In this document: one piece after another, positions 1 to 64,000 of the stretch | How positions within the stretch are numbered: the first letter of the stretch is position 1 | How the letters are laid out: every line of letters starts with the position of its first letter | DNA from: Neocallimastix lanati (nom. inval.) | Taxonomy: Eukaryota; Neocallimastigomycota; Neocallimastigomycetes; Neocallimastigales; Neocallimastigaceae | Direction: 5' to 3' | DNA: 64,000 bases | NCBI GenBank assembly: GCA_016946835.1 | Contig: JACVTC010000018.1 | Location: 272,501 to 336,500, forward strand | Program-made: the position numbers and the translations under genes | Notes under the pieces: generated by a model | The model's database searches: none | Seen by the model: the letters and a program-made list of their open reading frames with translations, nothing else | What the model was told of the DNA's origin: nothing

Positions 1-12
1 AGCCAAACAGGC
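1..12 (-). tRNA. possible 5' tip of a tRNA gene cut by the window edge
   Basis: Read on the minus strand these 12 bases are GCCTGTTTGGCT. This fits seven acceptor bases, then T8-G9, then G10-C11-T12 of a D stem, as in Leu- or Ser-like tRNAs and some others. Exactly 15 bp separate base 12 from the LTR of element A at 28. The verified tRNA-Ser at 50764-50845 also has exactly 15 bp between its 5' end and the LTR of element D, in the same divergent orientation. The call rests mainly on that spacing; twelve bases alone prove nothing. Confidence 0.35.
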
Positions 13-27
13 AACTGTATGTCTTTG

Positions 28-807
28 TGATACAGATTGGAATTCTTAAGCATAAAATTATTAGAAAGCTTGAATAATATCTAACCTATTCAACAACAAA
101 TTAATAAATTAAAATTTGAAATTAAAATCATAATAAAAAAATTTATTTTAATTAAATTCTAAAACTCGAAATTATACTTTAATTCTATTTTAATTTTTAA
201 AATAATGAAATATTAATGTTAATTAATTTCTCTTTTTAATTAAAAGTAAATAGTTTGTAAACAATTTTCTCTTTTTTTTATTATTTTGAATTCTTTGTTT
301 ATAATAATTCTTGTATTAATTGTTTATTTGTTTATTTTATTGTTTATTTTTATAAATATAATTATTCTTAATTATTTTATTATTAAAAATTGTAAATACT
401 TTAAATTATTGTAAAAATATAAATACTTGTAAATATTTTATAAAATTAATTTCTCGTTGTTATTAGAAATGTAATAAAAAAAATAATAACCAAATATTAT
501 AATAATAAATAATAATAAAAATTAATAAATAATAATAAAAATTAATAAATAATAATAAAAAAAATTAATAAATATAATAATAAAAATTAATAAATATAAT
601 AATAAAAATTAATTCTAAACACAAAAGAAATGTATAATTTTGAAAAATTAATAACAATTCAGTGTTAAGCTAGAATAATAATAACTTAATTATTAATAAT
701 AATAACATAAATTCATTTATATTAAATTTATATTAATTCAAACTTGATACATCTATTATCACTTTTGAAGTAATAACTTCAAATTAAGATAATAGAATCG
801 TTTGTCA
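28..807 (+). repeat. 5' LTR of element A
   Basis: Starts TGATACAG and ends TTGTCA, followed at once by the primer-binding candidate. It carries short TAATAATAAA-type runs near its right half. The same 780 bp recurs at 6228-7007. Confidence 0.93.
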
Positions 808-809
808 AT

Positions 810-826
810 TGGTGGAGAGTGAGTGA
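810..826 (+). promoter_or_regulatory. Candidate primer-binding site of element A
   Basis: Two bases after the LTR the sequence reads TGGTGGAGAGTGAGTGA. TGG is the complement of a tRNA CCA tail, as expected for minus-strand primer binding. The first nine bases TGGTGGAGA recur at the same place in element D (51719) and element F (37440). The bases after them differ, so the primer tRNA cannot be named. Confidence 0.55.
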
Positions 827-884
827 TATAACTCCTATACGAGTAAGTTATATCTATTTTAATTATTCAAGTAGATTTAAGTAG

Positions 885-887
<3 letters not shown>

Positions 888-935
<48 letters not shown>
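888..935 (+). repeat. A48 homopolymer in the leader of element A
   Basis: A run of 48 A between the primer-binding site and gag. A second run of 47 A lies at 1309-1355. Neither follows a gene end, so they are not retrocopy poly(A) tails. Confidence 0.9.
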
Positions 936-936
<1 letters not shown>

Positions 937-1131
937 AATTATTAGGACGAGTGTTAGAATACTCGGTTATACGTTGTTTTTGAGTGTATTCAATAAGCTC
1001 ATTTGCAACTCGTTTAGACGAATCTATTTGGTTAGAGACTGCGTAAAGGATTACTATAAAAGACGTAATCTAATCCCATATCTCTTCAACAGAGTGAGGT
1101 TGAAGTAAACGAGTTAACAACGGTTAATGCG

Positions 1132-1153
1132 CTTAGATCACCGAAGGTCTAAG
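1132..1153 (+). promoter_or_regulatory. Leader hairpin of element A with loop TCACCGAAGG
   Basis: Arms CTTAGA (1132-1137) and TCTAAG (1148-1153) pair perfectly around the ten-base loop TCACCGAAGG. The leader of element D has the identical loop on the stem CTTACG/CGTAAG (52135-52156). Two base pairs have therefore changed on both sides, which supports a selected RNA structure. Packaging, dimerisation or translation control are possible roles. A second, 7-bp hairpin (CTTCAAC/GTTGAAG) lies just upstream, at about 1085-1106. Confidence 0.6.
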
Positions 1154-1304
1154 ATTAAATATATAGTTTTAAAATTTTCTTTTAAGGGTTTACTTGTTCC
1201 CTTTTTGTTATATTAACACCGCCGGTTTTTTTTATGGTTGTGAGGCAAAGGTGTTAATTAAAATAAAATTGTATACAAATACTACTATCTACAGTCGAAA
1301 GAAT

Positions 1305-1308
<4 letters not shown>

Positions 1309-1355
<47 letters not shown>
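1309..1355 (+). repeat. A47 homopolymer in the leader of element A
   Basis: Second long A run of the element A leader, about 130 bp upstream of the gag ATG. It is followed by T6CT6. Confidence 0.9.
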
Positions 1356-1359
<4 letters not shown>

Positions 1360-1485
1360 TTCTTTTTTGCAAGAATAAATAAAAAAGAAATAAGTAAAAT
1401 AATTCATAAATTCATAAATTAAGATAAGCGAAAATATAAATTGTAAGGTTTCTTTTTAAAATTTATAAATAAAATAATAATAATA

Positions 1486-2454
1486 ATGGAAAATTCAACC
1501 AAGGCAATAACCTTTAATAGGTTACCTATATTAGGGAAGGATAAGGTTTCCTTTGAGGAATGGCATTTTTCGTATGAACGCTGGTGTAAAGCTAATAAAA
1601 TAGAAGAAGAAGAAGATAAAATTGAATACTTAATCTCCTTAACTACAGATATAGCGAGAACCATTGTATTCAATTCATTAAACAAAGAAGCACCAGATAG
1701 TTACAAAACTATAATAAATAAATTAAGAGGACATTTCAGAGTCTCTACCTCTAAAAATGCCAGATTATTGGAATTATCTACAGTCACTATTAAAAAAGGG
1801 GAAAGAATTTCTGAATTTGATGTAAGATTCAATACCCTATGTAATCAAGTGAATTTAGAAATTAGTGACCAAGTTATCACTTCATATTATATTAATGCTT
1901 TTAAGAATTGGGGTAAAATTTATGAAGCCTTATTAGAAGAGGAACCAACCTCACTTCAGGATGCAATGAAAATAACATCCAAGAAAGGAAAAATTATTGC
2001 TTTAATGGAAGAAAATAAAAATAAATATAAAAAATTACACGGAGTTAACAAGAAAGAAATAAAAGATTTCAATGAATCTAAAAATTATAATAATAATTAT
2101 AACAATTATAATTATAGAAATGATTATTTTTCAACTTCAAATTCCAGATCGAATAATAAGCAATATAACAACAATAATAATAATTATAATCGTTACGATA
2201 ATAAAAATAAACATAATGATAACTATAATAACAATATAAGAAATAATAGGTATAAAATGCAATCAAGAGAAGAAATAAACAAAGGAATTGAACATAGAAT
2301 GAACACTTTAAGGTACCCTCAATCAACAATAGAAGATTTAGATGACATTACAAAAAAATTAGAACAATTAAAAATAAATTTTTGTGTACAATGTAAACGA
2401 ATTGGTCACAAAATGAATGATTGCCCTGAAAACGACGAAAGCCATTTAAATTAA
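1486..2454 (+). CDS. Gag of element A (nucleocapsid zinc knuckle)
   Basis: A 322-residue capsid/nucleocapsid precursor that would form the virus-like particle. The N-terminal half (about residues 15-165) resembles the helical Ty3/Gypsy capsid domain. Residues about 195-265 are rich in Asn, Tyr and Arg with long AAT/AAC runs. A CCHC zinc knuckle (CVQCKRIGHKMNDC, C-x2-C-x4-H-x4-C) lies about ten residues before the C-terminus and would bind the element RNA. The ATG at 1486 is the first good start after the A-rich leader. The frame ends TTA AAT TAA, and the last two sense codons lie inside a slippery heptamer, so a fraction of ribosomes should continue into pol. Confidence 0.9.
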   Translation: MENSTKAITFNRLPILGKDKVSFEEWHFSYERWCKANKIEEEEDKIEYLISLTTDIARTIVFNSLNKEAPDSYKTIINKLRGHFRVSTSKNARLLELSTVTIKKGERISEFDVRFNTLCNQVNLEISDQVITSYYINAFKNWGKIYEALLEEEPTSLQDAMKITSKKGKIIALMEENKNKYKKLHGVNKKEIKDFNESKNYNNNYNNYNYRNDYFSTSNSRSNNKQYNNNNNNYNRYDNKNKHNDNYNNNIRNNRYKMQSREEINKGIEHRMNTLRYPQSTIEDLDDITKKLEQLKINFCVQCKRIGHKMNDCPENDESHLN

Positions 2455-2494
2455 TAATCGGGAGTACGCAATCTCCCAGGACAATTAAAATTGC
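2445..2494 (+). promoter_or_regulatory. Programmed -1 frameshift signal of element A: slippery site plus H-type pseudoknot
   Basis: Slippery heptamer T TTA AAT at 2445-2451, in the correct phase of the gag frame and directly before the gag stop. After an 8-nt spacer, stem 1 GGGAG (2460-2464) pairs with CTCCC (2473-2477). GCAAT in its loop (2468-2472) pairs with ATTGC (2490-2494) as stem 2. Loop 1 is 3 nt and loop 2 is 12 nt, the usual H-type geometry. The pol frame is closed by TGA at 2427-2429 just upstream and stays open from 2430, so the shift must occur in 2430-2454. Confidence 0.85.
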
Positions 2495-5400
2495 AAATGA
2501 AAATGAAAATGAAAATGAAAATGAAAATAATTTCGAAAGAAGTGAAAATGACAAAGAAAATTTCACTAAAGAAGAAAGTAATATTGAAAGAAATTCTTCA
2601 AACTTTATCGGTACAGTACAAAAGAGAAAAACTTCGACAAGAAAATTAAATAACAAATCTATAGTAAAGCCTTCATTATTAAGTGAACCCAAAACAAAAT
2701 TAGTAAAACAACAAAAGAAAGTAATTAAAGATGCTAGAAGAAGAAAGCTTAGCAATTCTGAAGAAAATGAACCAAATACTAGTGATGATATAGTGATGGA
2801 AGTTAATGAAGAAGAAAATAGCAATGAAAATGAGATTAATGGAGCCTCATATATTGAAAGTAATAATGAAAAAGAATCAGAAAAACCAAAAACTATTAAG
2901 AAAAGAAAAATGACCAATATCCAAATGTTAAATGAAAATGAAAAGTTTAGTATAACTGAAGAAGCTAATAACCTTTTTCCAAAAATTAGTTTATCTCAAT
3001 TATTATCTGCAAGTCCGTCCATTAGAAAAGAACTTGAACAAGGTTGTAAACCAAGAGTTGAGAAAATTCTTTGTTCCTTAACTAATACAAGTCTTCCTAT
3101 TATTTGTGGTGAAATAGATAATAAGACATTTAAAATCTTATACGATACCGGTGCAAACGTTAATGTTATAACAAATAATTGTCTAGGCAAACTAAAACAT
3201 AAAGTAATTAAACAATGTGAAAATTTAGAAGATATTACCATTGTGGATGGTACTAAAGTAACTACAAATAGTTACATTGAATTAAAAATAAACGTAAATA
3301 ATAGATTAACTATTACAGAAAAATTCTATGTAATTAATTATACGAATCCATATTTTGAAATTATATTTGGTAGAGGAATTCAGAAAAAGTATCGTTTGTA
3401 TATAGATCCAGATGATGATGCTGTCTACCAGAAAATTAAGAAAGGAATTAAACAAGTAACTTATATAATTAATAGTAAATCAGAAATACCTCTTGTTAAT
3501 TCCATTATTATAGAAAAAGATGAACAACAAGAGTTCATCGATACATTAAATAAAATTATTGAATCTGTCCCGGAAAAATTTAAGACAGAATTTAAAAATT
3601 TAATTGAGAAGTATAAAAACTGTATGGCAACTTCAATGTCACAATTAAGTACAGCTAATTTAGAACCACATTCAATTGTGACAATTAGTAATAAACCTAT
3701 AAAATTAAAACCATACAAATTATCAAAAGAGCATGCAGATATTCTTAAATCGGAAATAATTAAACTATTAGAAAAAGGACTTATAGTTCCTTCACATTCT
3801 CCATGGTCTTTTCCTGTTCTATTAGTTCAAAAGAAAAATGGGAAATGGAGAATGTGTATTGATTATCGCAAATTAAATGAAATTACTATAAAAGATTCTT
3901 ACGCACTACCATTTATAGATGAACTAATTTATTCAGTAAATGGTGCGACGGTATTCTCCGCATTAGACTTATATTCTGGATATCATCAGATTCCAATGAA
4001 TCCAGAAGATATAGAGAAAACAGCATTTACCACAAAATTCGGCAATTACAATTTTAAAGTAATGCCATTTGGCCTTACCAATGCTCCCGCTACCTTCCAA
4101 CGGGAGATGAATAGAATATTACTTCCTTTAATCGGTAAATGTTTATTTGTTTACTTAGATGATATTGTAATTTATTCAAGAACTCTTGATGAACATCTTA
4201 AACATTTAAAGTTAGCTTTTGAAATATTTTCTAAATACAATCTTTCTCTTAACTTACAAAAATGTAAATTCTTTCAAGAAAGTGTTGAAGTATTAGGTCA
4301 TGTTCTAACATCAAAAGGATTAAAAACAATTCCATCAAAAGTACAAAGTATTGCTTTGTGGGACAATCCTAAAGATGTAAGTGAACTTCGTTCTTTTTTA
4401 GGTTTAGCTAGTTATTATAGAAAATTTATTCAAAATTTCTCAATTATTGCTGACCCTCTTTTTAAGTTATTAAAAAAGAATTCAAAATATATATGGTCAA
4501 ATGAATGCGAAGAAGCTTTCGAAAATATTAAAGAATGTTTACTTAATGATCCAATATTAAGTTACCCAGATTTTAAAAAGGAATTCATCATTCGTACTGA
4601 TGCTTCTCTTAAAGGTATTGGTGGTGTTCTTTTACAGAAGGAAGAGGATAGTCTTGAACATCCTATCTGTTGCGTAAGTAGAACACTCTCTACATCTGAA
4701 AAGAATTACTCCGTAACGGACTTAGAAGGATTAGCTGTTATATTTAGTTTAAAATATTTTAGTCAATATATATTAAGCAATAAAAATTTAACAAAATTTA
4801 TTACGGATCATAAACCATTACTTGGGTTTTTCAAAAAAAGCATTCCTACTTCTAATCGTCATGCAAGATGGATAGAAGAATTTAACAAATATAAGATTGA
4901 ACTTATTTACGAGAAAGGAAAGAAAAATGTATTCGCTGATGCGTTATCAAGATTACCTTCTAAAAATTCAAAAGGAATTATTCAATGCGCTAATGCAATA
5001 TTAGCCGACTTTAATCCAAGGGATTTGGATCTACCAGAAGGTATAATAAAATACTTCACTAAGAATTATCAAGTTGTTGATAATACTCTATATTATAAAA
5101 AAGATGATCTTTATTTAAAAGTCATCTATAAAGATGAAGACAAAAAGGATATTATTAATCGTGCCCATTTAGTAGGACATGAAGGAGCAGAGAAAACTAC
5201 TAATAGAATTATGCAATCTTACTATTGGCCTGGCATTTGGAATGATGTAAGAATGTGGATAAAAAGTTGTCACAAATGTCAAACATGCAGGCCTAAACCA
5301 TTTCCAAAAAGTTCTGGAGATAATGCTACCCCTGTTGAACAACCATTTACTAGAGTAGGACTCGATATAATAGGACCGTTACCAACTACTAAAAATGGTA

Positions 5401-6215
5401 ACAATTATATAATAACCTTAGTCGATTATTTTACCAAGTGGGTTGAAGCTAAAGCAATCCCGAACATGAAATCCGAAGAAGTAATAAAATTTCTTGTTGA
5501 AATATTTACAAGACATGGACCACCTGAAATAATAATTACCGACAATGGTAGTTCCTTTATCTCTGAAGTAACAAAGATGATGATTGACCTTTATGGTTCA
5601 TGGGTTCATTACGTTTCCCCGCATCATCCTGAATCGAATGGAATGATTGAGAATCGAAACAGAGAAATAGGGAAGTTATTAAGATTATTAGTAGAAAATG
5701 AGTCTGAATGGGATGAATATCTTCCATCGGCTTTATGGGCCTTAAGAACTACTAAAAATTCAAAAACAAAATTTAGTAGTTTCGAATTACTTTATGGCAG
5801 ACACGACACTTGGCCATTAGAAGTCATGTTCCCCGATATTTATAAAGATCCAAATGAATCAGAAGAAGAATATATATTTCGACGTTTCTTAAGACATCAA
5901 AATTGGGTAAAACAGGCTACTGAATATTCAGAATATGCAAATAAATATTGGGAACACCGTATTGGATTTCAAAATGCACTAAAGAAGAAATATAAACCAG
6001 GAGATTACGTAATGATAAGACTTATAGGAAGAAGTAAATTAAATCCTTACTTTTACGGACCTTTTAAAGTTGTTAATAAACAAAAATTCAATACCTTAGT
6101 ATTAGAAGATCCAACTACTGGAAAACTCTTAAATAGAAATGTTCATATTAAAAATGTTTTTCCATATGTACTTCAAGAAAATTCTTTGACTTCAAGGGAC
6201 GAAGTCATCTCTTAA
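2451..6215 (+). CDS. Pol of element A (protease, RT, RNase H, integrase), made by -1 frameshift
   Basis: A 1,254-codon frame entered by the frameshift; numbers count from the codon at 2451. An acidic linker with Asn-Glu repeats comes first. The aspartic protease has D232-T-G. Reverse transcriptase has motif A D506 (ALDLYSGY) and motif C YLDD with D570-D571. RNase H has D717 (TDAS), then Glu in TDLEGLA and Asp in TDHKPL. Integrase has the HHCC zinc finger (GHEGAEK ... CHKCQTC) and a catalytic D972, D1031, E1067 set, exactly DD35E. The C-terminus ends LTSRDEVIS with no chromodomain. The product copies the RNA and inserts the cDNA. The first ATG of this frame is only at 2793, after the gag end, so fusion with Gag is more likely than internal initiation. 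No disabling change was seen. Confidence 0.93.
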   Translation, partial: LIIGSTQSPRTIKIANENENENENENNFERSENDKENFTKEESNIERNSSNFIGTVQKRKTSTRKLNNKSIVKPSLLSEPKTKLVKQQKKVIKDARRRKLSNSEENEPNTSDDIVMEVNEEENSNENEINGASYIESNNEKESEKPKTIKKRKMTNIQMLNENEKFSITEEANNLFPKISLSQLLSASPSIRKELEQGCKPRVEKILCSLTNTSLPIICGEIDNKTFKILYDTGANVNVITNNCLGKLKHKVIKQCENLEDITIVDGTKVTTNSYIELKINVNNRLTITEKFYVINYTNPYFEIIFGRGIQKKYRLYIDPDDDAVYQKIKKGIKQVTYIINSKSEIPLVNSIIIEKDEQQEFIDTLNKIIESVPEKFKTEFKNLIEKYKNCMATSMSQLSTANLEPHSIVTISNKPIKLKPYKLSKEHADILKSEIIKLLEKGLIVPSHSPWSFPVLLVQKKNGKWRMCIDYRKLNEITIKDSYALPFIDELIYSVNGATVFSALDLYSGYHQIPMNPEDIEKTAFTTKFGNYNFKVMPFGLTNAPATFQREMNRILLPLIGKCLFVYLDDIVIYSRTLDEHLKHLKLAFEIFSKYNLSLNLQKCKFFQESVEVLGHVLTSKGLKTIPSKVQSIALWDNPKDVSELRSFLGLASYYRKFIQNFSIIADPLFKLLKKNSKYIWSNECEEAFENIKECLLNDPILSYPDFKKEFIIRTDASLKGIGGVLLQKEEDSLEHPICCVSRTLSTSEKNYSVTDLEGLAVIFSLKYFSQYILSNKNLTKFITDHKPLLGFFKKSIPTSNRHARWIEEFNKYKIELIYEKGKKNVFADALSRLPSKNSKGIIQCANAILADFNPRDLDLPEGIIKYFTKNYQVVDNTLYYKKDDLYLKVIYKDEDKKDIINRAHLVGHEGAEKTTNRIMQSYYWPGIWNDVRMWIKSCHKCQTCRPKPFPKSSGDNATPVEQPFTRVGLDIIGPLPTTKNGNNYIITLVDYFTKWVEAKAIPNMKSEEVIKFLVEIFTRHGPPEIIITDNGSSFISEVTKMMIDLYGSWVHYVSPHHPESNGMIENRNREIGKLLRLLVENESEWDEYLPSALWALRTTKNSKTKFSSFELLYGRHDTWPLEVMFPDIYKDPNESEEEYIFRRFLRHQNWVKQATEYSEYANKYWEHRIGFQNALKKKYKPGDYVMIRLIGRSKLNPYFYGPFKVVNKQKFNTLVLEDPTTGKLLNRNVHIKNVFPYVLQENSLTSRDEVIS
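6187..6207 (+). promoter_or_regulatory. Hairpin in the last pol codons of element A
   Basis: TGACTTC (6187-6193) and GAAGTCA (6201-6207) pair around the loop AAGGGAC. Element E has the same loop on TTAACTTC/GAAGTTAA (28104-28126). The two synonymous third-base changes between them fall on the two partners of one base pair. It lies just before the 3' LTR, so a role in plus-strand priming or RNA processing is possible. Confidence 0.45.
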
Positions 6216-6227
6216 GGGCCGACGAAT

Positions 6228-7007
6228 TGATACAGATTGGAATTCTTAAGCATAAAATTATTAGAAAGCTTGAATAATATCTAACCTATTCAACAACAAA
6301 TTAATAAATTAAAATTTGAAATTAAAATCATAATAAAAAAATTTATTTTAATTAAATTCTAAAACTCGAAATTATACTTTAATTCTATTTTAATTTTTAA
6401 AATAATGAAATATTAATGTTAATTAATTTCTCTTTTTAATTAAAAGTAAATAGTTTGTAAACAATTTTCTCTTTTTTTTATTATTTTGAATTCTTTGTTT
6501 ATAATAATTCTTGTATTAATTGTTTATTTGTTTATTTTATTGTTTATTTTTATAAATATAATTATTCTTAATTATTTTATTATTAAAAATTGTAAATACT
6601 TTAAATTATTGTAAAAATATAAATACTTGTAAATATTTTATAAAATTAATTTCTCGTTGTTATTAGAAATGTAATAAAAAAAATAATAACCAAATATTAT
6701 AATAATAAATAATAATAAAAATTAATAAATAATAATAAAAATTAATAAATAATAATAAAAAAAATTAATAAATATAATAATAAAAATTAATAAATATAAT
6801 AATAAAAATTAATTCTAAACACAAAAGAAATGTATAATTTTGAAAAATTAATAACAATTCAGTGTTAAGCTAGAATAATAATAACTTAATTATTAATAAT
6901 AATAACATAAATTCATTTATATTAAATTTATATTAATTCAAACTTGATACATCTATTATCACTTTTGAAGTAATAACTTCAAATTAAGATAATAGAATCG
7001 TTTGTCA
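6228..7007 (+). repeat. 3' LTR of element A
   Basis: Repeat of 28-807. It begins 12 bp after the pol stop. The intervening GGGCCGACGAAT is the only purine-containing candidate for plus-strand priming and is not a typical polypurine tract. Confidence 0.93.
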
Positions 7008-7011
7008 TTTG

Positions 7012-7500
7012 TGGTACGGGACGCCCTGATAACTATGAAATAAGCAATAAATTTGAGAATAAAGTTATAAGATTAAATATTTAAATTTTTAAAAAATAGA
7101 CAATTATAACCTTAAATTAGATAAAAAAGAATATAAAAAGATGTAAATAAGAAAATAATTATAAAGGGGAAGGGAGAGATCAGAAAGAAAAGAAAGAAAA
7201 AAAAAATATAAATAGGACAAAAATATAAAAAAATGTAGTGTAGAATGGAGATATAATAAGAAATAAAAATATATAGTTCGTTAGATTATAATAAAAATGT
7301 AGTAATTAAAATAATGTATAATTAAGTAATATAATAAATAAAAAAAAATATTAATAAAGTAATAATAAAAAAATATTTTAATAATAAATAAATAAAAGTT
7401 ATTAATTTATGTGTTTATTCAATTTAGAATAATTTATCTTAACTACAGTAGTGTCAAAAAAAAGCCCAAGGTACAATAACACGTACCATATGTGATACGG
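7012..7500. other. Non-coding segment, partly dispersed
   Basis: No gene seen. The part from about 7380 to 7492 recurs at about 43385-43497: AAAAGTTATTAATTTATG, then AAGCCCAAGGTACAA, then CACGTACCAT. Both copies can pair GGTAC with GTACC around an 8-nt loop. It may be the end of an unrecognised element. Confidence 0.5.
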
Positions 7501-7504
7501 GGTG

Positions 7505-8470
7505 TCACTAAATACCTTGTATTTCCTATTAAATACTCTTAATAATAATAAAATAAAATTATTATTAAATATTCTTATTAAAATCTTTTATTAATATCAA
7601 ATATAATAAAAATTATTATTAAATATTCTTATAAATTTCTTTTATTAATATTAAATATAATAAAAATTATTATTAAATATTCTTATAAAAATCTTTTATT
7701 AATATTAAATATAATAAAAATTATTATTAAATATTCTTATTAAAATCTTTTATTAATATCAAATATAATAAAAATTATTATTAAATATTCTTATTAAAAT
7801 CTTTTATTAATATCAAATATAATAAAAATTATTATTAAATATTCTTATTAAAATCTTTTATTAATATTAAATATAATAAAAATTATTAAATATTCTAATA
7901 AAAATCTTTTATTAATATTAAATATAATAAAAATTATTATTAAATATTCTTATTAAAATCTTTTATAATAAAAATTATTATTAAATATTCTTATAAAATT
8001 CTTTTATTAATATCAAATATAATAAAAATTATTATTAAATATTCTAATAAAAATCTTTTATTAATATCAAATATAATAAAAATTATTATTAAATATTCTT
8101 ATTAAAATCTTTTATTAATATTAAATATAATAAAAATTATTAAATATTCTAATAAAAATCTTTTATTAATATTAAATATAATAAAAATTATTAAATATTC
8201 TAATAAAAATCTTTTATTAATATATTAAATATAATAAAAATTATTATTAAATATTCTTATTAAAATCTTTTATAATAAAAATTATTATTAAATATTCTTA
8301 TAAAATTCTTTTATTAATATCAAATATAATAAAAATTTTTATTAAATATTCTAATAAAAATCTTTTATTAATATCAAATATAATAAAAATTATTATTAAA
8401 TATTCTAATAAAAATCTTTTATTAATATTAAATATAATAAAAAATTATTATTAAATATTCTTATTAAAAA
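7505..8470. repeat. 54-bp tandem array (minisatellite), about 16-17 units
   Basis: Units share AAAATCTTTTATTAATAT, then AAATATAATAAAAATTATTA, then TTAAATATTCTTAT. The spacing is 54 bp in intact units; several units have lost a few bases or an internal piece. No coding potential. Confidence 0.85.
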
Positions 8471-9140
8471 TTATATAATATTTAAATCATTATTAATTCT
8501 TATTTTTATATTAAGAATAATAAAAACCTATTTCAATAAATATTTGATATAAAATACAGAATTATAAGTTTCTGTATAATATTTTCTAAACCTTTGAAAT
8601 AAACTAAAAATAAATCAAAAATCAAAAATAAATTAAATCTTTATTAAAAATAAAAATGAACTAAAATACAGAATTTCAATAATAAAAAAATGATCTAAAA
8701 TACAGAAAATATCAATTCTGTATAATTCTCTCTCTGAAAAACAATATCAAGAAGAAGCTACCGCCCGGAATGCCCTTCGTGATACAATCTCTAAATTAAT
8801 TTTTTATATTTTAATTTAATAAATGTTATTTTTTTTTTTAAAAAAATAATTTAAAATAATAGTTAAAAATTAAAATAAAATAGTTATAATAGTTTTTTTT
8901 ATAAAGAATATATTAATAATAAATAAAATGTATTAAAATAAAAGTATAAAAAGAAGAATAAATTTCTTTCTTTTCAATACGGGGAACAAATAATTTTAAT
9001 TTTAAATTTAAATAAAGAATATTTTAAAATTTAATTTTTTTTCTTGTTTCCAAATTTATTTTTATAGTTATGTGTTAATATTTATTTTTTTTTTTGTTTT
9101 GAATATCTTAGTGTTTCAACCCCAGCCCGTATCATATGTG
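8471..9140. other. A/T-rich spacer, no gene seen
   Basis: Mostly A/T homopolymer-like DNA. Small G/C-richer islands sit near 8755-8790 (CTACCGCCCGGAATGCCC) and 9118-9135 (CAACCCCAGCCCGTATCA). I could not fold these into tRNAs or assign them. Confidence 0.5.
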
Positions 9141-10104
9141 TGTAATAATTTAATTATAAAATTAATTAGAATTCAATTATTAACTACAACTTAATAATAA
9201 CTAAATAATAATTATTATTAAATTGAGAAAACAAAAAAAAGATAAATATACTTATCTTCTATAAGAGAGAGTTTATTATAACTAATTATAATAAACTAAT
9301 AACACAAAATTGTCAAAGAGAAAAGATTATTTTATTTTATTTTTTTTTAAATTTGTTTTTTATTAAAACTTACTTTATTAAAATAGAAATATAAAAAATT
9401 TATTAATGTTATTACTATATTATAATTGTTATAATAATAACTCTTGATTTCTCAAAGAGAATTCAAGAGCCTTATTTATACTTTTTTGAAAAATAAGGTT
9501 AAATTAAAAAATGTTTTCTAATCTTAACAAATCTCTTATCTAGGAAAAGATTAGAGAGAAAAACCTAGATAAGATTTTTGATCGATATTCTATCCATATC
9601 GATCATCGTATCAATTAGGTAAAACCAATTACTTTTAAAAGGTGATTGGGAAAAACCCTAATTGACCGATTAGCTAATCTAATTTAATTGATCGAAAATA
9701 AAAGAATAAAATAATAAAAGATATTTCGACCATAAAATCATAAATTTACAAATAAGGAAAATAACATAATAATGATATTAATAAACAAAATACAGAATAC
9801 ATTATTAAGTACATATTAGAATACATAATATATTTGTTTACAATTTAATTAAATAAATAAACTAAGACTAATAAATTTAATAATTAAATGTATAATTAAA
9901 TAAACTATAATTATTTATAAATGTATAAATAATAATTAATTAATTAAATTTGTTGTATTAAATTAATGATTATTTAATATTGAGTTTAATAAATTATTAA
10001 TAATATTTAAATGAATAAATATTATATAATTAAATAAAGTTATAATTATAACTTAACTAAGAAAATATAATTATTTTATTTAAAAATAATTATAGATTCT
10101 TACA
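9141..10104 (-). repeat. Solo LTR, family B
   Basis: A 964-bp LTR running TGTAATAATT...AGATTCTTACA on the plus strand; sense is the minus strand, as in element B at 58972-59951. It is flanked by a perfect ATGTG duplication (9136-9140 and 10105-10109), so the internal region was lost by LTR-LTR recombination. On the minus strand it has a TATAAATAAGG promoter box followed by a long hairpin (9441-9469). Confidence 0.92.
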
Positions 10105-10641
10105 ATGTGCTACAGTATTTAAATAAAAATGAAAATTGTCAATAAAATTGTAATAAAATATAATAATTAATTATATCACAATAATAAATAATAATATAAA
10201 ATTATTCAAATTTATTTAATTAATTAACAGCCAATAGGATTTAAATTATAGTAAATTAAAAGTATAAAAAGAAAAATTATTATAAATTTTTTAAAGGGTG
10301 GTTTTTTTTGGAGAAAATAGATATACATTAGTTAAGATAAATATATTCGGGGAATATATTTATTTATAAAATATAATATAGTAATAAGTTAGAAATAAAT
10401 AGTTAATAAGATTTTTTATAATACTTTATTATAAAATTGTATCACGACATAATAAATTAAATAAAATAAAATAAAACGACAAAAATAATTCTTAAAATTC
10501 TGTTTTAAAATAAAGTGTGTAGTAATTATATATTTCTATATTAGAATATACTATTTTATTTTATACTATCTTGCAAACTCACAAAAATATTGATACTAAA
10601 ATATTAATAATAAAGATTAATAAAATAACGTATCATATATA
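10105..10641. other. A/T-rich spacer between two family-B LTRs
   Basis: No gene or recognisable repeat seen. Confidence 0.5.
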
Positions 10642-11525
10642 TGTAATAATTCTATTAAGAACTAACTCAAAATAGAATTATTAACTACAACTTAACGACT
10701 AATTCATTAAGTTGAGAAAATAAAATAAAATAAATTTTTTTTACCTTTAATGTAGAGTTTATTATAAAATTAATTATAATAATAACACAAAATGTAAGAG
10801 AAGAATTGTTTGTATAAATTGATCTTAAAAATATGTTTTTGAATAAAATATTTTTATTAATTTATTAAAGTTAAAAATATAAAAATGTTACTATTATAAC
10901 TATGTTTTTTTATAATAATAACTCTTGATTTCTCAAAGAGAACTCAAGAGCCTTATTTATATTTTTTTATGAAAATAAGGTTAAATAAGAAAGGGTTTTC
11001 TAATCTTAACAAATCTCTTATCTAGGAAAAGATTAGATAGAAAAACCTAGATAAGTTTTCGATCGATATTCTATCTATATCGATCATCGCATTAATTAAG
11101 TAAAACCGATTACTTCTAAAAAGTAATTGGAAAAAATCTTAATTAACCGATTTTCTAATCTAATCTAATGATCGAAAATAAAAGAATAAAATAATAAAAG
11201 ATATTTCGATCATATAATTTATCCTTATATTAAAAATATAAAATTAAATAGTTAATAAAATACAGAATACATTATAAAATATAGAATACATTATAAAATA
11301 CAGAATAAAATACAATACAAAATACATTAGTTACAGTAGAAAATTTAACATATTGTAAATATATTATTTAAAATTAATTAAATAAATTTTGTTAAATTAA
11401 TGAATATTTAAAATTAAATTAAATAAATTTTATAAATATTATATGTAATTAAATAAAGTTATAGTTATAATAACTTAACTAAGAAAATATAATTATTTGT
11501 TAGCAAATAATTATAGATTCTTACA
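10642..11525 (-). repeat. LTR, family B
   Basis: An 884-bp copy, TGTAATAATTC...AGATTCTTACA. It has the same minus-strand TATA box and hairpin (10922-10950) as the copy at 9141. Outer five bases are ATATA and ATGTA, an imperfect duplication, so it is probably an older solo LTR. The element C LTR begins 2 bp further right. Confidence 0.85.
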
Positions 11526-11526
11526 A

Positions 11527-12084
11527 TGTAAAAGGTAAGTTTATTATTAACTAAAATAACGAATAATAACTAAATCTAAAGGCTAAGATAACTTAACACC
11601 TCTCTATTCGAGTTGTTAATAATAAACACTAAATTAATTAATTTAATAACTATTACTTCTTAATTACACTAGAATATAGCGCAGCACTTTATAACTCTAT
11701 TTGTTATCAGTTACTGGGCTTACACTGAGTAATATTTTTTATTTAATAATTATATTTTTATTTATCAATATTAATATTTATAATAACAATTTACGTTAAT
11801 AGTAACGCTAGTGCGTTACTGTTACAAGTTCAATTATTATTTATACATGTCAATAATATTATGATTGGTAAATAATTTAATTTATCTTAGTTTACTAATC
11901 ACTAAATAAAATATACTTAAATAAGTATTTAACTATATAATTAATTATAAAATAATAAAATTTAATGTACGAAAATAACAAAAGATTTTATTTGATTAGC
12001 CGAAATTGCTAGCTGTTTAGAGATACGTTACGTAACCAAAGAACTATCATTGGATAGACTTGAAGTTACCATGTATCTGTTACA
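11527..12084 (-). repeat. 3' LTR of element C
   Basis: A 558-bp LTR, TGTAAAAGG...CTGTTACA on the plus strand. A solo copy of exactly the same length lies at 28803-29360, and a reversed 551-bp copy at 35091-35641. On the minus strand it is preceded by a purine-rich priming tract (GGGAGAGGCC) next to the element C stop codon. Confidence 0.9.
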
Positions 12085-12108
12085 AGGCCTCTCCCAAGGA
12101 GCAAGCTA

Positions 12109-15100
12109 CTAATGGTTGACGACGCTAGCAATAAACTGGCTGTAACTAAAATCTTGGTAATCCTCCAGCAATTCAGCGTAGTGAGGATTGTCGTCGATCA
12201 CGTCGGCGTTAACCCACTCTTGCTTATCGTTCTGGTACGCAACCAGGTATTGGTAATATCCTTGGTGTTTCCTTGATTCAAGGATATGAATTATCTTTTG
12301 GTTTCCTGCAGGAACCGGCACTAATGTTTTAGGTAATTTGTAAAATGGTTCCAATTCACTCACATGGAACACTGGGTACATGTTTGGGAAAGGTGAACGA
12401 CTTATATCTAATCTATAATTCTTCTTTTCTTCATCGACACCAACTACCTTGAATGGTCCGAATTTTCTTGTTGTAAGTTTGTAGAATGGCAACGCGTCAT
12501 AATTTTCAGGTTTCTTTAGCCATACTTTATCTAGCAACCTGTATCTAGGGTAATTATCTGTACGGGTCCTATCCATATTATCTAGGTATCTTGTTTGGGC
12601 GATTTCTAGGATGTGCTTTAGGTTTCCCAAGTTGTGAGCAAAGCTATCGATCATTTTAGCTTCGCCTAACGAGTGTACTAAATCGGCTGTCTTAGGGGAG
12701 TTGTGTACCTGGTAGTTATATAAGGTGAGGAAAGGAGATTGTTGGGTAGAAGCGTGGATTGCGTTGTTATAGCAGAACTCTGCTAAGAACAAGTAGTCCA
12801 TCCAACTTTCATCATCGTAGGTTCCCACAAAGCACCGTAAATAAGTCTCTACGTAAGCATTGTTCCTTTCCACTTGGCCTACTGTCTCGTGGTGACTAGT
12901 GGTAGCATGGTTTACTTCGGTCCCGAAGAACTCTAGTAGCTCCTTCCATACCTGACTGGTGAACTGAACTCCTCTATCAGTTGTAACCACCTTAGGGAAT
13001 CCATGCAACCTGTAAATCTCCTTTAGGAATGCGTCAGCAGTCTCGTTAGCGTTCGGCACATGTTTAAATCCTAACAGGTGTATCATCTTGGTTAATTTAT
13101 CGCAGCATACTAAGATACAACCTGCTCTTTTCGTTTCCCAAACATAACCACTATTGGTACTTACTCTACTCTTCACTGGCAGATCAGTTATAAAATCCAA
13201 TTGTACCTCTTGCCAGGGTAATTCTTTGACCGGAACTCTTACCGCAGTACCATATTCTTTATGGCGATCATCCTTCTTAGTAGCGCAGGTCCTACAAGCT
13301 TTCACGTAGCCTGATATATCCTTCCTCATCTTCGGCCAGTAGAAATTCCTAGATACTAGGTCCGAAGTTTTATCAATTCCTAAGTGTCCTGCGTACTCCG
13401 AGTCATGGTTTAATTGAATAATTGTTTTCCTGAATGTTGTGGGCACGTAAATTTGTTCAGGGTTTTCCTTTCTAACCAGAAGGCCATCTACTTCTAGCCA
13501 ATGCTTCTTGTTATAATTATTTCTTGCATCTTCTGCTAGATCTTTCATAATCTCTTGGGCCATTTTGTCCTGTCGGTAGGCCTGCTTGATATCATCCACG
13601 AAATTGGTAGCTAAGGCTAGATAACTAGCTTCTCCATCTACGTCATCAAATCCTACCAATTGATCGGGTTTTAATAAACTATCTTTATCGAATTCTTTAC
13701 CCTCAGTTTTCTCTGTTTCAACTCTTGAGAGGGCGTCAGCTTTACCATTTTTCTTCCCAGGTCTGTAAACTATTTCAAACCAGTATGTGGCGAATAGTTC
13801 TTGCCATCTAATTTGCCTAGGAGTTAGTAATTGTGGTTTGGTAGCGAACAACAGATTTCTGTGGTCGCTATAAACAATAATCTTATGCTTCGCACCTTGA
13901 AGCAAGTGTCGCCATTCTGTAAAAGCAGTCTTAATGGTTAATAGTTCTTTCTCTGTAATCGAATAATTTACTTCGGCCTTACTAAGTGTCTTAGAATAAT
14001 AATATATAGGATGAAGGGTACCATCGTCTCCTTTCTGTGACAGCACACCTCCTATCGCGTAATTACTAGCATCACATTCAACGAAGAACTGTTTCTCGTG
14101 GTCAGGGTAAGCTAGCACTGGCGGAGAGGTAAGCATTTCCTTTAATTTGTGAAACGCGGCCAATCCTTCTTCACTCCATTCAAATTTCTCCTTCTTTGAG
14201 GTCATTTTGAATAGCGGTTTGGCTATTTCAGAGAAATTCTTAATAAAATTCCTGTAATAATTGCAAAAGCCTAAGAAGCTTTGCATCTGCTTGATATTTT
14301 CTGGTTGTGGCCATTCTGCCACGGCCTTAATCTTTTCTGGGTCAGTCTCTACACCATCCTTGCTGACCACATGGCCTAGAAATGAAATCTTTAATTTATG
14401 TAGCTCACATTTGGACATCTTAGCTACGAGTTTGTGTTGTATCAGCTTCTTTAAAATCGTTCGAACATGCTCTACATGTTCCTCCAAAGTTTTGGAATAT
14501 ACGACGATGTCATCTAGGTAGACTTGACAGTACTTCCCGATATCCTCGCTGAAGACATCATTCACGAAGCTTTGGAACACTGCTGGTGCATTGGTTAGCC
14601 CAAAAGGCATTATCAAATGCTCAAAGTGTCCAAACTTGGTGTTGAAGGCTGTCTTGTACTCATCACCTTCTCGAATTCGTACCAAGTTATATGCAGATTT
14701 TAGGTTGAACTTGGAGAACACAACTGCTCCTTTCATAGCTTCGAACACTGCACTAATTCTTGGGATCGGATAGGCGTTGCGTTTAGTCCATTGGTTCAGT
14801 TTGCGATAATCCATGCATAGTCGTAGCTCACCTGATTTCTTCGGCACGAACAATACAGGGTAACCCGCCGGAGATTCTGACCTTCTTATAAACCCCTTAG
14901 CTAAATTTTCATCAATATATTCTTTAAGTGCTTTCTCTTCTTTAGGACTCGTTGGGTAGATAGCTCCTTTATAAAGTGGTGCATCAGGCTCTAATTCTAT
15001 TTTACAATCATACGGCCTGTGCTCTGGTAATGTCTCAGCGATTTCTTCATTAAAAACTTCTGTTAAGTCTCCATAATACTTATCTATAATTTCGCCTATT

Positions 15101-17555
15101 GACAATAGCTTCTCAAGTCCCACTTTTCTGATTGTTTCTGCTACCGAATCCTCTTGCGTGATCATGGCTAGATGATCTTTTGTCTGGCTATCTTTTTGTG
15201 CACTACTTTCCGTAGGGTTTTTATTAATTTCACTCTCCTTTAGATTTTTAGACTTCTGTACCTTGAACCAATCTGCCCATTTGTCGTAATCCACTAAGTA
15301 ATCGTAGTAATCCATCGTATACTCAATTCCTCTATCACGGTAATATTGCCTCGTCAATTCATACACCGTGTCCTTCAACTTCTGGTTATCAATGACCTGA
15401 TTTATAATTTTGGTAATTCTCGCTGTAGGTTGAATCTCCTTTTGCACAGCTTCTTCTCTTTCTTCTGGGAGTTGAACCATGTAGATACTTTCACCTGCAC
15501 ACTCTTCTGGTGAGTCTACATCTGGTAGCCCTGGTTTTTCGCCATCTATTTTATATACCTTAGGCTGTTGATCATGGACGTCAATCTTTCTATAGATTAA
15601 GTGTCTATCCATGAATCTTGATCCCAGAATGATTGTTCTCGGCATAGCCACGGCTAGCCTGCATCTTGTATTAAAATCATACCATTTGACTTTACCAGTA
15701 CGATCTTCGACCAGCTTAATCTTAATCTTGAACTCTTCCGTAACCTGTGGTATCAGCACTTTACCAGCGGCAGTAGTGAACGTTAAGGGACGGTCTTCTG
15801 TCTTGAGTCCCATCTCTTTGGCTAACTGCGGGTGGATCATGTTGATCTGTGATCCAGTATCATACAGCACATTTAAATCTTGGAGCCCCTCTTTGGTACG
15901 AAGATTACTTATCTTGGCCTCTGGCACAAATTCATCGCGCTCAGAACCAGCTTGCATCAGAAGTGCTGTCTTGGGAATTGGATTATTACTGCTGGTACGT
16001 GAGTCCTTATAGTAGTTTTGTTTTTCACTTGGTCTCGTACTGAAATCTTTACCACTATTGTGGTTATATCCATCTTTCTTATTTTTATCGTAATTGTTTT
16101 GCTTAGTAGGCTCTTTCCTACTGAAATCTCTTTTATCGCCTAGGCGATTATCGCTGTTCCTCCTTCTTTTGGCTTCAATATCCTTGGAGGGTCTTCGCGG
16201 GTCCATCATTCCAAGTAGGGCCATGATGGCTATCTTCCTCTCGCTGTTGTATTCGTATCTTTCTAGGTAATCGTCTTTGTAATCCGCGGGGAATGTGTCG
16301 CATCTCCTTAGACAAGTCACGTAATCTTCTAAGGTTTGCTTTTCTGCAGGTAGATCATAAAAGGCTTCACGAACCGATGGTCTAACTTGTTGTACGAGTA
16401 GTAGTCTTTTGGTTTCATCCGTTAGCTGAAGTATTCTACTTAACCTATTGAATTCTGATAGGTATTCATAGGCTTTACCCCAATCGTGTCTAAGTTTAAG
16501 CATTGCTGTTTTAACTTCTTCCAACGTTCTTTCGCTTTTGAATTCCTTCAGCAATCTATCCATCAACCTTTGAGGTTGTGGGTCATCTCGTTGTTTGAAT
16601 ACTTTGTCCATTTGGTACCACTTCTTAGCAGTTCCTTGTAAGTGGTCCTCAATAAAGTACAACATAGCCGTGGGCTCGCTTTGGTAATACTTCTGGTGTC
16701 TACCAAAGTACCTTTTTAACCTGTCAATAAATGATTCTACATCCCCAGTTTCACCATTGAACATTGGGATGTCTCGTTCGTACTCCACAGGGTACGCGTC
16801 GGTCATAACCACATCTTCCATTGCACTTCTGGTCATTATAGGCGGCGTGAGGTGGTGATAACTACCGTATCTTGCTTCTTTAGTATCTATGTGTAGTGGG
16901 AAAGGTTTGCTCGTCGATGCCTGCTCCTTATTCTGAGCATCCAAAGCCAGCTTACCCAGTCGTTCGATCTCCTGTTGCTGTACCTGGTTAATGGCCATTA
17001 GCTTCTCGATTTTTTCTTCGAGCTCATTCAAGTGTACCTTATCCCTTTCTTGGTTCGCATCCAAGAATTCCTCAATCTTGAACAATTTTTGACCTTTATC
17101 CTCTAGGTCTTGTTGTATTTGTTTTCCTTTTATCTGGTTCGCATCCAGATAGGTCTCAATCTTTTTGATTTCAGCTTTAACAGCGGCCTCTTTATCTTTA
17201 CTTTCAGCAAGTTGCTGACTTAGATACGCTTGTACCTTTTGAAGCTCTAGCACACTAGCTTGGCTACTAGACTCCTCTTCTTCCACACGCCTCTCAACCT
17301 CTCCAAATCGTTGGTCCACAGCGGGGATAAAGTTGCTTAGTTCGGCTTCAATTTTAGCGAATCTCATTTCACTTTGGTTTTGCATCTGTTCTATCATCGC
17401 AGCCGTCTGTTGCTGAGTGCTTATTATCATGTTCCTAAAGTCCTCCATCTGCTTACTCAGCAAAGCAGCAAAGTCCATCGCTCCAGCATTAACATTTTTG
17501 CTTGAACTTTCTCCTTGGTTAGTCCCTGGCCTACTGGCTTCAGGTTTACTAGCCA
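12109..17555 (-). CDS. Gag-Pol polyprotein of element C (chromodomain Ty3/Gypsy), 5'-truncated, RT catalytic Asp changed
   Basis: One uninterrupted frame, no gag/pol shift; numbers follow the apparent ATG at 17634 (1,841 residues). Order: Gag with a coiled-coil, Gln/Glu-rich N-terminus and a capsid-like domain but no CCHC knuckle, protease LYDTGSQ, RT, RNase H, integrase (H-H-CRTC-C and D-D-E), then a C-terminal chromodomain-like segment (about 1778-1829, KIIHILESR ... WVNADVIDDNP) expected to read chromatin marks at insertion. RT motif C YLDD (1041-1042) is intact. Motif A reads FSKFNLKSAY with Asn977 where the catalytic Asp belongs; the decayed copy at 31981 keeps FDL, so this RT should be dead. 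The first 26 or so apparent residues are antisense to a family-D RNase H, so the true start is lost at the 17555 junction. Confidence 0.88.
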
Positions 17556-17570
17556 AAATGAATGCACCAA
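17540..17570. other. Head-to-head junction between element C and a family-D pol
   Basis: Left of about 17555 the minus strand reads element C Gag. From about 17560 the plus strand reads family-D pol (NAPILKFP, then RNase H). Both elements lack their 5' halves and LTRs, with no LTR or target duplication between them. Either a rearrangement joined two elements, or it is an assembly join. Confidence 0.75.
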
Positions 17571-19191
17571 TTTTAAAATTTCCATGTTTCGAGAAAGAAT
17601 TTATTATTCGAACGGATGCATCGTATGATGGCATTGGTGGTGTCCTATTACAAAAAGATGATGAAACAAAAAAAGAGCATCCTGTACACTATATAAGTAG
17701 AGCATTAACTAAACATGAAAGAAATTACGGAATTACAGATCTAGAAGGAACTGCTCTATTTTATTGTTTAACAAAATTTAAACCTTATATTATGGAAAAT
17801 CCCATTAAAACAATAATCTATACTGACCATAAACCCTTAGTAGGATTATTCAACAAGAAATACCAACAAGTGCTCGACAAACCAGATGGTGTTTAGCTGT
17901 AAATCTTTTAGGTGTAGAAATTCGATATGAACCTGGCAAAAAGAATGTTGTAGCTGATGCTCTTTCTCGAATGAAAAGTATAAATGATAAGAAAATGTTG
18001 GCAACAAAACTCTCTTCAAAAGTTGATGAATCCTTATTATCTAAAGTTGTAAAAGAATTTATAGAAGAAAAATTTACAACAATTGATGGAATTGAATACT
18101 TTGTAGATGGAAATACTTATAGGAAATTAATCACTGATACTAATGAAAAGGTCAAACTTATTCTTGAAGCTCATGGCATAGGACATGAAGGATATAATAA
18201 AACTTACCAACGATTACGAAAAAGTTACTATTGGAACAACATGGTAAATGATATTAAAAGAATTATTTCAAAATGCGAACAATGTCAATTAAATAGACCC
18301 AAAGCATACCCAGAACCAACAGAAGATATTCCTACAGAAGTTGAAGGACCTTTCACACATTTAGGTTTAGATATAATTGGACCTCTAGAGAAAACATCAA
18401 ACAATAATAAATATATTTTGGTAATCGTGGACTATTTTACTAAATGGGTAGAGGCCGAGCCAACTGAAAATGTAACTTCAAAAGATGTAATAAAATTTTT
18501 AATTAATGTATTCTCTCGTCATTGTGTGCCTCAAACAATTACAACTGATAATGGTGTTCAATTCAATTCGGATATGACAAAAATGTTCCTAGATCTTTAT
18601 GATGTGTATGTGAGGTTCAGTACCACTTATCATCCAGAAACGAACGGTCTTACAGAAAACCGAAATAAAGAAATTGGAAAACTACTTAGACTTTTAGGAA
18701 ATAAACAAAAAGAATGGGACGAAGTCTTACCTTCCGCTTTATGGACTCTTCGTACAACCAAAAATTCGGTTACTAATCACTCTAGCTTTGAACTTGTTTA
18801 TGGACGAGAAGACCAACAACCCTTTGACATAGCTGCCAGATCAGCTAAAAGTGTAAACAAATCTTCGGATGAAATACTATTGGAAACATTTGTCAATCAC
18901 TACTTATGGACTATGGAAGCTGCGGCCAATATCAAAAATGCAATTAAATACTGGGCTACTCGTAGAGAACAAAAAAATAGTATGAATCAGGCCAAAAGAA
19001 TAAAACCTGGTGATTTAGTCTTAGTAAAGAATTTTACTCGAACCAAGTTAGAACCATATTTTGTTGGACCACTCCAAGTAATTAAGAAACAATTCAACAC
19101 AGTAACATTGGCCAATCCTAAGTCGGGTATACAAATGAAGCGCAATGTTCACTTGAAGAACATAATCAAGTTTAACTCAGCTTCTGTATAG
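17557..19191 (+). pseudogene. 5'-truncated family-D pol (RNase H and integrase), one frameshift
   Basis: Homologous to element D Pol from NAPILKFP onward. It holds the RNase H TDAS and TDHKPL motifs, a frame break near 17865 (reading then resumes at ARQTRW in another frame and runs to the stop), the integrase zinc finger (GHEGYNK ... CEQCQLN), and the D/D/E core (GLDIIG, TDNG, LTENRN). The reading frame from 17971 to 19191 is clean. Gag, protease and RT are missing because of the 17555 junction. The C-terminal region has no chromodomain, as in D. Confidence 0.88.
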
Positions 19192-19214
19192 CTTGAGTCT
19201 TAGCGAGGGCATCT

Positions 19215-20377
19215 TGTTAAGGAATGAACAAGTAATGTTAATTTTATTATTTTTCATAAAAATAACTTAACCATTAAAATTAAATTATTTATTTCCTTAC
19301 TTGGAGAACTTTCTTATGTTCTATTACTGCCAAACTATTACTAATATTAAATTTATTATTATTAATATAAATTCTTTATTAATATCAATACTTTATTATT
19401 AAAATTAATACTATATTATTAATATTATTAATATCAATATTATTATTAATATCTAGTTTTATTAATATGATTTATTCTATCAATATTTTATTATTAAAGA
19501 AAATTTTATTTTACAAATATTACTAATACAGATTATTTATTATTAATAAAAATTAATATAATTAATAATGATTTAAAAATATTTTACTTAAATCCATGAT
19601 CCTTGTCATTAAAATTAGTAATACTTCCTTCCAAAATACACCCTATTTATAATAATATTAATAATAGATAATAATCTAAAATACTTTTATTTAAAAATAG
19701 TATAAAATTAAATAATACTCTATTACTAATAGTTCTGTAAAAGTAATAAAATTATTTTTAAAATATATTATCACTACAATTAATAATAAATAGTTCAGAA
19801 TTTATTAATATGTAATAATTATTTATTATAATAGAATAGATTATGAATTTATAATTTAAATACAATTCAAACATGTAACTCTAAAATATTCTAAAGAAAT
19901 GGCTTAACCATTTCTAACGATAAAAAAAATATAAATAGATGAGAAATTTGTATTTTTGATAATCTTGGAAAAATATAATCTTATTGAAGAAATTAAATTA
20001 TTTTTAATTTTTAATTGAATAATTTTTATTAAATAAATAAATAAAATATTTTAAAAAAGATATATTTTAATTTTTAATATTTTATTAATATTATAAATGT
20101 ATTTTATCTATATTGTTATAATTAAATTTTATATAAATGATTATAAAAATCAATTTAAATTTAATAGTTTTTTTTAAAAAAAAAAAAAAATGTAATAATA
20201 TAAAATTAGTGGCAAGAACAACTTTTATGCCTTGAAAAATAAGTATAAATAGTCGTAAATTTTGCTACCAATTTTTATCAAATCGATTTATAAAATTAAT
20301 AAATAAAATAATAAATAAATAAATAAAATTTGAGTTTTTTTATTTTTATTTTTATTTAATTCTCTAAAACCTTAACA
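19215..20377 (+). repeat. 3' LTR of the truncated family-D copy
   Basis: Begins TGTTAAGGAATG where element D has TGATAAGAATG, after the same GGGCATCT priming context. It ends TCTCTAAAACCTTAACA like the element D LTRs. The last 270 bp align well (GTGGCAAGAACAACTTTTAT, then a TATAAATAG box). The middle is longer and diverged, so it is an older copy. Confidence 0.75.
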
Positions 20378-20382
20378 CTTTG

Positions 20383-20851
20383 TGTAAGAAATTATTTATA
20401 AAATTAATTATAAATAATTTCTTGACTAAAAATTAACACTAATTATTACTAATTAACATTAATTTGAGAAAATAAAATTAAATATAATTAAATAAATATA
20501 AAATAATATAAATAAATAATTATACTTAATATAAAAGAGAGTTTATTATAGAAAGTTTATAATAAACAATAACACAAAAGGAATAAAAAACACAAATATT
20601 TATAAAATATGTTTTATTAAAACGGTTTTTGTTTATTAATTAATTATTTTATTTGAATTATTATTTATTATAAAAATCCTAAAATAATAACTCTTGATTT
20701 TCACGAAGAGAACTCAAGAGAATCAAAAATATATAAATTATTAATTAAATATTATTGGTTAAAATAAATACAATAATTTAATGTATTAAATTAATGTATT
20801 AAATAAGAAAGATAGATAAATTTTATAATAAATTTAACTAAATTTCTTACA
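20383..20851 (-). repeat. Left (3') LTR of the non-coding element
   Basis: 469 bp, TGTAAGAAATT...AATTTCTTACA. It contains the family-B style hairpin at 20691-20720. It is followed by TTGCTCCCTTT, the complement of the polypurine tract, and then by a perfect 10-bp palindrome arm pair TAATGAATTT/AAATTCATTA. Confidence 0.8.
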
Positions 20852-21958
20852 TTGCTCCCTTTACTTAATGAATTTGTATAAATTCATTATTATAAAGGAA
20901 GTAGTAAGTTTAAAATAAAAATTATATTAACCAAAAATATAAAATTAAATAATTTATTAAAAGTTTTGCTAACCTTAACTTTTTAACATCTAGAGAAAAG
21001 ATTAGCGGAAAAACTCTAGATGAATCAATATTAAGTAAAACCAATTAACTTTGGAAAATCTTAATATTGTTTTCTGAACTAATATATAAATATAAGTGAA
21101 TAAATAATTATAAAATTAAATAAAATAAATATAATTATTAAATGTATAAATAAATATAAAATTAAATAAAATGACTATATTATTAAATGAATAAATAAAT
21201 ATTAAATTAAATAAAATATAATAACTAAGAAATGTAAATAAATTATTAATAAATTTATTTGTATTTCATACATTGCTCCTTTTCATTTGAATTGTTCAAT
21301 GAAAGAAGAACAATTTAAGAAATAATAAAATAAGAAAAATTGAATAGAAAAAAAAAATAAAATTTATATAAATTTAAAATAAATGTTTAATTGCAATTTC
21401 AATTTAAAAAATTGAAATTTAAATTCAGAATTAAAGTTTATTTTAAATATATAATTAAATTAATAATAATTTATAAATTTATATTATATATTATAAATTA
21501 TATATTATATATTATATATTATATATTATATATTATATATTATATATATTTTGTATCTATAAATAAATAAATAATAATTATAATAATTAATTTTACAATA
21601 TATATATATTGTATATTATTCATTAAATGAATGAAAATAATAATAATTTTAAATTATATATTATATATTTTTCATATTTATTAAATAAATAATAATAACA
21701 TTTTATTATTTATATTATATATATGTTATATTATTCATTAAATGAATAAATAAGTAATAATTTAAATTATACATATGAATTATTTATTAAATAAATAAAT
21801 AATAATATTTTATAATTTTTATATTAAATTTTATATGTATATTTTGCAATATGCATTAAATAAATAATAATAATATTTTATGATTTTTTATATTATATAT
21901 ATTTTAAGTTATTCATTAACGAATAAATAATGATAATAATTTATAATTTTATTATTGC

Positions 21959-21961
<3 letters not shown>

Positions 21962-21999
<38 letters not shown>

Positions 22000-22034
22000 G
22001 ATATAACGAGATATAGCTTGTGCCGATATCTGTT
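21962..22034. repeat. T-tract and inverted repeat inside the non-coding element
   Basis: A run of more than 30 T (21962-21995) is followed by AACAGATAT (21996-22004) and its perfect complement ATATCTGTT (22026-22034), 21 bp apart. A (TAT)n block lies at about 22250-22350. Confidence 0.6.
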
Positions 22035-22313
22035 TTAACAAAGGGCAATTAGTAACTAACAATTATATTATTAATAATAATATATTATTTCCCCCCCAAA
22101 TTACATAGAAGTGAATTTCAATTTTTATATCACTTCAGCCCTCGTGTTAATATCTACATGTGATCATAGAACATTATAATCATATATATATAAACATATT
22201 TTATAATTTTTTAAAATTTTATTTTCGTTCGTATGATCAATATTAAAAACTTTTTTATTATTATTTATTATTATTATTACTTTATTTATCATAATTATAA
22301 TTTTATTTATTAC

Positions 22314-22352
<39 letters not shown>

Positions 22353-22794
22353 CATTTAAATTATTTATTTTTTATTTTTATTTATTTTAAAGAAAAGAAA
22401 ACTGAACAACTTATCTTTTAAATTATTAATTTATTTATTTAATTTGTTTTGTTTATTTTTGTTTCTTGGTTTTTTTTTTTTCTTTTTTTTTGTTGTGGTT
22501 GTTTTGTTTATTGTTTTGTTTTTGTTTTTATTTTATTTTGTTTTATTTTATTTTATTTTAATTTTTTTTTTTATAAAAAAAGTATATATATATATAATTA
22601 TTAAAATGTAAACAAATAATAATAAAAAAAATATAATGAAATTATATAAATAGAAAGAAAAAGTTTTGCAAATAATATAATATAATTCTTATATATAATT
22701 TGTTTTTTAATTGTTTAAAAATTTATTTATTTATTTTTTTTTTTTTTTTAATTATTATTATATCATATTATTTCCAAAATTTTCTCTTTCAAAG

Positions 22795-22806
22795 AAGAGT
22801 TATTAT
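22795..22806 (-). promoter_or_regulatory. Possible self-priming site of the non-coding element
   Basis: On the minus strand the 12 bases directly after the 5' LTR are ATAATAACTCTT. They are the exact complement of AAGAGTTATTAT inside the same LTR (23113-23124), just downstream of the presumed transcript start. Tf1-type elements prime reverse transcription from their own 5' RNA end in this way. No TGG-type tRNA site is seen here. A reversed LTR fragment abutting the junction could also explain it. Confidence 0.35.
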
Positions 22807-23279
22807 TGTAAGAAATTACTTATAAAATTAATTATAAATAATTTCTTAACTACAAATTAACACTAATTATTACTAATTAACATTAATTTGAGAAAATAAA
22901 ATTAAATATAATTAAATAAATATAAAATAATATAAATAAATAATTATACCTAACTTAATATAAAAGAGAGTTTATTATAGAAAGTTTATAATAATCAATA
23001 ACATAAAAGGAATAAAAAACACAAATATTTATAAAATATGTTTTATTAAAACGGTTTTTGTTTATTAATTAATTATTTTATTTGAATTATTATTTATTAT
23101 AAAAATCCTAAAATAATAACTCTTGATTTCTCGAAGAGAACTCAAGAGAATCAAATATATATAAATTAATAATTAAATATTATTGGTTAAAATAAATACA
23201 ATAATTTAATGTATTAAATTAATGTATTAAATAAGAAAGATAGATAAATTTTATAATAAATTTATCTAAATTTCTTACA
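22807..23279 (-). repeat. Right (5') LTR of the non-coding element
   Basis: 473 bp, TGTAAGAAATT...AATTTCTTACA, closely similar to 20383-20851. The hairpin CTCTTGA...TCAAGAG is at 23120-23148. Confidence 0.8.
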
Positions 23280-23284
23280 CTTTG

Positions 23285-23726
23285 TTACGTGACAATAAAA
23301 AAAATGAATAATAATTAAATATTCAATTATATACTAAAAAGATTATAATATTTGTTAACAATAATTTATAATAATTTATATTAATATTTTATAATAGTTT
23401 TATATCAATATTTTATAATAGTTTTGTATTAATATTCTATAATAGTTTTATATTAAAATCTTGTAATAATTTATATTAAAATTTTATAATAATTTATATA
23501 AATGATATATAATAATTTTATATATAAATTTGAAACCAATTAAATTAAAATTTTTAATACAAACAAATCAAATTGATAGAATATTAAATATTTAAGAAAT
23601 TATGAAAATAAAATAATTAAAAACTCTCTTTTTCAAAAATAAAAATTACTTAATAAAGATAAATAAACATAATCGAATATATTATTACTATAATAAATTT
23701 TAATAATTACCTGTATTGTCCCAAAA
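23285..23726. other. A/T-rich DNA upstream of element E
   Basis: It should hold the 5' LTR of element E, but I see no match to 28145-28800. Short TTTATAATAGTTTTATATTAA-type repeats occupy about 23380-23520. No gene seen. Confidence 0.4.
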
Positions 23727-23895
23727 TCTGGTGAGCTATGCAGGACCCAAAATAGTAATAATATGAAAAGATTATAAAATTAGAAAATTTCAAAGATTGA
23801 TGGATGAATAATAGAACAAATAAATATAAAAAGAAAAATATATATTAAGAAATAATAATAATAATATTTAATTAGTAATAAACATAAAGTTAATA

Positions 23896-24704
23896 ATGAA
23901 AATATTGGAATTAGAAGATCTTTTACCTAGACTAGATGAATCTGGCAAAGATGTTGACACTTGGTCGGAAGAATTCGTTAGACTTATGAAGTTAGCAGAT
24001 ATTAACACTCTATCTTCAATACATACTTGGTCTATGGAGTGTGTAGAAGGGAAGCTACGAGGTGTCCTTCAAGACTTGGTTACTATTAACGAAGATGGTG
24101 AAGAAGTTTATCCTAATGTTAAACAAATAAAAAGGCTCTGGAAGATGCATTAGAAGTGACTCCACAGTTGAAGCGCAAAAGATTGCAAAAATTAAAGATA
24201 AAAAAGAACGAGACTATTAAGAACTTCAACTGGAGGTACAAGAAGTTATACAACAATCTGCCAAGGTTATACCAAGAATTCATTATTGTAGATGATTACG
24301 CTGAATCTATTTCGTATAGACCATACGCGAGGGCACAAGTGATTACCAACCAATGCTTTGACTTTGAGGAAGCCTTTGAGGAAGCTAAATTGGCCGAGAG
24401 AGCTGAGACGAACGCTAAAAATTTCTCTAGTGATAAAGATTTCACCACCATTTATCCTGCTAACAAAGGAAGCCACCAACATCCATTTAGGTTATTTAGA
24501 AGTAATTACTCGTCAAGTAGGAACAATCAATCGAACAGAACAGAAAAAACTGAAAGCAAGAAAGTTAATAAAAACAAAGATTTTAGATGCTACAAATGCT
24601 ATCAATTAGGACATGTAATGAAGTCATGCCCTTACTCTTATAAGGAACTTGCTGAGATGGAGGAATCCGGAAAGTTAGAAGAAAATAGAAGATCTTTAAA
24701 CTAA
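23896..24704 (+). pseudogene. Gag of element E, one frameshift
   Basis: The frame opens at the ATG at 23896. It is broken by a one-base change in the A5 run near 24127-24131, and continues in the next frame (KALEDALEV...) to 24704. The capsid-like region is followed by a basic Asn/Ser-rich stretch and a CCHC knuckle (CYKCYQLGHVMKSC). The end is TCT TTA AAC TAA, giving the slippery heptamer T TTA AAC at 24695-24701 in phase. It is unrelated to element A Gag by eye outside the knuckle, and its central part is closer to the D and F Gag proteins (NETIKNFNWRYKKLY). Confidence 0.85.
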
Positions 24705-24727
24705 TGGAAGGAAGAAGGAAAACTTCC
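24695..24727 (+). promoter_or_regulatory. Frameshift signal of element E
   Basis: Slippery heptamer TTTAAAC (24695-24701) in the gag phase directly before the stop; pol opens in the -1 frame as in A and D. A 5-bp stem GGAAG/CTTCC (24706-24710 and 24723-24727) starts 4 nt downstream. I found no clear second stem. Confidence 0.6.
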
Positions 24728-27700
24728 TCTAAACAAACCGAGGATCTAGTTGCTACCTCCATTAGAAGAAATAGATCCGATAAATCTCCAAATAAACCAT
24801 ATACAAAAATTACTTCATTAAAAGACAATCCAGTCCGTATCTCATTACTAAGAAACCACGAACAAGTCCCAGAACCATCCCCGTCGTTTCAGAATCCTGT
24901 ACCAAATACTGAGGCATTAAATGAAATTGATGTTTCAGTTATAGCTCAGCCATAAATAAGAAATAGTAAAATAAAAGCCAAAAAACAAAAACAGCAAGAA
25001 ATAATGGAGCATTTACATGAATTTAGTGATAACATTAAGAAATCTAAGACTAGCAATGCAAAATTACCAAGTACTTTATTAGACGAAAAACTAAACAAAA
25101 CACCGAAACCTTTTAACACTGAGAAGAGAGGTGCTAAGCACATAGAGTTAGCCCAAGGAATTAAAACTTACGACATCAAAGAGGATCTCAACCACAAAGT
25201 TGCTGATATCACTTTTGGACAATTACTGGACATTTGTCCGAAATTAAGGGCACAGTTGAATAAGGCTCTCAGACTAAAAAACATTGAATTTAAGGAAGAA
25301 GGTATGGAAAAAATTATGTTGTCAACAATTTCCAAAGATGATATAGCTACTACAGAGTGCCTAATCAATGGCGTAAAGGGCTTTGAATATTTAAATCATG
25401 TGCAAGTATCAATATCGTAACTCGTAGTTTTCTAAAAAATTTAAAGGGAATAAGACCTTTTGAATTTACCACAAATAATATCATCCAAGTAACTTCTAAG
25501 ACTAGAATGTCTTCGGAATTGTACGTTTTAACGGTAACCTTTGGTAATCTTACGATTTCAGATGTATTCAGGGTAATCGATGATAATCAAGGATTGTTTG
25601 ATGTATTAGTAGGTTATAAAACACTTAAAGAAAACAAGTTATTTATTAATCCTTATGACAACTACCTTTGTAAAATGAATGATGATGAAACTTGAACGAG
25701 AATAGCACCTTTATCCGCAGACGAAGAAGTTCAAACTAGTGAAGACGAAGATCAAACTAGTGGGGAAGAAGTTCAAACTGATTTTAAGGAAGATATTCAT
25801 GATAAAAATAATATAGGAAACTAAATGAAATCACAATAAAAGATTCATATGCGCTACCATTCATAGATGAATTAATATCTTCTGTTAAAGGAGCCAAAAT
25901 ATTTTCAGCACTTGATCTATATTCTGGATACCACCAAATACCAATGAAACCTGAAGATATAGAAAAAACTTCGTTCACTACCAAGTTCGGAAATTATAAC
26001 TTCAAACTAATGCCATTTGGATTAACAAATGCCCCTGCAACATTCCAACGTGAAATGAATAGGATTCTGTTACCCTTAATTGGTAATTGTCTCTTTGTAT
26101 ATATCAATGATATTGTAGTTTATTCTAAATCACCAGAAGAGCATCTTAAACATTTACAACAAGTATTTGAAATATTTTCAAAATATAATTTATCTCTAAA
26201 CCTTCAGAAATGCAAATTCTTCCAAGAACAAGTTGAGGTACTAGGTCACGTACTATCTTCTACTGGTTTGAAAACTATGCCTTCAAAAGTACAAACTATT
26301 GCGTTATGGGATACTCCAAAAGACGTAAATGATTTAAGATCTTTCTTAGGATTAGCTAGTTATTATAGAAAATTCATCCAAAACTTCTCTATGATAGCGG
26401 ATCCACTCTTTCAATTACTTAAGAAAAATCAAGAATATATCTTGTCAAATGAATGTAATGAAGCTTTTGAAGAAATAAGACAGTACCTACTTTCTGATCC
26501 AATATTAAACTATCCTAATTTCGAGAAAGAAATCCTTATTAGAACAGACGCTTGCAGATGGAGGAAGACAAATTGGAACACCCAATTTGTTGTATAAGTA
26601 GAACATTAACATCAGCTGAGAAAAACTATTCAATTACTGATCTAGAAGCTCTCGCAATAATCTATAGTATAAAGAAACTAAGACATTTCCTTATAAGTAG
26701 TAAATTTCCAATTAAAATTATAACTGATCATAAACCTCTTTTAGGTTTCTTTAGTAAAAATATCCCTACAAGTAGTAGACACTTCAGATGGATAGAAGAA
26801 TTCAATAAATATAAAATTAACTTAATTTATGAAAAAGGAAAGAAGAATGTATTTGCAGATGCACTATCAAGATTACCATCCAAAGATACTGAAAATATTC
26901 ATCAATGTATTAATGCTATATTCACTGATTTTAATCCAAAAGATTTAGATCTCCCTGAAGGAATAATTAAATACTTTACGAAGAATTATCAAGTAGTTGA
27001 TAACACACTCTATTATAAAAAAGATGACTTATACCTGAAGTTAATTTATAAAGATGAAGATAAGAAACATATAACAGAAAGAGCACATTCCGTAGGTCAC
27101 GAAGGTGCAGACAAAACAATAAATAGAATAATGAAGTCTTATTACTGGCCTGGAATATGGAATGATGTAAGAATGTGGGTTAAATCCTGCAGAAAATACC
27201 AAGTCTGCCGACCAAAGCCACTACTAAAAATACGGAAGATCATATAACACCAACTGAACAACCATTCACAAGAGTAGGACTAGACATAATAGGTCCTCTA
27301 CCAACAACTAAGCAAGGTAATCCTTATATTATAACATTGGTTGACTACTTCACCCATTGGGTAGAAGCCAAAGCAGTACCTAATCAAACTTCCAAAGAAG
27401 TAATAAAATTCCTAACTGAAGTTATTGTAAGGCATGGACCCCAGAAATAATTGTAACGGATAACGGAGGCTCGTTTACAGCTGATGCAACAAAAATGATG
27501 ATTGACCTATATGGATCATGGGTGCATTTCATTTCTCCTCATCATCCAGAATCCAACGGAATGATAGAAAACAGAAACAGAGAAGTTGAAAAAATATTAA
27601 GATTACTAGTAGAAAATGAAACAGAATGGGACGAGTATCTTCCTTCAGCGTTATGGGCTCTTAGAACAACAAAGAACTCTAAAACAAAATTTAGTAGCTT

Positions 27701-28133
27701 CGAATTATTATATGGAAGAAGAGATACTTGGCCTCTTGAAATAATGTTTCCAGACATTTATAAAGACCCAAATGAATCTGAAGAAGAGTACATATTTAGA
27801 AGATTTTTAAGACACCAAAACTGGGTAAAGCAAGCAACTGAATATTCTGATCATGCCAACCAATATTGGGAACACCGTATCGGATTAGCCAAAGCTCTAA
27901 GAAAAACATATAAATCCGGAGATTATGTTATAATTAGATTAATAGAAAGAAGTAAGCTAAACCCATATTTTTACGGACCTTACAAAGTAGTCAAAAAGCA
28001 AAAGTTTAATACTTTAGTACTAGAAGATCCTGCTACTGAAAAACTTTTAGATAGAAATGTTCATATTAAAAATGTTTATCCATATGTATTACCTGAACAA
28101 GCTTTAACTTCAAGGGACGAAGTTAATACTTAA
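24701..28133 (+). pseudogene. Pol of element E, several stops, deletions and a changed RT active site
   Basis: The linker and protease region (24704-25695) is broken by stops near 24955 and 25420. In the third frame the protease site reads SCASINIVTRSF, so the residue after Ser is Cys, as in family D. A deletion then removes the protease-RT linker and the RT N-terminus (resuming near 25820). RT motif A is intact (LDLYSGY), but motif C reads YIND (Asn codon 26106-26108) where element A has YLDD. The frame breaks again near 26560-26590 in RNase H and at about 27240 and 27450 in integrase; CHKC has become CRKY. The last 212 residues are clean and very similar to element A. Confidence 0.9.
28104..28126 (+). 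promoter_or_regulatory. Hairpin in the last pol codons of element E
   Basis: TTAACTTC/GAAGTTAA around AAGGGAC, an 8-bp stem with the same loop as element A (6187-6207). A purine tract AAGAAGGGGG follows at 28133-28142. Confidence 0.45.
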
Positions 28134-28144
28134 GAAGGGGGATA

Positions 28145-28800
28145 AATAACAAAATTATAAAAATAGTTTCTAATATCTAATTATACAATAAACTAACCTT
28201 ATATATGTAAAATAATTAATTATAGTTAAAATTAATTTAGAAAACAAAATAAAATTAATTAATCAACAACAAAATTAAATGAAAATATTATCTTATTCAA
28301 ACAAACTACGACATGAAATTAACTAAATAATAATTAACTGAATATTTTTTAAAAAAAAAATTTAAGATTTAATAATAGGTTTTAATTAAAATGATAAATA
28401 AACAATTATTGTTATCTTAATTAATTCTTTAAATTTAATAAAATTAATATTATTTATTTGCTTTATTTTACTTTAAATAATTATTTTAAAATTGTAAATA
28501 GCTTAAGTTTAAGGAAAAATATAAATATCTTTAATATTTTTCTTATTATTCTTTATTATTATTATATATGAAATTAATATTTAATAACTTGTAATTTTAA
28601 TTTTATATTTTTAATAATCAAAATTTAATAAATTTATAAATAAAAATTAAATAATAAATATTAGAAAAAGAGCGTTTTCTAATAAAACTTGTGTGTTTAT
28701 TTTATAAAACATTTTTATTATTTTTTTTATTTTACTTTGATAAAGAAATAATCACTTTTTGATTATAAATCAAAATTAAGATTACTTTCAAGATTTATCA
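28145..28800 (+). repeat. Putative 3' LTR of element E
   Basis: Starts right after the purine tract and ends TTTATCA, like the TTGTCA end of LTR A. It has a TTTAAGGAAAAATATAAATA promoter-like region near 28510. No second copy was found, so the start is approximate. Confidence 0.5.
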
Positions 28801-28802
28801 GT

Positions 28803-29360
28803 TGTAAAAGGTAAGTTTATTATTAATTACAATAACGAATAATAATTAAATTTAAATGCTAAGATAACTTAACACCTCTCTATTCGAGTTGTTAATAATA
28901 AACACTAAATTAACTATATATATAATTATTATTTTTATCACACTAGAATATAGCGCAGCACTTTATAACTCTATCTGTTATTAGTTACTGGGCTTACACT
29001 GAGTAATATATATTTATTTAATAATTATATTTTTATTTATTAATATTAATATTTATAATAATAATTTACGTTAATAGTAACGCTAGTACGTTACAGTTAC
29101 ATGTTCAATTATTATTTATACATGTTAATAATTTTATGATTGGTAAATAATTTAATTTAACTTAGTTTACTAATCACTAATTAAAATATATTTATCTAAG
29201 TATTTAACTATATAGTTAACTATAAAAATAATAAATTTTAATGTACGAAATTAATAAAAGATTTTATTTGATTAGCCGAAATTGCTAACTGTTTAGAGAT
29301 ACGTTACGTAACCAGAGGACTATCATTGGATAGGCTTGATGTTATCATGTATCTGTTACA
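28803..29360 (-). repeat. Solo LTR, family C
   Basis: 558 bp, TGTAAAAGGTAAG...ATCTGTTACA, the same length as the element C LTR at 11527 and clearly homologous throughout. The flanks TCAGT and CTAGT do not match perfectly. No internal sequence on either side. Confidence 0.88.
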
Positions 29361-29371
29361 CTAGTTATGAT

Positions 29372-30124
29372 TGTAAGAAATTGATATAAATTTTTATAAT
29401 TTATTTCTATTTCTTATTAATTAATAATTATTTCATAATTATTATTCTTTAAAAATTTATTTCATTTAAAAACAATTAAACCAATTAATGTATTAATTGT
29501 TATATAAAAAAATGTATTTAATATAACTTCTGTATTATTTCATAGAAAAAATGTATTTAATAAAATTTCTGCATTATTTTATCCTTCTCTTTTTTATCCT
29601 TTTTTCTTTTTAATTCTTTTAGTTATTAAAATCGGTTATTAAAGTTTTCCCGATTAATTATAATTGGTTTTATTTAATAACACGATGATCAATAAGTATA
29701 GATTATTGATCAAAAATCTTTCCAGTTTTTTCTTCTAATCTTTTTCTGGAAAGAATTATTGTTAAGATTAGAAAAATACATTTACTTTTGTAAAAATATA
29801 AATAGCTGTTGATTTTCTACTTTAGAAAATCAAGAGTTATTATTTTAAGAAAAATATAATAACAATAAAGACATTAAAATTTCAATTAATATAAAAAAAA
29901 TAATAATAAAATAATTAATAATCAAATAGATTAATAAAGCTCTTATAAAAACATATTTTATTTCTCTTTTTATACTTAAAGTCTATTATATTTTCTTATA
30001 ATAAACTCTATTTTAAAGATATGTATTAAATTCTTATTTTTATTTTAATCTTTTATTTAATATTATTAGTTTAGTTAATATTAATTATAGATAATAATTT
30101 CTATAATTTATAGAAATTATTACA
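29372..30124 (+). repeat. Solo LTR, diverged family B
   Basis: 753 bp, TGTAAGAAATTG...AAATTATTACA, with near-duplicate flanks ATGAT and ATGAC. The TATAAATAGC box is followed by an 11-bp perfect stem TTGATTTTCTA/TAGAAAATCAA (29809-29833), which corresponds to the hairpin of the other B LTRs. Confidence 0.75.
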
Positions 30125-31346
30125 ATGACGTTATGATACACATAATAAATAAAAAAATAAATAAAAATTAAATAAACTATTAAGGTTAATTAATAAATAA
30201 ATAAGAATAAAATATTAAAGTATTAAAATATATAATAATGAAATTAAATAATGTATAAATAACTAAATTATTTAAAATTATGTATTAATTGTATTTATTT
30301 AATATTGTAATAGTAAACAATTAGATATTTTATTATAAATAATTAAAATTATATTTATTATTATTTTATATTTTTATTATAAAATTTTTATTATACTTTA
30401 TTATTATTGTTAATAAACACACAATTAAGAGACAAACAATATCAAGATAATATTATAATTATGTATAAGTAAAGATGTTTTATATTCCTTTATTATATAT
30501 TAATATTTATTATTTTAAATATATATAACTAAGTATGTATGAGCGTATATATATTAAGGTTTTTTATTGTTGTTAAAGTGAAAAAAAAATTTTAGAATTA
30601 TAACTTAAGCACGTTTTATAGTATTTCGAGTATTTATGTATTTGTAAAATATTGGATAATCATAGATTAAATTTTATATTAAAATATATTTTTAACAATT
30701 ATCTTATATTAGATATTATATTAAAATTATATTTTATTATATTTTATTATTATAAAATTATTATATTTTTTTTTTATTATATTTTTATTATATTTAATAT
30801 TTTTATTTTTACTCCAATCAAATAAATGTTTTAAAGATATAAAAAGAACTAAGTAAAACAATATGTTAGTTCTTCCTCTTCTTTCAACTTTATTTTTATA
30901 TTTTTCTTTTAATTTTTCGAGAATGAATTAGTAAATATTTAATATTAGTATAAATAAATAATTAAATAACTAAGTAAATAAAATTAAATTATTCTCTAAT
31001 TAAATTGATTAGTTTTGTTTTTGTGTTTTATTATGGTTAAGGATAAAAATAATTTTGGTTAGTTTTAAATATTTAGTTTGTTAGTAAATTAGTTATAATT
31101 TGGAGATAAAATTTATTAAAATATTTATTTAAGTTATTTATATTAGAATAGTTAAAATAATATTTATTTTTGTTAGAGAAAAATTAAATTTTAATTATTA
31201 GAATATATTATTTTTTTTAAAATAATTTTCAATTCTGTACCAATGAGTTTCGTTACAGTATTGTTATATTGTTATTGTAATCTATTTTGGTGTTCTCTTT
31301 TTACATGCCCTTGGCAAAGTGCTGATATACGATTTAACAAGGCAAT
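30125..31346. other. A/T-rich spacer
   Basis: No gene, tRNA or recognisable LTR seen. Only the last 100 bp (31240-31346, CTGTACCAATGAGTTTCGTTACAG region) is of more mixed composition. Confidence 0.45.
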
Positions 31347-34300
31347 TTTACAGTGGTAGAGGAATAGAATATACAATGGATTACTACGATTATTTGGTGG
31401 ATTACGATAAATGGGTGGATTGGTTCAGAGCTCAAGAATTTAGATACCTAAAGGAGAATAAAATTAATAAAAACTCTACGGAAAAAGTTAAGTAGGGAAA
31501 TAGCCAGACAAAGGATCCTCTAGCTATGCTAACCCAAGAGGGTTCTGTAGAAGAGACAATAAAGAAAGTGGGGCTATAGAAATTACTGTCTATAGGCGAG
31601 ATAATCGATAAATACTATGGTGAATTAACAGAAGCCTTTAACGAAGAAATCGCAGAGACATTGCCAGAGAACAGGCCGTACGACTGTAAAATAAAACTGG
31701 AGCCTAATACACCACTTAATAAAGGAGCAATTTATCCCACAAGTCCTAGAGAAGAAAAGGCGCTGAAAGAATACATAGACGAAAATCTGGCTAAAGGGTT
31801 CATAAGAAGATCCGAATCTCAGGCAGGTTACCCTGTATTGTTCGTACCCAAGAAATCTGGGGAATTGCTCTATGCACGGACTATCATAAATTAGACCAAT
31901 GGACTAAGCGAAACGCCTACCCAATCCCAAGAATTAGTGCAGTGTTCAAAGTCATGAAAGGAGTTGTAGTCTTTTCGAAGTTCGACTTAAAATTTACCTA
32001 CAACTTGGTGCGGATAAGTGAAGGAGACCAATACAAGACAGCCTTCAATACCAAGTTTGGTCACTTTGAGCACTTTTGGTCTAATCAATGCGCCAGCTGT
32101 GTTCTAAAGCTTCGTGAACGATGTCTTCAGAGAAGATATCGGTAAGTACTGTCAAGTCTACCTGGATGATATCGTGGTCAATTAGAAAACTTTGGAGGAA
32201 CATGTCCAGCATGTTCGAACTATCTTGTAGAAATTGATTAAACATAAGCTTGCGGCAAAAATGTCTAAATGTGAGCTACACAAGCTTAAGATTTCGTTTT
32301 TAGGCCATGTGGTCAGTAAAGATTGTGTGGAAACTGAACCAGAGAAGATAAAGGCCGTGGTTGAATGGCCACAACCAGAAAATGTTAAGCAGATGCAAAG
32401 CTTCCTAGGCTTTTGCAACTACTACAGGAATTTTATAAGAAACTTTTCAGAAATAGCCAAGCCGCTATTCAAGATGACCTCGAAGAAGGAAAAATTTGAG
32501 TGGACTGAAGAGGGATTAGCCGTGTTCCACAAATTAAAAGAAATGCTTACCTCTCCGCCAGTGCTAGCTTATCCTGACCACGAAAAACAATTCTTCGTTG
32601 AATGTGACGCTAGTGATTAAGCGATCGGAGGAGTATTATCGCAAAAAGGAGACGACGGGACCCTTCACCCCATATATTATTAATCGAAGACACTCAGCAA
32701 GGATGAAGTGAATTATTCAATAACAGAAAAAGAATTACTAGCCATTAAGACTGCTTTTACAGAATGGCGACACTAGCTTCAAGGTGCAAAGCATAAGGTT
32801 ATCGCATATAGTGACTACAGGAATATGTTGTTCGCTACTAAACATCAATTACTAACTCCTAGGCAGATAAGATGGCAAGAACTATTCGCCATGTACTGGT
32901 TTGAAATAGTCTATAGACCTGGGAAAAAGAATGGTAAAGCTAATGCCCTTTCGAGAGTAAAAACTGAGAAAACGGAGGGTAAAGAATTTGATAAAGATAG
33001 CTTTTTGAAGCCTGAACAACTAGTAGGATTTGATGATGTAGATGGTGAAGCTAGTTATTTAGTCTTAGCTACCAATTTCGTAGATGATATTCAGGTATAC
33101 CGTCAGGACAAAATGGCTCAAGAGATAATGAAAGATCTAGCTAAAGAGACAACTATAACAAGAAGCATTGGCTAGAAGTAGATGGTCTTCTAGTTAGAAA
33201 AGAAAACCCTGAACTAGTATACGACCGACACAAGGAATATGGTACTGCAATAAAAGTTCCGGTTGCTGAATTACCCTGGCAAGAGATACAACTAGATTTT
33301 ATTACGAACCTGCCAGTAAAATGTAGGATAAGAACGGATAGTGGTTATACTTGGGAAACGAAAAGAGCAGGTTGTATCTTAGTGTGCTGTGATAAGTTAA
33401 CCAAAATGATAAACCTGATAGGATTCAAACATGTGCCCAATGCTACAGAGACTGCTGATACGTTCCTAAGGGAAATATATAGGCTGCACGGATTTCCTAA
33501 AATTGTTACAAGTCAAGTATGGAAGGAATTATTGAAGTTCTTTGGTACAGAGGTAAACTACGCTACTATAAGGCACTACGAAACAGTGGGCCAAATTGAT
33601 AGGAACAATGCCTACGTAGAAACTTATTTACGGTGCTTTGTTGGAACCTACGAAAATGAAAGCTGGATGGACTACTTGTTCTTAGTAGAGTTCTGCTACA
33701 ACAATTCAATCCACGCTTCTGCCCAACAATCTCCATTCCTTGCCTTGTATAACTACCAGGTGCACAATTCGCCAAAAAACAGCAGACTTAGTGCATTCGT
33801 TAGGCGAAGCTAAAATGATCGATAGCTTTGTGTATAACTGTAAAAGGAGACACTAAAATAGATTACAATAACAAAGACACAATAAATTTTATTTTATTAA
33901 AAAAAATTTTTTATTGAAAATTTATTTTATTTATATTTAATAGTTATTTATTCAATAACAATTACATCGAAAAAAAAAATGTGAAAAGTATCTTCTATTT
34001 ATACTTTTCCTAAATACATTGATAATATATTATTTTATTTAAATTACATATATTTTAATATAAAACTATCCTAATGAATTTTATTAAATAACAAATTTAT
34101 AAACTATAGCTAAATTTAGAAAAATATAATTATTAATAAAACTAAATACTAAATAATTAAAATTAAGTATATTTATTATCTATTTATTATTTTAATATTA
34201 TAAGTAAAGTCTTTATTTATTTTCGATTGAAAAACAATGTTAAAAGAGTAATGATTAAATTTCGAAACTTAATTTTCACAAAATAAATTATTAATTTATT

Positions 34301-35066
34301 TTGTTTTAAACTTTAATTAATTTATTTAAATTATTTTAAAACAATAATTTTCTCAGAATTAAATTTTATAAAAATTATTACATTAAAAATTTGTCTTGTG
34401 GCTTAAAGAATATAATTCAAAAATTTAGTTCATATGATTTATTTACTTTATTTATTATTAAATCAAAGAATAATTTACATTTTTGAATTACACAAGAAAA
34501 ATTTTTAATTTAAAATGTGATTGGGATAATCACATCTTTACAATAACTTAGGAAACCTTAAGCACATATTAGAAATCGCCCAAACAAGATACCTGGACAA
34601 CATGGATAAGATTCGTACGGATAACTATCCAAGGTATAGGCTGTTAGATAAGGTATGGTTAAGAAAGCCATAGAATTACGATGTGTTGCCGTTTTACAAA
34701 CTAGCAACGAGAAAATATGGACCGTTTAAAGTAGTAGGCGTCGACAAAGAAAAGAAGAATTACAGATTAGACATTATTCGTTTGCCATTCTCGAATATGT
34801 ACTTATTGTTCCATGTGAGTGAATTGGAATCATTTTATAAATTACCCAAAACATTAGTATCAGCTCCTGAAGGTAACCAAAAGATTATTCATATCCTTGA
34901 ATCAAGAAAACACCAAGGACAATATTAATATCTGGTTGCGTACCAGAATGATAAACAAGAGTGGGTAAACGCCGACGTGATAGACGACAATCCTCACTAT
35001 GCAGAGTTGTTGGAGGATTACCAAGATTTTAGTAATAGCCAGTTTATTGCTAACGTCAACCATTAG
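31347..35066 (+). pseudogene. Decayed 5'-truncated copy of element C (C')
   Basis: Starts abruptly within the linker after the protease (GIEYTMDYYDYLVDY) and ends, like C, just before the LTR. Many in-frame stops (for example near 31495, 31578, 31893, 32619, 32776, 34673) and indels. The integrase zinc-finger region is deleted near 33215. RT motif A keeps the catalytic Asp (FSKFDL) that C has lost. The C-terminal chromodomain-like segment is still legible (IIHILESRKHQ). A solo LTR (33839-34542) interrupts the integrase C-terminal part. Confidence 0.92.
33839..34542. repeat. Solo LTR nested in the C' integrase
   Basis: 704 bp, TGTAAAAGGAGACAC...CACATCTTTACA, with a perfect ATAAC duplication (33834-33838 and 34543-34547). 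The C' reading resumes directly after it (NLGNLKHILEIAQ in C). A perfect stem GAAAAGTAT/ATACTTTTC sits around a TATAAATAG box on the minus strand. No other full copy in the window. Confidence 0.9.
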
Positions 35067-35090
35067 TAGCTTGCTCCTTGTGAGAGGCCT

Positions 35091-35641
35091 TGTAATAGAT
35101 ACATGGTAACATTAAGCCCATCCAATGATAGTTCTCTGGTTACGTAATGTATCTATGAACAGTTAGCTATTACAGCTAATCAAATAAAATCTTTCTTTTA
35201 ATTTTGTACATTAAATTTATTATTTTATAGTTTATTATATTAATAGTTATTTAGTTATAAATAGTTTTATTAATTGATTAGTAAATTAAGTTAAATTAAA
35301 TTATTTTACCAATCATTAAATTATTTGCATGTATAAAAACAACTGTACTTGTAACTATAACGCACTAGCGTTACTATTAACGTAAATTGTTATAAATAAA
35401 TATTAATATTAATAAATAAATATTAATTATTAAAATAAATAAAAATATTTTAGTATAAACCCAGTAACTAATAACGAAGAGTTATAAAGTGCTGTGCTAT
35501 ATTCTTAAGTGTTTAAAGTAAATAATTATAATTAATTTTAGTGTTTATTTTAACAACTCGAATAGAGAGGTGTTAAATTATCTTAGCATTTAAAATAATT
35601 ATTATTCGTTATATTAGTTAATAATAAACTTACCTTATACA
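35091..35641 (+). repeat. 3' LTR of C'
   Basis: 551 bp, TGTAATAGATACATGG...CTTACCTTATACA, the reverse-orientation counterpart of 11527-12084, after the same GAGAGGCCT priming tract. Confidence 0.85.
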
Positions 35642-35651
35642 TGACTATGTG

Positions 35652-36641
35652 TGTAAGAATCTATGATTATTTTTAAACAAATAATTATATTTTCTTATCT
35701 AAGTTATAATTAATATTATTTTTATCTAAATTATATTACATTCGTACATTTAATTATAATTAATGATTTATTTAATATAATATTAAATATCTATTTAATT
35801 TATTATCAAAAAATTATCTAGATAAATAGTTTTTATACATTTAAATAGTAATAATAATTTATTTAATCATTCTTTTAAATTTTAAATTTATTAGTTTTAG
35901 TTATTTATTGTCATTAAATTATGGAACTAAAGCATTATTCTATATTATATGATGAATTTAGTATTTTATGTACTACATAATTTAATATTATTAATATATT
36001 ATTTTACTTATACATTAATTAATATTTTATGATCAAAATATCTTTTATTCTTTTATTCTTTTATTTTCGACCATTAGATTAGAATAACTAATCGTTTAAT
36101 TAAGGTTTTTTCCAATTACTTGGAAGTAATCGGTTTTACTTAATTAACGCGATGATCGATATGAATAGAATATCGATCAAAAGTCTTATCTAGGTTTTTC
36201 TATCTAATCATTTCCTAGATAAGAGATTTGTTAAGATTAGAAGACACATTATATTTAACCTTATTTTTGAAAAAAATATAAATAAGGCTCTTGAGTTCTC
36301 TTTGAGAAATCAAGAGTTAATATTATCTCAGATATAATAATAATAATAATGAATATAACAAATATAATAAATAATAATAATAACAATAACAATAAAATAA
36401 ATACTTTTAATTATTTTTATATTAATAAAAAATAAAATTTTTAATAAAAGAATTTCTTAAAACATAAACCAACTCTCTTTTAAAATTTGATGTTTCGTTT
36501 ATTATATTTGCTATAATAAACTCCAAGTAATTAGATTTTAATCATAGGTAAGTATGATTCTTTTCTAATCTTTAATATTAGCAGTTAGAGCTAATATTAA
36601 TGATTAATAATTTAATTACATTTTATAATTAAATTATTATA
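35652..36641 (+). repeat. Solo LTR, family B
   Basis: About 990 bp, starting TGTAAGAATCTATGATTATT; the right end is mutated to ATTATTATAA. It is flanked by ATGTG (35647-35651 and 36642-36646), the same target sequence as the solo LTR at 9141. TATA box and hairpin at 36276-36316. Confidence 0.88.
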
Positions 36642-36644
36642 ATG

Positions 36645-37432
36645 TGATGCAATATGAATAGAAATAGTAATAATTGATAATATAATCCAATATTTTATTA
36701 TATACTTAATATTCTTATTATACTATATTTAATTATATTATATTTATATTATTAATTTATATATTAAAACTAATTTATATATTTTATTAATATTTTCTTA
36801 AAAAAGATATATTTTTATTAATTAATATTTAGATAAATAATTTATATTTTAATTAAAATAATAATAATATAAATAGTTTAAATTATGTTTTTAGTAATAT
36901 TAATTAATAATTTATTTTTATAATTTTAATTATTACTAAATATTTTAATTGATTTTTATGTAATTATTTCATATAACTCAGTATTAATTTTTATATAAAC
37001 AAATATTATTAATTAAAGTTGTGTAGAAAAAGAAGAAAAGTATTTAAAAGTAAGAAAAGATAAATTAGGATGTTAAGAAATTATTGAAATTGTTAGTAAT
37101 GATTAATTAGATTTTATTATTATTAGTTATTATTAGTTTTTAGTAGTTTCTAGTATTATTTTAGTATTAATTAAGTAATGTATAGTTATAAGTTGAAGTA
37201 ATTATAAACTCATTTCTTTTGATATAAAATTTTATGTAGAAAGTTAATAAAAATTATTTTATGTTTAAAAATGTAACAAAAATAAAAAATAAATAAAAAG
37301 ATAAAAACAATAAATAAAATAATAAATAAATAAAAAGTAAATATAATTATTATAATATAATATTCTCGGAATAATTCTCTTTTGCATAAACGTCCTACTA
37401 ACATATATGGTATTTAATAAAATACTGTATCA
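36645..37432 (+). repeat. Putative 5' LTR of element F
   Basis: TGATGCAATATG...AATACTGTATCA, 788 bp, a length and termini like LTR A. It is directly followed by a TGGTGGAG primer-binding candidate. No second copy is present, so it is inferred from position. Confidence 0.45.
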
Positions 37433-37439
37433 AAAATTT

Positions 37440-37456
37440 TGGTGGAGAATCCGGGC
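37440..37456 (+). promoter_or_regulatory. Candidate primer-binding site of element F
   Basis: TGGTGGAGAATCCGGGC; its complement would be a tRNA 3' end with a C/G-rich T-stem. It shares TGGTGGAGA with elements A and D. Confidence 0.5.
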
Positions 37457-37632
37457 GTACAAACCAAAGAATATTATGAAATTTATATTAATATTTATAT
37501 TTACTTTCTAAAAATTAAGATAATTAAATAATTAATATTAAATTAAATAATTAATTTTTTTATAATAATAATATAAATATATATATATATAAAAAAAAAA
37601 AAACGCGTTAAATATTATGGCTATGAATAATT

Positions 37633-37787
37633 AATAATTAAAGTGAACTGGGAATTCGAACCAGAATAAAAACGAATAAGTCTTTAATTATTATTCTTAG
37701 TATAGTTATTTTTAATCATTTTCTTTATTAATAATTAAAGACAACTGGGAATTCGGACCAGTATAAAAACTAATAAACCTTTAATTA
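37633..37787 (+). repeat. Two tandem structured repeats in the leader of element F
   Basis: Two homologous blocks (37633-37692 and 37730-37787). Each has an outer stem TAATTAAAG/CTTTAATTA and an inner stem CTGG/CCAG (extended to ACTGG/CCAGT in the second) around GAATTCG. They read CTGGGAATTCGAACCAG and CTGGGAATTCGGACCAG. Likely RNA structure of the leader. Confidence 0.6.
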
Positions 37788-38091
37788 AGTAATAATTTTA
37801 TAAATATAAGTAGTAATAGTTTAGTATCAAAATTAATATTAAATAATATTTTAGTAACAGTATATATATAATAGTTAGGAAAAATAATAGTTAATATTTA
37901 ATGATAATAATAAATAATATTTTAATAATAGTTTATTATAATTATTAAGTAATAATTAATAATAATAAATAATATTTTAATAATAGTGTATAAAATAAGA
38001 ATTAATAATAAAAATAATAATAATAATATTATTATTATATGAGTAAAAATATATAAAAACAAAATTACAAATTAAAATAATTATAAGATAA

Positions 38092-39269
38092 ATGGCGGAC
38101 GCTTCAAAAATAAGAAGAGACTTACCATACTTAGCGGATTATGGTAAGGACATAGATCCCTGGATAGAAGATTTTAAAAATATTATGGAAATTACATTGA
38201 GAAACCAAACAGAATTTTTGTTTGGGTGAAGAACGCAGTAGAGGCTGACATTAAAAATCTTTTAAAATCCTTATGTACTACAAGAAATAATGTTAAAAGG
38301 TTTCCTTCATATAAAGAAATTCAGAGGGCCATTGAAGACTATTTAGAAATTATTCAAAATGATAAGTGTTCAATTTTAAAGGCTTTAAAAATAAAAAGAA
38401 ATGAAACTATTAAGGGATTTAATTATAATTATTTAACTCTTTATCATCGACTTGACTTAGAATATAAAAAATTAATATGTGTAGATGATTATTTAAATGC
38501 TATACATGGTAGGGTATATATACATTCTCAAGTAATATTAGCTAACTGTAAAACATTAACTGAAGCTTTCGAAGTAGCAGAACGTGCAGAAAAAGCTGAA
38601 GTACGAACTATAACAAATAAAAATTCACAGAATGTTATGGTATATCAAAATAATATAAATAAAAATAATAACATTTTATTAAATCATCCAATTTAAGGGA
38701 ACTTTAAAGAACATGGAAATAATTTAAACAATTCTGGACAAGCGTCATCATATGTTATGGGTTATATAAATGAAAACTCCACCAATAATAGAAGGTTTAC
38801 ATCAGGTAGATATAATAACAATAAAAATAAGGATTTTAATAATAATTATTATTATCACGGAGTAGAACAAATTCAACAAAATAACACTTATGGTACTAGA
38901 GGATTTTTTAATAACTATGAACCAAAAGCTAGAAAATCTGTTATATGTTACTCATGTAAACAAATAGGACACAAATCTTATGAATGTCTTAATAATAACA
39001 ATAATGGTAGTAATAAAAATAATAATTTTAATAATATGAATAATTATGATATGGGTAATAATTATAATAATAATTTTGATTATAATAATAATAGTAATAA
39101 TTATAACAATTATTTAAATAATATTGTAATAATAATGACTATTATAATTATTTTAATGGTAGTAATCAATACCTTAATGGAAATAATAAAGTTACTAGAA
39201 ATAATATTACTAATGGAAATAATAATAATTTTAATGATAATAATATTCCCATTTGAGATAATAATTTAA
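38092..39269 (+). pseudogene. Gag of element F, frame-shifted, Asn-rich
   Basis: The ATG at 38092 opens a frame broken in the T5 run near 38213. Reading resumes as FVWVKNAVEAD and continues to the stop at 38694-38696, then onward to a CCHC knuckle (CYSCKQIGHKSYEC). Its centre resembles the D and E Gag proteins (KIKRNETIKGFNYNYLTLYHRL). After the knuckle come long AAT/AAC runs. The frame changes again near 39120, so the end is uncertain. Confidence 0.8.
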
Positions 39270-40148
39270 ATAGATATAACAACTCTAATAATAATATTAA
39301 TAATAATGGTAGTAATAACAATAATACTAATTATGGTTATTATAGAAATTCTAATAGAATAAATCAGGATATTAAAACTACTAGTTCAAATATTAATAGT
39401 AATTTCAATACCAATAGAAACAGTAATAATAACAATGGAGATAGCTTTAATAATAATAATAATAATTCATATAATGTTAGTACAACTCCAAATAGTAATT
39501 TCATAAATAATGGGTATCCTTATAATGATAATACACATAATTATAATGATATAAAAAATAAATATTTATATGAGAATAATAAAATAACTAATACAAACGG
39601 TTCAATTGATGATAATCATACAAGTATTGATAATATTTATTCCAATGATAATCATAATAACATAAATAATATAGAATATCTTAGCAAGAATATTAATAAA
39701 AATAATAAATTAAATAATAATAATATTAACAACACCTATGAAAATGACACCATTAATAAAAAATATAACAATATTAATATAAATAATAGTTATAAGAATA
39801 ATGATAATCATTGTAATAATGAAATTGACTTAAATAGAATTAGATGTTAATGAAAAGAAAATTAGTAATGACCCTGGTTCAAGTAATTATTATAAAATTA
39901 ATAATGAAGCACAATACCATAATGATAGAAGTTTAAGATATACGAATATACATAATAACAATGATTATTTAATCAACGAAAATAAGCATTTAAATAATTT
40001 TTACAATGATACTAATAATTACCAGAATGAGGAAATTATCGCTATTGCCTAAAAGAAGAGTAAAAATAATTCAATAAAAACCTCCCCATATACCAAAGAA
40101 ATAAAGAAAAAGCTTATAGATAATCCAGTTCCAATTATTACAAGTGCT
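39270..40148 (+). pseudogene. Asn-rich linker and start of pol of element F
   Basis: About 190 codons of almost pure Asn-rich sequence up to a stop near 39848. A charged segment then ends KEIKKKLIDNPVPIITSAM, which matches the pre-protease linkers of D (SLKDNPRPFATPAL) and E. The protease and everything after it are missing because another element fragment starts here. Confidence 0.6.
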
Positions 40149-41610
40149 ATGGTATGGAAAAATAAATGATTATATAGAAAAGATTAGAACGTTAACTACT
40201 GGTCTGTCTTGGGATGAAGAAGCTTTAGTCTTAATTTTCTATAATGGACTTCACCCAAAGTTCCAAGAAGAAATAGAAAAAATGGAAGAAACAAAGATTG
40301 GTGATATTTATTCTAAGTGTATCTTATTTGAAAATAATATTAAAAGTAAGGACCAATTAGAAATAATAATGGTAATATAAATTTGAGAAAGAAACATTCA
40401 AGCCCACACGTAAACAATAACAAGAATTATAATAATAATAATAATTATTATTATACTAAAAATAAATAAAGCAATAATTATTTTAATAATAATAACAATA
40501 ATAATAATCAAAATAATAACCAAAAAAACTAATTGATGGATTTCAAAAGGAGTCCAGAACATCAAAAAATTTAAAAACAATTTATTATAAATTTCCTACA
40601 CTTGATTCAATCAATGAATCAAATCTCCTATCTATTTTCCTTTTATTTAAATCCTATATTCCTATTAATTTTTAAATAATTTTACAATTAAAAATGGAAA
40701 AATTCAAAAATTAACTTCTGAATCTATGTTAGATTCAGGATCATAGGAATTTAATATATACATTAGGAGGAAAGGTTGCAAATCAAAGACAACATACAAC
40801 ATAGATGGTACCTTTTCTTCCAAGAATATAATTTTATAATAAAATATAGGCAGGGAAACAAAAATGGAAAACCTGACTGTCTATCTAGAAGACCTGATTA
40901 TATTAAAAACAACACTGAAGAAAAACCTGAAAATATTTTAGACATTAAAAATGTTAAAGAAATTCCATGTTTGTAAGTATTGTTAGTGACCTTTTAGAAA
41001 GAATTATTGATGCTACCAAGTCTGACGCTACAGAAAGGATATTCGTCTTTACTTTAGTCTTCAAAATGTAAAAAATTATATGTCTTATAAGCCCTTTAGA
41101 AAAATGGAAAAGTTTGAATTAAAGGACAATTTAATATTTTATAATAATCTAGTCTATATTCCTGAAGTTCTACGATTAGAAATATTAACAAAATATCATG
41201 AAAAGCTGCTACTGGTCATTTAAGAATTAGAAGAACTTTAGAGTTAATAACAAGAAACTTTTGGTGGCCTAAAATAAAAGAAGATGTAACCAAATATGTA
41301 AACTCTTGTCAATCCTGTGCAAGAAACAAAATAAATAGGCACAGAAAATATGGTCTTCTACAACCTTTGGATACTCCCGAAAGACCATGGAAATCTATAG
41401 AAATAGACTTTTTATGCGGTCTGATTCTAAAGGATATACAGTAATAATGGTAGTTGTCCATCGTTTTTCTGAAATGATCCACTTAATTCCCTTTAAACAA
41501 ATACCTGATGCAAAACAAACTGCTAAGGCTTTTATGAATAATTTTTTTAAACTACTTGGTTTACCTCAAGATATTTATAAAGACAGAGGATCTAAATTTA
41601 TTTACATATT
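40148..41610 (+). pseudogene. Internally deleted B-like Gag-Pol fragment
   Basis: Begins with a capsid-like piece (TGLSWDEEALVLIFYNGLHP), then an Asn-rich tail. A protease site MLDSGS is near 40730. It then jumps to the RNase H C-terminus (GNKNGKPDCLSRRPDY, as in element B) and the integrase zinc finger and core (CQSCARNK, then a D-containing core without the last Glu). RT is completely missing. Stops near 40980 and 41068. It is cut at about 41605 by LTR-like DNA. Confidence 0.82.
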
Positions 41611-42412
41611 ATATTTTATACATTTATATAAGTAATACAAAATTTATTTATTTATTAATATTATTCATTTAAATAGAATTTTTACAAAAGATTATGTAAA
41701 TTTGTATTTAATATTTTCTTACAAAAATATTAGTAATTTTAATTAAAATAAATTATGTATTTTATAATGTATTACAAACTATAAATGTATCTAATCTATC
41801 ATATTATTTAATTTCTATTTTTTAAATGAAAAAAAAAAAAAAAATCTTTTTTTTTATTAATTTCCATCCTATCAAGATTTAATATTTTAATAATTAATTA
41901 GAAAATCGGTAATTAAAGTTTTTCCTAACAAATAGGTTTTTTTTTAATTATACGATGATCAATATGATTAGAATATTGATAGAAAAACTATTTAGGTTTT
42001 TCTTCTAATCTTTTCCTAAATAGATTTTTTGTTAAGATTAGAAAATAAATTTATTTAACTGATTGATTTTTTTGACATAATATAAATAGGACTCTTGAAT
42101 TCTCTTTGAGAAATCAAGAGTTATTATTTTAAGAAAATATAATAAATAATAACTAGTAAAATAAATTTTATATTTATATATCAAAAAAAATACTATTAAT
42201 CATAAAAGCTTTTTTTTATTTTTCTTTATTATAAAATATTTTTAACTACTATTGCTTGGTTATTGTTTATTATATTTACTTATAACAAACTCTACGAATA
42301 ATTATTTATGTATAATCTTAATTTTTTCTCAATTTTATATGATGTAAAAATAATATTAAAATTGTAGTTAATAGTTATATTAATTAAATTTAGTTTTAGT
42401 ATAGCTCTTACA
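41611..42412 (+). repeat. Family-B LTR, left end unclear
   Basis: Sense on the plus strand: the usual GATGATCAATATGA...CTAATCTTTTCC block, TATAAATAGG box, and hairpin CTCTTGA...TCAAGAG (42092-42120); it ends AGCTCTTACA at 42412. The next bases GTTGGTACAACCCACAG could be a primer-binding site, but no gag follows. Confidence 0.7.
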
Positions 42413-43099
42413 GTTGGTACAACCCACAGTAGAAATATGTATTATTGTACTATGATATAACAATAATAATTATTTACTCTAAATATATTTTATATAATTT
42501 TAATACGACTGACGACTTGATTGGAAATAATTACTTTTAGAAATATAGTATGTATCATACCTAATTAGAATTTATCTCTGATTTGATAATAAAATAGGAT
42601 TGAATAAAAATAATTAGAAATAAAAAGAGAGAAATAATAATTATTAACTTAGAGAATTAATTAAAATAAGTAATTTTATTTAGTTTAGTTAATAAAAACC
42701 ATATTAATATTGTTGAAGGAACTAATTATAAATAATAGAGAGAGATTATTTATAATAGGGTTATAAATACATGTAATTAATAATTGTAATAAAAAAAAAA
42801 AAAACAAGATAAAATAAACTCATTTTAAAGAGATAAATAATTTATTTATCTAAAATATTTTTAGTATGAATTTCCTGTCTTCAAAGCCCTTAACCGTTAC
42901 AATTAACATCAACTGTACCACTGTTGGTGCGATGCACCAATAAAGATATAAAATTCATATTGAAGAATATGATATTATAAAATAGTTTAATAGATTAAAT
43001 AATTAATAAATTATTTTAAAAAAAAATTATTTCATTAATTAAAAAGTTAAATATATTTAGTATGTATATATTAAAATTGATTTATATAAACAAAATTAA

Positions 43100-43165
<66 letters not shown>

Positions 43166-43384
43166 TAGAGATAGAGGAGATTATAATCCAAAGATAAATA
43201 ATATTTCATGAACGGAGTTAGGATTAATAATTATAGAGTTATAAAAGAGATAACTAATAATTTAATATCCTACAATATTGAAATATTGAATTTTAGAATT
43301 ATAATAAATTAAATATTTTATTGTACTTAAAAAAAAAAATGTTCTTGTAAAATTTAATAAAAATAATAATAAATAAAATATCTT
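42413..43384. other. Spacer with a hairpin and a (TAA)n microsatellite
   Basis: A perfect short stem TTGGTGC/GCACCAA with loop GAT at 42919-42935. (ATA/TAA)n occupies 43099-43166. No coding frame seen. Confidence 0.55.
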
Positions 43385-43499
43385 AATAATAAAAAAAATA
43401 AAAGTTATTAATTTATGGTGTATTATTCAATCCAGAATAAATTATTTTAACTAGAGCAGGGTCAATAAGCCCAAGGTACAACACCACGTACCATTTATG
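43385..43499. repeat. Dispersed segment, second copy
   Basis: Matches 7380-7492: AAAAGTTATTAATTTATG, then GCCCAAGGTACAACACCACG and TACCAT. The next LTR is inserted at its right end. Confidence 0.6.
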
Positions 43500-44320
43500 T
43501 GTAAGAATCTATAATTATTTTTAAATAAAATAATTATATTTTCTTAGTTAATTTATAATAATTATAACTTTTTTTAATAATATTATATTTATTCATTTAA
43601 ATATTATTAATAATTTATTTAATTCAATTTTAGATATTCATTAATTTAATTTAAAAAAATTTAATTAATTAATTATTATTTATACATTTATAAATGATTA
43701 TAATTTATTTAATTTTACATTTAATTATTAAATTATTAGTTTTAGTTTATTTATTTTATTAAATTGTAAATAAGTATATTATGTATTCTGTTATGCATTT
43801 AATAATGTATTCTGTATTTTGTTAATTAATATTATTAATATGTTATTTTCCTTAAATGTAATTTTATTATTTTATGATCGAAATATCCTTAATTATTTTA
43901 TTATTTTATTTTCGATTAATTAGATTAGATTAGCGAATCGGTTAATTAGGGTTTTTTCCCAATCACTTCTTAAAAGTAATTGGCTTTATCTAATTGATAC
44001 GATGATTAATATGGATAGAATATCGATCAAAAATCTTATCTAGGTTTTTTCTGCCTAATCTTTTCCTAGAAAAGAAATTTGTTAAGATTAGAAAACAATT
44101 TTTTAATTTAACCTTATTTTTCAAAAAAGTATAAATAAGGCTCTTGATATTATTATAACTATTATAATATAACAATTATAATATAATAATAACAATATAA
44201 TAATAAAAATATTAAATATTTATATTTCTAATTTACTAAAGATAGTTTGATAATAAAGCAAATTTTAAAATAAAAAAAAATAAAAAGTTTTCTTCACTAA
44301 AATCTGTGTAATCTTTAATT
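43500..44320 (+). repeat. Family-B LTR, right end truncated
   Basis: Starts TGTAAGAATCTATAATT and keeps the block CTAATCTTTTCCTAG and the box TATAAATAAGGCTCTTGA. The right arm of the usual hairpin is lost, and it runs into a family-D gag fragment near 44320. Confidence 0.75.
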
Positions 44321-44329
44321 TTTATAGTG

Positions 44330-44886
44330 TTAAAGAAGACCAAAATTTACATCTTAAAGAACTTGCGAATTAAAAGAAACTAAAAGATCAAAGTCTTTAA
44401 TATAAGATATGGAACTTTGTATACTAAACTTAATAAAAAGAGAAGAAAGCGCATTGGTGTGCTTGATTATATTGATTCTATTCAAAATAATTATGAGGCC
44501 TTGAAGAAATTATCTCTTAAAGATCATATAAGAATGGATAAAGCTTTCAAAATTGCCGAGAAAGTAGAAAGACTTTCTGTAAAGTACAATAATATAAATA
44601 CCTATAATATTAATAATTCTCAACATAATCAAAATAATCAAAACAATACTACTTCAAGATTTTATCCTAATAGAAGAAATGAAACTTTTCAAGCAATTCA
44701 AACAATTAATTAACCAAAACTTCAAGATAATATAGAGGAATTAACCAGAAAATGAAAAATTTATCTGTCAAAACTTGCTTCTTCTGTAAAGAAAAAGGTC
44801 ACTAGTCAAACTATTGCCCTCAATTAAATTAAATTATGGAAGAAAATAAAAATGAAATATATTTCAAAAAGTCTTTAAACTTCAAA
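44330..44886 (+). pseudogene. Gag fragment of decayed family-D copy D2
   Basis: Begins at the equivalent of the middle of element D Gag and follows it closely (RRKRIGVLDYIDSIQNNYEA), with stops near 44713 and 44752. The knuckle keeps CFFCKEKGH, but the next codon is TAG. The slippery heptamer TTTAAAC is preserved at 44874-44880. The pseudoknot is weakened to 4-bp stems (GGAG/CTCC, AAGC/GCTT). Confidence 0.88.
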
Positions 44887-46648
44887 ATAGGAGCATAAGC
44901 ACTCCAAATGACAAAAAAATAGCTTCATTAAATAATTTACCAAATAAATTAATTACCAAGAATACTCCAATTGATAATAGTTTCCTTAATGAAGAATCTG
45001 AAGAATCTGATTTCAGTGATACAACTGAAAGTGAGGATGATATCATTATTAATGCTATTAAAAAATGAATAATAATAACAACGGAAAAGAAGAAAATAAT
45101 TCCAAGAAAGTCATAAAAGTTTAAAAGATAATCCACGTCCTTTTGCAAATCCTGCTTTAAGAAATAAGTAAGAAAATGAACTTCATAATAAACCGAATAA
45201 AGTTTATAAAAATCAAATACTTCCTTCAATTTTAACTCAACCAAATATTAATAAAGAAAAACAAAAAAAAGGAATTAAGAAATAAGACAAGAGTAAAAGA
45301 AAGTAAAGAAAAAAATAGCAATAATTCAACAAAAGGAAAGGAAAAAGTTGAATATGAAGATATACTTTTAATCGATAATGCAATAGAAGATATAAAAATA
45401 AATAAAATTAATAAACGAAATAAAATTAATACTTCGGAAAAATTAATTTCAACAAATATTAAATAAACTAGTAACGGGGATACACAGATGATAAAGAGGA
45501 ATATCAAAATTATAAATAATAAAGAACCTTACATTATAATGGATGATTTAAATAATCTTAAATCTAGTATTACGATAGGTCAACTCTTGAATGTATGTAC
45601 GAAAATTCGTCCACAATTAACTCTAGATTTAAAGTTAGAAAAATCTAAAATAATTGGAATATTAGATAATGTGATTGCACAAACTCTGTTAGTTAATAAC
45701 TATGATCATAGCTAAATAAGTAAATGTAATGAAGTAACTGAAGAATATTTAGCAATGGTTGATGCATGTGTTGATGGAGTACTAGGAAAACTTTTAATTG
45801 ACTCTTGTAGTAATCTTAGCATCGTTACTAAACATTACTTTGAAAAACTACCTGTTGAATATGAAGCAGTTGGAAAAAGTCGTGGAAGAATCCAACTAGC
45901 CACACAAGATGAAGAATACTCAGAAGGAATTGTTGTTCGATTACCAGTAAAAATTAATAATTATGAATTTAATGTAGACTTTATAATTGTTGAAAAAGAA
46001 GATTCTTTTTATGATATATTAAAAAATTTTAAAACTCAAACCTATCATAGTTTATTTATTCATCCAACCTTAAACAGTTTATGTAAACTTTTGTCAGAAA
46101 GTGAATTCGAAGAAATAGCTAAAATAAATAGTCAATGTTATGATGAGGAAAGTATAATCTGTACTATTAGAAAAGTTAATGAAACGAATAATGAAAAGGA
46201 AATTATAAAGGAATTAACTCCATTGGAATTTATTGAAAGGGATGAATTTTTAAGTACCTTAAATGAAGATTATAAGGAACACATTATTAAAATACTCAAA
46301 GAAATGATTGGCATAGTTGCTACATCAACAGAAGAATTAACTCCTTCTTAACTTTCACCACATAAGATCTGTTTAAAAGTTAATACAAAACCAGTAACAT
46401 TAAGAAGTTATAGGTTTAACAAAATTAAATCAGATATATTAAAAGAAGAACTTACAAAGCTTATTCAGAAAGAATTAATAGAACCATCCTGTTCAGAATG
46501 GTCATCTCCACTAGTATTTATTCTCAAACACAATGGAAAGTGGTGTTTATGCATTGACCACTGAAAAGTCAATGATATGACAGTGAAAAATTCTTATTCA
46601 GTTCTTTATATAGAATAAATTTTTGATACTCTTGGAGGAGCCAAAATA
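44880..46648 (+). pseudogene. Pol fragment of D2 (linker, protease, start of RT)
   Basis: Continues in the -1 frame relative to gag with several stops (near 45066, 45715, 46350). The protease site reads IDSCSNLSIVT, with the same Ser-Cys as element D. RT is recognisable to about 46645, where the copy stops before motif A. Confidence 0.88.
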
Positions 46649-47050
46649 TTATTATAATATCAATAATAATACGAAATATTTAAATGTATATCATAAAAAA
46701 TATAGATTTTCAATTGAATAATTATTAAAAGAGATAAATACACAATAGAATAAAAGTTCTTTTATAATTTATTTTTAATTTTATTAATATTATTTTTAGA
46801 ATTATTTTATTTTGTTTCTCTCTTTTTTTATTTAAAAAAAAATTTTTTTTTCTTTTTTTTTTTTTTTTTTATTCAAAATTTATTTAAAAATATTAAATTA
46901 TTAATTATTTATTTTTATCAAATAATTACATATTATTATTAATATAAATGTATAATATATTGGCTCTGAACTCTGAAATTTTTTTAACCTTCCCTTAAAG
47001 TATAATGTTTTAATTGATTCATAAAGTGGACTGAAACCTGCTATTAAGCA
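46649..47050. other. A/T-rich spacer
   Basis: Contains T-rich tracts (46845-46875); nothing else recognised. Confidence 0.45.
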
Positions 47051-47850
47051 AATTAAGCAAAAAGTGCTACACACTTTACAAATTTAAGTCGTATATATTA
47101 AAGGAAGAATTAACTAAACTAATTTATGAAAGATTAACTGAACCTTCTTGTTCAGAATGGTCTTCTCCAATAGTATTAGTTCCTAAATATAATAGAAAGT
47201 GAAAAATGTGCACTGACTATCGTGGATTCAATGTTGATACAATTAAATATTCCTATTTCTTATTAAATATTTACAAAGTATTTGATGGTTTAGATGAATC
47301 AAGGATTTTTACTGCGATAGATCTTTACTCTGGTTATTATCAAAAATTATGGAAAAAGAAAGCGTTGAAGTAACAAGTTTTACTACTAAATTTGGAAATT
47401 ACCAATTTAAAGTAATGTCCCTAGGTTTAATTTGAGCACCTACTACCTTTCAAAGGGGAAATGAATAAAATTCTATTTCCTTATGTCGGAGAATTGGTTG
47501 CAAGCTTTATTTATGATATAAAAATTTATTTAAAAATTGTTAAAGAACATCAGGAACAAATAAGAAAAGTTTTAGACGTTTTCAAAAAAAAAAAAATAAA
47601 CTAAAAGGTTAACATTGAAAAATATTCCTATATACAAACTGAAGCAGAAACGTTTGATCTCAAAGTCTCAGCCAAAAACCTAACCCTCCACTTGATAGTA
47701 AAATAGATGGTATAAAGAAATGAAAATCACCTATTCATCTTCATGAATTGGGATCTTTTTTTGGAGTAATTGGATATCATTGAATTTTCGTCGATAATTA
47801 TACTTAACTTACTGAGCCTCTTTGTAAGATATTAAGGAATTGCATAAAGT
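47050..47850 (+). pseudogene. Family-D RT fragment D3
   Basis: Heavily broken plus-strand RT. Pieces EPSCSEWSSPIVLVPK, TAIDLYSGYYQ (motif A Asp kept), and the FGNYQFKVM region in shifted frames are legible. Motif C is degraded. Flanked by A/T-rich DNA on both sides. Confidence 0.8.
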
Positions 47851-48679
47851 AAATTTATGTATATTATTTATATGTTTGATATTTATATTTTTTAAATTAA
47901 ATATTGTATATGCAATTTTAAAAATAATGAAATTCAAGAATTATACCTTTTTATGTTAAAAAAAATAATTATTATCATGTCTTATTTTAAATAATATTTA
48001 CTGACATGAATCAGTAAGATATGATTTAATATTTTTATAAATTATAAAATTTTAAAAAATAAATATTTTTTTTTTTAAAAAAAAAATAAAAAAGTTTATA
48101 TCCTTTTGATATAATGTGGTAATTAAAGTCTATAATATTATGGTATAACAAAGAAGTATTCAATTATAAATTAAATATAAGTTTCAAATTTATTAATAGT
48201 TAAGTAATGAAATATGATATTAATTTCTTGAATAGTATTATTAATCATTTTAAATTATTTATTAGTTAGAAAAAATTATTTTAGAAGAGAATAAAATATA
48301 TTTAGTCAAGATATAACATGTTAATACTTCACTTTATTTACCGATTATAATTTAACTACTTTTCATATAAATGTTTTAATTAAGAGTGCTAAGATTGATT
48401 CGAATTTACTCAGAAAAATATAATTTTATATAACAAATTATATCATTATGAACAAATGTAACTTATTATAAAATATATGTTTGACAGATTAAGAGTCAAA
48501 ATTCTCATCAGATTTAGATTATCGTCAAAAAGTTAAGCATTAATCATATATAATAATTTATTTACATGTAGTTATTTTTCATAAAATAAAATAAACTAAC
48601 TTATTTTATTTATTATGCATGAGAATTTCAATTTTAATTTAGTATCGATATATATATTTAATGATTTGTTATCTTATTT
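47851..48679. other. A/T-rich spacer
   Basis: No gene or repeat recognised. Confidence 0.45.
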
Positions 48680-49990
48680 TTAGTAGTTCTAAGAGCCCAT
48701 AAAGCGGAAGTTATTATTTTATCCCAATTTCTTATTATTCGAACCCAAAAATCTTAATAATTTAATGATCTTTTATTACGATTTTCCGTAAGTTCATTAC
48801 ATTCCGGATAATATATGGAGGTAAATTTTCACATATACATCATTGGGATCTAAAAATAACATGGTCATTTCGGAGGTAAACTGAATATTATTATCATTTG
48901 AAATTACCTGGGGTATACTATGTCAAGCAAAGACACTAAGAACTTTATTATATTCTTTGATGCTATGTTTTCAGTAGGTTCTTCTTCAACTCAATTGGTG
49001 AAGTAATCTACTGTTATTATAATTTTCTGATTATTATTTTTAGCTTTAATTAAAAATCCAATAATATCTAAACCCAAATGTGTAAAAGTACCTTCTATCT
49101 TAGTTAGAATACTTTCTGTAGGTTCTGGATATAGTTTTGACCTAATCAACTGACATCTGTTATAATTTTGTACCACCCTTTTAATATCCATTACCATATT
49201 ATTCCAATAATAGATTTTTTGAAGTTTTTGATAGGTTTTATAATAACCTTCAATAAAGTAATTTTCACCATCTACAGCTTACTTGGCTAGTATTATTCGG
49301 ATCCTTATTCTTAAAGAAACTAATAAGAGGTTAATGATTTATTATAACTTAATTTTTATTAAGATTTCCTAATATATATGATTTCAATTTTGTAATATAA
49401 TATATAAGTGCTGTTTCTTCCAAGTCAGTAATACTATCGGTAATACTTCTGCAATACATTCATAGGAAACATCCTTTATAATTATAAACTTTTCATTAAA
49501 ACTTGGATATTTTAAAATAGAAGCATTTATTATTTTTTCTTTTTGAAAATCAAAACTTTGTTGATGTTCGAAATTCCATTTATATTTATCATTTTTTCTT
49601 AACAATATATATAAAGTAGTTCAATAAAGTTTCTATAATATCTTACTTCTCCAAGAAAGGAGTGTAATTAATGAATATCAACTGGTGCTTCCCATTACCA
49701 GTTAGCCTTAATTTTAGTATTCTGAGGACTTAAACCTTCTACTGATGCCTTATTACTTAAGACTTCTCCTTCAGTCTGCATAAAGGTACATTTTTCAATA
49801 TTATTTTGTAATTTGTGTTGGCGAAATACTTCCAACACATGTCGAATATAACTTAAATGTTCATTTATACTTTTAGAATATACCAAAAATATTATTTATA
49901 AAGTTAAAGACAAACTTTCCAAGCTGGAGCTCTGGTTACTTTAAACTTTGCAACTGAAGTTCAAAATTCACATTGAGTCATGTTTCAATG
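48680..49990 (-). pseudogene. Family-D RT, RNase H and integrase fragment D4, opposite strand
   Basis: Read on the minus strand: RT after motif C (YSKSINEHLSYIRHVLEVF, near 49700-49880), RNase H (KFIIIKDVSYECIAEVL, near 49440-49500; the catalytic TDAS has become KDVS), and integrase (CQLIRSKLYPEPTES, GLDIIG, then ALWALRTTKN near 48700). Many stops and gaps. Confidence 0.85.
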
Positions 49991-50681
49991 TTGGCTCAAA
50001 GTTATCCTGAATGTTCAATTCTTATTCTCTTATGTAAAATCCTCTAACAAAACAATCAATCTTGAATTTTTTTGTTTTGATTATTTCATCATTGGTCCTC
50101 TCTTTTTTTTTTTTTTTTTTTTTTTGTATTTTTTGTTTATATTTTTTTATTTAATATTTGAATATCTAATATAAATTAATTTTAGAATTTTAAAGGTGTA
50201 TTCTACTTCAATTACCATTATTATTAAACACGATAAAATTATTGTAAAAAAACAAAAAATTAAAAATACAAAATTTTATATAAAAATATATTTTACCTTT
50301 CTTTAAAAAAATCTTATTTTATTTGGATAAAAAAATATTTTTTCTTAATAAAAGCATATAGATTTTAAAATTTTTTTATAATATTTCTTAAAAATAAAAA
50401 AATAATCTTACTTTTACTTTGATAAAAATTTATTTCTTCTTTATAAAAGCATATAAATTTTAAAAAAAATTTTTTTTATAATATATCTTAAAAATAAAAA
50501 AATGTTACTTTCTCAATAAAATCTTTTTTTTTTTTTTTATTTTTCATTTTATTAAATATAAAATATAGGATACATATATATATCCTTAAAAAAAATTAAA
50601 ATATTAAAAATAAAATAAAAGAAGAAGAATTATTAATAAAAGATAAAAAATAATTGAAATTAAAAAATAAGAAAATATTCA
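49991..50681. other. A/T-rich spacer; Pol III terminators of the tRNA pair at its right end
   Basis: On the minus strand, T4 (50672-50675) and T6 (50662-50667) follow tRNA-Cys and fit Pol III termination. Nothing else recognised. Confidence 0.6.
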
Positions 50682-50753
50682 AGGGGCGTTCCGGATTTGA
50701 ACCGAAGACCTATTGATCTGCAGTCAATTGCTCTACCGCTGAGCTAACACCCC
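50682..50753 (-). tRNA. tRNA-Cys (GCA)
   Basis: 72 nt, no intron. Acceptor GGGGTGT pairs with ACGCCCC (one T-G pair), and the discriminator base is T, usual for Cys. The D arm starts TAGCTCAGC; the anticodon stem-loop is TTGACTGCAGATCAA with anticodon GCA; the T arm has GGTTCAAATCC. It lies 10 bp downstream of tRNA-Ser on the same strand. Confidence 0.95.
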
Positions 50754-50763
50754 CAGTTAGAAG

Positions 50764-50845
50764 CGTCAGCTGCAGGGTTTGAACCTGCGCGGGCAGAGCC
50801 CACCAGATTTCAAGTCTGACTCCTTAACCACTCGGACAAACTGAC
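50764..50845 (-). tRNA. tRNA-Ser (TGA)
   Basis: 82 nt, no intron. Acceptor GTCAGTT pairs with AGCTGAC; discriminator G as usual for Ser. The D arm contains TCCGAGTGGTTAAGGAG. The anticodon stem-loop is CAGACTTGAAATCTG (anticodon TGA), followed by a long class II variable arm (GTGGGCTCTGCCCGC) and T arm GGTTCGAACCC. No T4 stands between it and tRNA-Cys, so the two are probably one Pol III transcript. The element D LTR starts 15 bp upstream of its 5' end. Confidence 0.96.
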
Positions 50846-50860
50846 CACTTCTGCTAATTT

Positions 50861-51352
50861 TGATAAGAATGTACTAAATAATGCATTCTTAATTAAATCT
50901 ACGATTTATTTCTAATACATTATGTGTACATTATTATTTTTGTACTTTAATAAATTTTTAAATTCAAAGATTAAAAATTAGATCAAAAATTATATTAAAC
51001 TTTATAATTTTTATATTAAATCTTATATTAATAGTAATATTTTTATATATTTAAAACTTATATTAACAATATTAATAATAAATCTTATTTTTTTATTTTT
51101 ATATTAATAATGAAAATTTGTATTAATAATATTTTTATATATTGATAATTAAAAATTTATATATTATATTTTAACTTTTATTATAAAATTTTATATCGAA
51201 ATGTTTTATTTTATATTGAAAAATATTTTATTTTATTAAAAACCTTTATATTAGAATAGTATTTTTATTTTTATTTGAATATTTTAACAGATTGTAATAA
51301 AAATTTTAGCCAATTAAATAAATTCTTATTAGTAATATTTTAGATAGATTAG

Positions 51353-51409
<57 letters not shown>

Positions 51410-51712
51410 TATTAATATTATAAATGTATTTTATTTATATTGTTATAATTAAATTTTATATAATTGATTATAAAAATCAATTTAAATTTAATAGTTTTTA
51501 TATATAAAAAGAAAAATAATAATAAAATGTAATTTAGTGGCAAGAACAACTTTTATGCCTTGAAAAAAAAGTATAAATAGTTGTAAATTTTGCTACTAAT
51601 TTTTAAATATCATCAAATAAAATCAAATAAATTTATAAATAAAAATAATAAATAAAAAAATAAAATTTGTGTTTCTTACTTTATTTTTATTTAATTCTCT
51701 AAAACCTTAACA
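50861..51712 (+). repeat. 5' LTR of element D
   Basis: TGATAAGAATG...AAAACCTTAACA. A53 tract at 51353-51405. Near the right end it has GTGGCAAGAACAACTTTTAT and a TATAAATAGT promoter-like box. Confidence 0.93.
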
Positions 51713-51718
51713 TTTATA

Positions 51719-51735
51719 TGGTGGAGATATCGGGG
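51719..51735 (+). promoter_or_regulatory. Candidate primer-binding site of element D
   Basis: TGGTGGAGATATCGGGG; the complement reads as a tRNA 3' end with acceptor strand TATCTCC, discriminator A and CCA. Six bases separate it from the LTR. Confidence 0.55.
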
Positions 51736-51899
51736 AATTAAATAGAAATAATAGTAAATAACATAGATTTTTTTTTTAATTTTTTTTATTTTATATTGAT
51801 AAACAAGTAAGTCGTTAATCCTTTGATTAACCTATGGCGCTTGTTTGATATATATATAAAAAAAAAAATTTTTTTTAAATAAGTAAAATTAAGATTCTA

Positions 51900-52560
51900 A
51901 AAAAACAAATTTTGTAAAATTATAACAAGGAGCGGATAGAGCTCATACACAGTGTATTCTCAGATAGCAACAAATTAACTCTATTCATAGTAGGTTATTG
52001 AATAGTAGTTAATTTGGAGATTAATTGGAAAGTAGACGAAGGTATTTGGTTACCGACCCGGTAATAATAGTTCAGCCTTCAACGTTTCAACACACGAAGG
52101 TGCGGGTACTTTCCAAGCACTGGCGAATAAGGAGCTTACGTCACCGAAGGCGTAAGATTGTTTTTTTTATATATATTTTTTTTTTACTTTTCTTTGTGCT
52201 AGTTATAAGGCACTTTATTATATAAAGTATCAGACTTTGGCTAACTTCGCCATTTAAATTTTTTTTATTTTTTTTTTTTATTACTGATACTTTATTTGTT
52301 TAATAATTCCTGTAAAAGAATCTTAATTTACTTTGAAAATATTGTGTTTTTAGTTAATTTTTATTAGTTAATAAAAATATTATTGAATACTTTTAAAATT
52401 TTTTTTTATTCCGTACATAGATTATCGGATTAAGTTTATCCTACATAGTAATTGGGCTAGTGGGCTCTGAACTGCTATATTTTATATTGAATATAGTAAT
52501 CGTGGCACACGCGTGGCATGACACCATTAGGTAAGCTGCACGTCAGACAGTGTGTACTAT
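51900..52560 (+). promoter_or_regulatory. Structured leader of element D with conserved hairpin
   Basis: A G/C-richer island in the 1.5-kb leader. CTTACG (52135-52140) and CGTAAG (52151-52156) pair around TCACCGAAGG, the loop found in element A. CGAAGG recurs twice upstream (near 52036 and 52096). Such leaders usually carry packaging and dimerisation signals; the exact role is unknown. Confidence 0.55.
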
Positions 52561-52746
52561 CAGATTGTACGACAATAAAGATTATTTTTTTTTTTGTATT
52601 TAATAATTATAATTAATTAATAATTTTATTAGCTATAACAATACAATATTTATCGTTTAAAAAGAAAAATTTTTGAAAGGTGAAAATAACAAATAAAACT
52701 TTGCTTCTAAATTTATTACTACAAATATACTAAATTACAAAATTCA

Positions 52747-53016
52747 AGTGGTCGATAAAGATTTCGAGCTTGAAAAATATTCTATTAAGTTGTCGATAAA
52801 GATTTCGAACTTAAAATTATTCTATTAAGTTGTCGATAAAGATTTCGAACTTAAAATTATTCTATTGAGTTGTCGATAAAGATTTCGAACTTAAAAATTA
52901 TTCTATCGAGTTGTCGATAAAGATTTCGAACTTAAAAATTATTCTTAATAAAGTAGTCGAAAAGAACCTCGTGCTTTATAATTTCTACTAAGTTGTCGAT
53001 AAAGATTTCGAGCTTA
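52747..53016 (+). repeat. About seven 39-40 bp repeats, each able to form a hairpin, in the element D leader
   Basis: The core AAGTTGTCGATAAAGATTTC followed by GAACTT is repeated. In each unit AAGTT-TCGA pairs with TTCGAACTT around TAAAGAT, with one G bulged. The sixth unit is diverged but keeps AAAG/CTTT and CGA/TCG pairing. The array ends about 175 bp before the gag ATG. Confidence 0.8.
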
Positions 53017-53190
53017 TATCTACTAAAGAAAGCAAATAAAATTATTATTTTCAAAAGTTACTAAAATATATTGTTTTAAAAATTGATTCGATATTAAATT
53101 ACCTATTAAATTATATTTTTAAAGTTGTATTTCCAAATTTATTCTTATTTAATCACCTCATTAATATACAACAAGAAATATTTAAACAAA

Positions 53191-54096
53191 ATGTCCAAGG
53201 AAACAACTTTGAGCTTTAAAGAATTGAAAAAAGAATTAAGAGATATTGTGAAACTTAGCAAGGACAATTTAGATATTAAGTCCTGGGCTACTGAATTAAA
53301 ACTTTGGATCAAGATACAAGGTATTACAGATCCAGAAACAATATTTAATGCTTGTTTACTTACCAGCTCTGGTGAAGTACAACGCGTTATTGAAGATTTG
53401 GGAGAAGATAGTGATGATGAAAGTGATGATTCATCAGATGAAGAAGAAGATGATGAAGAAGAAAATGTTGATGATGATAAATTTCCTTCTCTTGAAAAAA
53501 TTATTTCAAGTCTTGAAAATTTTTACGGTATTAAAGAAGACCAAAATTTACTTCTTAAAGAACTTCGTGCAATGCGAATTAAAAGAAACGAAAAGATTAA
53601 AGACTTTAATGTAAGATATAGAACTTTGTACACTAAACTTGATAAAAAGAGAAGAAAGCGCATTGGTGTACTAGATTATATTGATTCTATTCAAAATAAT
53701 TATGAAGCCTGGAAGAAATTATCCCTTAAAGATGATATAAGTATGGAGAAAGCTTTCAAAATTGCCGAGAAAGTAGATAGACTTTCTGTAAGGAACAATA
53801 ATATTAATACCTATAATGTTAATAATTCCCAGCATAATCAAAATAATCAAAACAGTACTACTTCAAGACTTTATCCTAAAAGAAGAAACGAAACTTTCCA
53901 AACAAGTCAAACAAATAATAAACTGAAACCTCAAGATATTATAGAAGAATCAACCCAGAAAATGAGAAATTTATCTGTTAAAACTTGTTTCTTCTGTAAG
54001 GAAGAAGGTCATTACTCATACTATTGCCCTCAATTAAATAAGATTATGGAAAAAAATAAAAAAGAAATATATTCCAAAAAGTCTTTAAACTTCTAA
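53191..54096 (+). CDS. Gag of element D (nucleocapsid zinc knuckle)
   Basis: 301 residues from the ATG at 53191, which has A at -3. The upstream in-frame codons to 53125 are A/T leader. A capsid-like helical region is interrupted by a strongly acidic tract (about residues 72-107). It is followed by KIKDFNVRYRTLY and an Asn/Gln-rich segment. The CCHC knuckle CFFCKEEGHYSYYC lies about 30 residues from the end and would bind the element RNA. The frame ends TCT TTA AAC TTC TAA, so the slippery heptamer lies two codons before the stop. A 5'-truncated relative is at 44330. Confidence 0.9.
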   Translation: MSKETTLSFKELKKELRDIVKLSKDNLDIKSWATELKLWIKIQGITDPETIFNACLLTSSGEVQRVIEDLGEDSDDESDDSSDEEEDDEEENVDDDKFPSLEKIISSLENFYGIKEDQNLLLKELRAMRIKRNEKIKDFNVRYRTLYTKLDKKRRKRIGVLDYIDSIQNNYEAWKKLSLKDDISMEKAFKIAEKVDRLSVRNNNINTYNVNNSQHNQNNQNSTTSRLYPKRRNETFQTSQTNNKLKPQDIIEESTQKMRNLSVKTCFFCKEEGHYSYYCPQLNKIMEKNKKEIYSKKSLNF

Positions 54097-54136
54097 ATGG
54101 GAGCAGAAGCACTCCCAATGACAAAACAATAGCTTC
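54084..54136 (+). promoter_or_regulatory. Programmed -1 frameshift signal of element D: slippery site plus H-type pseudoknot
   Basis: T TTA AAC (54084-54090) in gag phase. After 7 nt, stem 1 TGGGAG/CTCCCA (54098-54103 and 54112-54117). Loop bases GAAGC (54106-54110) pair with GCTTC (54132-54136) as stem 2. Stem 1 is the same as in element A, while stem 2 differs on both sides (GCAAT/ATTGC there). The pol frame is open from the heptamer onward. Confidence 0.87.
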
Positions 54137-57100
54137 ATTAAATAATTTACAAAATAATACTTTTACCAAGAATACCCCAATTGATAATAATTCCTTTAAT
54201 AAAGAATCTGAAGAATCTGATTTTAGTGACACAACTGAAAGTGAGGATAATATCATTATAAATGCTATAAAAAGAAAAATGAATGATAATAACAGCGAAA
54301 AGGAAGAAAATAATTCCAAGAAAGTACATAAAAGTTTAAAAGATAATCCACGTCCTTTCGCAACTCCTGCTTTAAGAAAGAAGAAAGAAAATGAGCTACA
54401 TAATAAACCAAATAAAGTTTATAAAAATCAAATACTTCCTTCAATTTTAACTCAACCAAATATTAACAAAGAAAAACAAAAAGAAAAGGAATTAAGAAAT
54501 ATAACAAGAGTAAGAGAAAGTAAAGAAGAAAACAACAATTATTCATCAAAAGGAAAGAAAAAAGTTGAATCTGAAGATATACTTGTAATCGATAATGAAA
54601 TAGAAGATATAGAAATGAATAAAGATAATCAACAAAATAAAACTAATACTTTGGAAAAATTAATTTCAACAAAAACTAAAGAAACTAATAATGAAAATAC
54701 TCAGTTAGTAAAAAGGAATATCAAAATGATGAATAATAAAGAACCTTACAATATTATGGATGATTTAAATAATCTTAAATCCAGTATTACGATAGGTCAA
54801 CTCTTGAATGCATGTCCGAAAATTCGTTCACAATTAACTCAAGGTTTAAAGTTAGAAAAATCTAAAATAATTGGAACTGTAGACAATGTAATAGCACGAA
54901 CTTTATTAGTGAATAACTATGATCATAGCTACATAAGTAAAAGTAATGAAGTAGCCGAAGAAGACTTAGCAATGGTTGATGCAAGTGTTGACGGAGTACT
55001 AGGAAAACTTTTAATTGATTCTTGTAGTAACCTAAGCATCGTTACTAAGCAGTATTTTGATAAATTACCTGGTGAATATGAAACAGTTGGAAAAAGTCGT
55101 GGAAGAATCCAACTAGCAACACAAGATGAAGAATACTCGGAAGGAATTATTGTTCGATTACCAGTAAAAATTAATAATTATGAATTTAATGCGGACTTTA
55201 GAATTATTGAGAAAGAAGACTCTTTTTATGATATGTTAATAAACTTTAAAACTCAAATCGATCATTGTTTATTTATTCATCCGACCTTAAACAGTTTATG
55301 TAAACTTTTGTCAGAAAGTGAATACGAAGAAATAGCTAAAATAAATAATCAATATTATGATGAAGAAAGTAAAATTTGCACTATTAGAAAAGTTAAAGAA
55401 ACGAATAATGAAAAGGAAATTATAAAGGAATTAACTCCAATGGAATTTATTGAGAGTGATGAATTTTTAAGTACCTTAAATAAAGATTATAAAGAACAAA
55501 TTATTAAAATTCTCAAAGAAATGATTGACATAGTTGCCACTTCAACAGAAGAACTAACTCCTTCTAAACTTTCACCACATAAGATCCGTTTGAAAGCAAA
55601 TGCAAAGCCAGTAAAATTAAGAAGTTATAGGTTAACTAAATTAAAATCAGATATCTTAAAAGAAGAACTTACAAAGCTTATTAAGAAAGGATTGATAGAA
55701 CCATCCTGTTCAGAATGGTCATCTCCAGTAGTACTCATTCTAAAACACAATGGAAAGTGGCGCTTGTGTATTGACTACCGAAAAGTCAATGATATGACAG
55801 AAAAAGATTCTTATTCAGTTCCATATATAGATGAAATTTTTGATAGTCTCGGAGGATCTAAAATATTTACAACTCTTGATTTATTTTCTGGTTTTCACCA
55901 AATCTTAATGGATGAAGAAAGCGTTGAAGTAACCACTTTCACTACTAAGTTTGGAAATTATCAATTTAAGGTTATGCCTTTTGGACTTACTGGAGCTCCC
56001 TCAACCTTCCAAAGAGAAATGAATAAAATTTTATTCCCTTTTATTGGTGAATTTGTTTATGTATTTATTGATGATGTTTTGATCTATTCAAAAAGTATCG
56101 AAGAACATTTAATTCATATTAAACAAGTATTAGAAGTATTTAAAGAAAACAAGTTAAAAATTAATATTGAAAAGTGCCATTTTCTTCAAACTGAAGTTGA
56201 TGTATTAGGTCACAAACTTACTACTAAAGGATTAAGTCCCATGGAAAGTAAGATAACAGCTATTAAGAAGTGGGAAGCCCCTTCATCACTTCATGAATTA
56301 AGATCATTTTTAGGAGCAGTGGGATATTATCGTGATTTTATTCCTAAATATGCTCAAATTACCTCACCTTTATGTAAATTATTGAAAAAGAATACCAAAT
56401 ATGAATGGAATAAAGAACAACAAGAAAGCTTTGAACTCCTAAAAGAAAAATTAATCAATGCACCTATTCTAAAATTTCCGTCATTTGACAAACCTTTTAT
56501 CATTAGAACTGATGCTTCGTATAATGGAATTGGTGGAGTTCTTTTACAAAAAGAAGAAGAAACCGGTAAGGAGCATCCAATACACTTTATAAGTAGAAGT
56601 TTAAAGAAAGCTGAAAAGAATTATGGTATTACCGATTTAGAAGGAACCGCTTTGTTTTACTGTATGACTAAATTTAAATCTTATATTGAAGGAAATCCAT
56701 TACCTACAACTATTTACACAGATCATAAACCATTAGTTGGTTTATTTAAGAATAAAGAACCTTTGAATGCAAGGCAAACAAGATGGTGTCTAACCGCTAG
56801 TATGCTCGGAATTAATATAAAATATGAATCAGGCAAAAAGAATGTGTTAGCTGATGCTCTTTCAAGAATGAAAAGTAAGGAAGAGAGAAAGATATTATTA
56901 ACAAAAATTACTAATGGAAATAATGAAGAATTATTATCTAAAGTTATAAAGGAATTTATTAATGAAAAGTTTACTGTTATTGATGGTGAAGATTATTTTA
57001 TCGACAATGGAAATTATAGAAAATTAATAACGGACGAAAATGAAAGGTTTAAATTAATTTTAGAAGCTCATAATATTGGCCACGAAGGATATTACAAAAC

Positions 57101-58094
57101 ATATCAAAGACTTAAGAAAAACTTTTATTGGAATCATATGATTAAAGATATCAAAAGAATTGTTAGTAATTGTGAAAAATGCCAGTTAAATCGTCCTCAA
57201 CCATATCCAGAACCAACCGAAATCCATCCAACTAAAGTGGAGGGTCCCTTTGTGCATTTAGGATTAGATATTATAGGACCGTTACCAAAAACAAGAAATA
57301 ATAATCAATATATTATAGTAACTGTTGATTACTTTACCAAATGGGTTGAAGCCGAACCCACTGAAAACATAACTTCCTCTGATATAATTAAATTTTTAAT
57401 AAACGTTTTTGCAAGACATGGTGTGCCTCAAGTTATTACTACAGATAATGGAGTCCAATTCACTTCTGATATGACTAAAATCTTTCTTGATCTTTATGAT
57501 GTTTATGTAAAATTCATAGCTACCTATCACCCTGAATCCAATGGTCTCACTGAAAACCGAAATAAAGAAATTGGAAAATTACTTCGTTTATTAGGAAGGA
57601 AAAATCAAGATTGGGATGAAGTTTTACCTTCTGCTTTATGGGCACTTCGAACTACCAAAAACACAGCTACCGGACATTCTAGTTTTGAATTAGTATATGG
57701 AAGAGAAGACCAACAGCCTTATGATATAGCCATAAGAACAATTGAAAATGCAGGTAAATCGTATGATGAAATTTTAATGGAAAAATTTGTTCGTCATTAT
57801 CAATGGACTAGAGAAGCATGCGAAAATGTGAAGAATGCTAACAAGTATTGGGCAACAAGACGAGAAGAACAAATAAGTATGAAAAAAGGAAAAGAATTAA
57901 AAGCTGGTGATCTTGTTCTTGTTAGAAACTTTAGCCGCACTAAGCTAGAACCATATTACAATGGACCATTTAAAATTTTAAAAATTCAATTCAACACGGC
58001 AACCTTAATCGATCAGAAAACTGGGAAACAACTCGATAGGAATGTTCATTTTAAAAATTTAGTAAAGTTTAACTCCGCTTACAGAGAAGCTTGA
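54090..58094 (+). CDS. Pol of element D (protease, RT, RNase H, integrase), made by -1 frameshift
   Basis: A 1,334-codon frame; numbers count from the codon at 54090. A long charged linker (to about 220) is followed by an aspartic protease whose active site reads D310-S-C instead of D-S/T-G. RT has motif A (TLDLFSGF) and motif C FIDD with D661-D662. RNase H has TDAS, Glu in TDLEGTA, and TDHKPL. Integrase has the zinc finger (GHEGYYK ... CEKCQLN) and a catalytic D (GLDIIG), D (TDNG), E (LTENRN) set with 35 residues between the last two. No chromodomain. The first ATG of the frame (54279) is well inside, so translation as Gag-Pol is likely. The frame is free of stops, and apart from the odd protease motif it looks functional. 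Confidence 0.92.
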   Translation, partial: LLNGSRSTPNDKTIASLNNLQNNTFTKNTPIDNNSFNKESEESDFSDTTESEDNIIINAIKRKMNDNNSEKEENNSKKVHKSLKDNPRPFATPALRKKKENELHNKPNKVYKNQILPSILTQPNINKEKQKEKELRNITRVRESKEENNNYSSKGKKKVESEDILVIDNEIEDIEMNKDNQQNKTNTLEKLISTKTKETNNENTQLVKRNIKMMNNKEPYNIMDDLNNLKSSITIGQLLNACPKIRSQLTQGLKLEKSKIIGTVDNVIARTLLVNNYDHSYISKSNEVAEEDLAMVDASVDGVLGKLLIDSCSNLSIVTKQYFDKLPGEYETVGKSRGRIQLATQDEEYSEGIIVRLPVKINNYEFNADFRIIEKEDSFYDMLINFKTQIDHCLFIHPTLNSLCKLLSESEYEEIAKINNQYYDEESKICTIRKVKETNNEKEIIKELTPMEFIESDEFLSTLNKDYKEQIIKILKEMIDIVATSTEELTPSKLSPHKIRLKANAKPVKLRSYRLTKLKSDILKEELTKLIKKGLIEPSCSEWSSPVVLILKHNGKWRLCIDYRKVNDMTEKDSYSVPYIDEIFDSLGGSKIFTTLDLFSGFHQILMDEESVEVTTFTTKFGNYQFKVMPFGLTGAPSTFQREMNKILFPFIGEFVYVFIDDVLIYSKSIEEHLIHIKQVLEVFKENKLKINIEKCHFLQTEVDVLGHKLTTKGLSPMESKITAIKKWEAPSSLHELRSFLGAVGYYRDFIPKYAQITSPLCKLLKKNTKYEWNKEQQESFELLKEKLINAPILKFPSFDKPFIIRTDASYNGIGGVLLQKEEETGKEHPIHFISRSLKKAEKNYGITDLEGTALFYCMTKFKSYIEGNPLPTTIYTDHKPLVGLFKNKEPLNARQTRWCLTASMLGINIKYESGKKNVLADALSRMKSKEERKILLTKITNGNNEELLSKVIKEFINEKFTVIDGEDYFIDNGNYRKLITDENERFKLILEAHNIGHEGYYKTYQRLKKNFYWNHMIKDIKRIVSNCEKCQLNRPQPYPEPTEIHPTKVEGPFVHLGLDIIGPLPKTRNNNQYIIVTVDYFTKWVEAEPTENITSSDIIKFLINVFARHGVPQVITTDNGVQFTSDMTKIFLDLYDVYVKFIATYHPESNGLTENRNKEIGKLLRLLGRKNQDWDEVLPSALWALRTTKNTATGHSSFELVYGREDQQPYDIAIRTIENAGKSYDEILMEKFVRHYQWTREACENVKNANKYWATRREEQISMKKGKELKAGDLVLVRNFSRTKLEPYYNGPFKILKIQFNTATLIDQKTGKQLDRNVHFKNLVKFNSAYREA

Positions 58095-58112
58095 GTCTTC
58101 GTCGGGGCATCT

Positions 58113-58604
58113 TGATAAGAATGTACTAAATAATGCATTCTTAATTAAATCTACGATTTATTTCTAATACATTATGTGTACATTATTATTTTTGTACTTT
58201 AATAAATTTTTAAATTCAAAGATTAAAAATTAGATCAAAAATTATATTAAACTTTATAATTTTTATATTAAATCTTATATTAATAGTAATATTTTTATAT
58301 ATTTAAAACTTATATTAACAATATTAATAATAAATCTTATTTTTTTATTTTTATATTAATAATGAAAATTTGTATTAATAATATTTTTATATATTGATAA
58401 TTAAAAATTTATATATTATATTTTAACTTTTATTATAAAATTTTATATCGAAATGTTTTATTTTATATTGAAAAATATTTTATTTTATTAAAAACCTTTA
58501 TATTAGAATAGTATTTTTATTTTTATTTGAATATTTTAACAGATTGTAATAAAAATTTTAGCCAATTAAATAAATTCTTATTAGTAATATTTTAGATAGA
58601 TTAG

Positions 58605-58661
<57 letters not shown>

Positions 58662-58965
58662 TATTAATATTATAAATGTATTTTATTTATATTGTTATAA
58701 TTAAATTTTATATAATTGATTATAAAAATCAATTTAAATTTAATAGTTTTTATATATAAAAAGAAAAATAATAATAAAATGTAATTTAGTGGCAAGAACA
58801 ACTTTTATGCCTTGAAAAAAAAGTATAAATAGTTGTAAATTTTGCTACTAATTTTTAAATATCATCAAATAAAATCAAATAAATTTATAAATAAAAATAA
58901 TAAATAAATAAATAAAATTTGTGTTTCCTTACTTTATTTTTATTTAATTCTCTAAAACCTTAACA
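58113..58965 (+). repeat. 3' LTR of element D
   Basis: Copy of 50861-51712 with AATAAATAAATAAA for AATAAATAAAAAAA and one extra C near 58927. A53 tract at 58605-58657. It is preceded by CGTCGGGGCATCT, the likely plus-strand priming region. Confidence 0.93.
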
Positions 58966-58971
58966 ATTTTT

Positions 58972-59951
58972 TGTAATAATTTAATTAAAAAATTATAATT
59001 AAATTATTAATCATTAATATTAGCTCTAACTGCTAATATTAAAGGTTTAGAAAAGAATCATACTTACCTATGGTTCTTTCTAATTATCGAGTTTATTATA
59101 ACGGATTATAATAGACGAAACACTAAAATTGATAAGGAAAAGTTTTAATTATAAAATTTGTTTTATTAAAATAATTTGTTTTATTATTTATTAAAAATTT
59201 TAAATGTTAAAACTTATTGTTATTATTATTATATTATAATTGTTATAATAATAACTCTTGATTTCTCAAAGAGAACTCAAGAGCCTTATTTATACTTTTT
59301 TGTCAAAATAAGGTTAAAATCAAAAGAGGTTCTAATCTTAACAAATCTCTTATCTAGGAAAAGACTAGAAGAAAAACCTAGATAAGTTTTTTGATCGATA
59401 TTCTATCCATATCGATCATCGCGTTAATTAAGTAAAACCGATTACTTTTAAGAAGTAATTGGAAAAACCTTAATTAACCGATTACTTAATCTAATATAAT
59501 GATCGAAAATAAAAGAATAAAATAATGAAAATTATTTCGATCATAAAATTTAAAATTTAATCTATTTAGTTCTATTTTATAGAACTTTACATAAAAAATA
59601 TAAAACAATACATTAATAATAAAATACATGATTAATACAATACAGAATACATGATAAAATACAGAATAGTGTTTTAGTTTATGATTTAATGAGTGAGAGA
59701 AAACTAAAACTAATAAATTTAATAATTAAGTGAATAATTAAATAAATTTAATATTATTTTAAATGTATAAAAATTATTTAATTAAATAAATTTTTAATAT
59801 TAAACTAAATAAAATTTTAATATATAATTAAATAAATTATTAATTATAATTAATTGTATAAATGAAATATGAGTTAAATAAAAGTTATATTAATTATAAC
59901 TTAACTAAGAAAATATAATTATTTTGTTAAAAATAATTATAGATTCTTACA
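58972..59951 (-). repeat. 3' LTR of element B
   Basis: 980 bp, TGTAATAATTTAATT...TAGATTCTTACA. On the minus strand: TATAAATAAGG box, then the hairpin CTCTTGA-TTCTC/GAGAA-TCAAGAG (59255-59283). Confidence 0.9.
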
Positions 59952-59960
59952 TTGCTCCCT

Positions 59961-62900
59961 TTATGGTGATGGTTCCTTTAATCCTATGTCTCTTTCAGTA
60001 TAAGGCTCCAACTGCGAGATATGAAATACCGGGTGTAAATGAAGATTTTCTGGTAATTCAAGCCGGTAGTTCATTCTTTCCCTCACTTCTATGACCTTAA
60101 AGGGTCCAAGATACTGGTTAGAAAGCTTTTTTGCAAATTCATTGGAGAAGTAATACCTTTTCAACCAAACCATGTTGTTAACATGGAAAGTAGGACCAGA
60201 AGCTTTCCTAGAGTCACCAAACTTTTTGAAATCTTCTTTAGCTTTGATAAGGTGCTTTTTAAGGGCATCAAAATGGGCAGACCAATCCCTAGTAAGTACA
60301 GAGGCATTATCTTTTAAAAGAACAGGAGGAGAGTCAATATTGCATACTGGATTAAAACCATAATTTGCACAGAAAGGCGACATGTTTATAGATTTGTGAA
60401 ATGAGTTGTTATAAGCCATTTCACAAAGAGGTAGATAAAAACACCATTCATTTTGGGTAGTAGAACAGTGGCATCGTAAATATTGTTCGATTACGGAATT
60501 AGCCCTTTCGACTTGACCATTTGTTTGTTGGTGATGAGCAGTAGCGAGTCTTGGCTTAGTATTTAGAGCTGAGCAGAGTGAGGTCCAAAATTCAGAAGAG
60601 AACTGGGAGCCATGATCAGAGACAATGATTTTAGGGAATCCATGATACCGAAAAACGTTGTAAAGGAGCATCTTGGCGGTCAGGTCAGCGGAAGGGACGT
60701 CGGAGCAAGGAACTAAATGGATCATCTTTGTTAAGTGATCCGAAACCACCATAATACATGTGCAATCTTGTGAACTAGGTAACGAAACTATAAAATCAAC
60801 CCCAATAATTTCCCATGGTTTATTGGGAACAGGCAACGGTTGAATTTTTCCGTAGGGTTTATGTCTACGAATTTTACACCTAGCACAAGTTGAACAAGAA
60901 AGTACATAATTATGAATATCTTTCTTCATATTAGGCCACCAGTAGTATCTCTTGATTTTATCAAGAGTTTTGTCAATACCTTGGTGTCCGTTGGTGGGTG
61001 AGTCATGAAAAGATTTCAAAATTCTTGCTCTTAAAGTGGATGGGACGATGATTCTGTTTTGGAAATGTAAGACCCCTTCATTTAAAGAAAATAAAGAACT
61101 TTTAACTGTGTTTGACTTAGTTTTAATCTTTTCTAAAATAGATTTGCAATATGTGTCAGCCGTTTGGGCATCAATCAAACTACTAATATTATCAGTGTTT
61201 GCACAACATAAGGCATTATCATCCAATAAAGGACGGTCTTTGTTGTGGAGGGAAACCACGGAATTATAATCCGGACGTCTCGACGACGAATCTGGTTCAC
61301 TACTCCTTGATCCACAAAATTTGTCAGTCGGTTGGGTATCAATCAAGCTACTGATAATAGTGTTTGCACAACAAAAGGCATTATCATCCAATAAAGGACG
61401 GTCTTTGTTGTGGAGGGAAACCACGGATTTATAATCCGGACGTCTCGACAACGAATCTGGTTTACCACACCTTGATCCAGGTCTGAACGAAATCCTAAAG
61501 TCAAACTTAGAAAGAAAGAGGCTCCATCTTATCTGGCGTTGGTTTAAATGTTGAGGCTTTTTAAAATATAATAAATTCCTGTGATCGGTAATGATTTGAA
61601 CAGGAAACTTAGCCCCTTCAAGGTGGTGACGCCAGGTTTCAAAAGCGGTGATAATAGCGAGTAGTTCCTTGTCATATATTGTATAATTTAATTCAGAAGA
61701 TGACAAAGACCTAGAATGAAAAGCGACAGGGTGAAGTTCGTTATCCTTGTCACTGATTTGAGAAAGAATGCAACCCACAGCAAAATCACTGGCATCAGTT
61801 TCAACAGTGAATTCCTTATCTGGATCGGGGTAGATAAGGATTTCGTCTGTGGTAAAAGCAAGTTTTAATTTTTTGAAGGCATTCTCAGCATCATCATTCC
61901 ATTTGAACTCGTTATTCTTCTTGAGGAGTATTCTTAAGGGTTCCATAATTATGGCGAAATTCTTTATGAATTTCCTATAGTAGTTACAGAGTCCGAGGAA
62001 ACTTTGAAGTTCATTCATGTTTTTTGGAGTAGGCCATTCAAGAATTGATTTTACTTTGTTTTTATCCATAGAAAGGCCATTTATTGATACAACAAACCCT
62101 AAAAAAGTAGTTTCAGGAACGTGAAATTCACATTTTTCTAGTTTTACATAGAGACCATTTTGGACTAACAAGGAAAGGACATGATGAACATGTTTAATAT
62201 GTTCAGTAAGGTTTTTCGAATATATTATAATGTCATCTAAGTAGACAAAGAGAAACAAGCCAATATCATCAGAAAAAATGTCTTGGATGAAGCGTTGAAA
62301 AACCGAAGGAGCATTACGTAAACCAAAAGGCATTACACGGTATTCAAAATGACCAAAAGGAGTACGAAAAGCAGTAAGGTATTCATGGCCTTTCTTGACA
62401 CAAACTAAGTTATAGGCAGATCTTAAGTCAAGCCGAGAGAAAATAATAGCACCTTTAAATGATTCTATCAAATCAGATATCCTAGGAATTGGATAGCTAT
62501 TTCTGATAGTAATTGAATTAGGTTTTCGGTAGTCAACGCAGAGTCTGAGAGAGCAGTCATGTTTTTTAACAAATAGCACTGGAGCACCAGTAGGAGATTT
62601 TTTAATTATTTCTTCATTTTTGTCAGAATCCTTCATTTTACTATCTTGAATTAAAACAGCACAGATATCCATATCGCTTAATTCGTCTTCAGATATGGAA
62701 TCAGGAATTATAGAATCAAGAGAAGTTTCTCCCTTATGTTTAGATTCAGTTCTGGGTAAGAGAGAAGCAGTAATATCTGATGAATGGAAAACAAACTTAT
62801 TACCCTTAGCGGAAGGACAATGACTAAAACAGTGAGATTCCAAAAAATAGATTTTATTATTCTTATAGTCAATGTAAGGAGAATGAAGGCTTAACCAATC

Positions 62901-63962
62901 TCTTCCAAGGATTGCAGATACGTCTTGAAGTTGTAAATTGGCTATAAAGAATTCAAATGTTTCCATATGGTCCATGAAAGTAAGCTTAAGACGTTTTGTA
63001 ACTTGTTTTATAGCCATATTCTTTTCATTAGGAAGTTTTACATTGATCGTATTTGAGAGGTTTGAATAAGGAATTTTGTTTGCTGTTACGAAGCTTTTGC
63101 AGAGATAACTTCTAGCAGAGCCCGAGTCAATGAGGATTCTGGTTTTAATCTTTTTGTTATTAACGGTTAACAAGAAAGTTGTAGTCATTTTATTATTATG
63201 ACTTGGGGTGTAATTTGCTGATAAAATACTTCCATTGTCTCGTCCCTTATGGTGCTTATTGCGTTTAAATTTGTTTTCGGTCATGTTAGTTTCGTTTCTT
63301 TTTCGTTTGAAAGATTTACTACTCTTTGGCTTGTAGTCATTGGTCTTTACTTTTTGCTTAAGTAAGCATTTTCTATCAATATTGATAATAGAATTTGTTG
63401 CCTCAAATAAACTTTTAGGTTTGTCTAATTTATTGAACTCTGTTTTAACATCCTCAAGAAGACCTCTTTTGATTAGGTCAATGAATACATCGTCCGGCCA
63501 TCCAATACGTCCAGCTAACCTTCGAAATTCAATAGTATATAATGCGGCTCTTCCTAAATGAAGTTGTTTTAAGTTTAGAAGTTGTTCAATAAGAACATCC
63601 TTCTGTTCTTTAGTATCCCCAAAATTGCTTATCAAAATATCTTTAAAGGTGTCATAGCTTAACGAATTTAAAGTCCCATCAGCCTTCAATGAAAGTCCCC
63701 ATTTTTTTGGAGGTCCATGTAACATGCTGATAACATAAGAAATTTTTAAGTCGTCCGTGGAAAAAGAGTTGGGATGTTTTTTAAAAAACAATTCACTCTG
63801 TTCCAGGAGCTCATTAACGTTAAGTTTGTTGTTATCAGCTAAGTCCTTGGATAACACTCCGTTGGCGGAAAAGAAGGTAGGAATAAATTCTGTTAAAGCT
63901 GTTATAAGCTTTGAGGATTCAACTTCACTTGGAATTTGGGCGTTATTACTATTGGATTCCAT
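59961..63962 (-). CDS. Gag-Pol polyprotein of element B, with an RT N-terminal gap and an internal 55-residue duplication
   Basis: 1,333 residues in one frame. Gag has a capsid domain (about 55-200) and a basic tail without a CCHC knuckle. The protease has D279-S-G. RT has motif A D512 (RLDLRSAYN) and YLDD with D576. RNase H has TDAS and TDHRNL; integrase has the zinc finger (GHQGIDK ... CSTCARC) and a D-D-E core. It ends HISQLEPYTERD, without a chromodomain. Two oddities: the stretch between protease and RT jumps from an acidic linker straight to SPTGAPVLFVKK, so roughly 80 residues of the usual RT start are missing; and a 165-bp unit with SRRPDY...LLDDNA is repeated in tandem (about residues 828-937) between RNase H and integrase. 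DYRKPNS replaces the usual DYRKLNS. The frame is open, but RT activity is doubtful. Confidence 0.9.
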   Translation of the reverse strand: MESNSNNAQIPSEVESSKLITALTEFIPTFFSANGVLSKDLADNNKLNVNELLEQSELFFKKHPNSFSTDDLKISYVISMLHGPPKKWGLSLKADGTLNSLSYDTFKDILISNFGDTKEQKDVLIEQLLNLKQLHLGRAALYTIEFRRLAGRIGWPDDVFIDLIKRGLLEDVKTEFNKLDKPKSLFEATNSIINIDRKCLLKQKVKTNDYKPKSSKSFKRKRNETNMTENKFKRNKHHKGRDNGSILSANYTPSHNNKMTTTFLLTVNNKKIKTRILIDSGSARSYLCKSFVTANKIPYSNLSNTINVKLPNEKNMAIKQVTKRLKLTFMDHMETFEFFIANLQLQDVSAILGRDWLSLHSPYIDYKNNKIYFLESHCFSHCPSAKGNKFVFHSSDITASLLPRTESKHKGETSLDSIIPDSISEDELSDMDICAVLIQDSKMKDSDKNEEIIKKSPTGAPVLFVKKHDCSLRLCVDYRKPNSITIRNSYPIPRISDLIESFKGAIIFSRLDLRSAYNLVCVKKGHEYLTAFRTPFGHFEYRVMPFGLRNAPSVFQRFIQDIFSDDIGLFLFVYLDDIIIYSKNLTEHIKHVHHVLSLLVQNGLYVKLEKCEFHVPETTFLGFVVSINGLSMDKNKVKSILEWPTPKNMNELQSFLGLCNYYRKFIKNFAIIMEPLRILLKKNNEFKWNDDAENAFKKLKLAFTTDEILIYPDPDKEFTVETDASDFAVGCILSQISDKDNELHPVAFHSRSLSSSELNYTIYDKELLAIITAFETWRHHLEGAKFPVQIITDHRNLLYFKKPQHLNQRQIRWSLFLSKFDFRISFRPGSRCGKPDSLSRRPDYKSVVSLHNKDRPLLDDNAFCCANTIISSLIDTQPTDKFCGSRSSEPDSSSRRPDYNSVVSLHNKDRPLLDDNALCCANTDNISSLIDAQTADTYCKSILEKIKTKSNTVKSSLFSLNEGVLHFQNRIIVPSTLRARILKSFHDSPTNGHQGIDKTLDKIKRYYWWPNMKKDIHNYVLSCSTCARCKIRRHKPYGKIQPLPVPNKPWEIIGVDFIVSLPSSQDCTCIMVVSDHLTKMIHLVPCSDVPSADLTAKMLLYNVFRYHGFPKIIVSDHGSQFSSEFWTSLCSALNTKPRLATAHHQQTNGQVERANSVIEQYLRCHCSTTQNEWCFYLPLCEMAYNNSFHKSINMSPFCANYGFNPVCNIDSPPVLLKDNASVLTRDWSAHFDALKKHLIKAKEDFKKFGDSRKASGPTFHVNNMVWLKRYYFSNEFAKKLSNQYLGPFKVIEVRERMNYRLELPENLHLHPVFHISQLEPYTERDIGLKEPSP
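61150..61480 (-). repeat. 165-bp in-frame tandem duplication inside element B
   Basis: GGACGGTCTTTGTTGTGGAG and its flanks occur twice at a 165-bp offset (for example GCACAACA(T/A)AAGGCA at 61201 and 61366). It adds 55 residues at the RNase H-integrase connection. Confidence 0.88.
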
Positions 63963-64000
63963 TTTTACCTAAATTATAAATTATATTAACTATGAAATAT

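Follow-up and report, generated by a model that had tools for sequence, protein, structure and literature searches.

At positions 54084-54136 of the 64,000-nucleotide stretch of DNA analysed here (the window), the gag and pol frames of a Ty3/Gypsy-type LTR retrotransposon, element D, overlap at what is very probably a −1 programmed frameshift signal for Gag-Pol. The frames, the slippery heptamer, the geometry of the site, the gag stop beside the heptamer and covariation of both stems of the downstream fold are directly observed. Signals of this kind are already known; this one is notable for the size of its natural covariation set, for combining a frozen stem 1 with an exchanged stem 2, and for a clade with AAGG loops. 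More than 1,300 junctions in one genome (1105 + 137 + at least 87), which are related copies and not independent events, share one slip site and a nearly identical stem 1 and so form a natural experiment: stem 2 takes several forms and is almost absent from one clade, so that its contribution could be tested in native sequences.

Element D and its gag-pol junction

Element D has two LTRs, 99.5% identical over 860 alignment columns, and the domain order reverse transcriptase (RT)-RNase H-integrase, which identifies it as a Ty3/Gypsy-type (Metaviridae) LTR retrotransposon. Its features and those of the junction, all on the forward strand, are:

50857-51715, +, 5′ LTR of element D, as aligned (TG at 50861)
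53110-54096, +, gag-like ORF of element D, stop to stop (stop TAA at 54094-54096)
54060-58094, +, pol ORF of element D (RT, RNase H, integrase), in the −1 frame relative to gag
54084-54090, +, slippery heptamer T TTA AAC, in the gag frame
54091-54098, +, spacer of 8 nt, which includes the gag stop
54099-54103, +, 5′ arm of stem 1, GGGAG
54106-54110, +, 5′ arm of stem 2, GAAGC, within the stem 1 loop
54112-54116, +, 3′ arm of stem 1, CTCCC
54117-54131, +, A-rich crossing loop of 15 nt
54132-54136, +, 3′ arm of stem 2, GCTTC
58109-58968, +, 3′ LTR of element D, from the LTR alignment

The gag-like ORF, which the pol ORF overlaps, gave no match in a Pfam search, and its translation ends in a CCHC-type zinc knuckle recognized by eye. 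In pol, the Pfam order is RVT_1, RNase H, H2C2 and rve, both in element D and in a second element of the window, element A. Pfam found no protease in either; the likely site by eye is DTG in A and DSC in D, the latter at about residue 320 of pol, where A has its DTG. The leader of element D contains, at 52747-53019, repeated units of about 40 nt (GTCGATAAAGATTTCGA...).

A preliminary description of this DNA had reported TTTAAAC, stem 1 GGGAG/CTCCC and stem 2 GAAGC/GCTTC in element D, and all three are found at 54084-54136. It had given the spacer as 7 nt; with stem 1 as described the spacer is 8 nt, in element A as well as in D, and 7 nt is obtained for D only when T54098-A54117 is added to stem 1 as its sixth pair. 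The usual spacer of −1 frameshift signals is about 5-9 nt, a range that includes the 8 nt of element D. A search of Rfam with 54000-54250 matched nothing up to E = 1.

From these features we infer the slippage, its efficiency and the slip codons. Most ribosomes would read gag through TTA-AAC and terminate at the TAA, the second codon past AAC. An H-type pseudoknot (5-bp stem 1, 5-bp stem 2 and A-rich crossing loop) would stand 8 nt 3′ of the heptamer, and some of the ribosomes that meet it would slip one base back on T TTA AAC into the pol frame, so that Gag-Pol would be made at a low ratio to Gag.

The features of elements A and C with which the junction of D is compared are:

2445-2451, +, slippery heptamer T TTA AAT of element A
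2460-2494, +, pseudoknot of element A: GGGAG 2460-2464 with CTCCC 2473-2477, and GCAAT 2468-2472 with ATTGC 2490-2494
24695-24739, +, signal of element C: TTTAAAC 24695-24701, and GGAAG 24710-24714 with CTTCC 24723-24727

Element A spans 28-7007, with LTRs identical across 780 bp, gag at 1447-2454 and pol at 2430-6215. As the preliminary description had it, A shares stem 1 GGGAG/CTCCC with D and has another stem 2, GCAAT/ATTGC. That both arms of stem 2 changed together holds insofar as the arms differ and are paired in both elements, and fails insofar as A and D do not share the columns: in D, loop positions 3-7 pair with positions +16 to +20 after stem 1, whereas in A loop positions 4-8 pair with +13 to +17. 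Because the two helices lie in different registers, the contrast between A and D alone is not pair-by-pair compensation; it is a replaced or re-registered stem 2. The gag proteins, described as unalike, are indeed divergent yet related, with 26% identity over 99 aa. The pol proteins are 41% identical, and within the first 307 residues of pol one strong match of 57 aa is the only one between D and A.

Slip site and stem 1 across the genome

The genome (199 Mb, 762 contigs) is very AT-rich. The pattern TTTAAAY-(6-10)-GGGAG-(7-9)-CTCCC has 536 + 569 = 1105 matches in it, compared with 0 for the reversed pattern used as control. Without the heptamer, GGGAG-(6-10)-CTCCC is found at 1173 places, each of them on both strands, and backwards at 17; with 1105 of these matches carrying the heptamer, most such hairpins in the genome stand behind one.

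Reading frames were surveyed at 73 sites, fetched or in the window, with at least 900 bases upstream and at least 1500 downstream. Downstream, the −1 frame exceeds the other frames at all 73 sites, with a length of only 3-16 codons at five of them (L018, L037, L039, L061 and L068). Upstream, the heptamer frame is the longest at 68 of 73, and the remaining five (L048, L051, L056, L068 and L070) look decayed. At 71 of the 73 sites the heptamer frame meets its stop at the first or second codon past AAY, and at the other two (L024 and L054) the frame continues for 12 codons. The position of this stop beside the heptamer (54084-54096 in element D), close to the A site, might itself aid slippage.

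Stem 1 varies at pair 3, which is G-C in the 1105 matches, G-U in 137 and A-U in 87 among the 100 matches listed of 151 to a looser pattern, for which the backward control gave 9 + 15 = 24. An A-C mismatch at this pair has 3 matches in the genome, of which one carries an inserted base. Read in the pol frame, the change from GGG to GGA is silent, and the partner change from CCC to TCC replaces Pro by Ser. Selection on the protein therefore does not explain the coupling, which points to the RNA. A genome search for double changes at pair 4 gave 0 matches, and at pair 5 it gave 2, neither of them a paired double change at a junction: L073 (GGGAT/TTCCC) has a T-T mismatch, albeit with a 6-bp stem 2, and the other (GGGAA/TTCCC) is paired and lies in no open frame, hence at no junction.

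Stem 2 across families and the AAGG clade

For stem 2, 107 sites were reduced to 48 representatives (<80% identity) and then to 46 by leaving out L071 and L072, judged from their sequence alone to be non-element junctions. Loops of the AAGG/AAGA type occur in 20 of the 46. Among the other 26, at least five contiguous pairs between loop and downstream sequence are found in 24; two crossing helices are present in D, in A and in 24 of these 26. With partners permuted 1000 times among the 26 families, the number averaged 7.9 and did not exceed 15, and no permutation reached the observed mean score. Across all 46 representatives, 25 have at least 5 bp, against a permuted mean of 6.0 and maximum of 14. 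Among the 30 places that come first in contig order, 24 do not have the AAGG type of loop, and 21 of these have at least 5 bp and 3 have 4 bp. The preliminary description had proposed comparing many copies from the same genome, and in that comparison stem 2 pairs above chance (24 of 26 against a permuted maximum of 15).

Several types of stem 2 recur: GAAGC/GCTTC in D and its relatives (the D loop type, NNGAAGCN, has 712 matches in the genome), GCAAT/ATTGC in A and its relatives, TCAAT/ATTGA, AGTG/CACT (4 bp), TGTACT/AGTACA and GAACGTT/AACGTTC. Some of these helices are weak alone (−1.4 kcal/mol for UCAAU/AUUGA).

Column-wise comparison is possible within the clade of element A (17 rows), where 98.2% of stem 2 cells are paired compared with a shuffled mean of 91.6, and the covariation score is 0.224 compared with 0.099, both values reached by 0 of 500 shuffles, which ignore relatedness. 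With the partners slid, pairing falls to 29-65%. Two of five measures were no better than in the shuffles of this clade, namely both-side changes (294/500) and further pair types (209/500). Pair 24-53 is G-C in 10 rows, U-A in 6 and U-G in 1; this U-G and the three unpaired cells all belong to L063, in which the arm is misaligned by one. The change from GCAAT/ATTGC to TCAAT/ATTGA is thus a column-wise pair compensation, and it may go back to one single event at pair 24-53.

The RT tree has 26 rows, 3 of 29 having been dropped: L038 and L051, which have long branches, and element C, for the discordant RT placement described below. This tree requires a minimum of 5 changes of stem 1 type and 4 of stem 2 type, several branches being weak. 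Restoring the dropped rows raises the changes required from 5 to 7 for all groups and from 5 to 6 for stem 1. Element C (24123-28133) carries an AAGG-type signal, with loop AAGGAAAA, a conserved CC at 24738-24739 and no ordinary stem 2, yet its RT groups with the GCAAT clade, unlike that of its motif twin L066; the element is possibly mosaic or nested.

Loops of the form AAGGnnnA make up one group of the RT tree (10 rows, support 80/74). Stem 2 pairing in this clade does not exceed chance: 1 of 20 representatives has at least 5 bp, against a permuted mean of 0.67, and two crossing helices are missing, element C included. A long-range stem 2 was sought in the 104 nt downstream and rejected, the longest pairing averaging 4.3 compared with 4.14 in permutations, of which 33 of 200 were as high. 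A full pseudoknot is therefore not needed in every member. What the clade keeps is GG at loop positions 3-4 and CC at +11/+12 after stem 1, in 18 of 20 representatives; in a scan of loop dinucleotides against positions +7 to +21, no other complementary dinucleotide pair reached 70% of representatives. Of 37 distinct AAGG sites, 36 retain CC and 35 retain GG. In the open frames that follow these sites, 88 of the 560 threonine codons are ACC and 50 of the 266 arginine codons are AGG, and in L068, where Ala replaces the usual Thr, CC is still kept. The conserved GG/CC may represent a two-pair contact, an interaction between the A-rich loop and a stem, or another RNA role. The divergent copy L070, on the minus strand, reverses the arrangement of the AAGG clade: its stem 1 is GGAGG/CTTCC, its loop contains CC, and GG lies downstream.

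The earlier claim that the RNA fold is selected gains support from stem 2 pairing above permutation, from the double change in the A clade and from the genome-wide covariation of stem 1. The fold is not universal, given that the 20 AAGG/AAGA representatives of 46 have no stem 2 beyond chance. These representatives, which keep heptamer, spacer, stem 1 and frames, are what one would expect if the stimulator were stem 1 as a simple hairpin, with stem 2 incidental or only tuning efficiency; the 137 G-U copies of stem 1 also belong, for all but 3 of the matches listed, to the AAGG clade. We consider a bare hairpin unlikely, since selection for a hairpin would not give the pairing above permuted partners and the covariation of stem 2 seen in other clades, and even the AAGG clade holds its GG/CC pair in 18 of 20 representatives.

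Two further explanations were weighed. The conserved letters could encode a junction peptide (Gly-Ser/Arg ... Thr/Ser-Pro/Ser) and have no role as RNA, and the pol frame indeed reads FK...G(S/R)..., with peptides alike across the families translated. Yet pair 3 of stem 1 changes as a pair, silently on one side and from Pro to Ser on the other, with just 3 A-C mismatches; the change from GCAAT/ATTGC to TCAAT/ATTGA alters amino acids on both sides in the alignment; and the AAGG clade keeps CC at 36 of 37 sites despite the low share of ACC among threonine codons and the Ala of L068. This makes a peptide explanation very improbable. A packaging or dimerization (kissing-loop) element that lies at the junction by chance is slightly more improbable still: some loops are partly self-complementary (AACGTT, GTAC and TGCA), but the D loop CAGAAGCA and the TCAAT loops are not when inspected by eye, and the position a few bases past an in-frame slip heptamer is common to 1105 matches.

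For a −1 frameshift signal, as preferred here, the clades taken together suggest a tentative, rather less than evenly probable, extension: a modular device in which slip site and stem 1 are near-frozen and stem 2 is exchanged (GAAGC, GCAAT/TCAAT, AGTG, TGTAC and AACGTT), while a sister clade is cut down to a fixed GG/CC contact and would still shift. If so, the GG/CC contact would be a minimal tertiary-contact stimulator.

Known systems and genomic setting

Retroviral and coronaviral frameshift signals combine an X XXY YYZ heptamer, a short spacer and an H-type pseudoknot, and some retroviruses have a stop codon right after the heptamer. The junction of element D has the same kind of heptamer, spacer and fold. 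It differs from those pseudoknots in its short 5 + 5 bp stems, with stem 1 almost frozen and stem 2 swapped between clades. Luteovirus-type mini pseudoknots have a very short stem 2 (about 3 bp) and an A-rich crossing loop, features that are comparable with the AAGG clade, which shows only 2 pairs.

According to a review, a 2003 survey placed pol in the −1 frame for 28 of 51 animal LTR elements, with less skew in fungi; the review also names U_UUA_AAC among the most shifty heptamers with mammalian ribosomes (PMC5009743). As in the −1 elements of that survey, pol is here in the −1 frame relative to gag, with a classical tandem-slip heptamer at the junction; unlike the signals covered there, the 3′ structure is backed by covariation across many families in one genome, and the host is probably an anaerobic gut fungus (PMC5009743). 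Ty3 of budding yeast has the same RT-RNase H-integrase order and, according to the same review, shifts frame by +1 with the help of a different type of 3′ stimulator (PMC5009743); Ty3-type +1 frameshifting does not fit element D, the pol of which is in the −1 frame of gag. Tca2 of Candida albicans is likewise a fungal retrotransposon with a potential pseudoknot 3′ of the end of gag, but its gag and pol are split by a bypassed stop codon, and the start of the abstract describes no −1 change (PMC2194720). A search by title of the open-access literature found no report of such a frameshift signal from gut fungi.

Within the window, GC content ranges from 10.5% to 41% in 2-kb windows. Elements B (12109-17688, minus strand, one ORF of 1859 aa from protease to integrase) and E (59961-63968, minus strand, one ORF of 1335 aa with an RT match) are single long ORFs, so that no frame change is needed across that length. 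Dockerin-like CBM_10 domains are a mark of anaerobic gut fungus cellulosomes; in this genome PF02013 (CBM_10) is abundant, with 150 scored matches among 1440 first-look candidates and none in the 14 control genomes, which makes an anaerobic gut fungus the probable host.

Yeast Ty3 inserts at Pol III starts, beside tRNA genes, and tRNA-gene neighbours are also seen beside D-family copies here. Only 15 nt separate the start of the element D LTR (TG at 50861) from the 5′ end of a minus-strand tRNA-Ser gene (50763-50845). We examined 19 other D-family copies (L109-L127), 11 of which have a recognizable LTR start. A B-box-like word lies 64-66 nt from that start in 7 of the 11 (L112, L115-L119 and L127); L110 has such a word solely at 11 nt, L114 and L120 have none, and in L123 a tRNA-Met call adjoins the LTR start. 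As a control for the word, TCGAAC occurs in 16 of 1962 windows of 130 nt. ARAGORN called tRNAs at 5 of the 19 copies. Bases 1-12 of the window match, by eye, the 5′ end of a tRNA-Thr that adjoins L117, one of the D-family copies, so that the start of element A, too, apparently lies about 15 nt from a tRNA gene.
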